From Hysterangium stoloniferum (Eukaryota > Basidiomycota > Agaricomycetes > Hysterangiales > Hysterangiaceae), in the NCBI GenBank assembly GCA_015178975.1, contig WHVD01000015.1:496001-560000 (forward strand): DNA of 64,000 bases, written 5' to 3'. Made by a program: the position numbers and the translations under genes. This document shows positions 1-64,000 of this stretch, piece by piece. The notes below the pieces were generated by a model that was given only the letters and a program-made list of their open reading frames with translations, was not told the DNA's origin and ran no database searches. Positions within the stretch are counted from its first letter, which is position 1; each line of letters begins with the position of its first letter.

Positions 1-1574
1 CAATGTTTGGAGTTTGCATATTGGCAAACTGCTACCAGGGGAGAGAAAATAGTGAAAAATATCAAAAATTCACACTAGATAGCTAAACATGTATAGAATC
101 GTGGCCTAGAATATTATTACATAATATGTAGTTTTGGGCATGCTAAAAATAGTTTAGTCAGGCCTGCTCATTGGAAAGGTTTTGTGGCTGATGATTATGA
201 TGCAATATATGCTATATTTTAATACTTGGTATACCCTCCCTTGGCCTTTATGACTGCCTCAACCCTCCTTGGCATGCTTTCAATTAACTTCTGACACTCA
301 GAAGCTGGTATATCTTCCCACTCCTTCTCTATCCTCTCCCACAACTCCAGAATCCCACTTGGTGCAGTGGCATACTGTCCCAGCTTTCTCTTCAAGTAAT
401 CCCATAGATGCTCAATTGGATTGAGGTCTGGGGATTGGGCAGGCCATGGTAGGACAGTCATTCCATTATTTTCAAACCATTCCTTTGCCTTTTTGCAGGT
501 ATGTTTTAGGTCATTATCCTGCTGAAAGATGATTTTAGCAGGGTCCAACTGGTATGCTGTTTTGGAGGTCTTCATCCAAGATGCTCCTGTAAAGTTCCCC
601 ATCCATTCTACCCTCAATCCTGGTGGCATATCCCACACCCTCCCACATGAAGCACCCCCAAACCATGACTGATCCTCCACCAAACTTCACTGTCCCTTGA
701 ACAAGCCTCTCATTCAGGCCTTCCCCAGTCTTTTTCCATGCCCATTTCCTCCCATCTGAGCCAAGGCAATTTATTTTAGTCTCATAAGACCACACAACCC
801 TCCTCCAGTCATCTAAAGTCCAGTGCTGGTGGGCCAAAGCAAAGTCAGGCCTCTCCTTCATATGTCTCTTGGACAAAAGTGGCTTCTTCTTCTTCACAAC
901 TGCTTTCATCCCTGCTTTCTTCAAGCTCCTCCAAACTGTCTCAGTTGAAATAGGGTTGTTGGTGATGGTCTGAAGTTTCTGGGCTATGTCCACTGCAGTT
1001 TCAGCCTTTCCAGATGTGATTAGATGGACTGCATGACAGATGTTGGTAGCAGAGAGCTTCTTGGGACAACCTCCAGTTGATTTGGGAAGGGTAGGAAGGT
1101 GCTTAGAGTGAAGTCTGGAGATAGTACCAATGCCAAAACCAGTGATTGAGGCAATGGATGAAGTGGAATGGCCAGCTTCAAGTAGAGAGATAATATATTG
1201 TTGTTGAGCAGGAGAGAGGGAGTGCATGATGGATTGCTGACAATGTGAAGAGACAGTAATATCAAAATTGACTATAGATCAACAAGTCATGACCATATTG
1301 AATAGAATGAACAAAGACATGTGATTTGGCCAGTTTATATAGTATATATTGTATCAAAATCATCAGCCACAAAACCTTTCCAATGAGCAGGCCTGACTAA
1401 ACTATTTGTAGCATACCCAAAAATGCATATTATGTAATAATACTCTAGACCATGATTCTATACATGTTTAGCTATCCAGTGTGAATTTTTTAAATGTTTT
1501 GCTATTTTCTCTCCCCTGGTAGCAGTCTGCCAATATGCAAACTCCAAACATTGGAAAGGTTTTGTGAGTCACTG
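1..1574 (-). mobile_element. Tc1/mariner transposon Tc1-A, copy 1 (left tip cut by window edge)
   Basis: A Tc1/mariner element with its transposase on the minus strand. The right terminus ends CACTG at 1574 and is followed by TA (1575-1576), the usual Tc1 target. Comparison with copy 2 (23249-24850) shows that about 21 nt of the left terminal inverted repeat lie outside the window. The terminal repeats are about 200 bp long. The outer motif ACAAAACCTTTCCAATG recurs in inverted orientation at the inner edge of each end (around 170-190 and 1365-1390). Both copies carry different coding lesions, so neither looks autonomous. Confidence 0.93.
219..1227 (-). pseudogene. Tc1-family transposase, frameshifted and missing first catalytic Asp
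   Basis: This is a DD34E transposase that cuts and pastes the surrounding element. The N-terminal part (1227 down to 535) has the Tc1 helix-turn-helix region (SPAQQQYIISLLEAGHST start). The C-terminal part (683 down to 219) has QQDND and SPDLNPIEHLW; counting from the second Asp to the Glu gives 34 residues between. The two parts are in different frames, with a frameshift near 550-570 where copy 2 reads through. The first catalytic Asp, in the VWSDET motif, is Tyr here (VWSYET; a GAT to TAT change relative to copy 2). The protein therefore cannot be active even with the frame repaired. Confidence 0.92.
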
Positions 1575-1576
1575 TA

Positions 1577-2197
1577 ATCTAAGAAGAGTCCCACTGGCAT
1601 GTAGAGAGTAACCCTCCTCATTATAGAGCAAGTATTAAGCCTACATCTTCTTTAAGTAGTTATATGCAGTAAACAATATTGTGTACTCCAATAATTGGGC
1701 TCATCCAAGCCAAAATGGAGACAGGAGAGCCAGTGCAATGGTTTGGGAGTAAATTATAAATACCATGTAATAAGCTACATTTAAGTTATAGACACAATGC
1801 CACATATTACTATATATATATACCAAATTGTTATGTCTTAATCACACCCTGTTTGCAAGATACAGCATGATTCATTTGACAATCTAAAATGGAATTTTAT
1901 TGAAATTGGAACTCTGCCATCAGTACCCGGAACAGCTGTAACACATCTAATGAATATACAGGAAGAAGGTATTCTGAAACCAGAGCAGTCATGACATCAG
2001 CATTATGGGAAATAAGCAAGCACTTTTTGTTTAGTCCAGCAAGGCATCCTATGATGGATCCACCTGACTCCTTAAACCTTAGAGACTCCATTACAGGATC
2101 AAGTTTAGATATTCCAGTGAAACTTGTCTGAAGGGCCTCTGCAGTTGTACCATCAAGCCATAAAATCCTCCAGGAGCTAGGTAATAAACCAACATAG
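1577..2197. other. Interval between Tc1-A and gypsy-A; weak coding remnant
   Basis: AT-rich sequence with no recognisable gene. An open stretch on the minus strand (1897-2091, 64 codons) extends upstream as protein-like sequence on the same strand but has no motif I recognise. It may be an old exon or a transposon remnant. It ends just before the gypsy-A target duplication CATAG (2193-2197). Confidence 0.4.
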
Positions 2198-2762
2198 TGT
2201 TACAACCTGTTCCCGGATGTTTCAATATCCGACTTCCAATCTCCAACTTCCAACTTCCGATCCCTGACTACGGAACATCATAGTTACCGTATCATCCGCA
2301 TTCTTCCCTTGTTCCGCATTTGGTAATTTGTCCATTGACAAGTATTCACTCGTTTGTTTGTTGTATTCCCATTTTGGAATATTGTCTCCCTAATATGTCT
2401 TATTGTATTTCCGTTTTAAGAACACTTCCGTTTCCGTCTTATTATAGTCTTAGTTTGTAGTACAATAACGAGTAGACTTATATTAGTTTCCACGAATTTG
2501 TACTTTACCTTAGATCTGATATCGACTTAGTTTCTTATTCCTCCTCCCGTCTTTCTGTACACTCGATATTTGGAACTCTTCGGAACTCTGAATATCCATA
2601 TCTTCCATCGTAAGTTTTACTTCTGAAATTAAGGACATTGAGCATTTGAGTAGAGGCGTAGCACATAAGCTGAAGCCGACATCCTGACCCTATCCACGAG
2701 TTTCCGACTTCCCGGTGACTTTCCGATAGTTCCAGAATAAGTTCCCGACACGGCACTTAACA
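2198..2762 (+). repeat. Gypsy-A 5' LTR (LTR-A)
   Basis: A 565-bp LTR with TGTTAC...TTAACA ends. A TATA-like box (TTATATTAG, 2478-2486) lies 34 nt upstream of the 11-mer AGATCTGATAT (2512-2522), which is complementary to the PBS. The 11-mer is therefore the likely RNA 5' end (start of R). The LTR-wide shared motif containing ACATAAGCTGAAGCC is at 2653-2677. Confidence 0.93.
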
Positions 2763-2764
2763 GT

Positions 2765-2775
2765 ATATCAGATCT
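2765..2775 (+). promoter_or_regulatory. Gypsy-A self-priming primer-binding site
   Basis: ATATCAGATCT begins 2 nt after the LTR end. It is the exact reverse complement of AGATCTGATAT at 2512-2522 in the LTR (and 9426-9436 in the 3' LTR). No tRNA 3' end is an obvious match. This is the layout known for Tf1/sushi elements, where the first 11 nt of the mRNA fold back and prime minus-strand synthesis. Confidence 0.82.
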
Positions 2776-2796
2776 CAACTCTGCGACTCGCTCATC

Positions 2797-4023
2797 ATGG
2801 GTCCCAAACGCAAAGCTGCCAAAGGACCATCCCAACTTCAATCCCTGTTGCAACTTTACACCACTCAACCTGAAACCCCAATTCAGCTGACAACATCAGC
2901 TTCAGTCGAAGAAGTTACCGAGGAGGTTACTGAGGTAATGAAGGATCCCAATGATCCCCATACCTCCGACAACAAAGCAGAAGATCAGCCGGAGACATCG
3001 AAAAAGAAATCTTCCCACGAACCGACTGAAATGTTGTTTATCAACTCCATTGTGAAATTCGCTGACTATTTGAAATCTGCTGAGGATAGTAAAGAATCAT
3101 CCCGCACCGGAGTCAAAGAACCTGAACCATTTACCGGCAAGGACCTGAAAAAATTGAAGAATTTCCTTCTCCAATGCCGTTTCAGCTTCCATGATTGACC
3201 CAATGCATTTAAATCTGACAGTCGAAAAGTCAATTTCACGCTCTCTTATCTCAAGGATACCACTCAAGATTGGTTCGAACCCGGACTATCTGGATTATCC
3301 GACGAGACACCCGTATGGCTCGATGACTGGGACGCTTGTGTGGAAGAACTGGAAACTAATTTCGAACCTTACGATCAATCCGGCGAAGCGGAAAATGAAT
3401 TAATGACGCTCAAGATGAAGGACAATCAACGAGTTTCCGATTATCTCGTCAAGTTCAATACCCTCGCCGCACGATGTGGATGGGACGATTCCACCCTCAG
3501 ACATTTCTATATGGGACTTCCGTCACGCCTTAAAGACGAAATCTGCAAAGATGGAAAGCCGAAAACTCTCCAACTCATGCGGATGAAAGCTCAAACATCC
3601 AACACCCGTTATTGGGAACAAAAAGCCGAGGTTTCTCGAGAGAACCTGACAGAACATTCTCAGAACAACAAGGCGTCGACTAGCAAGTCTTCTGGCAACA
3701 ACTCAGGTAATAACACTGGCAACTCTGGCACTAATACTGGCAAATCAAACTCCGACCGGAAGAAAGACAAGAAATCCAACAAGGAAAAACAGTCAACTTC
3801 CGACAAACCCGACATTTCCCATTTGTTGGGTACTGATGGTAAACTCACCCCGAAGGAGAAACAACGACGTATGGACAACGACCTCTGCCTTTTCTGCGGG
3901 AAAGGCGGACACAAGGTTTCCGACTGTACTGTTAAATCTAACTCTTCCAAGGCCCGTGCGGCAACTTCCACTATGACTACAACATCCAAGGAAAAACCCA
4001 CCACGGAGCCGAAAAAAGAGTAA
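2797..4023 (+). pseudogene. Gypsy-A gag (capsid and zinc-knuckle nucleocapsid), one in-frame stop
   Basis: The structural polyprotein that packages the element's RNA. One frame runs from ATG 2797 to TAA 4021-4023 (about 408 codons), interrupted only by TGA at 3196-3198. Both sides of that stop match the gag of gypsy-B at 61058 and onward. The centre is a retrotransposon gag domain (WFEPGLSG..., then the FYMGLP-type stretch). The C-terminus has a CX2CX4HX4C knuckle (CLFCGKGGHKVSDC). The ATG lies only 21 nt beyond the PBS, giving a very short leader. An A-run immediately before the stop marks the probable frameshift into pol. Confidence 0.9.
4009..4023 (+). promoter_or_regulatory. Probable gag-pol -1 frameshift site
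   Basis: Gag ends with a run of six A followed by GAGTAA. Pol is open in the -1 frame directly across this point and continues into the protease. Gypsy-B has the same arrangement with seven A (62353-62359) just before its gag stop, where the heptamer is the canonical A AAA AAA in the gag frame. Frameshifting itself is inferred. Confidence 0.55.
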
Positions 4024-7000
4024 GCAACCCTCCGGAATCTGCACAGACAGAGGGTTGCATTGACTCTCTCCGTGTTTCCGAGGTTATCCGTCTCAACGCG
4101 TCCGCTCTCTCTAATCCCGATTCATTATTTGTAAAACTCGTTTCTGACTTTCTTGGAAATTTAGTGTTCCGAGCTCTGATAGATTCTGGCTCCACACACT
4201 GTTTTGTAGATACCACCTTTGCCACGAAACATAATCTGAAACTCCATTCTGTTCCTGCAATTTCCTTGCATCTGTTTGATGGCACTAGCAATACGGCAAT
4301 TACTCAAGCCTGCGACATGTCTATCCGGTTCCCTTGTGGAACATCCCAGACAGTTACTTTTTTCGTAACACAGTTGGACTCTAGCTGTTCGGTAGTTCTT
4401 GGATACAACTGGCTCACCCAATATAATCCGTTGATTGACTGGGTATTGGGCAGTATTACTTTCCGAATTCCCGACACTTCCGTTCCTCCTGCAGCGTCTT
4501 GTCCGGCCAACGCCTTTTCGGCATCAACGGCACCTCCGGCTTCTACCGAAACTTCCGAGCCTGCAAAAATCTCTCTCATCAACACTTCGGCATTTGTTAG
4601 GGCGAGTAAACTGGATGGTTCGCAATGTTTTTCGATCAGCTTAAAAGTTGATGAAGCATCTGGACGTTTTGCGACTCCAGAATTATCTGAGCTAAAAGCC
4701 GACCTGGAAGGAGTTCCTGAAAAATACCATGATTTCACGGACATTTTCAGTAAGCAAAAAGCTGACAGGCTTGCACCACATAGGCCCTATGACTTAAAAA
4801 TTGATATTGAGCCCGGTTCAAACCCTCCGTTAGGACCTATGTATTTACCCATTATCCCAATCGGAACTTTCGTCTATTCGGGAGTTCCTGGATGAACATT
4901 TGTCAATAGGTTTTATCCATCCCTCAAAGTCTCCGTATGGAGCACCCGTCCTTTTCGTCTGAAAGAAGGATGGTTCTCTTTGACTCTGTTGATTTCAGAG
5001 GATTAAATTCCATCACACGGAAAGACAAGTACCCACTTCCACTCGTTACCGATTTACTCGACGCCTCACAAAAAGCTCGGATTTACACCAAAATAGACCT
5101 CAAACACACCTATCATTTGGTCTGAATTGCCGAGGGCGATGAATGGAAAACTGCTTTTCGGACTCGCTATGGATCCTTTGAATGGTTGGTTATGCCGTTC
5201 GGCCTTACCAACGCCCCTTCCGCTTTTCAACGTTTTGTTAATGATATATTTTCCGACATGCTTGACGTATGTGTTATAGTCTATTTGGACGACATTTTGG
5301 TATTTTCCGAGGATCCCGCTCTTCACAATGAACAGGTCCGTGAAGTTCCGAAGACTCCGTAAAAACAGTCTTTTCGCCAACGGTAAAAAATGCTACTTTG
5401 ATATGGATTCTATTGAATACTTAGGTTTCATTATCGGACCTGATGGTCTCTGTATGGATAAAACTAAGGTTCAAGTTGTCTGTGATTGGCCCGAACCACA
5501 GAAAGTCAAGGATATTCAGTCATTTTTAGGTTTTGCCAACTTTTACCGTCATTTTATTCGGAACTACTCGGATATCACAGTACCGCTCACTCATCTTACC
5601 TGTAAAACTCAACCATGGGTCTTTGACGATAAATGCCGATCCGCCTTCCAGACTTTAAAAAATGCTTTCACTTCTGCCCCGATCCTTTCCCATTGGAAAC
5701 CTGATGTTCCGATTATTGTGGAAACTGATGCTTCCAATTATGCAATTGCCGCGATTCTTTCTATTCAAGATTCCGATGGTGAAATTCATCCGGTTGCATT
5801 TCTTTCTCGGACACTTTCAGTGTCCGAACTCAACTACGACGTTCATGATAAGGAACTTTTGGCAATTTTTGAGGCTTTTAAACATTGGCGCCATTATCTC
5901 AAAGGTTCCTCAACTCCCGTTGATGTTGTTACCGATCACAAAAATCTCAAATATTTTTCTACCACTAAACTTTCAACCCGCCGGCAAGCCCGCTGGTCCG
6001 AATTCCTTTCTGCTTTCAACATGATTATCCATTTCTGACCCAGACGTCTTGGTGGAAAACCAGATGCCATGACTTGACGTTGGGACGTCTATCCTAAAGA
6101 GGGGGAAAGTAACTATGCCGTTGTTAATCTGCATAACTTAAAACCGGTTTTTACAACGCAACAACTTTCTGCATCTATCTGAGCAACTTCCCTCTACTAT
6201 CCAATTATGTGTAGTGTCATGATTATGGACATTGAGCAATTACATCAAGATATCCTTTCCACACTCACTTCTGACCCAGCTCTCAAGCCACACCTAGACG
6301 TTCCTGACAATCCAGACCAACCCCGATGGTCACAGGACTCTCAAGGTTTTATCTGTCTCGATGGATGTATCTACGTTCCAGATTCCAACAATCTCCAACT
6401 CCGCGTACTTCAGTATAAACATGATCATTCAATCTTCAGACATTACAGCATTAACAATACTCTTGGTTTAATCCGTAGAGAATACACTTGGCCCAACCTC
6501 CGAGATTTCGTAACCCAGTTCTGTAAGTCATGCACCACCTGCTTACACTTCAAAACCCAGAGGTATAAGCCGTACGGCCTTCTCAAGCAACTCCCGATAC
6601 CAGAAAAGCCCTGGAATTCAATTTCCATGGATTTTATCGAACAACTCCTGACTTCCGAAGGCTTTACATCCATTCTAGTTGTTGTGGATCGATTCTCGAA
6701 ACAAGGCATTTTCATACCCACTCATGATACAATCACGTCCTTCCAATTAGTGGAACTTTTCATTATTCACGTATTTTCCAAACACGGAGTTCCGTCTCAT
6801 GTAACTTCCGATCGAGGCTCCAAGCTCGTCTCCCACTTCTTCCAGGCTCTCGGAAAAGCCCTCGACATGAAACTACACTTCACCTCGGGATATCACCCAG
6901 AAGGTGATGGACAAACAGAACGTGTAAATCAAACATTGGAACAATATCTCCGCATCTATTGCAATTATCAACAGGACAATTGGAAATCCCTTCTCCCGAT

Positions 7001-7710
7001 CGCGGAATTCACCTACAATAACTCCCCAAATGCAACTACTGGCATATCTCCTTTCTTCGCCAACAAAGGCTATAATCCGAATCTCACCGTACATTCTGAA
7101 CGAGATTTGGCTTCTGTCTGTGCTCAAGAATTTATTACCGACCTCGACGAATTACATCAAGAACTTCGGAAAGCTATTTCTTCTGCACAGGAATATTATC
7201 AACATTCTGCGGACAAAAAACAGGATCCTGCCTCCTAACTTTAAAATTGGTGATCAGGTTTTTGTAAAAGCTCAATCTTTCCGTACTACCCAACCTTCTA
7301 AAAAACTCACTGAGAAATTCTTAGGACCTTTTGAAATTATAGCACAAGCCGGTTCACTCTCATGGACTCTCCGACTTCCTGATAGTATGCGAGCAGTTCA
7401 TCCCGTTTTCCACGTTTCCATGTTAGAACCCTGTGTTCCTAACAAAATCCCGGAATGTATTCAACCTCTGTCCCCTCCGGTCATCATTGATGGAGAACCT
7501 GAATTTGAAGTTTCTGAAATTTTGGATTCTAAAATCGACAATCGCCGACGTACTTGTAAATTGCTCTATTTAGTCAAATGGGCAGGTTATGAAGGTACCG
7601 ATGAGGAAACTTCATGGATATTGGCCACAGAACTTGGACACGCTATGGAAATTGTTACCGACTTCCACACGGCTTATCCAAGTAAACCCGGACCTTTATC
7701 ATTACTCTAA
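4024..7710 (+). pseudogene. Gypsy-A pol: protease, RT, RNase H, integrase, chromodomain; multiple lesions
   Basis: The replication polyprotein, in a -1 frame from gag. Visible in order: aspartic protease with LIDSGSTHCF (about 4180-4215); reverse transcriptase with intact YLDDILVF (about 5280-5305); RNase H ending VTDHKNL (about 5930-5945); integrase with a zinc-binding N-terminus (CKSCTTC, about 6520-6540), TSDRGSK and TERVNQ catalytic segments (about 6807 and 6915); and a chromodomain (about 7495-7680, YLVKWAGY...SWI). Lesions: frameshifts near 4850, 4960, 5345 and 7225, and TGA stops near 5124, at 6036-6038, 6075-6077 and 6180-6182. Most of these TGA codons sit where a CGA Arg codon would be expected. 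Confidence 0.92.
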
Positions 7711-7799
7711 TCCTTTCTGTTCTTTTTCTGTTCAGTTTCCGACACTTCCATTATCACACTCATTTTAGGTTTTTTTTGCAAGTCAAAATATTATTAGGA

Positions 7800-8926
7800 C
7801 TATTTTAAAGTCTCTGATACCCCAAATCCACCTTCCGGCTCTTCAGCAATTTCCACACTTTCCACCATATCCTGCACCTCTTCATCCTCACTCTCCGATT
7901 CTTCCGGTCCATTTCCCAATGCCCACCTTTTTTCAACACATTCCGCCAATGGATCATTAGGCTTTTCCCATGCCTTATCGGAAAACCTCTCGGATACTGC
8001 GATAACACCAATGCTAACCATTATCTTCTCCAGGAAATCGTTTTGCCTCCAGAAATTCCGGATCAACGAATGGAAACCTTTCTCCTGGATATCATTATGG
8101 CAATCCATTGTGTCCTCCATTTTCATGACTTCCGTCCCGATAAAAACCAACACGTCGACGGTTTCCTTGAGGAGCTCAATGCCCATATTATCTGTTTTCG
8201 GCGTCTCAGTTTCTGCGGCTTTGGCCACTCCTGAACTTCCTACATTGTTAGCTTTCGGAGTCTTCTCACCTTTTGGAACCCTTTTCGAGGCGAGGGTGCA
8301 CGGAAGTTTGAGAACCGCACAGGGATAACAAGTTCCACCCCATTTTACCTTCTGTTTCCAACATGTCATATTCCGTATGGAACATCGATAACACGGAGTT
8401 TCATGGACGACTTCCATCCGTTCCGGAGCCTTGACTTTTGGCTTCTGTTTCAGAAGTTAATCAAATACCGACCTTTTGTAGACGCACTTACTTTAGGACT
8501 TGAAGGTCCAGCCTCTCCCTCCACCTCCATCTCCACGGCTTTTCGCTGTATCAAAAGTTATTGGTCAAAACCACGGAAAATATGGATCAAACTTACTTTT
8601 CCTTCCCTTATCTCCTTCAGTCTTTCCGCCACCTCCGACTCCCACTGTAATTTTTCCGCCTCTTCTTTCCTTTTCTGCGCCTCCGCCATTTTCCACATCC
8701 ATGCTTCTTTTTCCGCCCTCGCCCGCTCCAATTCCCATTTTTCCGCCTCTTCCGCATCTTTCAACTCCTGCATCAACGCTTTTTCCTCCTCCTGTCGTCA
8801 TTTCAACTCCTCCATTTTTTGGTGTTTTTGTTGAAGTTCTGCAACCTTCGACATTTTTTGAAGTACGGATAATTTGGTATCTGAGTCTTCCGGGGTAGTG
8901 ATGAATAACGGCCGACGAATCGACAT
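7800..8926 (-). pseudogene. Antisense spliced gene inside gypsy-A: coiled coil plus Zn(II)2Cys6 protein
   Basis: An accessory gene tail-to-tail with pol and 185 bp inside the 3' LTR. Three exons on the minus strand (8926-8597, 8545-8492, 8444-7800) are joined by phase-0 introns of 51 and 47 nt, each GTAAGT...ACAG. The predicted product is 342 aa. Residues about 25-108 are a charged Glu/Lys/Ala coiled coil. Residues 146-177 have Cys spacing CX2CX6CX10CX2CX6C, matching the GAL4-type zinc cluster of fungal DNA-binding proteins. The tail is acidic. Codon 43 is TGA (8798-8800), next to a CGA, so this copy is interrupted; an ATG at 8773 could restart. Function is inferred: a DNA-binding or gag-pol-regulating factor is possible. 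Confidence 0.8.
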
Positions 8927-8975
8927 ACAAGTCGTGGATAAAGAAACAAAAACATTAATTTGAATATCTGGGAGG

Positions 8976-8983
8976 TTTTTATA
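8976..8983 (-). promoter_or_regulatory. TATA box of the antisense gene
   Basis: TATAAAAA on the minus strand, 50 nt upstream of the ATG at 8926. Transcription would start about 20 nt before that ATG. It lies outside the LTR, so the antisense gene would have its own promoter. Confidence 0.55.
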
Positions 8984-9101
8984 CTCAGAATAACAGCCAA
9001 AACTCTCACCTCCATATTTGCGTAAATTTCATGACACATAACAATCAGCCATCGCTTCAATCACTCAGTACCTAATCGCCTCTATGGGATTTCGGCCTAA
9101 C

Positions 9102-9676
9102 AAGGGGGTACTGTTACGACCCGTTCCTGGATGTTTCAATATCCAACTTCCGATCTCTGACTTCCAACTTCCGATCCCCGACTACGGAACATCATAGTTA
9201 CCGTATCATCCGCATTCTTCCCTTGTTCTGCATTTGGTAATTTGTCCGTTGACAAGTATTCACTCATTTGTTTGTTGTATTCCTGTTTCGGAATATTGTC
9301 TCCCTAATATGTCTTATTGTATTTCCATTTTAAGAACACTTCCGTTTCCGTCTTATTATGGTCTTAGTTTGTAGTACAATAACAAGTAGACTTATATTAG
9401 TTTCCACGAATTTGTACTTTACCTTAGATCTGATATTGACTTAGTTTCTTATTCCTCCTCCCATCTTTCTGTACGCTCGATATTCGGAACTCTTCAGAAC
9501 TCTGAATATCCATATCTTCTGTCGTAAGTTTTACTTCTGAAATTAAGGACATTGAGCGTTTGTGTAGAGGCGCAGCACATAAGCTGAAGCTGACGTCCTG
9601 ACCCTATCCACGAGTTTCCGACTTCCCGGTGACTTTCCGATAGTTCCGGAATAAGTTCCCGACACGGCACTTGACA
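9102..9676 (+). repeat. Gypsy-A polypurine tract and 3' LTR
   Basis: AAGGGGGTAC (9102-9111) precedes the LTR at 9112-9676 (565 bp), the typical plus-strand primer position. The LTR repeats the self-primer 11-mer (9426-9436) and the shared LTR motif (9567-9591). The duplication CATAG follows. Confidence 0.92.
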
Positions 9677-10198
9677 CATAGTGAGAATTGCAGTGTGTTG
9701 GCAGATTGTTATGTATTTAGTGATTTTTCCTTTAATTTCCACTCAAAAAACAAAGAGAATTGAAAAATTGAATTAAAATGTATTTATATCACTTAAAAAA
9801 CTTTGTATACATATTCTTCAGAAATAAATTGAATTTATACAATTTATTTCATATTTTTAGGGTCAAATCTAAGCTAGATACAAATTTAATTCTTTTTTGT
9901 TTTAATAAAATAAAATTTGTCAGCTAGCATTAAATGTGAGAGATCATGTGATATTCACATAACATTTCAAACTCCGACAAGGACAAAATGCATGATATAA
10001 TCACGCATAGTCAAGGCAATATATATTTATAATTAGCTAAAATAAATATAATAATTATATAATAGTATTAAACCGAGAGACAGGCGGCTACCTAATATGT
10101 GACATGATATGTGAAGCATGCAGGCATGGCATGCAGGAAAATACTATCACATATACATATGTATGCTATTTCAGAATATAGCATAAACTCCTAGAATA
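9677..10198. other. AT-rich interval, no gene seen
   Basis: About 520 bp of AT-rich sequence between gypsy-A and the first LTR-C copy. It holds runs of A/T and no open frame or repeat that I recognise. The last five bases, GAATA, are the LTR-C target duplication. Confidence 0.6.
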
Positions 10199-11009
10199 TG
10201 TTAAGGGTCGTGCAAGGCTTAATGGAGGGTTTCTGGAGAAACCCACGGATATTCTGGTAGGACTTGGCTTCAGCTTATAGGCTGTGCCCTCGCGAGATCG
10301 TTGTGTCCAACTTCAGATGTGTGGACAGGAAACCCAGGGAGTCCAGCGTGAAAGATAGGTCAGAGGTTGATAGGTCAGAGAATGATATTGAAGGACCTGT
10401 TGGAAAGCCTGTGGGCTCTGACAAGGTCAAATGTTTGAGAGATGGAGCAGGTATGTAAAGTAACTGAGGAGGATTTAGTCTGAAAACTTAGTTGATTTTC
10501 TGACCAGATTGTATGTACAACATTAGCTAGTTTATATAGACTGCAGAATGTATGCAATACCAAATCTGGTAATAATGAGATCCAAACAAGTAATCATGAA
10601 ACAAGATAAGTAAACACCAAATTTGGTGTTAGGAATGGAACAGAGTGGAGCAGAGTCCGAAATGTGACAGGTCATTAGACCATAACAGGAATGGGGCAGG
10701 AGTGGAGTCCGAAACATGACAGGTCATTTGACCATAATGGGAATGGGGCTCAGTTAGAGAGCTGACAGGTTTTCCGAGTGGGGTCCAGTTGACTGATGTG
10801 TGGGACAGGGTCAGAGAAAGACAGGTATGATGTGCATGGGTCCCAGCAGGTATTCCAGTGACTGATTTGTGAGACAACTAAGGTTGGACATGGGCAGGTT
10901 CATCATCTGGGTCCTGGCAGGTATTCTGGTTAACTGATAACTAGTGTGTAAAGGGTGCAGGTGCCTATAGGATAGTGCCCAGAGTCCAGTGGATTTTCTG
11001 GTTGTAACA
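10199..11009 (-). repeat. Solo LTR, family LTR-C, copy 1
   Basis: An 811-bp solo LTR with the 5-bp duplication GAATA on both sides (10194-10198, 11010-11014). It reads TG...CA on the minus strand. The shared LTR motif is at 10262-10291. On the minus strand an AGTCAGAAAAT-like 11-mer followed by CAACTTAG occupies the place of the self-primer in the gypsy families, so LTR-C probably belongs to the same self-primed chromovirus group. Confidence 0.9.
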
Positions 11010-11116
11010 GAATATTCCAGTAGTTTCGAGGTATAACAGTTAAAAATAGGTACAAACAGTAGATAGAATATTGTAGAATATTCTATACATAAGGTTCTAG
11101 AATGTTCTATTTGTTA

Positions 11117-11309
11117 AGATAAGATAGACTTCCACCTCACCCGAGTATAGCAGGGACCCTCACAAACATGCAGGGAGCTTTATTTGCACATAGGTACATA
11201 TATACACAATAGGAACAATGGAATCCTAATGAGGAAAATGATAAGGATGTGAGACAAGAGGACAATGGGGAAAGGAACAAAGGAATATGAGCTTGTATGA
11301 TGCTCTTAA
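11117..11309 (-). repeat. LTR-E fragment (copia-type), inverted relative to 13531-13711
   Basis: Starts TGTTAAGATAAGATAG and is an approximate reverse complement of 13531-13711, including the stretch GAGGGTCCCTGCTATACTC. The distal end is not clear. The flanks (11010-11116, 11310-11818) are AT-rich repeat debris with several copies of a motif like AGCTCAACTAGAGGTG and no gene that I can support. Confidence 0.6.
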
Positions 11310-11818
11310 TGTAGTCTTAAGGATCTTGCAAGGATATTCTCAGTATTTATTTATGCTTAAAACTGGAAGAAATTAGAATTGTGCTTCTAATCTCAAACAA
11401 AGGTATCCAAGATTGTTTATTACTTTAATTGATAACCAACAACTCAACTAGAGGTTGATAAGTAATAAAGGCCAGCTACTCAACTAAGAGGTAGCAAAGG
11501 GGAACAGAACTCTTGTTAAAAGCTCAACTAGAGGTGACAAGGGTTAGGATTAGTGTGAAGATCCATTCCTGGAGACTCCACGGAGTATTTCCTGGAAAGT
11601 ATATCAGGTTCTGAACTATCTTCTGGGCTGGTATCTCCAAGCATCCTTGGTCATTTCCTGATCCAGACTCTGCCCAGACTTCCAGTGTTTGTTTGAGATA
11701 CTTTGGTCTGAGGCCCAACCTTCACCAGATCATCCTTGTCAATCCTCTCTATGCCAATATTCCAACTTGCCTGGAATCCATGGCATTCCTGGAAATATGC
11801 ACACTCAGGTCATTATAG

Positions 11819-12917
11819 TGTTAGGATCCATTTCTGGATAGTATCAGATGTCTGTGGACATTCTGACTCACTTCCTTTGTTCCACATATGGTAACTGACT
11901 GGTTGACAGATGTTCATTCATTTGTTTATTGTTCTTGCTCTTATTTCCCAATCTGTCCCCATCCTTGTATCCTCATTTATCTGACCTGTTATTATATCCT
12001 TAGTTTGGAAACAGTTCCAAATAAGTCTTATTATACTCCCAGACTTGTAGTACAATTACCAGAACATTCTATATAGTCTTCCATAGTCATGTACTTACTC
12101 TTTAGCTTTAATCTCGACTTAGTTAACCTTCTCCTTTGTTCTTTCTATCTGCTCAATATCCAGAACTCTCTGGACTCCAGATATCCAGAGCCCCCAGGAA
12201 CTCCAAGTATCTGTAAACACTCCAGATATATCTGCCCTCTGAAATATGGACACCTGAGTGAGTGCATGAGGGTGCAGAACATAAGCTGAAGCCAAGTCCA
12301 TTCTGCACTTTGGTATATATTCTGATACTCCCCAAACTAATCCCTGGAAACTCCCTGGACTAATCCTCCAGAACTCCATGGGCATTTACTGGGAAGTGTC
12401 TGGAATATCCACTGGAGAATCCACTGGAGAATCCACTGGAGAATCCACTGGAGAATCCACTGGAGAATCCACTGGAGAATCCACTGGAGAATCCACTGGA
12501 GAATCCACTGGAGAATCCACTGGAGAATCCACTGGAGAATCCACTGGAGAATCCACTGGAGAATCCACTGGAGAATCCACTGGAGAATCCACTGGAGAAT
12601 CCACTGGAGAATCCACTGGAGAATCCACTGGAGAATCCACTGGAGAATCCACTGGAGAATCCACTGGAGAATCCACTGGAGAATCCACTGGAGAATCCAC
12701 TGGAGAATCCACTGGAGAATCCACTGGAGAATCCACTGGAGAATCCACTGGAGAATGAATCCACTGGAGAATCCACTGGAGAATCCACTGGAGAATCCAC
12801 TGGAGAATCCACTGGAGAATCCACTGGAGAATCCACTGGAGAATCCACTGGAGAATCCACTGGAGAATCCACTGGAGAATCCACTGGAGAATCCACCCCA
12901 AGATCTGGAACTTAACA
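11819..12917 (+). repeat. Diverged gypsy LTR (related to LTR-A) carrying an expanded minisatellite
   Basis: Starts TGTTAGGATCC and ends CTTAACA. The central part aligns by eye with LTR-A (TTTGTTTATTG..., CTTATTATA..., TTGTAGTACAAT..., CGACTTAG). The self-primer position reads AGCTTTAATCT before CGACTTAG. The shared LTR motif is at 12269-12299. The flanks TATAG and ATTAG do not match well, so the target duplication is decayed or absent. The 488-bp minisatellite sits near its 3' end. Confidence 0.7.
12409..12896 (+). repeat. 12-bp minisatellite, about 40 copies
   Basis: A near-perfect tandem array of CCACTGGAGAAT. One irregular unit near 12754 has 4 extra bases (GAATGAATCC). Because 12 is a multiple of 3 and no stop is in the unit, several frames stay open on both strands; these are not genes. 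The array grew from an LTR-derived GGAATATCCACT-like seed. Confidence 0.97.
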
Positions 12918-13530
12918 ATTAGTACCAGAAGCTCAATGAGAGGTGGCAGGGAATCCTGATTGGTCAGAAGCTCAACTAGAGGTTGTCAGGGCATATCTTA
13001 ATGCCAACCCTAGACAGATAAAGCTATATTTGTTGTCCTATCTAAGGTTTGAGTTATGTATAGTGCTATCAATGAATATCTTTAGTAGTGTTTAGATATT
13101 AGATTACAAGGTCTGTGTGCAGATTGATGATTGGTCTGTGCACAACACCTAGTACTGCTTTAGATCTTAACTAGACACACAAGCATGTATATAATCTAGG
13201 GAGTTAAGGACAGTAGGTCCTTAACTTTGTAATTGACTTGGGTACATGGCATCTACTATAGTCTGAGTACAGACAGTCCCTAACAGAGGTGACCAGGGGG
13301 TAGGATTATCATCAGAAGCTCAACTAGAGGTGGCAATAAACTGCTTGCTGCAGTGACGACACACAGATGTGGTGTTAAATGGGTTAAGATGGTTGATAAG
13401 ATGTTCTATTCAAGGCTGGAGCTGAGCTCCTTATATACATTTTAGTCTGAGGCATTTTAGAAGATTCTAGAAGATCAAATGATGTCATTCTGAGATGAAT
13501 GATGTCATTTAGAATTTTCTAGGCATAATA
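12918..13530. other. Repeat debris, no gene
   Basis: Contains three degenerate copies of AGAAGCTCAACTAGAGGTGG-like sequence (near 12928, 12968 and 13314), also seen near 11413 and 11521. A TATA-containing LTR-like stretch starts TGTTAAATGGG at 13373. I cannot assign a complete element. Confidence 0.45.
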
Positions 13531-13711
13531 GTGTTGGATTACAAGCATCATACAAGCTCATACTCCTTTTTTCCTTTCCCCATTGTCCTCTTGTCTCACA
13601 TCCTTATTGTTTTCCTCATTAGGATTCAGCTATGTGTGAATAGAGCTCCACATACATTTGTGAGGGTCCCTGCTATACTCAGGTGAGGTTGAAGTCCATC
13701 TTATCTTAACA
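13531..13711 (+). repeat. Short LTR-like repeat LTR-E upstream of the copia gag
   Basis: Starts TGTTGGATTAC, ends ATCTTAACA, 181 bp. It is the inverted partner of 11117-11309. Its position about 125 bp before the gag ATG at 13837 suggests it is the 5' LTR of that copia element, although I did not find a matching downstream LTR or a target duplication. Confidence 0.5.
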
Positions 13712-13887
13712 CAAATGCACAGCACACCTCCTTTGTCCATTTCACTTCATGTCATTCTATTCATTGACCACAACTAGTCTTATTGAAGAACCTTCAAGAA
13801 TGTTTGAAGAAACCACAGAAGCTGAGAAGCTCTTTGATGTCAGAAAATGAGACCCCAAAGTTTGGATGCCTGAATGATTCCAATTAT

Positions 13888-15573
13888 TGTCAAGCAGTGT
13901 GCACAGAGCTTATTGGAGGGTTTCCAGAGAAACCCGCAGGAATGCCAGTAGGACTTGGCTTCAGCTTATAGGCTGCACCCTCATGAGATCATGGCATCCA
14001 ATTTCAGACAGGTGGACAGGAATCCTGGGGAGTGTTATGACTGGAATTCCCACCAGACTCTGGGCACTAACTTATACACACCCGTACCCTATATGCACCA
14101 ATTGTCAGTTTAGTGGAATTCCTGCCAGACTCCATATGTCAGACTTGTCCACATTCAACTTCGTTACTTCATGTATCAGTCACCGGGATACCCGCCAGAC
14201 TCCATCCCTGTCTATGTCCGACTCTGTCCCACATATCAGTCACTGGACCCCACTCAGAAAACCCATCATCCCTCTAACTGAGCCCCATTCCCATTATAGT
14301 CAATGACCTGTCACGATTAGGACTCCGCTCCCACTCTGTTCCCATTATGGTTTTATGACCTGTCATGATTCGGACTCTGCTCCCACTCTGTTCCCATTAT
14401 GGTTTTATGACTTGTCACAATTTGGACTCTGCTTCCATTCCATCCCATTCCTAACACCAAGTTTGGTGTTTACTTATCTCATTTTATGTTTGTTAGTTTT
14501 GTTTTCATTATTACTGGATTTGGTATGTTATTCATTCCACAGTCTATATAGTCTGGCAGATGTTGTACATACAATCCAGTCAGAAAATCAGCTTAGATTC
14601 TCCCCAGTAATCTAGTACATTTTCTGCTCTAAACTCCTCTTTGAATTACACTGCTCTTACTAGTCAGACCCCATGGGCTCCGACGCATCTATCACTCAAC
14701 CTCCAACTTATCTATCTCGACTCCCCGACCTCTCAACTCCCCGACCTCTTGACCCATGACCTCTTGACCCACGACCCCTCAACCCACGAACTTTGCCCGG
14801 ACTCCCCGGGTTTCCTGTCTGCCCATTTGAAATTGGACAACACAATCTCACGAGGGTGCAGCCTATAAGCTGAAGCCAAGTTCTACCAGATTTCCCATGG
14901 GTTTCTCCGGAAACTCTCTGTGTACACACCTTAACAGGGAGTCCAGGAGTAGTTGATGGGTCGTGAGGTTGGATGGTCATTTGCGGGAATCCCATGGAGG
15001 TTGAAGGGTTGGGCGGTGATGGGTTGGAGGTCGAGTGATAGATAGGTCAGAGCCCATGGGCTCTGACAATGTAAATAGCAGTGTATTTCAAAGAGAGGAA
15101 TAGAGCAGAAAATATACTGAGAATTACTAGGGGGATCTAAGCTGATTTTCTGACTGGATTGTATGTATGTACAACATCTGCCAGACTATATAGACTGTAG
15201 AATGTATGTTATACCAAATCCAGTAATAATGAGATCCAAACAAGTAATCATGAAATGAGAGAAGTAAACACCAACTTAGGTGTTAGGAGCAGAACAGAAT
15301 GGAGGCAGAGTGCAAACATGACAGGTCATTAGACCATAATAGGAATGAGTGGGAGTGGAGTCCAAAACGTGACAGGTCATTTGGGACAGGGTTGGAGATA
15401 GACAGGTACAACGTGTGTGGGTCCCAGCGGGTATTCCGGTGACTGGTACATGAGACAATGAAGGTTGGGCATGGACAGGTTCATCATCCAGGTCCTGGCA
15501 GGTATTCCAGTTAACTGATAACTGGTGCATATAGGGTAGTGCCTGGAGTCTGGTGGGTTTTCTGGTCGTAACA
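13888..15573 (-). repeat. Solo LTR-C copy 2, inserted in copia gag and itself interrupted
   Basis: Target duplication ATTAT (13883-13887, 15574-15578) within the gag codons for Asn-Tyr. The net length without the nested copy is 777 bp. Minus orientation. The shared LTR motif is at 13952-13981. Confidence 0.9.
14033..14936 (+). repeat. Solo LTR-C copy 3, inserted head-on into copy 2
   Basis: A 904-bp solo LTR with target duplication GGGAG (14028-14032, 14937-14941), in the opposite orientation to its host LTR of the same family. The shared motif is at 14852-14881. Terminal sequences TGTTATGAC...CTTAACA. Confidence 0.92.
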
Positions 15574-16275
15574 ATTATGCAGAGTGGGCTCTTCGTATGG
15601 AGGCAGTCCTAACCTGGAGAGGCTTATGGGTTATGGGGCATGGTTCATGTCATCATGCCAAATGCAGATTCAAAGGAAGAAGAAGAAGTCAATACAGAGC
15701 TACAAAAAATGTTGAAAGTGCAGAATACCTTGAAGATGGCAGAAGTGCAAGCCAAGATGATATTGCGAGTTGAGGATAGCCAGTTATCACATATGTGTCT
15801 ACAAGATCCTAGGGAGATTTGGCTCACCTTGCAGAATGTCCATAGAGCAGCAGGATTTGCCACAAGCCTGGCTTTAAGATGACAATTTTTGATGATGAAG
15901 AAACAGGTATCTCAGTCAATGCAAGCATGAATTGGTACCATAAAGGCAGTGGCTTTTCGAATGGAGGAACCTGGGATTGATCTCAGCAATCAAGACAAAA
16001 TTTTAATGCTCACAATGGGTCTCCCAGTCACCTATGATGCAGTTATAATCAATTTTGATGTAATGCATACAGACCTGTTGACATTAGATCATGTTATTGG
16101 TCACTTGGTAAATGAAGAAATTCGCCAGCAATTGACAGTCAGGACAGCCAAAATCAAGAAAGAGGAGCCGCATGATGATCAGGCCTTGGTTGCCAGTTCA
16201 GGTGGTCAGCATCAAGATCCAGTTTGCTTCTTTTGCAATAAGAAAGGCCATATCAAGATGGAGTGCAAGGAGTGA

Positions 16276-17057
16276 ATTGAGTGGGAAAAACATAAACAAG
16301 AGAAGACCAGAGTTGCAGGTGTTGTTGAATCTGTTGAAAGTGAGGAAGAAGAAGGATGTTTCTGATTATTCAGCCTCCAGGGGTGCATGAACCTTTTTGC
16401 CTGTATGAGCTTGCAGGGGTGTGTTGGATTTTGATCCTGATACAGTATTACAGTAGACCCTGTAGGTTAGTGTAAATAAAGCACATATTAGCCAAATAGT
16501 GTTTTATTCTATATCTAATCTTTTGACCTGTTTATAAATATTTTTCCTATATGATAAACATTATAAAATATATATAAACTAGCTAGAATCAAAGTTGAAT
16601 CTAGTTTTGGAATCAGTAAATTGTTATTCATATTTTAGTAGTTTTCACAGAAAAGAACACCTTGCAAAAGCAGCTCTCAAAACCTCCTTTGTGAAGTAGG
16701 GTGCATATATTCAAGTAAACTCTTGACTTCAGGGGTTCTAAGTCTATTCAGGCTGCCACTGATTAATATCAAATACTTAAATTATTTTACCTTGCAGTGA
16801 ATTGAGTATTTGCACATTTTGATAGAGCATTGGACTCCTTTTTCAGAAGATAGTATTAAAATAAGGCTAATACATCACACAGATACTAATGAATTTACCC
16901 ACAGCTCAACAAACTTTAAACAAATTTGGGTCTTTCCAATACCTCCCATTTCAAATGAAACAGAAAGTGATTTGGTGAGTTGGAATATATATTCTCTTGT
17001 GTAAAGAAATCTAAAATCTCTTCAGGTAAATATGTATCTTGACCAGTGAACCTTGGA
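16276..17057. other. AT-rich interval with possible truncated LTR, no gene
   Basis: After the gag remnant comes an AT-rich stretch of about 600 bp. It contains a TGTTGG start at 16424 but no second end. Short open frames have no recognisable motif. Confidence 0.45.
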
Positions 17058-17728
17058 CTAAATGAGATTTAGGGTCTGACCCTTATTCAGAATATCTGAT
17101 GATCTGGCCTCCAGGAGCTGCACTTCCAGGTTCTGAGCTTCAGTATACTTTTTCAGATTCCTCAAGGTGGATGCCAAGTTTGCCATAGATGTTAATGTAT
17201 GTGGATGCTCTAGGCCAAGCAATTGCTTGTGTGCCTCCAGGACCTGCATTTCAAACTCCCGGGCTTCAGTATATTTTCCCATATTCCTCAAGATGGATGA
17301 CAACTTTCCCATATATGTTATGGTGTCTGGATGCCCTAAGCCAACCTGCTGCTTGCATTTCTCCAAGACCTGCATTTCAGGCTCCTGAGCTTCAGTATAC
17401 CTTCCCAGATGACTCAAGTTGCCAAGGCTCCCATGGATGTTAAAGTATCTGGATGCTCTGGACCAAGCAGTTTCTTATGTGCCTCCAGGACCTGCATTTC
17501 CAGCTCCTGAGCTTCAGTATACTTTCCCAGATGCCTCAAGGTGGATGCCAAGGCTCCCATGGATGTTAAAGTATCTGGATGCTCTGGACCAAGTACTTTC
17601 TTGCATGCCTCCAGAACCTGCATTTCCAGCTCCTGAGCTTCAGTATACTTTCCCAAATGCCTCAAGGTGCATGCCAAGGCTCCCATGGATGTTAAAGTAT
17701 CTGGATGCTCTGGACCAAGCAATAGCAA
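17058..17728 (-). pseudogene. TPR-repeat fragment of an NLR/kinesin-light-chain-type protein
   Basis: Five to six tandem tetratricopeptide repeats of 42 aa (126-bp DNA period), with the signature GPEHPDTLTSMGALASTLR and GKYTEAQELEMQVLEA. Such arrays form the C-terminus of fungal NACHT or NB-ARC (NLR-like) proteins that act in self/non-self recognition. A frameshift near 17415 separates the distal repeats. The upstream end is cut off at 17728 by an LTR-D end, and no NB-ARC domain remains in the window. The repeats are very similar to each other, which suggests recent expansion or homogenisation. Confidence 0.82.
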
Positions 17729-17984
17729 GTGATAATACTTAGGGTGGGGGTTCCACCAGTGAGTTGACAGTGGGTTTGGGGCCTAAAACAGGTTGCAGAG
17801 GTCCAAAGTGGTGGGATCCTAACAGTATACCCCCATTAGGTCAAGACCCTTCAAGACCTTTAGGAAAGAATGAAAATAATTCCTAAAAAAGAAAAAGTGA
17901 CATAGGGTGACAGGGAGTAGTGAGGATGAATCCAAGGAAAAGTTCAGGAGTCTGAAGTGAGGTACTATAGTAGATAGACAAAAG

Positions 17985-19017
17985 GGGGCCCAGTTTGGCT
18001 GGATTTAAAGTATGAAAATCTAGAATGACTTCAGGTGCATTTTCAAGTTCAATGGCAAGGATCCAAGATGTTTCTTCATCAGTTCCTTTGTACCCAGACT
18101 ATTTCACCAGGTAGAGCAGCTTGCAAACATGTCACCTATGATCTATTTTGGAATCTAAAATGGCTTCAATTTCCAATTCAGGTTCTCCATCAATAATTAC
18201 AGGTGGAGGAGGAGGTTGAATCCATTCAGGGATGGTGTTCAGCATGGCCAGTTCTAGTACTGAGACATGGAATGTTGAGGAAGAGAGACACCACATATAC
18301 TTCTATATGCATTAGGGATGATTGAATCTGAAATCAGGCAAATGAATATTCCCTTTGCCCCCATCACATCCTCTGTACTAATCACAGTCACATCAACTGT
18401 CATACACATATATATTGGGCATCAATTATAGCTTTGCCTCAGTCCGTTATACTATGAATATACAAGACTGAGGTGAGCTGTCTATTTATCAAATAGACCA
18501 TTTCCTTAATTAATCTTGTATGTACTAGAACTACATTCTAGGTACCTAATGCGAGTCCATTATACTACAAATATATGAGACTGAGAACTACATTCTAGGG
18601 TATCACTTTTAACATGCAAGACCAGATGGACTGCATGCATGGTATCAGGGAGCCAAAGGGTAAATGAATGTGTCCCTGCTTGTGCAATAATCTTGTAAGG
18701 GCCAGGATATTTTTCAGCAAGTTTTTTTGTGGGTCAGATAGTCCTAAAAAACTCAGCTTTGATGAAGACTTGGTTGCCAACTTTGAAATTGGGTGCCCAT
18801 AGATATCAGTGGTCCACCAACTTCTGGGTGTATGCTTGAGCTTCAAGTATGGACTGCCAAAGGGTGTGGTGAAGTTCATCTAGATCAGTGACAAACTCCT
18901 GAGTGTGAGCAGAGGCCAGATCACATTCCAGGTGGACCACAATGTTGGGGTTATATCCTTTGTTTTCAAAAAAAAGGGGGAGACCCCTGTGGTGGCATGT
19001 GGGGCATTGTTGTAGGC
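17985..19017 (-). pseudogene. Gypsy-D integrase C-terminus and chromodomain remnant
   Basis: Reading the minus strand from 19017: an integrase end (NNAPHATTG..., FKVGNQVF, KKLAEKYPGPYKI), then after a roughly 300-bp insertion (about 18283-18598) the segment FHVSVLELAMLNT and a chromodomain with DGEPELEIEAILDSKID and YKGTDEETSWILA. This matches the same part of gypsy-A residue for residue in many places. Several stops and frameshifts are present. The inserted stretch contains a direct repeat GAACTACATTCTAGG (near 18529 and 18583). Confidence 0.75.
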
Positions 19018-19759
19018 TGTTAAGAACTGAAAATTGACTAATGTTGTTAGGCCGACGGGGACTGATCAGAAGGACTTGGCTTCAGCTTATGTGCTGCAGC
19101 CTCACAAATATCTGTCAGGTGTCCTTAAATTTCAGATGGGCGAAGACTAGTCCTAACGAGTACCTCTCGGTGAGTTACCGATCAGAACTGAAGGATAAGT
19201 TGAGTGTTGGGCCAAGGGGTCGGGAACTGAGAGTGGGTGAGCACATGCAAATGCGGATAGTGGAGTACTTAGTATGAGACTTCTAGAGGTGTAAGAGGGT
19301 ATTCTGAGTCGATATTCTGATTGCCTAGTAACTACAACTACAGTGGGTTCATATACAAATATTCGGCATCTAGAAAATACTAACTAGGAGAAGAGCGGAA
19401 AACAGTATTGACAAATAAGCTTGACAAGGAATGGGAAGGTTACAATTAGTTCGGAGGCTGTGAAATAACCAAGAGTGGGATTACGAGAAAAGGAAATAGT
19501 CTGAGGGTTACAAGTATATATAGACATATGTGAAATATAGAGTAGAACGGATCATCATAATAAAAGGGGATATATCAGAGTTTAACCAGATAGTACGAGT
19601 ATATTTTGATGGGGGCGCAAACGGAGTTTGATCACCGTGAAAGCATACATCAGCATTGGGAGACCGACGGTTTCCAATGTGATGACTTGAATGATGACTT
19701 GAATCGTCGATAGGTGGTGATAACCTTGGGGACCATCAGGTTGTGACATGGTCGTAACA
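19018..19759 (-). repeat. Solo LTR-B copy with mismatched flanks, joining protease to integrase of gypsy-D
   Basis: A 742-bp LTR of the gypsy-B family, TGTTAAGAAC... on the plus strand. The flanks are TAGGC on the left and GTGAG on the right, so there is no target duplication. On its left is gypsy-D integrase and on its right gypsy-D protease, so about 3 kb of pol is missing. The shared LTR motif is at 19073-19104, and the self-primer AATCAGAATAT occurs near 19290-19300 (minus strand). Confidence 0.85.
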
Positions 19760-20000
19760 GTGAGCTGCTGAAGAGTTCCACATGGAAAAATTACCACAAG
19801 GTTGCAAACTTAAGTGATAATGTTATTGCTAGTGCCATTGAAAAGTTGGAGGGAACTGAATCAACTGATCAGGTTTTGAGCTTGTGAATGATGAGGAAAT
19901 CAGTGTCTGTGAAGCAGTAGGTCAATCCTGAGTCCACCAAGGCTCTAAAACTGGAAGGGGTGTGTGCTGAGGTCAGGGATATGAAAAGGGAGTTGGGGTC
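19760..20000 (-). pseudogene. Gypsy-D protease remnant
   Basis: On the minus strand, RALVDSGLTYCF followed by a tract like that in gypsy-A and ending FPCGTLQQL, directly abutting the solo LTR-B. The fold is that of a retroviral aspartic protease with a DSG active-site triad. At least one stop interrupts it. Confidence 0.7.
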
Positions 20001-20055
20001 TAAAAGAGCAGACACATTGAGCCAGAAGACCATAGTTTAACAGTTTACAGGCTTG

Positions 20056-20066
20056 AGTTTGAAAAT
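20056..20066 (-). promoter_or_regulatory. Gypsy-D self-priming primer-binding site
   Basis: On the minus strand ATTTTCAAACT starts 2 nt after the LTR end (20069). Its complement AGTTTGAAAAT lies in the same LTR at 20442-20432 (minus strand), followed by TGACTTAG. The spacing and length (11 nt) equal those in gypsy-A and gypsy-B, but the sequence differs. Confidence 0.78.
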
Positions 20067-20450
20067 ACTGTTAAGATCTAAGCTGAAAGGGGGGAGGAAA
20101 GCCCTAATTTGGGGGTCTGATGATTGGAAATGAACTAATTGGAGGGCTAACAATAGGGATTGTACTAGTTGGGAGGTCTGACTCTATAAATGTAGTGGAG
20201 CTTGGCTTCACCTCATGTGTTGCACCCTCATATGAACTGTTAGGGTGCTCCAGTATTTCAAACAGAGCAAATAGTATGATAGAGATGAAGTTCAACACTT
20301 AGCTCAATTGACTGGGGGTGCCAAAGTAGTAAGAGTTGTATAGTAAGAGTTTGCAGCTTGCCAAGAATGTCTTCAGGGGTATGGAGAAAAGGAGAATGAG
20401 ACTGGAAACTAGTAGAGGGTAATCTAAGTCAATTTTCAAACTAGGGTATT

Positions 20451-21781
20451 TGTAAGGACTGGAAAACCCACCAGGCTCCAGACCCCATCCTACATGCACC
20501 TGACTCTCTATACCCACCAGGTTACAGTTAACCAGAAAACCTGCCAGCACCCAGACCCTGCCCTATATGCACCTGACCCTCTATATGGGAGGATAACCCA
20601 AAACTTTAAAAATTATTTATCCACTAAAGTATATATATTTATATTGTTTGTTGTAAAATTAATATTTAATCAAATTCAGTTGATTAGGTATCACTCTGAA
20701 GAATGCAAAAATATTAATATTTATCCTATATCTGACAAAATTTAGTCAAACAATCATCTGTAGATTATTCTTTTGGAATAAATTGCACAATGGGGATTGG
20801 TACCCCAGATAGTTCTGGTTAACTCTCTAAACCAACTAAATTTAAATTATATGAAATATATTTGAAAGTTTGCTTGTATACAAGAGAATACATCATAACC
20901 CAAAGATTAAGTCATAACCCAAATAATCTTGTTTAACCCAAATAATCTAGGTTAACCCAAATAATCTTGTGTAACTATGTCATTTGTGTGTATTTTAAAA
21001 AGGCATGCATATTTTAAAGATGAAATTTCAGGTAATTAAATATAAACTCATAGAATAAGTTGTCATGGCCAGAAGGAATAGTCTCACTTGGAAAATATGA
21101 GGATTATTCAGTAAAATTTTGTATATTCAATAAAGTGTGACCATCCTCCATGGTACCCAAAGTACAGTCACAACCAGAGTGCCTGCCAGGACCCACGCAT
21201 GTCAAACCTGTCTATATCTGACATGCACCAGTCACCAGACTCTGCCTGGACAACCCATCAGCTCTCTAACTGAGCCCCATTCCCATTATGGTCAAATGAC
21301 CTGTCATGTTTTGCACCCCACTTCTGTTCTGTTCTGTCCCTAACACCTAGTTTGGTGTTTACTTGTCTCATTTCATGATTACTTGGTTTGATCTTCATTA
21401 TTACCAGATTTGGTATTGCATACATTCCACAATCTATATAGTCTAGTTAATGTTGTACATACAATCCAGTCAGAAAATCAACTTAGTTCTTCCCCAGTAA
21501 CTTAGCATATACCCCACTCAATTACCATCTCTCATCTTTGGAACACAATGCTATCGACCTCATTGGACCCCATGGGCCTTCTAATTGACCTTCCAATCTA
21601 TTGACTGATTCAACCTATTGACCCATCGACCACTCCTGGACTCCCTGAGTTTTCCGTCCACCTGTTTGACATTGGACACCATGATCTTGCAAGGGTGCAG
21701 CCTATAAGCTGAAGCCAAGTCCTACCAGATTATCCATGGGTTTCTCTGGAAACCCTCCATGAGCCTGCCCATCCCTTAACA
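20451..21781 (+). repeat. Solo LTR-C copy 4, interrupted by element B
   Basis: Target duplication GTATT (20446-20450, 21782-21786). The net length without element B is 766 bp. The shared motif is at 21691-21720. The left end is TGTAAGGAC, one base different from the family start. Confidence 0.9.
20588..21149. mobile_element. Element B copy 1: small non-autonomous DNA transposon
   Basis: 562 bp with terminal inverted repeats beginning GGAGGAT and the 3-bp target duplication ATG (20585-20587, 21150-21152). It has no coding capacity. Near its right half is a run of three to four AACCCAAATAATCTTG-like subterminal repeats (20890-20960). The superfamily is uncertain; a 3-bp duplication is seen in Harbinger-, CACTA- and Academ-type elements. 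Confidence 0.82.
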
Positions 21782-23248
21782 GTATTGTAGCATACATGAA
21801 GAAGATTATATACTACAATGAGATAGATGACCAGAGGGCTGATCAAGAAGTGAAGGGTGAAATGGATCATGAGAAGTTGATGACAAGGTGGGGAGATTAA
21901 ATGTAATATTCTAAACAATATTAAAAGGGTCTGAGGTGGCAGGTGAGATGTGTAAAGGGGAATGGTAATGGGAGGGTGAGCAGGATGGGAATGGAATGGA
22001 AAACTAAAAGGTTAACTACTATAACCAAACAAGTATTGGGGGTGCCATAAGTAGTAATACATAGGGTGGGGGTTCTGACAGTGAGTTGATGGTGGGTTTT
22101 GGGCCTAAAACCGGTCACAGAGGTCCAAAGCAATGGGATTCTAACATCATGTCACATCCCTTTCATCATGGTCAAAGCCAAATGAACTACAGTGAGGGAC
22201 AAAACCCTTCCAATGATTTTTAGTTGTGCAAAGATCCTTGAATAACTCAAGAACCACTGTAGATACAGACCTGAAATTTGGGGGTTGGTTAGGTCTATAT
22301 GTTATCTATATGCCCTTAAAATATTATGACATAAGCATTAGTATTTCCCACACTATAAACAAAATGCTAATAAAATCACATTGGAAGGGTTTTGTCCCTG
22401 GTATAAAAAGAACACAAATCAAACGATCTAGTACTTGGTATAGCCTCTTTTGACCTTCAAAACAGCCTCAACCCTTCTAGGAATACTCTCTATCAAGTTC
22501 TGACAAGTAGAGGCAGGGATATTCTCCCACTCTGTCTGAACCCTCTCCCACAACTCATGAATACTCTTGGGTGCCACTTCATACTCTCCCAACCTCCTTT
22601 TGAGGTAATACCAGAGGTGTTCAATTGGATTAAGGTCAGCAGACTGAGGTGGCCATACCATGACCATAAATCCATTGTCTTTGAACCAATTAATGGCCTT
22701 TGTGCTCTTGTGTTTGGAGGATAACCAAAAACTTTAAAAGTTATTTATCCACTAAAGTATATATATTTATATTGTTTGTTGTAAAATTAATATTTAATCA
22801 AATTCAGCCTATCAGATAATATTCTGGAGAATAAGGAAATATTAATATTTATCTTGTATCTGACAAAAGTTAGTCAAACAAACATATATAGATTATCCTT
22901 TTGGGGATAAATTCCACAACATGGATTGGTTGGCCAGATAGTTCTGGTTAACTTTCTAAACCAAATAAATTTAAATTATATGAACTATATTTGAAAGTTT
23001 GCATAATATACAAGAGAATCCATCTTATCCAAAAGATTAAGTCATAACCCGAGTAATTTTGGTTAACTATAATGTTTGTGGACATTTTAAAAGTCATGGA
23101 GATACTAGAGAATGGATTTTATCCCAAAGATTAGGTAACAACCCAGATAATCTTGTATAACCATGACATTTGTGCATATTTTAAGGGAGTGTACAAGTCT
23201 TAAAGATGAAATTTTGGGTTAATGAAATATAAATCCCTAAAACATGTA

Positions 23249-24850
23249 CAGTGACTCACAAAACCTTTCCAATGTTTGGAGTTTTCATATTGGCAGACTG
23301 CTACCAGGGGAGAGAAAATAGCAAAACATTTCAAAAATTCACACTGGATAGTTAAACATGTATAGAATCATGGTCTAGAGTATTATTACATAATATGCAT
23401 TTTTGGGTATGCTACAAATAGTTTAGTCAGGCCTGCTCATTGGAAAGGTTTGTGGCTGATGATTTTGATACAATATATACTATATAAACTGGCCAAATCA
23501 CATGTCTTTGTTGATTCTATTCAATATGGTCACATGACTTGTTGATCTATAGTCAATTTTGATATTACTGTCTCTTCACATTGCCAGCAATCCATCATGC
23601 ACTCCCTCTCTCCTGCTCAACAACAATATATTATCTCTCTACTTGAAGCTGGCCATTCCACTCCATCCATTGCCTCAATCACTGGTTTTGGCATTGGTAC
23701 TATCTCCAGACTTCGCTCTAAGCACCTTCCTACCCTTCCCAAATCAACTGGAGGTCGTCCCAAGAAGCTCTCTGCTACCAACATCCATCATGCAGTCCAT
23801 CTAATCACATCTGGAAAGGCTGAAACTGCAGTGGACATAGCCCAGAAACTTCAGACCATCACCAACAACCCTATTTCAGCTGAGACAGTTTGGAGGAGCT
23901 TGAAGAAAGCAGGGATGAAAGCAGTTGTGAAGAAGAAGAAGCCACTTTTGTCCAAGAGATATATGAAGGGGAGGCTTGACTTTGCTTTGGCCCACCAGCA
24001 CTGGACTTTTGGAGGAGGGTTGTGTGGTCTGATGAGACTAAAATAAATTGCCTTGGCTCAGATAGGAGGAAATGGGCATGGAAAAAGACTAGGGAAGGCC
24101 TGAATGAGAGGCTTGTTCAAGGGACAGTGAAGTTTGGTGGAGGATCAGTCATGGTTTGGGGGTGCTTCATGTGGGAGGGTGTGGGATATGCCACCAGGAT
24201 TGAGGGTAGAATGGATGGGGAACTTTACAGGAGCATCTTGGATGAAGACCTCCAAAACAGCATCAGGTATTACCAGTTGGACCCTGCTAAAATCATCTTT
24301 CAGCAGGATAATGATCCAAAACATACCTGCAAAAAGGCAAAGGAATGGTTTGAAAATAATGGAATGACTGTCCTACCATGGCCTGCCCAATCCCCAGACC
24401 TCAATCCAATTGAGCATCTATGGGATTACTTGAAGAGAAAGCTGGGACAGTATGCCACTGCACCAAGTGGGATTCTGGAGTTGTGGGAGAGGATAGAGAA
24501 GGAGTGGGAAGATATACCAGCTTCTGAGTGTCAGAAGTTAATTGAAAGCATGCCAAGGAGGGTTGAGGCAGTCATAAAGGCCAAGGGAGGGTATACCAAG
24601 TATTAAAATATAGCATATATTGCATCATAATCATCAGCCACAAAACCTTTCCAATGAGCAGGCCTGACTAAACTATTTTTAGCATGCCCAAAACTACATA
24701 TTATGTAATAATATTCTAGGCCACGATTCTATACATGTTTAGCTATCTAGTGTGAATTTTTGATATTTTTTACTATTTTTTCTCCCCTGGTAGCAGTTTG
24801 CCAATATGCAAACTCCAAACATTGGAAAGGTTTGGTTTTGTGAGCCACTG
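23249..24850 (+). mobile_element. Tc1-A copy 2, innermost of a three-element nest
   Basis: A complete 1602-bp element, CAGTGACTCAC...GAGCCACTG, between TA dinucleotides (23247-23248, 24851-24852). It is nearly identical to copy 1 (1-1574) in the opposite orientation. It is inserted in element B. Confidence 0.94.
23597..24606 (+). pseudogene. Tc1-A transposase, copy 2, 7-bp deletion
   Basis: Opens at ATG 23597 with the same helix-turn-helix as copy 1. Near 24008 a 7-bp deletion relative to copy 1 shifts the frame. Coding resumes in another frame to 24606. This copy keeps the first catalytic Asp (WSDET), QQDNDPKHT and the Glu in LNPIEHLW, so all three catalytic residues survive on either side of the single lesion. 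Confidence 0.92.
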
Positions 24851-26019
24851 TAGTCATAGCCAGGAGAAATAGTCTCACTTAAAAATATGAGGAGTTTTTC
24901 ATAAAATTTTGTATATTCAATGAATTGTGACTATCCTCCTTTGGTATCATTGTCCTGCTGAAAGACCACATCTTCTGTGTTCTTGCTATAATACTCCACA
25001 GTTGCTTGAAGTTCATCTTCCAAAATGCTACCATAAAGGTCAGCATCCATTCTCCCATTAATCTTGGTGGAATATCCTGGGCCTTCCCACAACATACAGC
25101 TCCACAACATCAGATTTCCTCCCCCAAACCTGACCGTGCCCTTGACCAGCCTACCACTGAGCCTCTCTCCTGCCCTTTTCCACATCTAATTCCTCCCATA
25201 TGACCCCAAACAATTGATTTTTGTCTCATCTGACCAAACAACCCTCTTCCAATCATCCACAGTCCAGTCCTTGTGTGCCAGAGTAAAGTCTATCCTTGCC
25301 TTCCTATACCTCTTATTGAGTAAAGGCCTTTTTCTCTTCACCATAGCCCTCATTTCAGCCTTCTTGAATGCCCTATGAACAGTTCTAACTGAAATAGACT
25401 CTCCAGTCCTATCTTGAATGGTTTGGTGACCTCAGTGGCATTTTCAGCCTTTTGAGAAGTGATTTGTTGAAAATAATGAATATCTGAGGAGGAAAGCTTG
25501 CATAAACAGCCACCAGATGAGTTGGCAAGTGATGAGCAATGGGTAGAATGAATTCTGGATATAGTGGACAGATCCTGGCCAGTGATTTCAGAGATCTGAG
25601 GAGCAGACTTGCCCTTACTGAGAAAAGTGAGAATATGGCTAAGCTGAGAAGGAGTAAGAACCTTCATGGTGTAGAATGTTGAGCTATGGGGATGTTTTTG
25701 GATTGGAAAGTAAACAGATGTATATATATATAATTTTGACAGGTCAGATGATTTTTATTTGCACTTATTTGCATATAAACAATATGGTTATATGTTAATC
25801 ATGTGACAGGGACAAAACCCTTCCAATGCAGTTTAATTAGTATTTTATTTATAGTGTGGGAGATACTGATGCTTATGTAATAATACTTTAAGGGTAAATA
25901 GACAACATATAGACCTAACCACTCCCAAAATCGTAGGTCTGTAGCTACAGTGGTTCTTGAGTTATTCAAGAATCTTTGCACAACTAGAAATCATTGGAAG
26001 GGTTTTGTCCCTCACTGTA

Positions 26020-26249
26020 TACCCAACTTTGCTCTGTTGAACAAACTTCAAAATAGCCAACAAGCAAGTTGTATTTTTTTTCTCTTTGTTTTCTTACTAA
26101 AACCATGGGGTGAACAGAACATCAAAGCTAAAAAAAAGTAAACAGCTGCAAAAATACTTCCCAGAAGATCTACTCACAGCAATAGTGCACCAGAAGAGGT
26201 ACATATGATAACTATACTCTTTTTATAGTATGTTCCTTACTACACAATT
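26020..26249 (+). other. Interval upstream of the gag-only copia element; possible exon
   Basis: Contains a protein-like stretch (about 26120-26200) ending before GTACATATG, which could be a 5' splice site. The matching 3' splice site (ACACAATTACAG) is split by the copia insertion, whose target duplication is CAATT. It may be an exon of the degenerate gene that continues at 27685. Confidence 0.35.
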
Positions 26250-27679
26250 TGTTCGATGACAGCATAAGGAAAACGGACAAGGTTTATGTACGATGACTAA
26301 GCTACTGTAAAGTACGAAATAGCCGAGCGTAAAACGCATCAATGGCTTGCAATACAACATAATCTAACATGCCCACTTTGCAAGTCATTGAAGTGTGCAG
26401 TAAGACCATACACACGAAAAACGAGAAATAAACCAGTTTTAACACAAAATATTGCGCCCACTCGACGCAAAACCCATCCGAAAATTGACACGAAAAAAAC
26501 CCGCTGCGCCCACTAGATGCAGAATCTGCTCGAAATTTTTGAGAAACCCGCTGCGCCCACTAGACGCAATATTCGTCTGGTACATTTGGCGTCGAACCGA
26601 ACCTCAGAGCATCCTCGCTCTTAGAACATGTTCCCCCAACCTCCCAGATTACAAACAAATGCCGGACCTTGGAGCTCTACCCGCAACTCCTAGTCCACGC
26701 AATAATTTCAAGTGCATAAAATATAAGCACTCCCTGCACTATCAGTGGGGATCTCCTGGTTTTCGGTAGGTAATCCACTTGAAGACGAAACAACCGGCCT
26801 CGGCGCGGGACAAAAACGCGCAATGTGACCTTCGCCGTTGCATCTATAGCAATTCTTCGGCTGTCGCATATTTGGTGAGTCAACTTTCATTTTCATGGCA
26901 ATTTGACTCTCATTTTCTTTCCGCCCTTTTAGATGGCTTTCTTCTTCTACCAGCACCGCGGAAATTTCTTCGACTGTAAGTGATCCCACACGCTGCATAA
27001 GAGCAGTTGCTACCGCACCAAATTCCGGAGCCAAACAATAGATGAGGACATCCGGCACATCCTCATCACATAACTCGACTCCAATCGCTCGAAGCTGCGA
27101 AGCCAGAGTCAAAATGCCATGGACATATTCCATCACTGGATTTTTGACATTGTGCTGGTACATATAGAGCTGGCGTTTCAACGAAATCCGATTGGCCCGA
27201 TTATTTGCCTGATAGATTTTTGCAAGCACTTGCCATGCCTCTGGTCCAGTGGTGCAATCCCAAATATACGATTGTTGGCTTGACGCGATTGTCAATCCAA
27301 TTGCCGTGTAACCATCCTCCGAATGCTTTGCCCAATCCAAATACTCCTTGCTATTCTCATCCTTAGGTGCCTTTGTTCCACCATTAACAACACTCCATGA
27401 TCCAGCACGCCGCAAAACCATTGACAGTGAAAACTTCCATTCGTGGTAGTTATCACCCGAGAGTTTTGGGATACTCGCAAGTAAGGCGTTGATATTAGAC
27501 ATAAGATGATGAGATAGTATTAGTGTGACTTTTAAAGCAATGGGGTGGGGCCCATAACCTGTTCGATGACAGCGTAAGGAAAACGGACAAGGTTTATGTA
27601 CGATGACTAAGCTACTGTAAAGTACGAAATAGCCGAGCGTAAAACGCATCAATGGCTTGCAATACAACATAATCTAACA
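26250..27679 (-). mobile_element. Gag-only Ty1/copia-type element (TR-GAG-like), young
   Basis: 1430 bp with 120-bp LTRs (26250-26369, 27560-27679), 5-bp target duplication CAATT, and one mismatch between the LTRs. On the minus strand: LTR TGTTAGATT...TCGAACA, PBS GGTTATGGGCCC (27559-27548) directly after it, one gag gene, a purine stretch AAAGTGGGCA, then the second LTR. The PBS resembles the half-tRNA-iMet site of Drosophila copia. There is no protease, integrase or RT, so movement would need a helper element. Confidence 0.92.
26708..27502 (-). CDS. Copia-type Gag protein, intact (264 aa)
   Basis: The capsid-forming protein of the gag-only element and its only gene. The first ATG after the LTR and PBS is at 27502 (MSNINALLASIPKLSGDNYHEW). 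The open frame also reads upstream through the LTR, but that part lacks gag similarity. Features: the N-terminal copia gag opening with NYHEWKFSL, a UBN2-like central region (residues about 70-200), and a zinc knuckle CYRCNGEGHIARFC near residues 225-240. It has no stop or frameshift. After gag, 26450-26570 holds three GCGCCCACTNGANGC-like repeats in the 3' untranslated part. Confidence 0.88.
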   Translation of the reverse strand: MSNINALLASIPKLSGDNYHEWKFSLSMVLRRAGSWSVVNGGTKAPKDENSKEYLDWAKHSEDGYTAIGLTIASSQQSYIWDCTTGPEAWQVLAKIYQANNRANRISLKRQLYMYQHNVKNPVMEYVHGILTLASQLRAIGVELCDEDVPDVLIYCLAPEFGAVATALMQRVGSLTVEEISAVLVEEESHLKGRKENESQIAMKMKVDSPNMRQPKNCYRCNGEGHIARFCPAPRPVVSSSSGLPTENQEIPTDSAGSAYILCT

Positions 27680-27684
27680 CAATT

Positions 27685-29010
27685 ACAGGCTCCTTCTGGT
27701 ACAATCTCTGATGTATATGGTGATGATTTGGTTGAAGACTATGATGAGAGTAAGGATGAGAGTAAGGATGAAAGTGTAAGTGAGTATGAAGGTGAAGAGG
27801 AGGGTAGGTGTCTGGAGCTGGCAGATGGAGATGAGATTGATGAGGTTGCCAAATCAAAAGCCATGATTTCCCATCTTTCTCAGCAGCTGAAGGCAACTCA
27901 AGCTGCTAGGGTTGACCAGTTTGGGCTGGACAATAAGTTAAAGGTTAGGTTAAATTTTCTTTTTTTATTGTCACTTACAGATTTTATCATAGAGAGTCAT
28001 CTCTCAATCTTTTGATGTTAGAGAGAAACACACACAAAAAAAAGCATAAATGAAGTATTTTAAAGCTGCCAGACACTGCAAAGCTCCATGATAATATTAA
28101 AAAATATGTTTAATTTTATTTCTTTGTATATAAATAACTGTCAGCACAGGAGCAACATGCACACAGCAAGTTCTGTATTGTCTCATTCTCCAGGGCTTAA
28201 CACCACTTCCATCTCTAACTATCTATCACTCAGCCCCACTTGTCATATTCCCTCTAGTATTAAATCAATTCAGCAGGCATCTAGTGATAGCAGCATTGCT
28301 ACAACCATCCCTGCATCTCTGCCCAGTGCCCCCCCTCCAACAGGGTTGAAGCCTGGTGCACCACCAAATAAGCTACAGTCTTATACACCAAGACATCAAA
28401 AGGGCATTTACATAATCAAAGTGCTATATTAACCTGTTTATTGCAACCCAAGATGTATTTCCTGATTATGTCAAGACACATTGCTTTGCATTAAACACAA
28501 TCAGTCTTGCTGCAAATGACCTTGGGATGAATATCCCTGATATACCTGATAATGAGCTGTTGGTAGGTACATCTAAATTTGTATATTCTAGCTAATACAT
28601 TTTTAAGTTTGAAATCATTTCCCAAATGCTCGTGGCCACTGGAAAACATATTCACATGCTCATATTCACAAAAACTATGTACAAGCTCACAGGGTCAACA
28701 CAAGATGTAGTCACACATGTAAATTTCTTATTGCAAGACCATCAGTACATATATCTATGGAAAACTTCAAGTTGATGAATACATAGAGGAGGTATGTCAT
28801 TTATTCTTATATTCCTATTATTTTTTCTAATTGAGCTATCTACTACTTACAGGTCAAATGTCTGAAAGCTTTCCATCATCCTCATATAACCACCCTCATC
28901 CACCAAGTTGGCTTTGTTGCCAAAGATATGTAGCCCTGCAAGGCTCTCTAGTGGTGCACTTTCCCCTGTTCCTTTGGAGATGATTGCAATTGCCTCCCTG
29001 GCAGTATGCT
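27685..29010 (+). pseudogene. Degenerate multi-exon gene, possibly DUF6532-like
   Basis: Protein-like pieces separated by intron-like GT...AG breaks. They are an acidic Ser/Glu-rich segment (27720-27945); a Ser/Pro-rich segment (28155-28390); a segment reading ATQDVFPDYVKTHCFAL (about 28440-28560); EEVKCLKAFHHPHITTLIH across an apparent intron (28800-28850); and a stop soon after. The last pieces resemble the conserved block of basidiomycete DUF6532 proteins as I remember them. Stops and frame changes indicate decay. Function unknown. Confidence 0.4.
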
Positions 29011-29099
29011 TTTTATTTTATTTTATTTTATTTTATTTATTGTTTATTTGTTGCCCTGACTAACCTAGATATTCAATTCACTGTCTGAACTTAGGACAT

Positions 29100-29814
29100 C
29101 CAGCCAACATGTCAACATGTCAACATTAATATGCCCTCCAACATCCCACTATCAGTACCCCCACTCACAGTATCACTGCTTGCAGTGCCCCTGACATTTG
29201 TTTCTTTGCTGTCTAGCCCCTTAGCCTTCCATCCCATTTGCTCCCCTATCACCATTTCCATGTATACATCCCATTTACCACCTCATACCTTTTTAGAATT
29301 ACTTTGTTGTATTGTATTTAGTCTCATTTGGATCCCTGTTCCTTCCCTTACTTCTTTTTAACTCATCATCACTCTCATTTCTCTGATCAGCCCTCCAATC
29401 ATCCATCTCACTGTAGTATAAAGTTCTTTCCATGTATGCTATAGTTCTCCAGTTCAAATATCAACTTAGATTACCCCCTTCTAGTTCTCAGTCCTATTAC
29501 TCCTGTTCTAATACCTTCGAAGGTGTCTTCAGCAAGCCACAACCCCTTATCTTACAACTCTTAGTAATTCAGCCTTCTGGTCAATTGAGCTGTGTTGATC
29601 TTTATTCCTATCATACTATCTGCTCTGTTTGAAATACCAGAGCACCCTAACAGTTCGTGCAACACATAAGTTGAAGCCAAGCTCCACTACATTTACAGAG
29701 TCAGACCTCCTGACTAGTACAATCTCTATCATCAGCCTCCCTGATTTACTTAGTTACCATCATTGGCCCCCCTACTTAGAGCCTCCTCTCCCTGTTTGCT
29801 TAGATCTTAACACT
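29100..29814 (+). repeat. LTR-D fragment, plus orientation
   Basis: The 3' two-thirds matches the reverse complement of 20069-20450 (for example ATACCAGAGCACCCTAACAG and the end TTAGATCTTAACA at about 29814). The shared LTR motif is at 29659-29682. The left boundary is unclear. Confidence 0.65.
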
Positions 29815-30188
29815 CACTAATACTCTTGAAGATCATGTCAGCCAGCCACAACCTTACCCTCATAACCCTCAGCAGTTTGGCCTTCCAGTTTATTCAGTTA
29901 GGTGTCACCTTTAGTCTAAAATCATACTACTTGCTCTTCTGAAATACCAGAGCAGTCTAACAGTTTGTGCAAGGGTGCAACACATAAGTTGAAGCCAAGC
30001 TCCACTTGTTTTGTAGGACCGGATCTCCCAGTCAAGTACAAAATACCTATTGGCTCTCCAACATCACTCCCCTTTCACCCTTAAACTTTAGACCTTAACA
30101 TAGAGCCCAATTGATGAGTCATACTGTAAAAGAGAGTGAAGGACTTGTAGGGTGGGATCCAGGACCTGGCAGGTTTTCCAGTCCTAAC
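29815..30188. repeat. Second LTR-D-like end and a short inverted LTR fragment
   Basis: 29830-30075 repeats the LTR-D 3' portion (CAGAGCAGTCTAACAG..., motif at 29971-30000, end ACCTTAACA), in tandem with the preceding copy. 30089-30188 is a minus-oriented LTR-C-like start (reverse complement begins TGTTAGGACTGGAAAACC). Confidence 0.55.
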
Positions 30189-32696
30189 ACTAATTTAGCA
30201 TCACTCATCTTAATCCTTCTTCTTTGATTGCAACAGTGCAACTTCAATACTCTTAGATCCAGAGAGATGGTAGACATTTTGGTTTTCATAGGATTTTATT
30301 ATAAGCGGCTATATACCAAGTAACTTAAGTCACGGTCGGTCTTGTGGACACTGTTAAAAGGAGAGGTCTACGGATAGTTTATTAGACCTGTGAGTAAATG
30401 GTTGAAATTCGAAATAAACATGTTTGGAGACATAGGATTCCAAAAAGGCCCAGCCAAGCAAGTTCCCTATCACCTAAACAGTATGAGTTTTCAGCTCAGC
30501 CCCTTTCGATAACGTCAAGGCGGAGACCCACAATTGGGCCGAGACTACGTAAATACACCAAATGGGGAAAAATCAATAGAACCAGCACGGCCAATTATTT
30601 CTTATTAAATGTCCTTACGATAAAGTGACGGACGGCAGAGGAGTATCCGTTCGGGAGCTGTCAGGAGTGAGCGAAGTTTAAGAACACGAGTTGCCATACT
30701 GGTCTAGAGCTGTAGCCCAGGCCTCTGGAGTGCTCGAATTTCACTTGGTTTCTAGGTGAGGTAGTAGCATTTGCAGCCATACTTGGGGACATCAGGGGAT
30801 CATGATTCTTGTCCCTGGGGATATCTGTGGGGCCTAAGCGCTTTCCGCACCGCAGAAACAGCAACAGCAAGATTTTCCCCGTGGAAGTAGTGTCTATCAT
30901 TTCCTCCTAGATGATACATATTATATCAAAGCGTTGTGCGCTGCTAATAGGTGAGTTGTCTTTTGGTGAGCGCCCCCAGGCTGTCACTGCAACGATAAAG
31001 CAAAAGCTATCTAGCCGACAGACTCGCTGGATGTATATACGGCTTAAATCCGTGTTCAAGTCAAGGGAAAGTGATATTTTTGTTCACTGTTTAGCAGTCG
31101 AAAATAGTAACGAGTGCACTTGACAAGGAAAACGTTATGTAATGGGAACTATCCTTCACATTGAGATACATACCGTAGTACCCTATGCCACAAATAATGA
31201 TGGCGCTCTCATTCGCATATGCAGTTATAATTAGCGTATTATAACAGGCTGATGGAATTTATTTTGAGCTGCAACCCCGCATTTCAACGCGACTTGTGGC
31301 TGTGATAATCCATGGGACTACTGACTGAATCAAGTTTTGATAGCCACGAGAGACTAGCGTAGGCATGTGATTCGAGGTGGACATCTTTACTCACCTTATA
31401 TATATATCAGCAGTACTCGTGTCGGACGTGATAAGGACAAGAGTGCAAACTAAAAGTTCGTGTAAGAAATACGCTCAGTCGACACAAATAGTGACTCGAC
31501 TGAGGTATAGGTATTGAAACGTCTGAGACTAAATAGTAAAATGTCTAAATTACGTAGAGATGATGGTAGTAAGCCGTGGTATATTTGACAGGGGATAATG
31601 CGGCTTGGTATAACCGTGTACGGTGTGGTATATCCGGATACGGTGTGAGGCAGCCGTTTGTTCAACGCTGGTAAGTCAGAGTGCAAGAGCCTAAAATTCA
31701 ACAGTTCGATTGCATAGTCGCAACACCAAAAAAGAGGAATTGGTATAGAAAGTCCTGGGAACTGGTAGAACATCGTCTTAATATGATACGGAGTGGGACT
31801 GTCGCGGTGAGTGATCGGTGGGTCGTGGCGTGGATTTTCAGGGGTGTTTCCTTCATCACTATATCTAAATTGTCGCTGGCAGTGTGTTTACCTTTACAAT
31901 TCTTCAGCAGACGCACTTCGTAAACAGCCTAGAAGTGGGGATGCGTGAACGAAAATATCGCACGTGTATCAATACCGAGTAAGGATGGCAAGATTTAAGT
32001 TGGTCCATGTTACTAGTTAGCTAGCGGTTATAACAACAAGTAGCATTTGAGGTCTTGTAAGTCAGTGGAAGTGCATCGATGAACTTTCTCCTGGCTAAAG
32101 GAGAACAGCAATTAGAGGATATCCACAGCCAGGGCTGATGAAGACAATAGATAGGGTTTAGAGAGATATCGTCAACTACGAAGCGTAGATGAAAACCCCG
32201 GCTCAATTTTTGAATGTGAGCAATTTCTAACAATGCAATAGCGCAAATACACTCGAATGCCCAAAAGCGTTCAAAGGTGGCTTATATCTCGAACGAACGC
32301 CCCGGTATGGGTAAGACGCTGAAACAAGTCATAAAGCTTAGAGTGATCCTATCTTGTGATACGAGCGAAATATTCGAGGTCTCTTATTAAAAAGGCAGAC
32401 TATGAAAAGTACGTGGACAGTAACTTACCGAAAAGAAAAACCAGGATCATGTCATTTTGGTGTCGACATAGCGACAGAAAGCAGCCTGTACACCGGAAGT
32501 CGGGACTCATTAAGATTGCATCAATCGATAAGTTAAAAATGGAAGAATAGAATTCTTCATCGTGTTACTGCGAGCCTAGAATGCTAGTTTCACTTGTGTA
32601 AGTAGGACAATTTGAACCCACGGCCGCATACCGCGAGATTCAGTCCAGAGAATGATATCAAGTAGTCAAATTTTGTTACTTCCTCGCAAGACAAAA
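30189..32696. other. 2.5-kb interval with no recognised gene or repeat
   Basis: Composition is more balanced than in the flanking transposons. Short open frames are scattered on both strands without motifs, splice pattern or similarity to anything else in the window. It marks the border between the repeat block and the gene island. Confidence 0.5.
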
Positions 32697-34232
32697 TTAC
32701 TGTAAAGCTGTCGCAGCATCCATCCATAAGTCCTTCTGACCCCACACGCTAGTGACTGCTGCAACAATCATCCAACACCCTGTTTCTCCCATACCAGTTA
32801 CCTTGGCAAATCAATGTCAATGGCGTGATAAACTGACGGGTTGAGTACATACCTTGGCAGAATTGGAAAGATTTTCTTCATGAAAAAACCTTTCCTCTTT
32901 AATTAATCTAAAAATCTCTCTTGCCAGATTTCGCAGGATACTTATTTCACTGCTCAATAATTGAGCATCCAAGCGAGCCAGCAAACCAAATATCCAACGC
33001 CCATGACTTTGTGTCAATTCATATGTGAGGAAAGTACTTGCCAGGACGTCGTCACGAGAATCTAGACATGCAGGTGGAAGGGGGAGGCGTGCGCGATCGA
33101 AATGACCTTGAATCCACTGAGTGAAGAATTTTAATAGTTGCAAAATCGTTTTCTGTGAATTGGTTGAGAAGGATATAAGGGTCTGATTAAAAAAGAGGCA
33201 AACACACTTACTTGATCAAGCAAAGACAGTATTCGAGGTGTAGGTTCTCTAGATAAATCTCCCTTAGCCATCTTCCTCGAAGCACCTTTGTTTGACGACG
33301 CAGTTCCCATTCTAGAAGTGACCCCATCATTTTGAGTGGAAGACACTCCTTTGAAAATCCCTCCTGCTTCGCTATCATTGGGAATTTCATTCAAAGTATC
33401 ATTGGCGCCACTAGGCTCATTCGTCAATTCTGCAGTGTCGTCATCGGGTTGAGCCCCACTTAATGGTTCCTCATCAATCTGCCAGCCTCGCATCTTTTCG
33501 CTTTTCCCGGAGACATCCATTTCAAACTCCCTCCTCTGCCGACCTTTCCCCTTTCCCTCTGAGTTGGGTATTCTATGCCATTCAGTATCACCTCGAAAGA
33601 AACCCCACCAACGGTCACGTTCGCGCATGTGGGGCAACGTCGGCTGAGATGAATCAGGGATAGATATATGGATGATTGACTGGCGCATATTCTGAAACGT
33701 ACAAGTCAGCATAGGAGGGGAAGTGCAAAACGGAAAAGGCATTTACAGCTCGTAAATTTCGAAATCGATCCTCGAAACATTCCTGCCATTCCGTGGAAGG
33801 GATTAAACCCTTAGATACAGAGGTCTCCATCGTTGTGTATTGGACAGGCGTCACTTGTGGGGAATCTGTGCTACCATAAGGATTGTGAACCCTCGTTACG
33901 AATGGCAATTTTCTCTCCTCTCTTCTGAAAAATAGACAGACCTTGAGTGCATAAATACAAAACGGCAACAATAAGAAGATAAAATTGGAGGTTGAAAATA
34001 CTCACCGCACAGTGAATAGATACTCCATTCCATCTTGTGGTAGACCATCGAAGGACTGCGGGAGATCTGCCACTGGCAGGACCGAATTTCCAAACTTGTG
34101 TGGCTCGTCCTCATCGTCAATATAACCCCCCTCTTCTTCATTGAGGCCGTCGTTCTGTTCTCCGTCTTCGGATTGATCAACATCTTGTTCTTCTTCAGCA
34201 GCTCTCTTGCGTTTGGCGGCGGACAAACTCAT
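32697..34232 (-). CDS. Gemin2/SIP1 family protein (SMN complex), 423 aa
   Basis: Gemin2 works with SMN to load Sm proteins on spliceosomal snRNAs. Five exons fit in frame (34232-34006, 33924-33747, 33691-33212, 33152-32849, 32779-32697) with introns of 81, 55, 59 and 69 nt. The N-terminus is basic then acidic. SIP1-domain landmarks are SFDGLPQDGMEYLFTVR (about residues 60-77), WQECFEDRFRNLR, and near the end a helix-rich part with HGRWIFGLLARLD. The C-terminus reads VWGQKDLWMDA in the predicted last exon, whose 5' splice site (GTACTC) is the least certain. It lies next to the repeat border and is transcribed towards it. Another in-frame ATG at 34262 is possible. Confidence 0.88.
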
Positions 34233-35237
34233 GATGGTTAAACAAGAATGAATGTGAGACACAGCACCGGGAGTTCGGGTTTCAACTTCCGATTACCTGT
34301 TTTTACTCTTGCTTTCCTGTTTGCCTCTAACCTCTAATCTCAGCTCTTATGGACCTGCTTCTGCCATTAATGCTTATGAACCTCGACTCCTTCTAGCTAT
34401 CAGCCGTCTGGGATTACGGGATTCCAACTATCCCTCTTTATTTGTATCGCTCATCAACCTCTGCAAAGTTCTTACATATTAAGCCTTATGGTCAAACTGC
34501 GCAAACACGTCTTAGATCCATGTATAATTATGAAAATGATAACCGACTGTCTCCACTCGGCGTGAGTTCTAAATGAGCCTGTGCTACTTGCAGTGGCCCA
34601 TAGCAGTGTTGATAACAGTGCTTCTCATAATCAAGCATGCTAGTTTGGGCGCAATGGAATCCTTTAGGCATCGTCCGAAGGTGACCAAATGCTTGCCATA
34701 CATGAAAAGCCTTCGCACGGCTTGGACTGACAGTTATCTTAATTATTATTCTGGCACGATTACTCTGGACCTTACTCTATTGCTGTGATCAGTCGTCTGC
34801 CTCTGAAACTTCAGTCGTACATGAAAGTACGTAATGGAAGGGTATACACATACTACTGTAATTCCGGGATTCAAATCTTTCAATCTTTGCTGGGATTTTT
34901 CTCGACTTCCGATTTTGGGAAAATTATGGCAGATTTTTTTGAACAATTTTATAGGCCATATATAGGGCTTGATATAGTTTCGCGATAATCCTCAGCTTGA
35001 AATATGGTTTTCACAAAATGAAGTATTCTACGTATGCAAGTCACCTTTTGCTGAACACATCAGATAAATATGTTTCATGTCAAGATCCAATACATCTACA
35101 GATACGGAACGAAGACACCATTGATCAGGAGTAGAAGGAATTGTGTTTGCCGATCAATTTAATGTCGGAGTTTGTCGGACTTCCGGGGCGAACCGAAAAG
35201 GACAATCCGATCTTGAACCTTTGCTTACACCTCAATC
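34233..35237. other. Divergent intergenic region, no gene seen
   Basis: About 1 kb between the start of the Gemin2 gene and the start of the next gene on the opposite strand, so it should contain both promoters. Small open frames lack supporting features. Confidence 0.5.
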
Positions 35238-35924
35238 ATGTTTCCCACTACTCCTAGCAAGAAAGTGTTTACCGACGACATGAAGAGCTCTATTGACACG
35301 TCCAACGCGCCCCGAGACACCCTGTAAGTTTCCCGTTCGCTCAAACGACGCGTCCTTGCTCACCATGTACCCCACGCTTCCCCCTTAGCATCCCAGAAGA
35401 CCTCAATCTCGCTCTTCAAAATCTCGGGTCACGAGTGCGCAAGAGTGAGTTTCTTGACCCTTGTAAGACGTCCAGCCCACGTTTGACACGCTTTAGGCGT
35501 GACTGAGGGGTATGCGACCCCACAAAACCCATCAACACCATTCTCCTCGCCAGCCAAACCAAGCACCGCGAACAACACCCTTACCCCTATATTCAGCAGT
35601 GCAAGGGACACGCTCAATTCTGTCTATTCTCCGGGGGGACCGCAGCTTCCACTCACACCGTCGCCTCGCAAGCGTTCTCGTGATCTAACAGACTGGGACT
35701 CCTACGACGACAACGTGACGCTGGAGTCGGAGGAGGATGAGATTGTGGTGATTTTGGGCCCTGATGCGAGCTCGGGTGTCGTGCGGCGCAAAATCAAGCC
35801 CCTAAAACGAACCCGAGCTTCCAGCTCCTTAGTTGACCCTTTCTCTCATACAGCACAACCCATGGCTCTTTCTGCGTCGTCTTCGATAGATAGTATGGAC
35901 GTGTGTGTAGAACCTACTATGTGA
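35238..35924 (+). CDS. Small basic/Ser-rich protein of unknown function, 189 aa
   Basis: Three exons (35238-35323, 35389-35444, 35497-35924) with consensus splice sites (GTAAGT/TTAG, GTGAGT/TTAG), all in frame. It starts MFPTTPSKKVF. The middle is Ser/Thr/Pro-rich with proline-directed phosphorylation-like sites (TPSPRKR). An acidic patch (ESEEDEIVVIL) and a basic stretch (RRKIKPLKRTR) follow, which suggests a nuclear, possibly cell-cycle-regulated protein. I do not recognise a domain. Intact splice structure argues that it is real. Confidence 0.7.
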
Positions 35925-36263
35925 TGTCTTTTTGATGTCTCGTGGATGCCATCTCTGTAACAATAGGTTCGTGCTTCTTTCCTGATAGCTCTAGATATTT
36001 TTCCTAAATTCGACGTAGCCACTACTAGCGCACACCTTGCTTTATGTTTCCCTCGTAACCGGACATTGTTTTGGACCTTGCTTTATCCTTTGTTTTGTTT
36101 AGGACCTTCTTTTGTTTTACTCGCCCAAATGTTCTATCATTAATGAAATAACAATTATTATTGCACCAATGAGGTCAAAATGACACCAATGAATACTGAT
36201 ACACTATTGATTTCCGCTAAACAATAAATATACTACAGCATACGACCCCTACTGGGTGTCTGT

Positions 36264-38431
36264 CTACTGATATTCCGCTCTAAGGTTTAACCGGTTGTTC
36301 TTAACAAAAGCCACCTTTTTGACCATAGCTGTGAAGATAGTCTTCGTGTTCTCATCCTCCCTCAGGTATGACTGGAACTTCTGAATGCAATCCTTCGTCG
36401 TGGTAATCTCCCGCTCCTTCAAGAACGCCACAATCATAGATTCATCCAGCGGCCGCTTGGGCCTCTTCCTTGGTTTTGCACCATCAACCGCCGACGCCGA
36501 CGCAGAGGCCGAGGGAGCGGATGCCTCATCCATCGCTTTACGTTTGAGGCTGGGACTGGCCGCGGGGACTGGGCTTCCCGGACGGCTTCCCGGTGCAGCA
36601 GGGCTGCCCGCACGACTCCCGCTTCCGGTGCCAACCACCGGACTTGACGCGCGGCTCGCCAGGGGACTGCCCGCCCGACTGCCAGTATTAGGGAGCGGTT
36701 TTAACTTCGGTACTTTCGGGCTAGTGGCGCGTTTGGCTACAACAGCGTTGCCAAGACCAGGAGAATTGGCTCGGGAGGTTGAAGCTTGAGGGCGAGGAGG
36801 CTGGAGAGTCTTTCCAGTGGGGGTAGTGGCGGATTTGGAGGGACGGGGCGTTTGAGTACGATTTGCGGCTAGGGCAGAGGGGGTGGGAGTTGCGGTGCCG
36901 CTGGGTGGCTGCGAGGCAGACTGTGATTGGTCAATGACAGCGGGACCCTCCTGAGTGGCAGGAGGGACTTCTTCGTCCGACTCCGCTTCTTCCTTCGGGA
37001 GACTCAGCCTGGAATTCTGCTACTAAGCGAAGTATAAAACTTACGGGAAGGTAAGGGTTGCCTTCGTCGTCACTATCGTATGCCTCATTCTTCTCCGTTT
37101 TTTGCACCAACTTTCTGAGCGCTTTTCCAGCTCCAGTCAAAGCATTGAACTCTTCCTCTTCCTCTTCACCGTCACCCTTAACATTTTGGTACCCTCGCTT
37201 GATACGTTCCTAAAACGCATGTATTGTAAGCCACCTGTAGGCAAAACCTCAACGAAGAAATTGCCAACCTCCATTTCTTTCAACTCTTCATCCTCGCCAT
37301 CTGCCTCAATCTTTTCATCATCATCGGCAGGGTCTTCCGAATATTCATTCTCGTCAGGATCACCCTCCTGACCCATTTCGCGTTTCCGCTTTTTCCGTAA
37401 AAATTTCTGCTCCTCGTCATCATCATCGCCATCGAAAAGATCATCATCTCCGTGGTCGACAGTGCGGAGAGAAGTGCCACCTTCATCGTCGAAACCCATA
37501 GCTGAGGCTCCCGCTTCTGACTTTTCACGTTTAAGAGTGTTGAGAGTAGCCTCAGATGGTCCTGTACCATTGGCAGCTTTCTTTCGCATCAGCCAACGCT
37601 CGGGATCTTTATTCTTTTGAGCCCTAGCATACTAGCACATGAGTTTAATCAGTATAATTGCAAAATGAATGATTAGGAACAACTTACTTCAGCTTCCGCT
37701 TCCGCTGCGCCTAATATCTTATACGTCGGCCGTTTTTGAAACTTGTACCACCGATGCATTGGAACGAATTGAAACTGGGTGCCCATTGGGACGAGAAGAC
37801 CATGGGTCTCCGACTTTGTGGGGTCGTCGAGATGCCCAACCCAAACTTGACCATTTGGACCGCTCTCCTCCAAGACCCATGGGTATCGTTCTTCACGCCG
37901 TAGCTTCTTTGTTTCTGGCTCGACTTCAAAGACCTGTCGTGTCTTTTTCTTGAACATCTGCTTTCCCTTTCCCTTGCCATTCTTGGCCTGTGCAGTGCCA
38001 TTGGCTTTCGTTGTGGCCCCACCCGGGGGCGGCACCTTGCCATCCGGACCAACCATAACAATCTTGCCGTCCACTCCAATAACAGGCTTGCCGTCGGGAC
38101 CTTGCATGGGGGTAAGTTCAATCGCAACTGGTTCGTCTCCAGCGGTATTGTCTGGGGGCCTGTAGTCTTTACGATTCAACTTGACAGGACCATTCCATCT
38201 GGTCAAGTCAACCTCCTTCCCCCTCGACTCGAATTTCATAACGTCGTATTTCCAACCACGACGGGATGAGGATATAATCTGGAAATCAGTGTAGGACCCT
38301 GTGGGTGTAGCATCTTCGTCTTCCTCGACCTTCGGCGGGGGACGCGGAGGGGCACGAGGACGAGGGCGAGGTTTTCGCTCTACGGCTGCTGCGAGCTCCT
38401 TCTTTAAGGGTTTGTGGAACATGCCCGACAT
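36264..38431 (-). CDS. Transcription initiation factor IIF subunit alpha (TFIIF alpha, RAP74/Tfg1)
   Basis: TFIIF alpha binds RNA polymerase II, stabilises the preinitiation complex and helps start-site selection and early elongation. Four exons: 38431-37688, 37631-37269, 37209-37045, 36992-36264, with introns of 56, 59 and 52 nt; 666 aa. The N-terminal dimerisation domain includes YTDFQIISSSRRGWKYDVMKF and the later PWVLEE...VPMHRWYKFQKRPTY. A long acidic and Ser/Pro/Ala-rich linker follows (about residues 270-560). The C-terminal winged helix begins PLDESMIVAFLKEREITT and ends LNLRAEYQ. The third intron uses an unusual AAG acceptor, chosen because it is the only one that keeps frame at normal intron size. 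Confidence 0.92.
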
Positions 38432-39114
38432 GGTGGCGGCGGCGGAAGAGGTGGTGGTGGATGCAGGTCAACTGTATCGGTGCGCGTCCACACGCGTCCA
38501 CAATGACTACCTGAACAAAAGGAACATAACATTAAGACAAGTCATAATATCATTTGCAATTAATATAGATCAAGAAACAATATATTATATTGCATAAAAG
38601 ATCGTTATCTTGCATGTTTTTATAAATAAAGTAAAACGCCGTCGAAAATGCAGGAGCCTGGGAGATCGAAGTTGACTTGGAATGTTAATGCTAGAAGTGC
38701 CCTGGAATGTTGAAGAAGTGGAATTCCCTTTAAGTAGCGATCCTACTAACCAGCCTCATTTAAGCCTCATTGCAGTCCACAATCTGTATGATATATTCAT
38801 AGCCGTTGGTAGAATCGACCTAGGCGCTGGACAAAAGGACTCGGTGCGTCAGTCTTGACCAGAAAATAAATAAGTCAATAAACTTTTACGATCGACCGGA
38901 TTGTCTGGAATATTTTATGATCAGCTGCGTTTCTAAAAATAAAAGTAACTCCTGCCGAGGTTCGATTCGAACTGTGCGATCAGCGATTACATACGCGATT
39001 GTAGCCTTTCTCCTTTGAGTTTGTTTTCGTTTCAGACTACCACGGTCTCTTCTGGCCTCGTTCTACTCAGTGCCTAGCTACTAGTCAGGCCGCCCTCACG
39101 CTCTCTAGCCTATA
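38432..39114. other. Divergent promoter region, no gene seen
   Basis: Spacer between two head-to-head genes. A tRNA-like GGTTCGATTCGAAC palindrome at about 38959-38972 was considered and rejected as a tRNA. Confidence 0.5.
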
Positions 39115-41134
39115 ATGAAACACTCGTTACTATTCTCATGTCTCCCTTTCTCTGTCTCTGCCATTATTCTCCCTTTTCGCCAGGTCAAACGCTCAAGTAA
39201 TAACCGCTTTGGTTCGATCCAGTCCGCAGCAGTCAGTAATGCAGCAGGAACCTCCAATGGCCCCCAAGTTTTGAACTTGACGTGAGTGTCCGTCTCATTG
39301 TTCTTACCCTGTGAGATTAAATCATCGGTAATTAGCGACACGAATGCATGTACCATTTCTTTTTTCTTACGAATGCTTGTTTACCATCATATAGGACCTA
39401 TTATATATTGCCAACGTCACCGTTGGTGGTCAGGTTTATCCTGTCCAGCTAGACACCGGCTCCTCAGATCTATGGGTGACAGTCGACAAAAATGCCAAAA
39501 TAAATAGCACTGGTCTTTCCTACAAGATCTCTTACAACGTTGGATTCGCTGCCGGTACTATTGCGATTGATCCTGTCGAGTTTGCCGGGTTCGTCGCCTG
39601 TGCATCTCCGTCAGTCTGCGCATTGACTAACATTCTCGCACCAGTTTCCGAGTCGAAAAGCAGGCCTACTTGGCCGCAGATAATGTCCAAAATTCTGTTC
39701 TGCAACTGGGAGCCAAAGGGGTCCTTGGAACGAGCTTCACCAGGCTGTCGGGCATTGATTACGCTGTCAACGCCACGGGCAATTCGTGGGGGCGAAGTTT
39801 GCTTTTTAACATTTTTGCTTTGAATCCAAATGAACCCAATTTTATGGCGTACTCCTTACAGCGAAACTTGGATCCCGATCAAGATGTCGAGGGTCTATTT
39901 ACCATAGGTTTGTACCCTCATGCACGGCGTATTGATTTACCATCTGACACCCACAAGGCGAATATGCTCCGCAATATGCAGGTGTCGCTAAGACACCACC
40001 TATTCCACTTTTCCCCGATACGAATCCCGCACGTTGGACGTTTTTAATGGACTCCATTATTGCCAATGGTCAAACTATTGCTGTGAGCAGCGTTGTATCT
40101 GGTGCACCGGCAGGGAAGGCAGTCGCTCTTGTAGACACCGGAACCTCGTATAAGTGAGCTATGCAAGCTATCATCAATGTATGAAGTTTCTGATCTGTCT
40201 TAGCTACGCGCCGCCACAGATCGTTCAAGCCATATATAGTTCCGTCCCCGGTGCTACATTCAACACGGAACAAAATCAATGGGAGATCCCCTGCAGTACC
40301 GAGGTAGACATCAGTATTGTTATTGGGTTTGTCTTTTCGTTGTTTTACATGATGTTCGCTTATTACTTATTCTCCAGTGGTCGTCAATTCAACATTCATC
40401 CTTTAGATGTCGTTCAGACCGACCCAAATAATCCTGGCAGCTGCTTTGGTGCTTTCTTGCCACAAGCTACCTCTACTGCTACATCCTCTGAATTAGACAT
40501 CCTCCTCGGAGCGGCCTTCTTGCGTTCGTGCTACTCCGTATTCGACTTCGGCGATTTTCTTCCCGGAGACTCCTTGGAAATGGGCAAGCCCTACATTCAG
40601 CTATGGTCGCTGGTCGAAGACGGCGCGGAAGCCAGCGCTGATTTCCACCAAGTCCGAGGCGGCACGGCGAATAACACTTTCCTCAGTAACGCAGGCGTTA
40701 ACACACCTTCAAACTCGACGGCGTCTGCTAGTGGCAGTAGCAGTACCAGTTCTGGGACTTCGAGTGCGAATATAAACTCTCTCGAGGCCAAGGTTGACAA
40801 AATCTATAAATTTGCACCTGCGTTGTTCGCGTTAACAGCGGTCAACATCCTCGTTCTTCTCGTCGTTCTTATTTTGGCCGCATCGCGTTTCTGTACCCGT
40901 CGAAAGCGGAAGACACGGTCTAGGGGCAATGCGATGCCTGTGCCTACCTCTGACCCAGCAGAGCCGAGTCCTGAGCCAGGTTCTTTCATTCCCTTGCAGC
41001 GGCCTAACGCACCTGGCTTGTCGGATTATCGCCCTGTGTCCATGGGAGAGACACTCCGCGGCTCGATGTATAATGACTCCTTGAAGTCGCCAGGGTACGG
41101 TCCGGACAGGAGATACAGTGATGTTCCAGAGTAG
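39115..41134 (+). CDS. Pepsin-type (A1) aspartic protease with C-terminal membrane anchor
   Basis: A secretory-pathway peptidase. It has an N-terminal signal peptide (MKHSLLFSCLPFSVSAIILP), first active-site motif DTGSSDLWV, second motif DTGTSY, and flap-region spacing typical of A1 proteases. A Ser/Thr-rich stalk (near 40730-40770) precedes a transmembrane helix (NILVLLVVLILAASRF, about 40840-40890) and a basic then Pro/Ser-rich cytoplasmic tail. Exons 2-6 (39395-39588, 39645-39907, 39958-40153, 40204-40326, 40378-41134) fit exactly. The first junction is uncertain: the strong donor GTGAGT at 39282 breaks frame, while GTTTTG at 39268 keeps it (561 aa). The anchor suggests a cell-surface, yapsin-like role. 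Confidence 0.87.
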
Positions 41135-41426
41135 GAAAGCGATTTGAGAGAGCAGCGGAGGTGTGGAGAGGACAAAATATTGTACATTCATAATATCTAT
41201 TACACGGACTATTTGGTTCATGGGTTTTTTTTTTTTCTTATAAATAGTTTTTCTTTGTTTTCCTAATGACATTGTTTGAGCCAGCCTGTGCGTGAGTCGG
41301 ACCGATTGAACCCGAAGTCACATGCACTATGACATGAGTGTTCACTGGCATAGACGGTGGGAAACGCCGTTATTATTAAAATGAGTTGATCACCTTCAGA
41401 ATTTCTGTCTTACGCTCAGTAAGGTG
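41135..41426. other. Intergenic spacer
   Basis: About 290 bp between two tandem genes. A T-rich run near 41225-41237 may belong to the 3' end of the protease transcript. No gene seen. Confidence 0.5.
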
Positions 41427-43695
41427 ATGGCATCCAAAGCGAGTAGAGCAACGATTTTTCGCCTCATGAACGCGACGCGGCACGGCTCTTGTCCGTGCCA
41501 TGGTCATGGTCATGGTGGCCACAATGGGCCCCATGTCAATCCTATGAACCAGCTTCGTGCACTCGCGACACCCACAGACATGCCCCAGAAGGAGTACGCA
41601 TTCGAGGTATGTGCCGGAGACCCAATTTCAGGCTCATGGCCATGGCTCATGACACTGGGGTTGTAAACTCGCACTTGACACGGTAATTAATGGTTTGGAT
41701 GTAGGTCGCGGCGTCGAACTTGCGCTTTGGAGAGGGCGTGACGGCGGAGGTGGGCATGGATCTCGCGAATATGAAAGCCAGGAAGGTGTGTAGTGTTGTC
41801 GTTTATTCATGCGCTGTGGTACATTGGACGCGCCAACCCAGTTCATGCCCAGGTTGCAGTGTTTACAGACCGCAACGTTGCAAAGCTGCTTCCCATGAAG
41901 ACTGTACGTAGATCTCAGGCGACCCGGCGCGTTGAAACATAGATAAATCTGCGTATGCAATGCAGGCTATACATGCTCTTGAGACACAAGGTACTCTGCA
42001 GTACGAAGTCTACGACAATGTCTCTGTCGAGCCGACCGAGGCCAGCTGGCGAGATGCAATCGCCTGGGCCAGGAATGGAGACTATAGCCATTTTCTGGCG
42101 TACGTCAAATATACTAATACTCCATGTGCCGAATTATCCAGCTCACGCCCGCCTACGTAGTGTTGGAGGCGGAAGTGTGATTGACACCGCCAAAGCCGCG
42201 AATTTGTAAGAACTCGCTCGTGTATTACCCTGACGTGCTGTTTTGTTTATGCTGAGTGGGCAGATTTACTGTCTACAAAGACGCGGACATGATGGATTTC
42301 ATCAATGCTCCCATCGGAAAAGGTCTGCCAATCGGCGAAACCTTGCGGCCGCTCATTGCAGGTAAGCACATACTTAAGCTCACACTTTTATTCCGATTGC
42401 CAGTCCTTTGCAGTCCCAACGTAAAGGAAATTTAATTATTAAATGTGCTACAGTGTGTTCATACATAATTCATGTAGGACCGCTGGAACGGGAAGTGAGA
42501 CCACTGGCGCAGCCATTGTCGACATAACTTCGAGGAACTTTAAGACTGGCATTGCTAGTCGTGCTTTACGTCCCATATTGGGTATCGTCGACACGCTCAA
42601 CACGGATTCGTGTCCGACACAAGTTCATATTAGCTCTGGTCTCGACGTTGTATGTCCTTCAACACCCATTATGTCTCGATAAACCGGTGATAATGATGCA
42701 ATATGCAGCTTTTCCACGCTTTGGAGAGCTACACTGCTATTCCGTGAGTGAAATCCATCACACTACCCCAAAAGCACGCGCCAACCCTGCTCATAGATAC
42801 TATGAACGGATGCCTCGCCCAAAAAATCCGATGCAGCGACCTGGTACATCTCTGTCTTGCCAATCTTGCAACTGCCGTTTAATATATGCTTTTCTCAGCG
42901 TATCAAGGTAGTAATGACGTCTCTGACATCTTCAGCACGTGGGCTTTGAAACAAGCCGTGACCTACTTGCCACGGATCGCCAAGAACAGAGAAGATACAG
43001 AAGCAAAACGGCAGATGCTGTGTGTCAAGTCCATTTTTGATTTTATTGATAACTGCTGACTGCACGGTGGCCATAGTCTTGCGGCAACATTCGCTGGTAT
43101 CGGGTTTGGAAATGCTGGTGTCCATCTATGCCATGGAATGAGTTATCCGGTGTGTACTTCCAATATTGGTTTTATTTAGCAAAGTTTAGTATTCTTCATT
43201 AGATTTCGGGCTTGAACAAGACTGGGCCGAAGTACAAGCATCCTGAATATTTGACGCCTTACCCTATCATTCCGCACGGCATCAGGTGAGCACCATCACT
43301 CCTCCACATTTCTTACGTTTACATCAATACGTCTTAGTGTTGCTCTTACTGGCCCCTCCGTGTTCCGATTCACAGCTCCATCCTCGCCGTCTCGCCACCG
43401 AGAGGCGCTCGCCCTCTTCCACCACACTACGCCTTCCGATCCCAGCATCGCACGTATACCCGACGAGTCCATTGGCAGCGAACTTTTTGATGCTATCGCA
43501 CGCTTCCTGGATGGACTTGGCCTCCCGCGCGGTCTTGCGGCCATCGGTTACTCGCCCAACGACCTCGACAGGCTCGTCGAAGGCACAATTCCCCAGCGCC
43601 GCGTATTGGACTTGGCACCTGGAATTGGAAACGTCTCTGACGATGATGGAAGGGAACATTTGCGAGCCATTTTGGAGGGCGCGATGAGCTATTGA
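41427..43695 (+). CDS. Hydroxyacid-oxoacid transhydrogenase, mitochondrial (Fe-dependent ADH family, ADHFE1-like)
   Basis: Couples oxidation of hydroxy acids such as 4-hydroxybutyrate to reduction of 2-oxoglutarate. Fourteen exons join in frame to 494 aa: 41427-41606, 41705-41785, 41853-41903, 41966-42099, 42161-42205, 42264-42361, 42414-42420, 42478-42649, 42709-42743, 42797-42843, 42899-43019, 43077-43149, 43203-43285, 43338-43695. Exon 7 is a 7-nt microexon. Motifs: a His/Gly-rich N-terminus that may serve import, [14 protein letters not shown] (nucleotide binding), [11 protein letters not shown], and metal-ligand His residues in LFHALESY and HLCHGMSYP. Every splice site is GT...AG. A decayed copy of its last exon lies 1.4 kb downstream. 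Confidence 0.93.
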
Positions 43696-44078
43696 TTGAA
43701 ATGACTCTTACAGTGGTGTCCCATCACATTGTGTAATTGAAATCCCATGGATATACAGTGTCGTTTTGTGTACGCTACGTTGTTTGTGGGCAAAGTATTC
43801 AAGAAAAGACTGATTTGTGCTTTCCCTGTTACCCCCTCGGCCCATCGGGATGTCACGGGATATATGCGCTAGGTTCCCCCCAACAAGGAATGTGCTTCCC
43901 ACAAACAATCCTAGTTTAGAATATGATATTCCGTAACAATCCGCTCCCAAGTTCTATTGGAGTCTGAGGCACCTTATTTTATGTTCGGAGACACGTCAAC
44001 TCAACTGCACGGACACGTTTCGATGCCGATCCAAGGTATATAATATTTTCCCTTCGCAATTAGTTACCTCGTTCCGCT
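43696..44078. other. Intergenic spacer
   Basis: About 380 bp with no gene. A TATAATA sequence at 44038-44044, about 35 bp before the next ATG, may be a core promoter. Confidence 0.45.
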
Positions 44079-44818
44079 ATGAAATTCTCAAATCTAGCAA
44101 CCTCAGCATTCTCACTCAGTTCATTGTGTGTATTGACTACCCATGCCGTTCCTACCTGGGACACGTTCGCCTCGTGGGAATCAATAGGAGTGCTGGTACC
44201 AGGGACAACAATAATTCATGCTAATCACCCCATCCCATCCATCGCTAGAAGGCCTCATTATTTACGCGCGGGTGGCCCAGAAGGTAAGATATTATCTCCC
44301 CACATTTTTCAGGCTGTAAACTCACACTTTCGAAGGTGCCGATTCGAACGCCACAGCAACAGAGTGGAACCACACAGAATATGGCCCACCCTCGCGTTTC
44401 CTCGTGTCCAACGGAAGCCTATACCAAATCATAAACCAGACGCACATGCTCTATGCCAACCTCGCGAATGCGACAGATGAAATAGCCACGCGAAATGGAA
44501 ATTGGTGGACTGCCCGGAACGTGTTTAGACTCCAGCTGTCTAAAAGTAAGTCTAGGTTCGCAGAAGGCACCTGGGCTTGGGTTGCGGGCAAGTTGCAATT
44601 TACCATGGGCATTCTGTCGAATGAGGGATTTTTTTACAAGTGTGTGGAATCGAACGGCGATGCTAATGTGTATCTTCCCATGGACGAGTGAGTTAATTTG
44701 GGTGTTTTATACGTACATATAATTTTAACTTGTCATTGATAATTTGCTCTGCAGTACAGGAGTACCTGACTGGTGTGAGCCTCTGACGCTGATATCAGAT
44801 GTGGAGCAAGTACACTAA
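44079..44818 (+). CDS. Small secreted protein, 206 aa, unknown function
   Basis: Three exons (44079-44283, 44336-44687, 44755-44818) fit in frame with GTAAGA, GTGAGT donors and AG acceptors. The N-terminus is a signal peptide (MKFSNLATSAFSLSSLCVLT, then THAVPTW). The mature part has several N-glycosylation sequons (NAT, NGS, NQT, NAT) and few Cys. I recognise no domain. It is likely extracellular; a role in cell wall or environment interaction is only a guess. Confidence 0.75.
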
Positions 44819-45087
44819 GAGCAAAAATAATCGCTATAGATTTATTTTATGAATAGTGTATAGCCGTATGCAGATAAGTTTTGCACTCTGTTTTTTGCAA
44901 TGTTTTTAGCGCTCTCATATAGTGATATTTCCTACATTTGGTACAATAATGGAAAAGGTTTTTTAATATTATAAAAATGACTTACGCGGAGAGATATGAT
45001 CAAAAAAGCTCGCTGGGCTGCAGACTAACTCCCACTCTCTGCCCTCGGAGAGTGGGTCCTGTGCTATTTATCTGCACAAGTTGGTCT
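44819..45087. other. AT-rich intergenic spacer
   Basis: No gene seen. An inverted pair CCCACTCTC/GAGAGTGGG lies at about 45029-45056 and could form a small hairpin. Confidence 0.4.
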
Positions 45088-45545
45088 AAATGCGTCTTAG
45101 TGTTGCTCTCACTGACCCCTCCTGTTCCGATTTACAGTTCCATTCTCGTCAACTCGCCACCAAGAGACTCTCGCCGTCTTTTCACTATGCCACGGTAGTA
45201 CACTCTTTGGAGTCGTTGCGACTTGCCTGCTACTATATTGGACCGGGTCATCGTCACCATTTGAATAACTTAAGTTACACTCACTCAAAGCCTACCGAAG
45301 ATTTAAATATATACTTTGTAGCACTGTTTTAAGATTCACACAATTTTTTCCAAAAAGATTGTTTAGGATGAGCGAGTGTAATTCAAGTAATTCAAAGTGA
45401 CGGTTGAAGTGACTGTGACGGTGATCCGGTATATAGTACGGGTCTTGCGGTCATCAGCTACTCACCCAACAGCCTCCACAGGCTCGTCAAGGCACCATGC
45501 CTCAGTGCCGCGTACCTGGAATTCGAAACGTTTCTGTAGCCTCGG
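45088..45545 (+). pseudogene. Decayed duplicate of the last exon of the transhydrogenase gene
   Basis: 45088-45190 matches 43328-43440, including the intron end GTCTTAG before TGTTGCTCT, so the duplication was at DNA level and not through mRNA. 45440-45540 matches 43538-43640 (GGTCTTGCGG..., GGCTCGTC..., TGGAATT...GAAACGT). The middle part and the start of the gene are lost or unrecognisable, and frames are broken. Confidence 0.8.
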
Positions 45546-45614
45546 CACCATAGCCGTATCACCCCGAATAAGACGTAGAGCCTGGGTCGGCTAATCGTGA
45601 ATAATGTGTCAAGA

Positions 45615-45785
45615 GGTCAAGTGACCCCAAACAATTGTTTGGTCACAACGAATCCATATAAAAACTTTAAAAAAATTATTTTTCTCCCTTTCTCTCATAA
45701 GATAGGGGCAGCACAATTTAAAATGGACAGAAGTTTAAATGGACCTGGCTTATGTAAGGTTTTGCGGTGCCCCTATCTTACTAGT
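45615..45785. repeat. Two small inverted repeats (MITE-like debris)
   Basis: 45619-45644 is a near-palindrome GTGACC...CAAACAATTGTTTGG...TCAC. 45699-45780 is bounded by AAGATAGGGGCAGCAC and its inverse GTGCCCCTATCTT. No open frame. Confidence 0.5.
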
Positions 45786-46024
45786 CAAAGTAAAAATGAG
45801 GAGACCTTGCGCTTGGTGTTTCATTTCTCTTTTAGACACTAAGCCCTAGACTTTTCCTAGGAAGAAGGCCAACTGATCGATTAGTCCTGATAAATTGTTT
45901 TTGTAACTTCCGCATTGGTTTGTATAATTCAAGCAGCTGCATTTTCAAATCGCAACTCAGAGATACAGGTTAGTGTGGAAGTTTTCAACTTGACTCAGCT
46001 AGACCAAAGTCAGTCGCAGATACC

Positions 46025-49000
46025 ATGTCGCCATTTGATCTCTGGGACGAGTTTATAAGGTCAGTTTCCACTAAGGACTGAGGACTGTCCTACCAGTAAC
46101 TCCGTGCAAGGCATTGCTCATTGAATACTCATTGATAGACAGTACAAAGTACTAGACAGAGAAGTGAGCGACTTCATTCCCTGGTTAGGAAAGATGATTG
46201 ATTCATAATCGCAGTTGCAACAATTCCAAAACGCTGTCCAAGAATTAGGCTCCTCAGTGGACCTTGTTATTTCCACACGAAGCATGCGTGACCAAGCAGC
46301 TATGATTTCTTGGATACTTGAAGACAATGCCTCTCGACTATTTTCTCAAGATGCTAGTCAATTTCAGCCTTCCTCCGGAGGGTTTCGAGGAAACGCAAGC
46401 ACTGGACCCACGCAAGTCCTTAGACTGCATGGTTCTCAGAAGCCAACAGCAGAAACGCTCCACACTGAGTTGAAAGTGATGGCAGATAAAATTGATTTCC
46501 TTAAAATGGCCATTCTTGCATTTCCTGACTTCAACATAGATGATGACAATTGGCCATTGGGTCAAATAACAGAAGATTTTCTGGTACGTCTTTTCCTCCA
46601 TGTGATGAGGTACCTCTGACATGTGAATTATACTAATAGTACTGGTCTGACTGTCTATCGTCACACCTTGGTATGTTTTTTATTATCTCTCCCGTAGCAT
46701 CCGCGTCAGAAGTTGCAGTTTTAATGATTGTTCTGGCACTTGCAGAAAGTCACCGCACAAAGGCTGCTCAGTTTTACATCCAAGGTCTATCGAAAGAAAT
46801 AGGGAATCACTTTCAAGAAATCAGTGGACGATTGGTCTCATTCAATCATCGTTTGTTGTTCTCCGTACAATATGCAGTTTTACGTAGCTGAAGGATTATC
46901 CCAGGGGTACCAGCAGTCCTCAGGTCGCAACGTCGTCATATATCAAATCTGCAGAATCTCTCTACTATGGCAACATTCTTTTCAGCAGTGACCGCAACAA
47001 TGCTTCAATTTTCAATACCGTCCGGGGGCAGCGGCGGACTAGAAGACGCTGTGAATGCCTTTTGGTTCGGATCTTTAGTATTAAGCGTCGCAAGTGCCCT
47101 CAACTCATTTTTGGCGTATACACGGAGAACTGCCATGTAGTTAGTGGATTGTATTATCGCAACACGTTTGAGACTAACATCCACAAAGCAGTTCGCCTAA
47201 ACCCAGGTTAAATGCAATCTCATGGCGATGGATTCGCCTGTCACCAGCTATATTTCTCACTTTGTCTGTTATATCTTTCTTGGCTGGATTAGGATGCTTT
47301 GCGGTGGTATCTCAGGTATATCCTCTCATATCTGCTCTCAGAACTGGTCTGATGCTCGACAGGCACGTGGAACACAAATCGTGGTCTTCATTTGTGAATT
47401 GCTGAGCATATCAACCCTTACCGCGTTGTTGCTACTATCGATTGAGGATAAATGGAGATACAGTCAGTTACGACATTATCTAAAGTCAGCAACAGGCAAA
47501 TCCCGTGGCTCGGAGGTGATCAACGGCGGTCCTCCAAGAACAGCATATAGAGTATCAACAAGCACCCCAAACCCATCCATCGAAGAACACCTCCCCACCT
47601 ATCGACTAAGCTCCAGCAATGTGACACGACGGCTCCACACGCTTACTTTGTCGGACAATGACTTGAAACAAACAATACCACACAATTTCCTTGAAGAGCC
47701 GGGGCACGAGGGACACCCTGGGTCTATATCCAGTTTAGCTCGTCGAACTCGTCAACGTCCACTACGGCGTCTTGTGGGTAAGATGATAGGGATCAAACGA
47801 GTACTTCAGGCTAGCAACGACGCTCAGATGGCGGTCAAACTCACGAGTCAACTGAAACTCGTGGCTTTTACAGGCGTGCAGATACGGTTGAAAGGAGAAC
47901 AACTTGTTGGCTCGCCTGCGTTTAGCCCCGATGGTAATACACTTGCTGTGGCTGGCCGGACACATACATTACGGTGCGATGTACGAGTATAAGACTCGTT
48001 TAAAGGCTGCCATAATACTGAGATTTAGATAGGTCACACTCCCGGAAAGCAAGCAAATAGTCTCACGGGAGAGTTATATGGGATCCGGACAACGCCAGGT
48101 AGCATGGTCTTGTTCGGGAAGCTACCTTTTGACATGGACGAACCAAAGTCCATTCATAGATGTGTGGACAGAGGTAGTTATGCAGAGTACATCCTATTTT
48201 CGACGCAGCATGATGATAATTAATTATTCAGGATGATGCTTCGTCATCGAAAATTCGACGACCTCGAGGCATAGGTCTTCTTATGGGAATTCAACATCCT
48301 AAATGTACGGATTTATTTCGAGTGATGGACGACATTACCGCTGAATAAACCCCCAAAGATCCAAAAGAAACAGAAACAGATCACACGAAGTCCAAGTTCC
48401 TAGTCGTAGAAGGAAAAGGCATGAACAAGCTGACATTAGTGGTGAGCCTTTTCGTTAGAACAAATATTATTCGTTTAGTTTATTTTGGTCTTGAAGGATG
48501 TCCAAGGCAACGAGTATGCAAGCGGCAGCCATTCTTTCACGAATATTCGCATTGATCATGCTGACGTCTCTTGCTGGCGGCCCGATATTCGTGGTTGGTT
48601 CGTTGCTTTGGCCATTACAATTATCCGTAGTCCCCATGGATTAAAACCAGTATATGCAATTCCAATGCGAAAGCTAAAGGGTGATTCCTTCGATTCCGTC
48701 TCTTTATCAAACTTAATGCCACCCATCTAGTGTTCGATCTCAGTAACCCGGATGTGGAATTGTAAATAAATTCTTCCCTCGACGTTAACAAACACGCATA
48801 TAATTTTTTGGCTAACAAATCTGCAGCGAGATTCCTATTTGGCATGAAGTACAAGATGTGAAGTTTTCACCGAACGGGCGGTCACTCGCATTGAACTACA
48901 GAGACAACGTTGGTCAACTTTTCGCATCTTTCAATTTTTAAACTAAATAATGATGCAATAGCCTCCACAAATTTGGTCTATCAAGCGAGATAGCAATGAA

Positions 49001-49376
49001 ATGATATCCTTGACTTTGTTGCGGCAATTACTTGCACAAAGTCCATTAACAATGTTTAGGGGAAAGCTGAGCTGGCTGGGCAGTGGCCACTTCCTCCTCG
49101 CGGTGACAATTGGTGAGTATTCGATTTCCCTACGGCATCAATGTTCTCATACATGGAATATTGGAAACAGCAGGGGAAATATATTTTTGGCGGCGAGACA
49201 AAGACGTAGCTGTACACGTCGTTCGAGCTGCAGATAATGACGAAGATGAAGCCGTTGAAGTGGCCTGTAAAACGGTCGGTAATCATGATTTCACATTTGC
49301 TGTGCGCAGCCAGGACGGTGTGGTTCGAATTTGGAAAGCTTATGAAACACAACAAGCGCAGTTCGATACATCATGA
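46025..49376 (+). CDS. Membrane-associated WD40-repeat protein (many exons; possibly decaying)
   Basis: It starts at ATG 46025 (MSPFDLWDEFI, first donor GTCAGT at 46060). An N-terminal helical region follows (46215-46600). Then there are two hydrophobic segments, FFSAVTATMLQFSIP...FWFGSLVLSVASALNSFL (about 46968-47130) and SPAIFLTLSVISFLAGLGCF (about 47243-47302), and a third at 47360-47440. A Ser-rich linker leads to WD40-like units (FSPDGNTLAVAG near 47920; VAWSCSGSYLLTWT near 48100; VKFSPNGRSLALNY near 48860; DGVVRIWK near 49315). It ends TGA at 49376. An in-frame TAA at 46206-46208 in my model suggests either a missed intron or a pseudogene. I recall a similar layout, membrane segments plus WD40, in basidiomycete lineage-specific families. 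Confidence 0.65.
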
Positions 49377-49514
49377 AGGAAGGATAATATATAGCGATTC
49401 TCGACAACGAACTATGCAGGATGGCTCTTTGTCGGGATTGTGTTGGAAGACTTGGCTGCTGCACTTCAATAGTATGGTGCTCTAACATAATCGTCCCTAC
49501 CATGTTTATAAGTC

Positions 49515-49645
49515 ATTACCCACATTGAATCTGCGTCAATGCATTTCTTCCTGGGAGGGTTGTGTACGGCATCAGCGTGACACGTTGTTAGTCACGTTTG
49601 ATTGTTGTCTACCTCTGAAAAAAAAAAGAAAAATTAAATACTACA
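49515..49645 (+). repeat. 3' part of the tRNA-like SINE-type repeat with A-rich tail
   Basis: Matches 55685-55826 (ACCCACATTG, GCATTTCTTCCTGGGAGG, TTGTCTACCTC followed by A11). The tRNA-like head is absent, so this is a 5'-truncated copy. Confidence 0.6.
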
Positions 49646-49793
49646 GATCAAGAAAAAAGGCGAGTATTTTTTAAGTCGACCATTCATTCCCTTATTAAAG
49701 GAATGAATGGTCGACTTAAAAGATACTCGCCTTTTTTCTTGATCCATAGGAATGAATGGTTGACTTAAAAGATACTCGCCTTTTTTCTTGATC
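49646..49793. repeat. 45-bp inverted repeat plus a third direct copy
   Basis: Arms 49646-49690 and 49700-49744 differ at one position, with a 9-nt loop, and can form a long hairpin. A further copy of the right arm follows at 49749-49793. The arms resemble part of the repeat at 53.8 kb (AAGAAAAAAGG...CCATTCATTCC). Confidence 0.88.
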
Positions 49794-50020
49794 CATTGCA
49801 TGAGCTGCGAAGAACTACGTGAGTATAACATGACGACTCCTCACCTCCGGCGGTAAAGTTCGCGTTGAAGGTGAACAATAGGCGAGAATCCTTCGAGTGT
49901 TCCATGAGAGCGCGTCTCTGGCGTTCGTTCGTGAGTTTGGGCGAGCAAATAGACTCTATTGCGTCGCCACCGCTCTTTTGCGCGACCAGAAATAAATCGG
50001 GCCGTGCTCAAGCCAAATGG

Positions 50021-50446
50021 TTAAGTGAGACAAAGGTCCAGCGGACCGGGAAGTTGCGCGGTGGGAATGGCCCAATGAAGCCAAGCAGAGAGGTTAAGAA
50101 TACGTGTGCAGGAGGACTCAATGTAAAGTTTGTAGGCGTCACTGCGCCAGCGCCCTATCAGTTGAATTTCGTAGTCAGTAAACCCTGCTTCAGCAGTGGA
50201 AGAAGCTGCGCCGCTCCGAAAGGAGTGACCCGCGAAGGAGGTAGGATCGAAACCAGCGGTGTGGAGGAGGGATCGGAGAGAAGACACGAAGAGCATTAAG
50301 ATACAATCAATGGCATGACCAAAGAATGAAACGGGTATGGGAATAGGACAGCATGCACGCATGGAATGTTGGGATGTGGGATAGACGGTCTCTTCAGGCG
50401 AAGTTGGTGCAGAAGGGCATCGTGCACCAGACATGAGAGTCTGCAC
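50021..50446 (-). pseudogene. Tyrosine-recombinase C-terminal fragment (Crypton/DIRS-like)
   Basis: The minus strand encodes a block with GHSFRSGAASSTAEAGF and IQLIGRWRSDAYKLYIE, the R...GRW...Y pattern of the catalytic half of tyrosine recombinases. A recombinase of this kind integrates Cryptons or DIRS/Ngaro elements. Only the C-terminal third is recognisable. A +1 shifted frame upstream (about 50450-50650) seems to hold decayed continuation. No terminal repeats were found, so the element type is open. Confidence 0.65.
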
Positions 50447-53400
50447 AGATGGCGTTTGACCTTTCCTGCGTAATGTACGTGTGCGTTCTCAAGGAGCTCG
50501 AGCCTGCTCGAAAGGTTTGAAGACTTGCGAAAATATACACAGAACTCGAAGTCTTTGAAGATTATCGAGTGCGGAATTGAGACGAGACGAGATGGAGAGT
50601 GTGGAACTAGGAATGTGTGATATATAGGATAAAGAACAATGAGAGAGAACAAAGAGAAAAAGGGAACAAGAGGACAATGAGTGGCGTAAAGAGTGATCGA
50701 GCATTGTTGTCTATATCACGTGCCTCCTTCAGAGAACATGGACAAATTATTTTTGTCCAAATCAACATATCCGCAGACTGTGAGGCGTACGTGCATAAAG
50801 AATGAATCAGCGGCTTGAGGGAACTTAGGGGGATGTGGGGGGATGTGGTAAAGGAGCGGTACTGGAGTTAATCGCTGGTGACTGGTCTTTTATACGCTGA
50901 GAGGTGCGATCATTGGTAGGCGAAATTCGGAACAATAGACTGGAAACCAGGATACTTGAGAGATACGGGTGACAACGACCATTCATTCTCTTATCCATAT
51001 CACACGGACTTGGCCTTCTATCAGAACAAGTATACTTAAACGTCACAATACAAATTTCTGTATGGGTACTTGCAACCTCATAGATTTATGAATGTAAGTA
51101 TAGGCGTAGATTACCTCCGGAGTCGGTATGTTCCCAATATACAACGGCTCAGACAATGGATGACTATTTTCTTTGGGATATGCCATGACTCAACGCGCGT
51201 TCGGAACTGACTTGCCCGCCGGAAACCTTCACATGCTCATTATGCATCGAATCCCATGACAAATTTTCCTAGCCGGGCACTTTTAGTGACCTACAAGACA
51301 AAAGGGGATTGATGAAGGGGCAGTAAATTGCTGATATGCCCGATAAATTCAAGCGCGATAGAACGTGTACGTTGTACCATTTTTATCCTTCCTGCCCTCG
51401 TGGAAGCCTCTCAAGCCACCAAGCCTTGGATCAACCTCACAAAGAAACCGAGTAGTATACGCTCTTGGCCATTATGACCACAGGACAAACATCATTACGA
51501 TAGGAATTACATTGATACAGAGTATTGAACGACCACAGTGAGCAAATCACCTGAAGCTCGGGTGTATCGTAGATAGGCTAGCTGGTTGTGAAATAGTAGT
51601 AATATCTTGCTTCTTTCAATAGAAAAATTTTCAAGAGTATCGGATTAACTTTGGCATCCCGACTTGGAGTGGCGGTGGCAGACATTTGGTCCGATTCATT
51701 GGAGCCCTTTGCGCTCTCGAGAAGTTTCAAATCGTCCGTTTCACCATCCATGCATATGCCGGTCGTGAGAGGCACATAGGGAAGGGGGGGGGACCACCAG
51801 CATATAGCGGAGGTGTTTCCTTCAGGAAATTTCTCAACTTAGTCGAAGATCTTGTCGTGTCTTGAGGATATCCGTTTAGTGCGGATATGTCAATACGGTT
51901 ACTAATGGTATATCCCGATAATACCCACAGCTGATGCTGTGTTTTAACCAAGAATGACGTTTAGCGAACGGTGCAATAAAATAGCCGAATCTGCCGTTTG
52001 GTCCTTCTGCGATCAAGGGCGCCTATTGTCATATCGTTCGAAAATCATTCGGAACACAGCTTCAACGCATCAAAGACGACCTCCGCTGTAGTTTTATAAA
52101 GTGGCCGAGTCGCCGTTCAATGCTCGGGATTTGGAGGGAGAAAGCACACTATCGTTCCAAGTTTACATCAAATTGCAGCTAGCGCTCAGCCTTAAGCTAA
52201 TACGATGACAGTTAATTCACTACACGTGAAAGATGCCGTGGGTCCATGTGATACAATGGCAGAGTCGTCAATCTTTTAGATGCGCAAGTGACCATTTAGT
52301 TCTGAAGACGAAGACAGCAGAACAGGGCATGATCTGTTGGACGTCGTCCTAACCCCATTAACAATAGGCAGTTAAGACTATGGAGTCTCAAACCAGCTGG
52401 CCAAATAAGAATCTTTCTAGCCATCCCTTCATAAATTGAATACAAACTTCCAGTCTTCGAGAGTTCCATATGGACAGTAAAAGCAGGAGACAAGCGTGAT
52501 CCGCACGGCTCGCATATCAGATGATGTCAGAGAAACGCTTTTTGAGTGGTTGTTCGGTCGTCGTTTCACCATCGGTCGAAATAAGTCAAACGATTGAAAC
52601 GGCGAGGCGAGCCCGGAACCATTAATTTGGCGTTCCCTTCGCTTCGACGCCTATTCCGCCCGCTGTTTCGCTGATCATTTTCGATACAACTTGACAAAAC
52701 TCGATGACGCACAAGTTACGGTCATCTATGCCCGACCACACAGCTCCCGTTGATGCCAGCCGCGTGTCACGAGCAGCGACTGACTTCGTACTATGGTTTT
52801 TGTCACAACCCCCGTCTGTGCTAGCCCTCGACATCTGACTTCACTTCTTTTCTCGACTTGTAACATGTACGATAAATATCGCCATAAATACACATTATAG
52901 ACGATGTCTGTTACTAATTAGGAATATTTTCAAGCAAAACTCCCAGGACAATTCGGGAATGGTACATGGGTGTTACACCAGCTTTCGTGTTGGATTGTGA
53001 GGTAAAACAATTTTTATGGTATTTGCAAAGACTAGATCTCCGAGCTTCAAAATGACGATTCCATGGGCTCATTTTTCCCATTGTAAAGCAGCCCTCTTCT
53101 TCTTTGAGAGACGACCCATTTGTTAGAATAAAGAAGGGAGGTGGATGTGAAGCACTAAATGTGCAGGAACTCAGACACGGACATGGACACAAACGGGTGG
53201 ATGAAGATTCACCGCGCACCATAGTCGAGTCACTGTAGCTAGTCTTCCTTACACGTTTGACAGAGCTCAGACAAACGCGAATATCATTCATTGTTAACTC
53301 TCGAGGTCCGCACCGAAAACTTAACAATCCAAAGTCCGTTTACATAAGTTTTTATCCATTCAAAGAAAAACGCCGTTACTGAGCGCTAGCTTACCGAACC

Positions 53401-53544
53401 ATACCAATCGGTTAGAAACTCGTGGAAACTCCAATAGAGAGGGCAAAGATAAGTGGATGGACAACAAAGAGAGAGGAATCAAAGACCACAAAGATACATT
53501 TATTTAAACTTCCCCGCTTCACGAAGGCACAGAAAGAGGATGCA
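50447..53544. other. 3.1-kb interval with no recognised gene
   Basis: Scattered short open frames on both strands, the longest 137 codons (52914-53327, minus) without motifs. A G9 run occurs at 51785-51793. Part of the left side may be decayed recombinase. I see no convincing gene or repeat. Confidence 0.45.
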
Positions 53545-53700
53545 AAGACTGTGGGGTTCCACGACAAGTGCAATACCCACTAAAACTCCCTGGGGGCTTA
53601 TGGGACTTTAACCCATGACCTCAACGGGCTGTTGGCATAATGCCAGACCAGGTTTGACGACATGTGCCACTTAGCCGTCGCACCCCACTCTTGGTTGATA
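53545..53700 (-). repeat. tRNA-like SINE head, left arm copy
   Basis: The minus strand reads GGCTAAGTGGCACATG (box A-like), TGGTCTGGCATTATGCCA (anticodon-arm-like) and GGGTTAAAGTCCCA (box B-like). It lacks the A-rich tail. Confidence 0.5.
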
Positions 53701-54123
53701 TGCACCTAACATGTCTGAAAAGATGAATTATCAGAAAAAGGAATGGATGGTAAAGACAAAGGATGCTTACCTTTCATTCATGATCATTGGTTTTTGGAGT
53801 GCCCCTGTAGTTTTGAATAGTAAGTGAAAGGAATGAATGGTTGACTCAAATGAGAGTCACCTTTTTTCTTGATGCATTGGTTGCTTCAGAGTGCTGTGGC
53901 GAAATAAATAGAATGAATCAAAGATGGGCCAAGATACTTTACATTTCCTACCCTCATCCTACCTACTGCTCCTGGAATGCCTCTGTCATATGAACACATT
54001 AACCACCCTTAAACCAACCATCCACGCCGAGAGGCCTAAGAATGCCAGATGGTTGGTTTAAGGGTGGTTAATACGTTCATGTGACAGAGGCATTCCAGGA
54101 GTGGTGGGTAGGATGAGGGTAGG

Positions 54124-54848
54124 TGTTAAGAACTAAAAACTGACTAATGTCGGTGGCCGACGGGGACCGATCGGAAGGACTTGGCTTCAGCTTATGTGCT
54201 GCGCCCTCGCAAATATCCGTAGGTTGTCCTTAGATTTCTTTCAGACGGGTGAAGACTAATCCTAAGAAGAACCTTTCAGCGAGATACCAATCGGAACCAA
54301 AGGACAAGTCAAGTGTCGGGCCAAGGGGTCGGGGCCGAGAGTGGGCGAGCGCACGCAAAGGCAGATAAGGGAATTCTTAGTATGAGACTGTTGCAGACGT
54401 ATGAGGGTATTCTGAGTTGATATTCTGATTGCCTGGTAACTACAACTACAGCGGGTTCATATACAAGTAACAGGCATCTAGAAAATACTAATGGGGAGAA
54501 GGGCGGAAAATGGTATTAGCATTAAGCTTGACTAGGAACGGGAAGTTTATGATTAGTTCGGAGGCCAATGATAACCGAGAATGGAAATTACGATAAAAGG
54601 AAATAATTCGAGGACTACAAATATAGATAGACATATGTGAAACATAGGATGGGACGGATCAACATAATGAAAAGGACGTATCAAAGCATAACCAGACAGA
54701 AAGGTATAGTCGGGTTTGATTGACCGGAAGGCATACGTCAGCGTCGGGGGTCCGACGGCTTCCGAGATGTCGTCTTGTTGAAGATGTATAACTACGATAT
54801 ACCATCGGGGACCATCAGCATGCGAAGGGTTGCGACACAGTCATAACA
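54124..54848 (-). repeat. Solo LTR-B with target duplication GTAGG
   Basis: A 725-bp solo LTR of the gypsy-B family, flanked by GTAGG (54119-54123, 54849-54853). The self-primer AATCAGAATAT is present near 54420-54430 (minus strand), and the shared LTR motif is at 54179-54209. Confidence 0.93.
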
Positions 54849-55544
54849 GTAGGAAATGTAAAGTATCTTGGCCCATCTTTGATTCATTTTATTCATTTCG
54901 CTGCAGCACTCTGAAGCAACCAGTGGATCAAGAAAAAAGGTGACTCTCATTTAAGCCGACCATCCATTCTTTTCACTTATTGTTCAAAACTACAGGGGAA
55001 CCAACCAACCAGGAAAAAACAATGAAGTGAGTACCTCTCTTGTCTTATCACAGCTCAATGCTCAGAATGTACCTCAGATACATCAATGACTCAAACACCC
55101 ATAGGTTCCTTTCCCACCGCTCAGAGGTCTGTTTAGGTTGCATGACAGGCAGAATCCACTGTCATAGCAGACTTGGGAGTGTATGATGTCATGTTGTGTA
55201 TTCTTTGGCCTCTCGGCACGGATGGTTGGTTTAAGGGTGGTTAACATGTTCATGTGACAGAGACATTCCAGGAGCGGTGGGTAGGATGAGGGTAGGAAAT
55301 GTAAAGAATCTTGGCCCATCTTTTATTCATTCTATTCATTTCATTGCAGCATTCTGGAGCAACCAATGCATCAAGAAAAAAGGTGACTCTCATTTGGGTC
55401 AACCATTCACTCCTGTCACTTATTATTCAAAACTACAGGGGCACTCCAAAAACCAATGATCATGAATGAAAGGTAAGCATCCTTTGTCTTTACTATCCAT
55501 TCCTTTTTCTGATAATGCATCTTTTCAGACATATTAGGTGCGTG

Positions 55545-55826
55545 TCAACCAAGAGTGGGGCAATGGCAAGTGGCACATGTCATCAAATCTGGTCTGGCAT
55601 TATGCTGACTGCCTGTTGAGATCATGGGTTAAAATCCCACAAAGCCACCAGGGAGTTTTAGTGGGTATTCCACTTGTTGTGGAGCCCCACAGTACCCACA
55701 TTGGGTCTGCGTCAATGCATTTCTTCCTGGGAGGATCATGTATGGCATCAGTGCGACACATTGTTAGTTGTGTTTGATCGTTGTCTACCTCCGAAAAAAA
55801 AAAATTCAATGTAAATACTACAGGTA
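55545..55826 (+). repeat. tRNA-related SINE-type repeat, most complete copy
   Basis: Box A-like GGCAAGTGGCACATG (55565-55579), anticodon-arm-like CTGGCATTATGC, box B-like GGGTTAAAATCCCA (55626-55639), a non-tRNA body and an A12 run (55796-55807). A short tail TAAATACTACAG is shared with the copy at 49.6 kb, so the A-run may not be the exact 3' end. Internal Pol III promoter boxes are the evidence for a SINE. Confidence 0.5.
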
Positions 55827-56242
55827 CATAGTTGGTTATAATAGTAGCTTTTGTATCTGTGTCGATAAAATTGCTGTATTGTACACTACCTAATAGCAGT
55901 TTTAGTACTAAATATACATAATGAGTTAGAATTTGAAATAAAGAGAAAAGAATATGACTACGTACTCTCAGTGTTGATAAAATGGCTGAGACCCTTTTTC
56001 TTACTAAACATCTTGGACAAATTAATTTGTCCAAGGTCTCTGATGGAGGTGCATGATATATGTATGTCTTTGACAATGCTCAATCACTCTACCACTCCAT
56101 TATTCCTTCTTCTTTTTCTTACCAGAATACACATATATAATAGTACATTCAGAAGGAGATTTAAATCAAACAGAGGTTATTGTGTCATTTCAAGACACAT
56201 TGTCTCATTTTTGTTCCCACACTTACTGTAGTTCTTCAACAC
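55827..56242 (-). repeat. Probable copia 3' LTR
   Basis: On the minus strand TGTTGAAG starts at about 56242, right after the purine tract AAGAAAGGAG that follows a copia RNase H remnant. The distal end is uncertain, near 55827 where the SINE-type repeat ends. Confidence 0.5.
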
Positions 56243-56249
56243 TCCTTTC

Positions 56250-56545
56250 TTAATAATACTCCTCAAGTTTTGAGGGACTAAGCCCTAGACATTGGGTGTG
56301 ATAGGCATGAATGCATGGGGAAAGTGGCTTGGTCAATATATCTGGGATCACTTTGTTAGTTCAGTGATATATGAGTTGAATAGTTCCGTTTTCAATTAAA
56401 TGATGAATAAAATGATATTTGACTCCCATATGCTTTATTCTTTGTAAAGTGAATTGATTGTAAGCAAATGCAATCATTCCTTGATTATCTTCAAAGATAG
56501 CCATTGGTTCTTCGCATATGATATTAGTTCTTCCAAAAATGGGTG
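56250..56545 (-). pseudogene. Ty1/copia RNase H remnant
   Basis: The minus strand reads EEPMAIFEDNQGMIAFAYN, RIKHMGVKYHFIHHLIENG and IPDILTKPLS, the characteristic end of copia pol (DNQ, KH...YHF...DILTKPL). There is a stop just before the last block. The rest of pol, up to about 57258, is too decayed to place. Confidence 0.8.
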
Positions 56546-57260
56546 TGATCTATGTTATACACATCAAAATTTCCTAAATTTCTATGGTCCATTGTGGTAA
56601 AAAATGATGGTGTACCTTAAGAATCAAAGCCCTTCCCACATGAAAGACAGACAAACACCTCTTGAATGCATTATTGGAGAGAAACCAAATTTGTTGCATT
56701 TTGTGTATATTTGGAAGTCCTGTTAGGGTAGCAATTCCTAAGCAAAAACAACAAAAATGGGACTCACATTCCAAAATGGGCTTCATGGTAGGATATTAAT
56801 TTTACTCTGGAGGCTATTTGATTTGATATGGCCAGGTGGTTTTCCAATTTTATTATACTAAGGAAGATTTTTTTGGCAAATAATTTCTGTAATTTTAGAA
56901 TTATAGGGATTGTATTCACAAAATACTCATAGTTAGTTATTGAATACATGTATTTTCATTTTACTTCATGTGATATTTTTATTATATTTGTATCAAAATA
57001 TTCCACTTTTTCTGAAATTGTATTAACAATCATGTAAATTTTAAAATTTGCAGCCAAATGCTAATGACAGTTAGAAATAACAAACACAGAAATAACAAAG
57101 TAGTCTCTTTCACCAACTAGAAGGCTTTGAGCTTCTTCAACTGGATATTGATCTATCCTTTTTCTGAAGAATATAAACACCTCAAAAGTGAGTTTATCTA
57201 CAATAGCCATATTGGGATGACTAAATGCTGCATTGTACATTTGGACCCCATTATCATATG
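56546..57260. other. Decayed copia interior and AT-rich sequence
   Basis: Short minus-strand open frames (56574-56786, 57061-57291) with no clear motif lie upstream of the RNase H remnant. They could be fused pieces of the same element or unrelated sequence. Confidence 0.35.
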
Positions 57261-57576
57261 TATTAGAGTAAACTGCAAGCCTGGGGAGCAAGTTGAATGA
57301 CTCTCTATGTAGGGCAGAGAATGCGACTTAGATAGAGCGGTGTAGAGATAAACCGATGCTATAACTAGGCTTCCAGTTGAGGTTTCTACTCCTCAACTGA
57401 GGCTAACTATATACTATATTACATGGTTAGTGCATGGGTCTGTGCTCACAAGGAACACGGAACTCCGTCACTAAACTAATAATACTATCACGGAAGTCCA
57501 TGAACCGGCGATAACCTAAGCAGTCACAATACAAGGTATGAGGTCATACTAATAGATGATACCTCATATTCCAACA
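57261..57576 (-). repeat. Copia-type solo LTR, 316 bp
   Basis: The minus strand starts TGTTGGAATATGAGG and ends CTCTAATA; the last CA has become TA. A 5-bp target duplication ATATG flanks it (57256-57260, 57577-57581). The opening resembles classical copia LTRs. Confidence 0.75.
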
Positions 57577-58124
57577 ATATGATCTTAAAGAGATCTGTTC
57601 AAGCCCTATAAACCTGTAATGCCCCATTTCAGATAAGAAAGGAAAATCAATCTCATCTTGATATTTGTATGGGGGATTTAGTTTTAAATCATCATAAGAT
57701 AGCAGCAGCCAGGAACTGACCCCGTTATGTAATCACATTAAGGTTAGGATTAGTGGCCAAATGTAGTGCTGGAGAAAATTTCTTTTGATGGTCGAGGTGA
57801 GAGACAGCTGGTAATTGACAATTTTTCAGACAACAAACACAACCAAGCACATTGATGGGTTATGTAGAGGGTAAAATAGACTTTTTTACTTCAGCAAGAA
57901 TGTTTGCAGGCAAAGTGCAATGTCCGTGGTACTTCCAATTAGCCCAGACAGCATCTGCACCTGGCAAACCCTTTGAATATGCATCTATAAATTGTGCTGC
58001 CTGGTTGGCATATCTGCTGCTACCTTTTTCAGTGGATTGTGCAAGAGGTAAAAATAACACACTCACCATTGAATCTGAAGAAGAGGAATACTATCCAAAC
58101 ACTCAAGAACCTGTTGCTCCATCT
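57577..58124 (+). pseudogene. Coding fragment cut by gypsy-B
   Basis: The frame at about 57852-58124 encodes FTSARMFAGKVQCPWYFQLAQ, then PGKPFEYASINCAAWLAYLL and a Glu-rich stretch (ESEEEEYYPN). I do not recognise the family. It is cut off by the gypsy-B LTR at 58125. No start is evident. Confidence 0.4.
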
Positions 58125-58782
58125 TGTTACAACCATGTCGCAACCCTATCGGTTCCTGAGGTTATTGCCACATATCGACGATTCAAGTTACTGTTCAAGT
58201 CACCACATTGGAAACCATCAGCCTCCTGACGCTGACGTATGCTTTCGCAGTGATCAAACTCCATTTACGCCCACGTCAAAATATACTCAAACTATCTGGT
58301 TAAACTCTGATATGTCCCTTTTATTATGATGATCCGCTCTATCCTATGTTTCACATATGTCTATATATATTTGTAACCCTCAAACTATTTCCTTTTACCG
58401 TAATTCCGCTCTCAGTTATCATCGGCCTCCAAACTAATCATAAACTTCCCGTTCCTAGTCAAGCTTATTGTTAATACTGTTTTCTGCCCTTCTCCTAGTT
58501 AGTATGGTCTAGACGCCTGATACTTGTATATGAACCCACTGTAGTTGTAGTTACTAGGCAATTAGAATATTGACTCAGAACACCCTCTTATGTCTATAGC
58601 ATTCTCATACTAAGAATTCCACTATCCGCCTTTGCATGTGCTCGCCCCCCTTTGGTCCCCGACCCCTTGGCCCAACACTCAACTTATCTCTCGATTCCGA
58701 TTGGTAGTTCACTGAGAGGTATTCGTTGAGACTAGTCTTCACCTGCCTGAAATTTAAGGACACCCGATAGATAACTGCAAGG

Positions 58783-60934
58783 TGTTAGGATACACACACA
58801 GGGCGGGTTTCCAGAGAAACCCGCGGGATATCCGGTAGGACTTGGCTTCAGCTTATAGGCTGCGCCCTTGCTAGATCGTGTTGTCCAATTTCGAACAGGC
58901 AGACGGGGATCCCGGGGAGTCCGGGTGGGGTTCGTGGGTCATAGGTCGTAGGTCGTAAGTCGGAGGTCATGGGTCGTGAGTCGAGATAGTCGAGAGAGAT
59001 AGATACACCTGTGATGTATCAACATTATCTCATAATATTCTCTTAATTTTCTGTGGATTATTTAATATTCTTTCGAATTTATTGTATTTTTATTATATTT
59101 TTATTGTGAAAAATAGGCCTTATTCCTTTTAACTTCGCATAAATAATAGCATATATGGACTCATATTATGCTATTATATCTTAGTTAATTTATTATAATT
59201 TTTAACTAATTATTTATATTTTATTTACTTAGTTATTACCTTTCGGCACTTTGCTACAGCCTAGTTTGCGCATTTTTGGTGTCATGTGACTTATTAGATA
59301 AGCCTCCAGTGTCGGGATGTCACACGAGTCACGAATGTGACGACCCGAGTCACACAAGTCACGAATGTGACTACCCGAGTCACACAAGTCACGAACGTGA
59401 CTACCCGAGTCATTATTAGGTTCCGCCGACTCATCGTTTGCTTCCGTCCCCGGGACTGCGGCCTTGAACCTTCATGTTCAAGCCAAAGCTTAGAACCCTT
59501 GTCTCAGAGAGGGGAATCACATGTTAAACAAAGGGTAAATAATGAGTAGAATACGAGGTCATTATGATCTCACTAATGACCTCATAAACTAAATAGTTAG
59601 CTAATCATTGAGTTATCAAAATGTATATAAGGAGGGCTAAGTTTCCAATAAAATAATCTTATCACACACATATTTGCAGCACAGCACCAGCTTATCTAAT
59701 CATCCTAAGGACAATAATAGCCTTAGTCTGATACACTCACTGCAAGCACCTACAATTGCAGCATCTTGAATCTTTGTCAGCAACTCTTGGACTTAGCTAA
59801 TCATCTAAGTTCCCCAGCCTCACAGCTACCCTTTAGGCTTATTAATTAGATAATAAACCTAATAAGTATCTAAGTATCCTTACTGAAATCCCTGCCAATA
59901 CTAGATTACTCAAGGCCCAGCCCTAAGTTTATTGAATTAATCAAGTACAAGCACTCAGATAATCCAATACAATTTATTTTCTCTATTGATAAATTATTTA
60001 ACACCTTGTTAAATAACTATTAATAGTTACAAATAAGCATACAAGAATCCGAAGCTCTTATATCAAGTCTCTGCCAAGTTACTGCGCATATATTCAGCTT
60101 CCAGCCCCTATTCTCAAGGAATAGTTCTTGTATTTGCTAAAAGAGTCATACACAGTTCTATTGAACCTTTCAATAATCAAAATAAGCATTGATTTGAGTT
60201 GTTTAAGCTTCATAGCGCAGCTCATTAATCTATCAGTATTTAAATTACTGGACCTTTGCTTGTTTTATTGTTGAAGCTCTGTGACACTATAGCATATATT
60301 GAGCTATCTAAGAGAATCCCCTGAATACATTACAACACCGGAGCCTGTGGGCTCCGACTAGTGAGAGCGATGTGAATCAAGCAAGGTTTTAGAGTGGAAA
60401 ATGTTATTAGTTTACTGGGGGGAATCTAAGCTAATTTTCTGACTGGATTGTATGTACAACATCTGCCAGTTTATATAGACCGTGGAGTGAATGACATACC
60501 AAATCCAGTAATGACGAAACGAAACTAACAAAACATAAAACGGGAATAATAAACACCAAGTTTGGTGTTAGGAATGGAACGGAGCGGAGTCCAAATTGTG
60601 ACAAAGCATAACCCATAACGGGAAATGGAGCGGGAGCGGAGTCCTAAATTGTGACAGGTCATTTGACTAAAACGGGAACGGGGCTCAATTAGAGTGGTGA
60701 CGGGATTCTGAGTGGGGTCCGGTGACTGATGCGTGGGACGAAGACAGACATAGACAGAGACAGAGTCCGGGGGAAGTCCGGTGACTGATATGTGTTGTAA
60801 TGAGGTCGAATGTAACAAGTCTTGACGTAATGGAGTCCAGGCGGGAAATCCTATAAACAGACATTTAGTGCGTGTAGGGCATGATGGTGTACAGGTTAGT
60901 GCCCAGAGTCCAGCGGGATTGTCCGGTCATAACA
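58783..60934 (-). repeat. Solo LTR-C copy 5, itself split by LTR-G
   Basis: Target duplication CAAGG (58778-58782, 60935-60939). The net length is 822 bp. The shared LTR motif is at 58840-58870. Confidence 0.92.
59010..60334 (+). repeat. Solo LTR-G, 1325 bp, with dyad array and TATA box
   Basis: TGTGATGTAT...ATACATTACA with target duplication ACACC (59005-59009, 60335-60339). Three 30-bp tandem units at about 59326-59411 each carry the dyad GTCACGAAYGTGAC, and a TATA box TATATAAGG is at 59624-59632. This is the only LTR here without the ATAAGCTGAAGCC motif. Orientation is taken from the TATA box. Confidence 0.85.
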
Positions 60935-61023
60935 CAAGGGTGCAGCACATAAGTTGAAGCCAAGTCCTTCCGATCAGTCCCTGTCGGCCAACTGACTTTA
61001 GTCAGTTTTCAGTTCTTAACAGT

Positions 61024-61034
61024 ATATTCTGATT
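61024..61034 (+). promoter_or_regulatory. Gypsy-B self-priming primer-binding site
   Basis: ATATTCTGATT lies 2 nt after the LTR end. It is the exact complement of AATCAGAATAT in the solo LTR-B copies, and has one mismatch with the mutated 5' LTR of this element. Confidence 0.8.
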
Positions 61035-61057
61035 TCACACTTGCATTTTCTGTAATC

Positions 61058-62365
61058 ATGCCTCCAAGGAAAAAAGATGCCAAGCCAAGTGGCGAAGCAG
61101 AATCTTCCACTCTCAAGTCTCCTTTCCTGTATACAGCCCGAGCTACTCAGAGAACCCTGCAACCAAAAACCTCCGAAGAATCCCGCTTTGTGGAAATTAC
61201 CGGCAATGCTGAAGAAGTTACTAAAGCAACCGAACCCGAAGCACCTGAAGGGGATAACAATCAATCAGCTCTGGAACCCAAACCTGAGGATAACGACCAA
61301 CCCACACCTCAGGCCAGTGGTTCTAAAAAATCCGCAAAACAAAAACCGGCTCTCAATCCCGACGAGACATGGGAATTGTTCTCAGGTACCCTAGGATCCC
61401 TTAACGAATTCCTTAAAAGCAATACTAAGGAAAAAGAACCTGGGCAAACCCGAGTCAACAAACCTGAACCATTTACCAGTTCAAACCCGAAGAAATTGCT
61501 GACATTTCTTATGCAATGTCGATTCAACTTTCGGGACCACCCAGCTGCATTCGCAACGGATGACCGAAAGGTAAATTTTGCACTCTCTTACCTTAAGGAT
61601 TCCACAGCAGCCTGGTTTGAACCCGCATTCTCTGGCCTCACCTCTGAAGACCCCGATTGGCTTCACGATTGGGATGCCTTTGTTGAGGAACTCGAAACAA
61701 ACTTTGGTCCCTATGACCAAACCAGTGATGCCGAAACCGTGCTTTCTAATCTCAAAATGAAAGACAACCAGCGCATCACTGAGTATATCGTCCAGTTCAA
61801 CAACCTCACTGCACATTGCGACTGGGGCGATTTGGCCCTCCGTTACCAGTTTTACTCTGGCCTCCCGTCTCACCTCAAAGACGAGGTTTCTAAAGGAGAG
61901 ACCGGCAAACTGAAGACTCTCCCCCTCATGCGTCAAAAAGCCCAAAATGTGGACGCCTGATACTGGGAATGACATTCGGAAATTAGTTGCGAAAACCCCT
62001 CAGACAAGAAATCATTGGACAATAAGAATGCCAACAAGTCTGGTAATCAAAACACCAACAATAGTGGCAACTCGAACTCTGATAAGAAGTCCGAAAACAA
62101 AGGGTCTAACGACAAAAAAGGCAAGGGCAAACAGTCAAATAAGTCTCAAGATAAAGACAAACCCAATTTAACTGGCAAACTCGGCTCTGACGGCAAGCTC
62201 CTACCACAGGAAAAGCAACGTCGAATGGACAACAACCTTTGTTTGTTGTGTGCAGACCCCAGACACTGAGTCGCCGCATGCCCAAAGGCCACAAAAGCCC
62301 GATTGGCCAATACGGCCACAACCTCACAACTGGCTAAGCCGGCTGCCGAGTCAAAAAAAGATTGA
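61058..62365 (+). pseudogene. Gypsy-B gag, three in-frame TGA stops
   Basis: One frame from ATG 61058 (MPPRKKDAKPSG) to TGA 62363-62365, with TGA at 61958-61960, 61970-61972 and 62267-62269. The last breaks the zinc knuckle after CLLCADPRH. Homologous to gypsy-A gag (WFEPAFSGL, EELETNFGPYDQ). It ends in AAAAAAA just before the stop, the probable -1 frameshift site into pol. Confidence 0.9.
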
Positions 62366-64000
62366 GCAACTCTCTGGATTCCGTGCAGTTGGAGAGTTGC
62401 GTGAATCTCCTCACACACCAGAAAATTGTCATCTTAACGCATCCGCCCTGTATGATCCCAATTCCTTGTTCATAAATCTTACTTCGGAACCCCTCAGGAG
62501 TCTCACTTTTTGAGCTCTCATAGATTCAGGTTCAACCCATTGTTTTATAGATACAAGTTTTTCCCAAAAAAATCAGTTAAAAACCTATGCAATAGATTCG
62601 ATTCCACTCTGACTTTTCAATGGTACCTCAAACTCCATAATCTCGCAAGCCTGCAAACTCCGACTTCGGTTCCCATGTGGAACTTTTCAGACAGTTACGT
62701 TTTTTGTAACACAGTTGGACCCAAGCTGCTCTGTGGTTCTAGGACATAACTGGCTCACCCACTGCAATCCGTTGATTGATTGGGTATTGGGCAGTATCCA
62801 TTTCTGAACCCTGTCGGCACCCGATACGACTGGTCCATTTCCACCTGTTTCGGCAAATATGGCCTCTATGGCACCTCTGGCCCCCATGGCAATTCCGAGC
62901 TCTCCGCCACCCATCTCTCTAATAAATGCCACAGCTTTTATGAGAGTCATCAAGTTGGACAGCTCCCGAGCATTTACAGTCAATCTTAAAGTTGACGAAG
63001 TCACTGGTTGCTTTGCAACCCCGGTGACTGAACCGATCGCAGATTTGGAAGGTGTTCCAGAAAAATACCATGAATTTGCAGATGTCTTCAGTAAACAAAA
63101 AGCTGATCGATTGGCTCCTCACAGGCCTTATGATTTGAAAATTGACATTGAAGAAGGTTCACATCCGCCTCTAGGCCCAGTTTATCCTCTCTTGCAGTCC
63201 GAATTATCGGCTATCCGAGATTTCTTGGATGAACATTTGGCTATAGGTTTTATCCGACCCTCAAAGTCTCCTTATGGAGTGCCTGTCCTATTCGTTCGGA
63301 AAAAATATGGTTCCCTTCGGCTTTGCATTGACTTTCAAGGACTAAATGCAATCACTCGAAAAGATAAGTATCCGTTACCACTAATCTCTGATTTACTTGA
63401 TGCCCCTCAGAAGGCCCGAATTTATACAAAGATAGACCTCAAGCACACCTATCATTTGGTTTGGATCGCTGAAGGCGACGAATGGAAAACGGCTTTTTGC
63501 ACTCGCTATGGCTCTTTTGAATGGTTAGTGATGCCCTTCGGCCTCACCAATGCTCTGTCGGTCTTTCAACGTTTTATCAACGACGTCTTTTCTGACCTCC
63601 TCGACGTCTTCATCATCGTGTACTTAGGTGACATCCTCATATTCTCCGAAGATCCTACACTTCATGATGAACACGTTCGTGAAGTTCTCCGAAGACTCTG
63701 AAAACATGGTCTTTTTGCGAATGGTAAAAAATGTTCTTTTGATGTCGACACAGTTGAATACTTAGGTTTTATGATGGGACCTGACGGTCTCTGCATGGAC
63801 GACTCTAAAATTCAAGTCATTCAAGATTGGCTGGAACCCCGAAAGGTTAAGGACATTCAGTCCTTTTTAGGCTTCACCAATTTGTTTTGTCATTTCATTC
63901 ACAACTACTCAAAAATTACCATTCCACTCACTCATCTTACTTGTAAAGACGCCCCATGGATTTTCTCTGAAGAATGCCGAATGGCATTCCAGGAATTGAA
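62366..64000 (+). pseudogene. Gypsy-B pol (protease, RT, start of RNase H), partial
   Basis: Protease with ALIDSGSTHCF preceded by a TGA (about 62512). The RT is open from 62859 to 63701, with [17 protein letters not shown] and the active-site motif YLGDI, where the first of the two catalytic Asp residues is Gly. A TGA at 63699-63701 and further lesions follow. An indel near 62410-62440 shifts the frame relative to the gag-pol -1 frame. Coding continues in the same order as gypsy-A to the window end (connection/RNase H). Confidence 0.88.

Follow-up and report, generated by a model that had tools for sequence, protein, structure and literature searches.

Genes lying antisense in LTR retrotransposons have been described before, and their functions are called unknown in the portions of PMC7264820 and PMC11963269 available to us. 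The plant Ty3/gypsy type, aORF-3R, is represented in these two texts by Grande gene23, RIRE2 and Retand (TRP28), and a nuclear or DNA-binding role has been suspected for its proteins; the word intron is absent from the main text of both papers (PMC7264820, PMC11963269). Among fungi, Boty/BcGypsy1 of Botrytis cinerea carries brtn, an antisense extra gene (Zhao et al. 2011, as described in passages of PMC7264820, PMC8365987 and PMC4227169). In the accessible parts of two fungal surveys the word antisense is absent (PMC3248453, PMC2864245), a figure legend of the latter marking an additional ORF of unknown function whose strand is not stated. HBZ of the retrovirus HTLV-1 is an antisense-encoded nuclear protein that is key to the virus life cycle (excerpts of PMC11963269), and the HTLV antisense promoter is situated inside the 3′ LTR (excerpts of PMC7264820). 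Finally, VANC of the Arabidopsis VANDAL elements is an element-encoded, sequence-specific DNA-binding protein with an anti-silencing function; its target motifs vary from one family to another and form clusters within non-coding DNA of the element itself (PMC5735166, in the part available).

The gene described here lies in a 64,000-nucleotide stretch of the Hysterangium stoloniferum genome (the window, by which we mean the whole stretch of DNA analysed). As with the plant aORF-3R genes, in so far as the available text describes them, it is placed antisense between pol and the 3′ LTR and is kept in most copies, and it shows evidence of selection. It differs from them in its fungal host, its chromovirus element, its two conserved introns and its Zn2Cys6-like cluster, and, with four spliced copies and 22 exon-3 sequences as queries, TRP28 (PF04195) did not feature in the Pfam listing at E <= 10. 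Its likeness to brtn, drawn from partial citing descriptions only, is that both are additional antisense genes of chromodomain gypsy elements in fungi. HBZ, a bZIP protein which regulates sense transcription and of which a spliced form exists, has in common with it the antisense position and a (here predicted) nuclear protein; it differs in belonging to a human retrovirus, in its bZIP nature and in a promoter within the 3′ LTR. By analogy, VANC would be the best functional parallel, although VANDAL is a DNA transposon and its protein is not known to be related; the observation at this locus that bears on a VANC-like system is an over-representation of CGG-containing pentamers in the LTRs. Antisense accessory ORFs are already known, and the spliced zinc-cluster variant was not found in the literature searched: among titles and the beginnings of abstracts, none was recognised as reporting a fungal element whose antisense gene is spliced or has a zinc cluster, most subscription journals lying outside the search. 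The fungal case combines a recognisable, likely DNA-binding module, strong codon-level selection, two persistent introns, many copies and two families, and it makes testable whether a retrotransposon encodes a transcription factor of its own and whether LTR motifs and protein are co-evolving.

The element and its antisense gene

The positions of the element and of the gene in the window are as follows.

2195..2762, plus strand: 5′ LTR, direct repeat with 9109-9676 (94.4% identity over 568 bp)
2761..4023, plus strand: gag, with a gag domain (Pfam Retrotrans_gag, E 9.2e-12) and a CCHC-like knuckle (below cut-off)
3942..7710, plus strand: pol, with Pfam matches to protease, RT/RNaseH, integrase, a Tf2-type SH3 domain and a chromodomain
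7800-8926, minus strand: antisense gene in three exons (110+18+214 = 342 codons), flanked by the pol stop (7710) and the 3′ LTR
8597..8926, minus strand: exon 1, 110 codons, Glu/Lys/Arg-rich and coiled-coil-like; ATG at 8926, an ATG being present in 30/30 copies
8546..8596, minus strand: intron 1, 51 nt, GT-AG, phase 0; GT and AG kept in 30/30 copies
8492..8545, minus strand: exon 2, 18 codons; its basic 3′ end, NLS-like by inspection, is completed by exon 3
8445..8491, minus strand: intron 2, 47 nt, GT-AG, phase 0; GT and AG kept in 30/30 copies
7803..8444, minus strand: exon 3, with the six-Cys cluster, a linker, a long predicted helix and an acidic tail; stop codon at 7800-7802
8298..8393, minus strand: Zn2Cys6-like cluster, CX2CX6CX10CX2CX6C; six Cys in 29/30 first-family copies
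8976..8983, minus strand: TATA box TATAAAAA, presumed antisense promoter, 50 nt upstream of the ATG
8985..9108, minus strand: conserved stretch from TATA box to LTR, a candidate antisense promoter and/or sense polypurine tract
9109..9676, plus strand: 3′ LTR, direct repeat with the 5′ LTR, CGG/CCG-rich, with TGTTACGACC at 9112

The element has the hallmarks of a chromovirus, namely LTRs, gag, protease, RT/RNaseH, integrase and a C-terminal chromodomain, as well as a Tf2-1-like SH3 domain (Pfam). The first-pass annotation had assigned the host to the chromodomain gypsy elements, and the LTR repeat and the domain matches from gag to chromodomain bear this out; the coordinates, splice sites, reading frame, TATA position, Cys array and codon-43 TGA of its gene model were likewise all recovered. 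Both introns of the window copy are bounded by GTAAGT...ACAG. This copy of the antisense gene is decayed, as its single in-frame TGA at codon 43 attests, and intact copies exist elsewhere in the genome. The pol of the window element is split over several frames, its pieces being 55-84% identical to the 1304-codon pol frame of a family-2 copy, L081, which is described below.

Copies, selection and a second family

Of 372 candidate places in the H. stoloniferum genome (Agaricomycetes, Phallomycetidae; a 111-Mb assembly in 554 contigs), 40 were scored in a DNA search, which listed 41 matches; the best 30 of these, from the window copy (L001) to L030, constitute our first family. As these are the best-scoring 30 of 41, worn and partial copies are under-represented among them. 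A search with the exon-3 protein, in which 150 of 910 candidates were scored, returned places that were all 73-100% identical. LTR, pol end and exon 3 were all found at each of the 30 loci, and the TATA box GTATAAAAACC, the ATG and the GT and AG of both introns were each present in 30/30. Introns of an antisense gene escape splicing from the sense genomic RNA; this is why they can persist through reverse transcription, and their retention in every first-family copy fits replication through sense RNA. Exon lengths were multiples of three in 26 of the 30 copies, with introns of 51-54 and 47-48 nt. Exons 1, 2 and 3 were individually clean in 20, 26 and 24 copies, respectively, and the entire frame was open in 12/30, or in 13 if L028 is counted, in which one stretch of exon 1 runs in a shifted frame before returning to frame, leaving an open but altered coiled coil.

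For the analysis of dN/dS, 25 copies were used, L012, L026, L027 and L030 having been dropped for frameshifts and L028 for its shifted stretch. In the frame of the antisense gene dN/dS was 0.215, each exon lying between 0.20 and 0.22, as against 1.19 and 1.00 when the antisense frame was shifted and 0.97, 0.29 and 1.37 in the sense frames; the value of 0.29 we take to belong to the mirror frame, whose silent sites coincide with those of the antisense gene, and a low ratio is expected where codons overlap. The first, second and third codon positions diverged by 0.050, 0.048 and 0.124. Intron interiors diverged by 0.10 and 0.22, and positions 8991-9110 by just 0.041, compared with the 0.124 of third codon positions. 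From close to distant pairs, dN/dS of the antisense gene fell from 0.44 to 0.18 (29 copies; the pairs are not independent) and, among the 12 intact copies, from 0.43 to 0.16, and that of pol in 22 copies fell with distance from 0.44 to 0.20 and from 0.37 to 0.11. For pol 6300-6926 the overall value was 0.290 in 22 of the 25 copies, leaving out L005, L021 and L029, which depart from the element within that interval, and 0.595 with all 25. The differences between close pairs are mostly the result of post-insertion decay and those between distant pairs of changes that have been replicated, and thus the antisense gene seems, judged by these ratios, to be constrained about as much as pol in replicating elements.

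A second group of elements was obtained by searching the genome with the Tf2-1-like SH3 model, 150 of 2638 candidates being scored and the best 30 taken as loci L031-L060. Antisense exon 3, partial in some cases, was recognisable downstream of pol in 29 of these 30, with an unbroken six-Cys array in 23; in the remaining locus, L059, exon 3 is missing and an LTR stands close behind pol. The exon plan of L048 is 109+19+166 codons, with a coiled-coil-like exon 1 and a 19-codon exon 2 ending in SPQK. In both families the two introns are at matching places and exon 3 begins 17 codons upstream of the first Cys. Both introns had GT-AG in 24/30 second-group loci, and 15/30 were free of internal stops and frameshifts. 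A TATA box stood 59-60 nt upstream of the ATG in all 12 of the extended second-family loci in which an ATG was found (14 examined). With L031, L034, L043, L045 and L050 dropped, dN/dS of the second-family gene over 25 loci was 0.41, as against 1.09 and 1.13 in shifted frames; by this measure the second-family gene is less constrained than the first. A family-2 search of the genome scored 150 of 1396 candidates, all 80-100% identical, and surroundings were inspected for 60 loci out of the 300 scored places (150 per family).

The exon-3 proteins of the two families are only about 26% identical in the comparison with the window, and comparison of the family profiles (hhalign) nevertheless gave E 1.2e-8 over 51 columns at 37% identity. 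When a profile made from family 2 only was run against six-frame pieces of the window, the antisense exon was the only piece found (E 1.8e-7). The six Cys, K32, G36, L45 and K46 are invariant in 22 aligned exon-3 sequences from the two families. At the level of sequence homology, the antisense gene is shown to share its ancestry across the two element families. Between these families, pol is 76-84% identical in RT/RNaseH, integrase and chromodomain (79% in the RT part) and 59% in the protease part, and gag 33-52%. One family-2 element, L081, has LTR stretches identical over 697 bp and open gag (437 codons) and pol (1304 codons) frames. Its antisense gene is open throughout, has GT-AG introns and is accompanied by a TATA box; an element that probably transposed not long ago has therefore retained the gene.

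The first-pass annotation had claimed real antisense exons, and these are substantiated among copies in the same genome by splice sites in 30/30, six Cys in 29/30 and a dN/dS of 0.215. Its wider claim of a genuine, selected, intron-containing antisense gene holds on the grounds of conservation, frame-specific dN/dS and the second-family homologue. It had also regarded the gene as the element's own; the gene is indeed carried by the element, and is not private to this copy, being common to two families. Taken together, the antisense region is almost certainly a selected, element-borne gene.

Divergence is distributed unevenly along these elements. Of 18 aligned copies, five were set aside for broken flanks or frames; in the other 13, mean divergence was 0.143 in the antisense gene, twice the 0.064 of pol. 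Three copies, L076, L077 and L080, agree with L016 at 0.91-0.99 in LTR b, the upstream region, the start of exon 1 and pol, but only at 0.72-0.77 in the later half of exon 1 and in mid-exon 3. For L080 the agreement was 0.91 in LTR b, 0.99 in the first half of exon 1, 0.98 in intron 2 and 0.98 at the pol end, compared with 0.75 in the other half of exon 1 and 0.72 in exon 3b; this copy thus has an L016-like intron 2 within an L076-like gene. Synonymous divergence between the three copies and L016 in the differing coding parts was 0.44-0.84, and the differing segments therefore look like old alleles moved by recombination and not like bursts of new mutation. At L074 (G000:C510:105100-108100) a family-2-like antisense gene adjoins a family-1-like LTR of the CGGAA type, so that protein type and LTR type are not strictly paired; this arrangement of sequences suggests recombination between families.

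The encoded protein and a candidate target in the LTRs

No domain of the antisense protein reaches its Pfam cut-off. Zn_clus (PF00172) scored 8.8 bits with the window exon, the gathering cut-off being 21 bits, and a sub-threshold match was listed for 17 of the 22 exon-3 sequences, at best with E 0.11. In a Zn_clus search of the whole genome, 83 places were listed, and none coincided, when compared by eye, with the listed places of the antisense gene. The Zn(II)2Cys6 cluster has the spacing CX2CX6CX5-12CX2CX6-8C, and this six-Cys spacing was found in all 22 exon-3 sequences of the two families. In a sequence search of the PDB, PPR1 aligned in register (E 3.4). An AlphaFold model of exon 3 had a mean pLDDT of 59, with two short helices that coincide with CxxC motifs (residues 19-23 and 40-44) and a long one at 84-160; a model of the cluster by itself had a pLDDT of 51, two strands and no helix. 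When the low-confidence exon-3 model was compared with the PDB using Foldseek, 18 matches were obtained at E <= 10, the best at E 0.26 and none at E <= 0.001, and all 18 were Zn2Cys6 domains or a complex holding one. They include Pho7, Gal4, Leu3, Put3, Ppr1, Hap1 and AlcR, as well as 1cld, which we take to be LAC9, and the CBF3 complex, which presumably holds a Zn2Cys6 domain.

In GAL4, the lysines K17-K18 are DNA contacts; at this place, between the second and third Cys, the antisense proteins of both families have mostly R-N. The junction of exons 2 and 3 is basic (SPK|KPKVK in family 1, SPQK|KARK in family 2) and NLS-like by inspection. The protein is like GAL4-type Zn(II)2Cys6 factors in its Cys spacing and in a weak profile and fold similarity that is in register, and unlike them in that its cluster follows a coiled coil in the middle of the protein, stays under the Pfam cut-off and has R-N for K-K. 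As Zn_clus remained below cut-off and the fold models are weak, we call the protein Zn2Cys6-like and keep it outside the Pfam family. Of the GAL4-type cluster originally proposed for it, the Cys spacing stands, with the 18 structural matches in its favour, and full membership does not, given the sub-threshold profile score, the low-confidence model and the R/N residues at the contact lysines. From sequence and model together, the antisense protein may with some assurance be expected to bind nucleic acid.

Relatives were sought in protein collections with searches seeded by short words, which distant fungal relatives may escape. Under these terms exon 3 by itself had no relative in other species among 126 candidate proteins, and four spliced copies had no protein at E <= 1 among 7990 candidates. 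A two-family profile found one protein among 3772 candidates, P0001 of Hysterangium stoloniferum itself (E 1.7e-23), a "hypothetical" gene model of a family-2-like antisense protein, of which it comprises half the cluster and the C-terminal portion. That the protein collection yielded this one truncated gene model suggests that genes of this kind are hidden by repeat-masked annotation. Of 44 stretches in IMG/VR that matched a pattern, none was confirmed.

Zn2Cys6 proteins usually bind CGG triplets, and such triplets are in excess in the LTRs. In LTR1, 20 CGG/CCG were observed vs 10.8 expected and 16 close pairs vs 3.0; in LTR2 the corresponding numbers were 56 vs 41.0 and 88 vs 30.9, the close-pair counts being reached by 0/400 shuffles in either case. 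Among 32 triplets, CGG/CCG ranked second for clustering in the 3′ LTR of the window, third in its 5′ LTR and first in LTR2; the top place was taken by AGC in the 3′ LTR and by GGA, which overlaps CGGA, in the 5′ LTR, and in LTR1 AGC clusters as strongly as CGG/CCG. Outside the element, 94 tiles of the window served as controls, and all stayed below z 5. Six had z 3 or more, two of the six overlapping an LTR2 relative, and several decayed LTR2-like fragments (10.2-15.5 and 21.2-21.8 kb) were not among them. CGGAA was the most over-represented pentamer of LTR1 (11 vs 1.4 expected, 0/3000 shuffles) and CCGGA the second in LTR2 (12 vs 3.1 expected, 1/3000 shuffles, which is borderline when all pentamers are counted); the LTR pentamers are frequent in other parts of the elements too. 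In 29 LTR copies, CGG-type CpGs were retained no better than other CpGs (0.73 vs 0.74). For the regulation of LTRs or targeting of integration proposed in the first-pass annotation, this excess, with findings for and against it, is the one hint. The CGG excess as a putative target of the antisense protein is a lead, and we put the chance that the protein might regulate its own LTR at about even.

Weighing the explanations, and further features of the window

The best explanation as a whole, to which we would give a probability of about 0.6 from sequence comparison and models, is that the antisense accessory gene encodes a nuclear DNA-binding regulator of the element. Antisense transcription would start at the TATA promoter just inside of the 3′ LTR and run toward pol, and the transcript would be spliced twice. 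The predicted product, a protein of about 340 residues, would begin with a coiled coil and continue with a short acidic linker exon and a basic NLS-like stretch, C-terminal to which would lie the Zn2Cys6-like cluster, the long helix and the acidic tail. Such a protein would most likely be nuclear and oligomeric and act on the element itself, its predicted zinc and DNA binding at CGG-type half-sites of the LTR serving to tune or protect sense transcription. On weak grounds, activation or anti-silencing appears a little likelier than repression, because the gene is kept in replicating lineages and because of the acidic tail. A bolder form of this reading would make the protein a family-specific master regulator and counterpart of VANC, which would activate or un-silence its kin by recognising CGG-containing motifs that have become numerous in the LTRs (family 1, CGGAA; family 2, CCGGA), with old divergent alleles being swapped between near-identical elements. 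Competition between specificity types inside a single genome would be expected to give such swapping; we regard this form as unlikely.

What most needs to be set against a DNA-binding regulator is an antisense accessory protein without sequence-specific DNA binding, in which the Cys cluster would be structural and which would aid particle assembly, nuclear import of cDNA or integration as a partner of Gag or integrase. The NLS-like stretch, coiled coil and long helix would suit such an adaptor, as would the sub-threshold Zn_clus matches, the loss of the two GAL4 contact lysines and a divergence between families at least as great as that of gag. However, every one of the Foldseek matches was a Zn2Cys6 domain or a complex holding one, K32 and, between Cys 5 and 6, L45 and K46 are invariant in 22 sequences, and the gene seems to own a promoter, and this alternative is in our judgement doubtful. 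Less probable still is a role for the antisense RNA instead of a protein, pairing with sense RNA and setting copy number through RNAi or interference. Roles of retroelement antisense RNA are discussed in the available text of PMC7264820 and the gene converges on pol, but the dN/dS of 0.16-0.22, the triplet-sized indels in exons, the conserved splice sites and the family-2 homologue point to selection on a spliced protein.

The two readings that would deny the element a gene of this kind are far less probable. A host transcription-factor gene recently captured by one element would account for introns and a TATA box of host-like appearance; this is highly improbable in view of the 150 scored places in each of two families, the position of the gene beside the pol end at 59 of the 60 loci inspected, and protein searches that gave no other relative, and a single capture is rejected on copy number and the second family. 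Chance open frames, or the mirror of a selected env-like sense gene, have the slightest prospect of all. In the sense direction, two frames stay open through 18 and 21 of the 30 copies, and the mirror frame has a dN/dS of 0.29, but the remaining two do so in only 1/30 copies each, the sense frames have no convincing match in the family-2 copy compared (best E 0.04, compared with 5e-7 for the antisense exon), and it is on the antisense strand that ATG, TATA box and introns are conserved. A chance or mirror ORF is rejected on the frame-specific dN/dS, the conservation of splice sites and the family-2 homology.

The window holds other mobile elements. A more distant chromovirus has left a decayed remnant at 17973-20021 (minus strand), its pol 58-68% identical in the C-terminal part; no trace of the antisense gene was seen at this remnant, which is too decayed to count as an absence, and a 126-nt-spaced repeat occupies 17046-17793 after it, where the gene might have been. 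A second gypsy element extends over 58783-64000, with LTR2-like pieces at 58783-59004 and 60338-60934, gag at 60953-62359 and a pol running from 62406 past the window end, and further LTR2-like fragments are found at 10.2-15.5 kb and 21.2-21.8 kb. A Tc1/mariner-like element at 1-1553 has 217-nt terminal inverted repeats (92% complementary) and a transposase-like frame at 538-1278 (HTH_Tnp_Tc3_2, E 3.5e-15), and a copia-type gag lies at 26711-27673 on the minus strand (Retrotran_gag_2, E 1.1e-27). Two minus-strand frames at 36267-38467 match the TFIIF alpha subunit (E 6e-12 and 0.0005, the second below cut-off) and are probably one host gene in pieces. A 12-nt repeat array of near-identical units is present at 12316-12868, within a larger inverted-repeat structure at 11112-13711.
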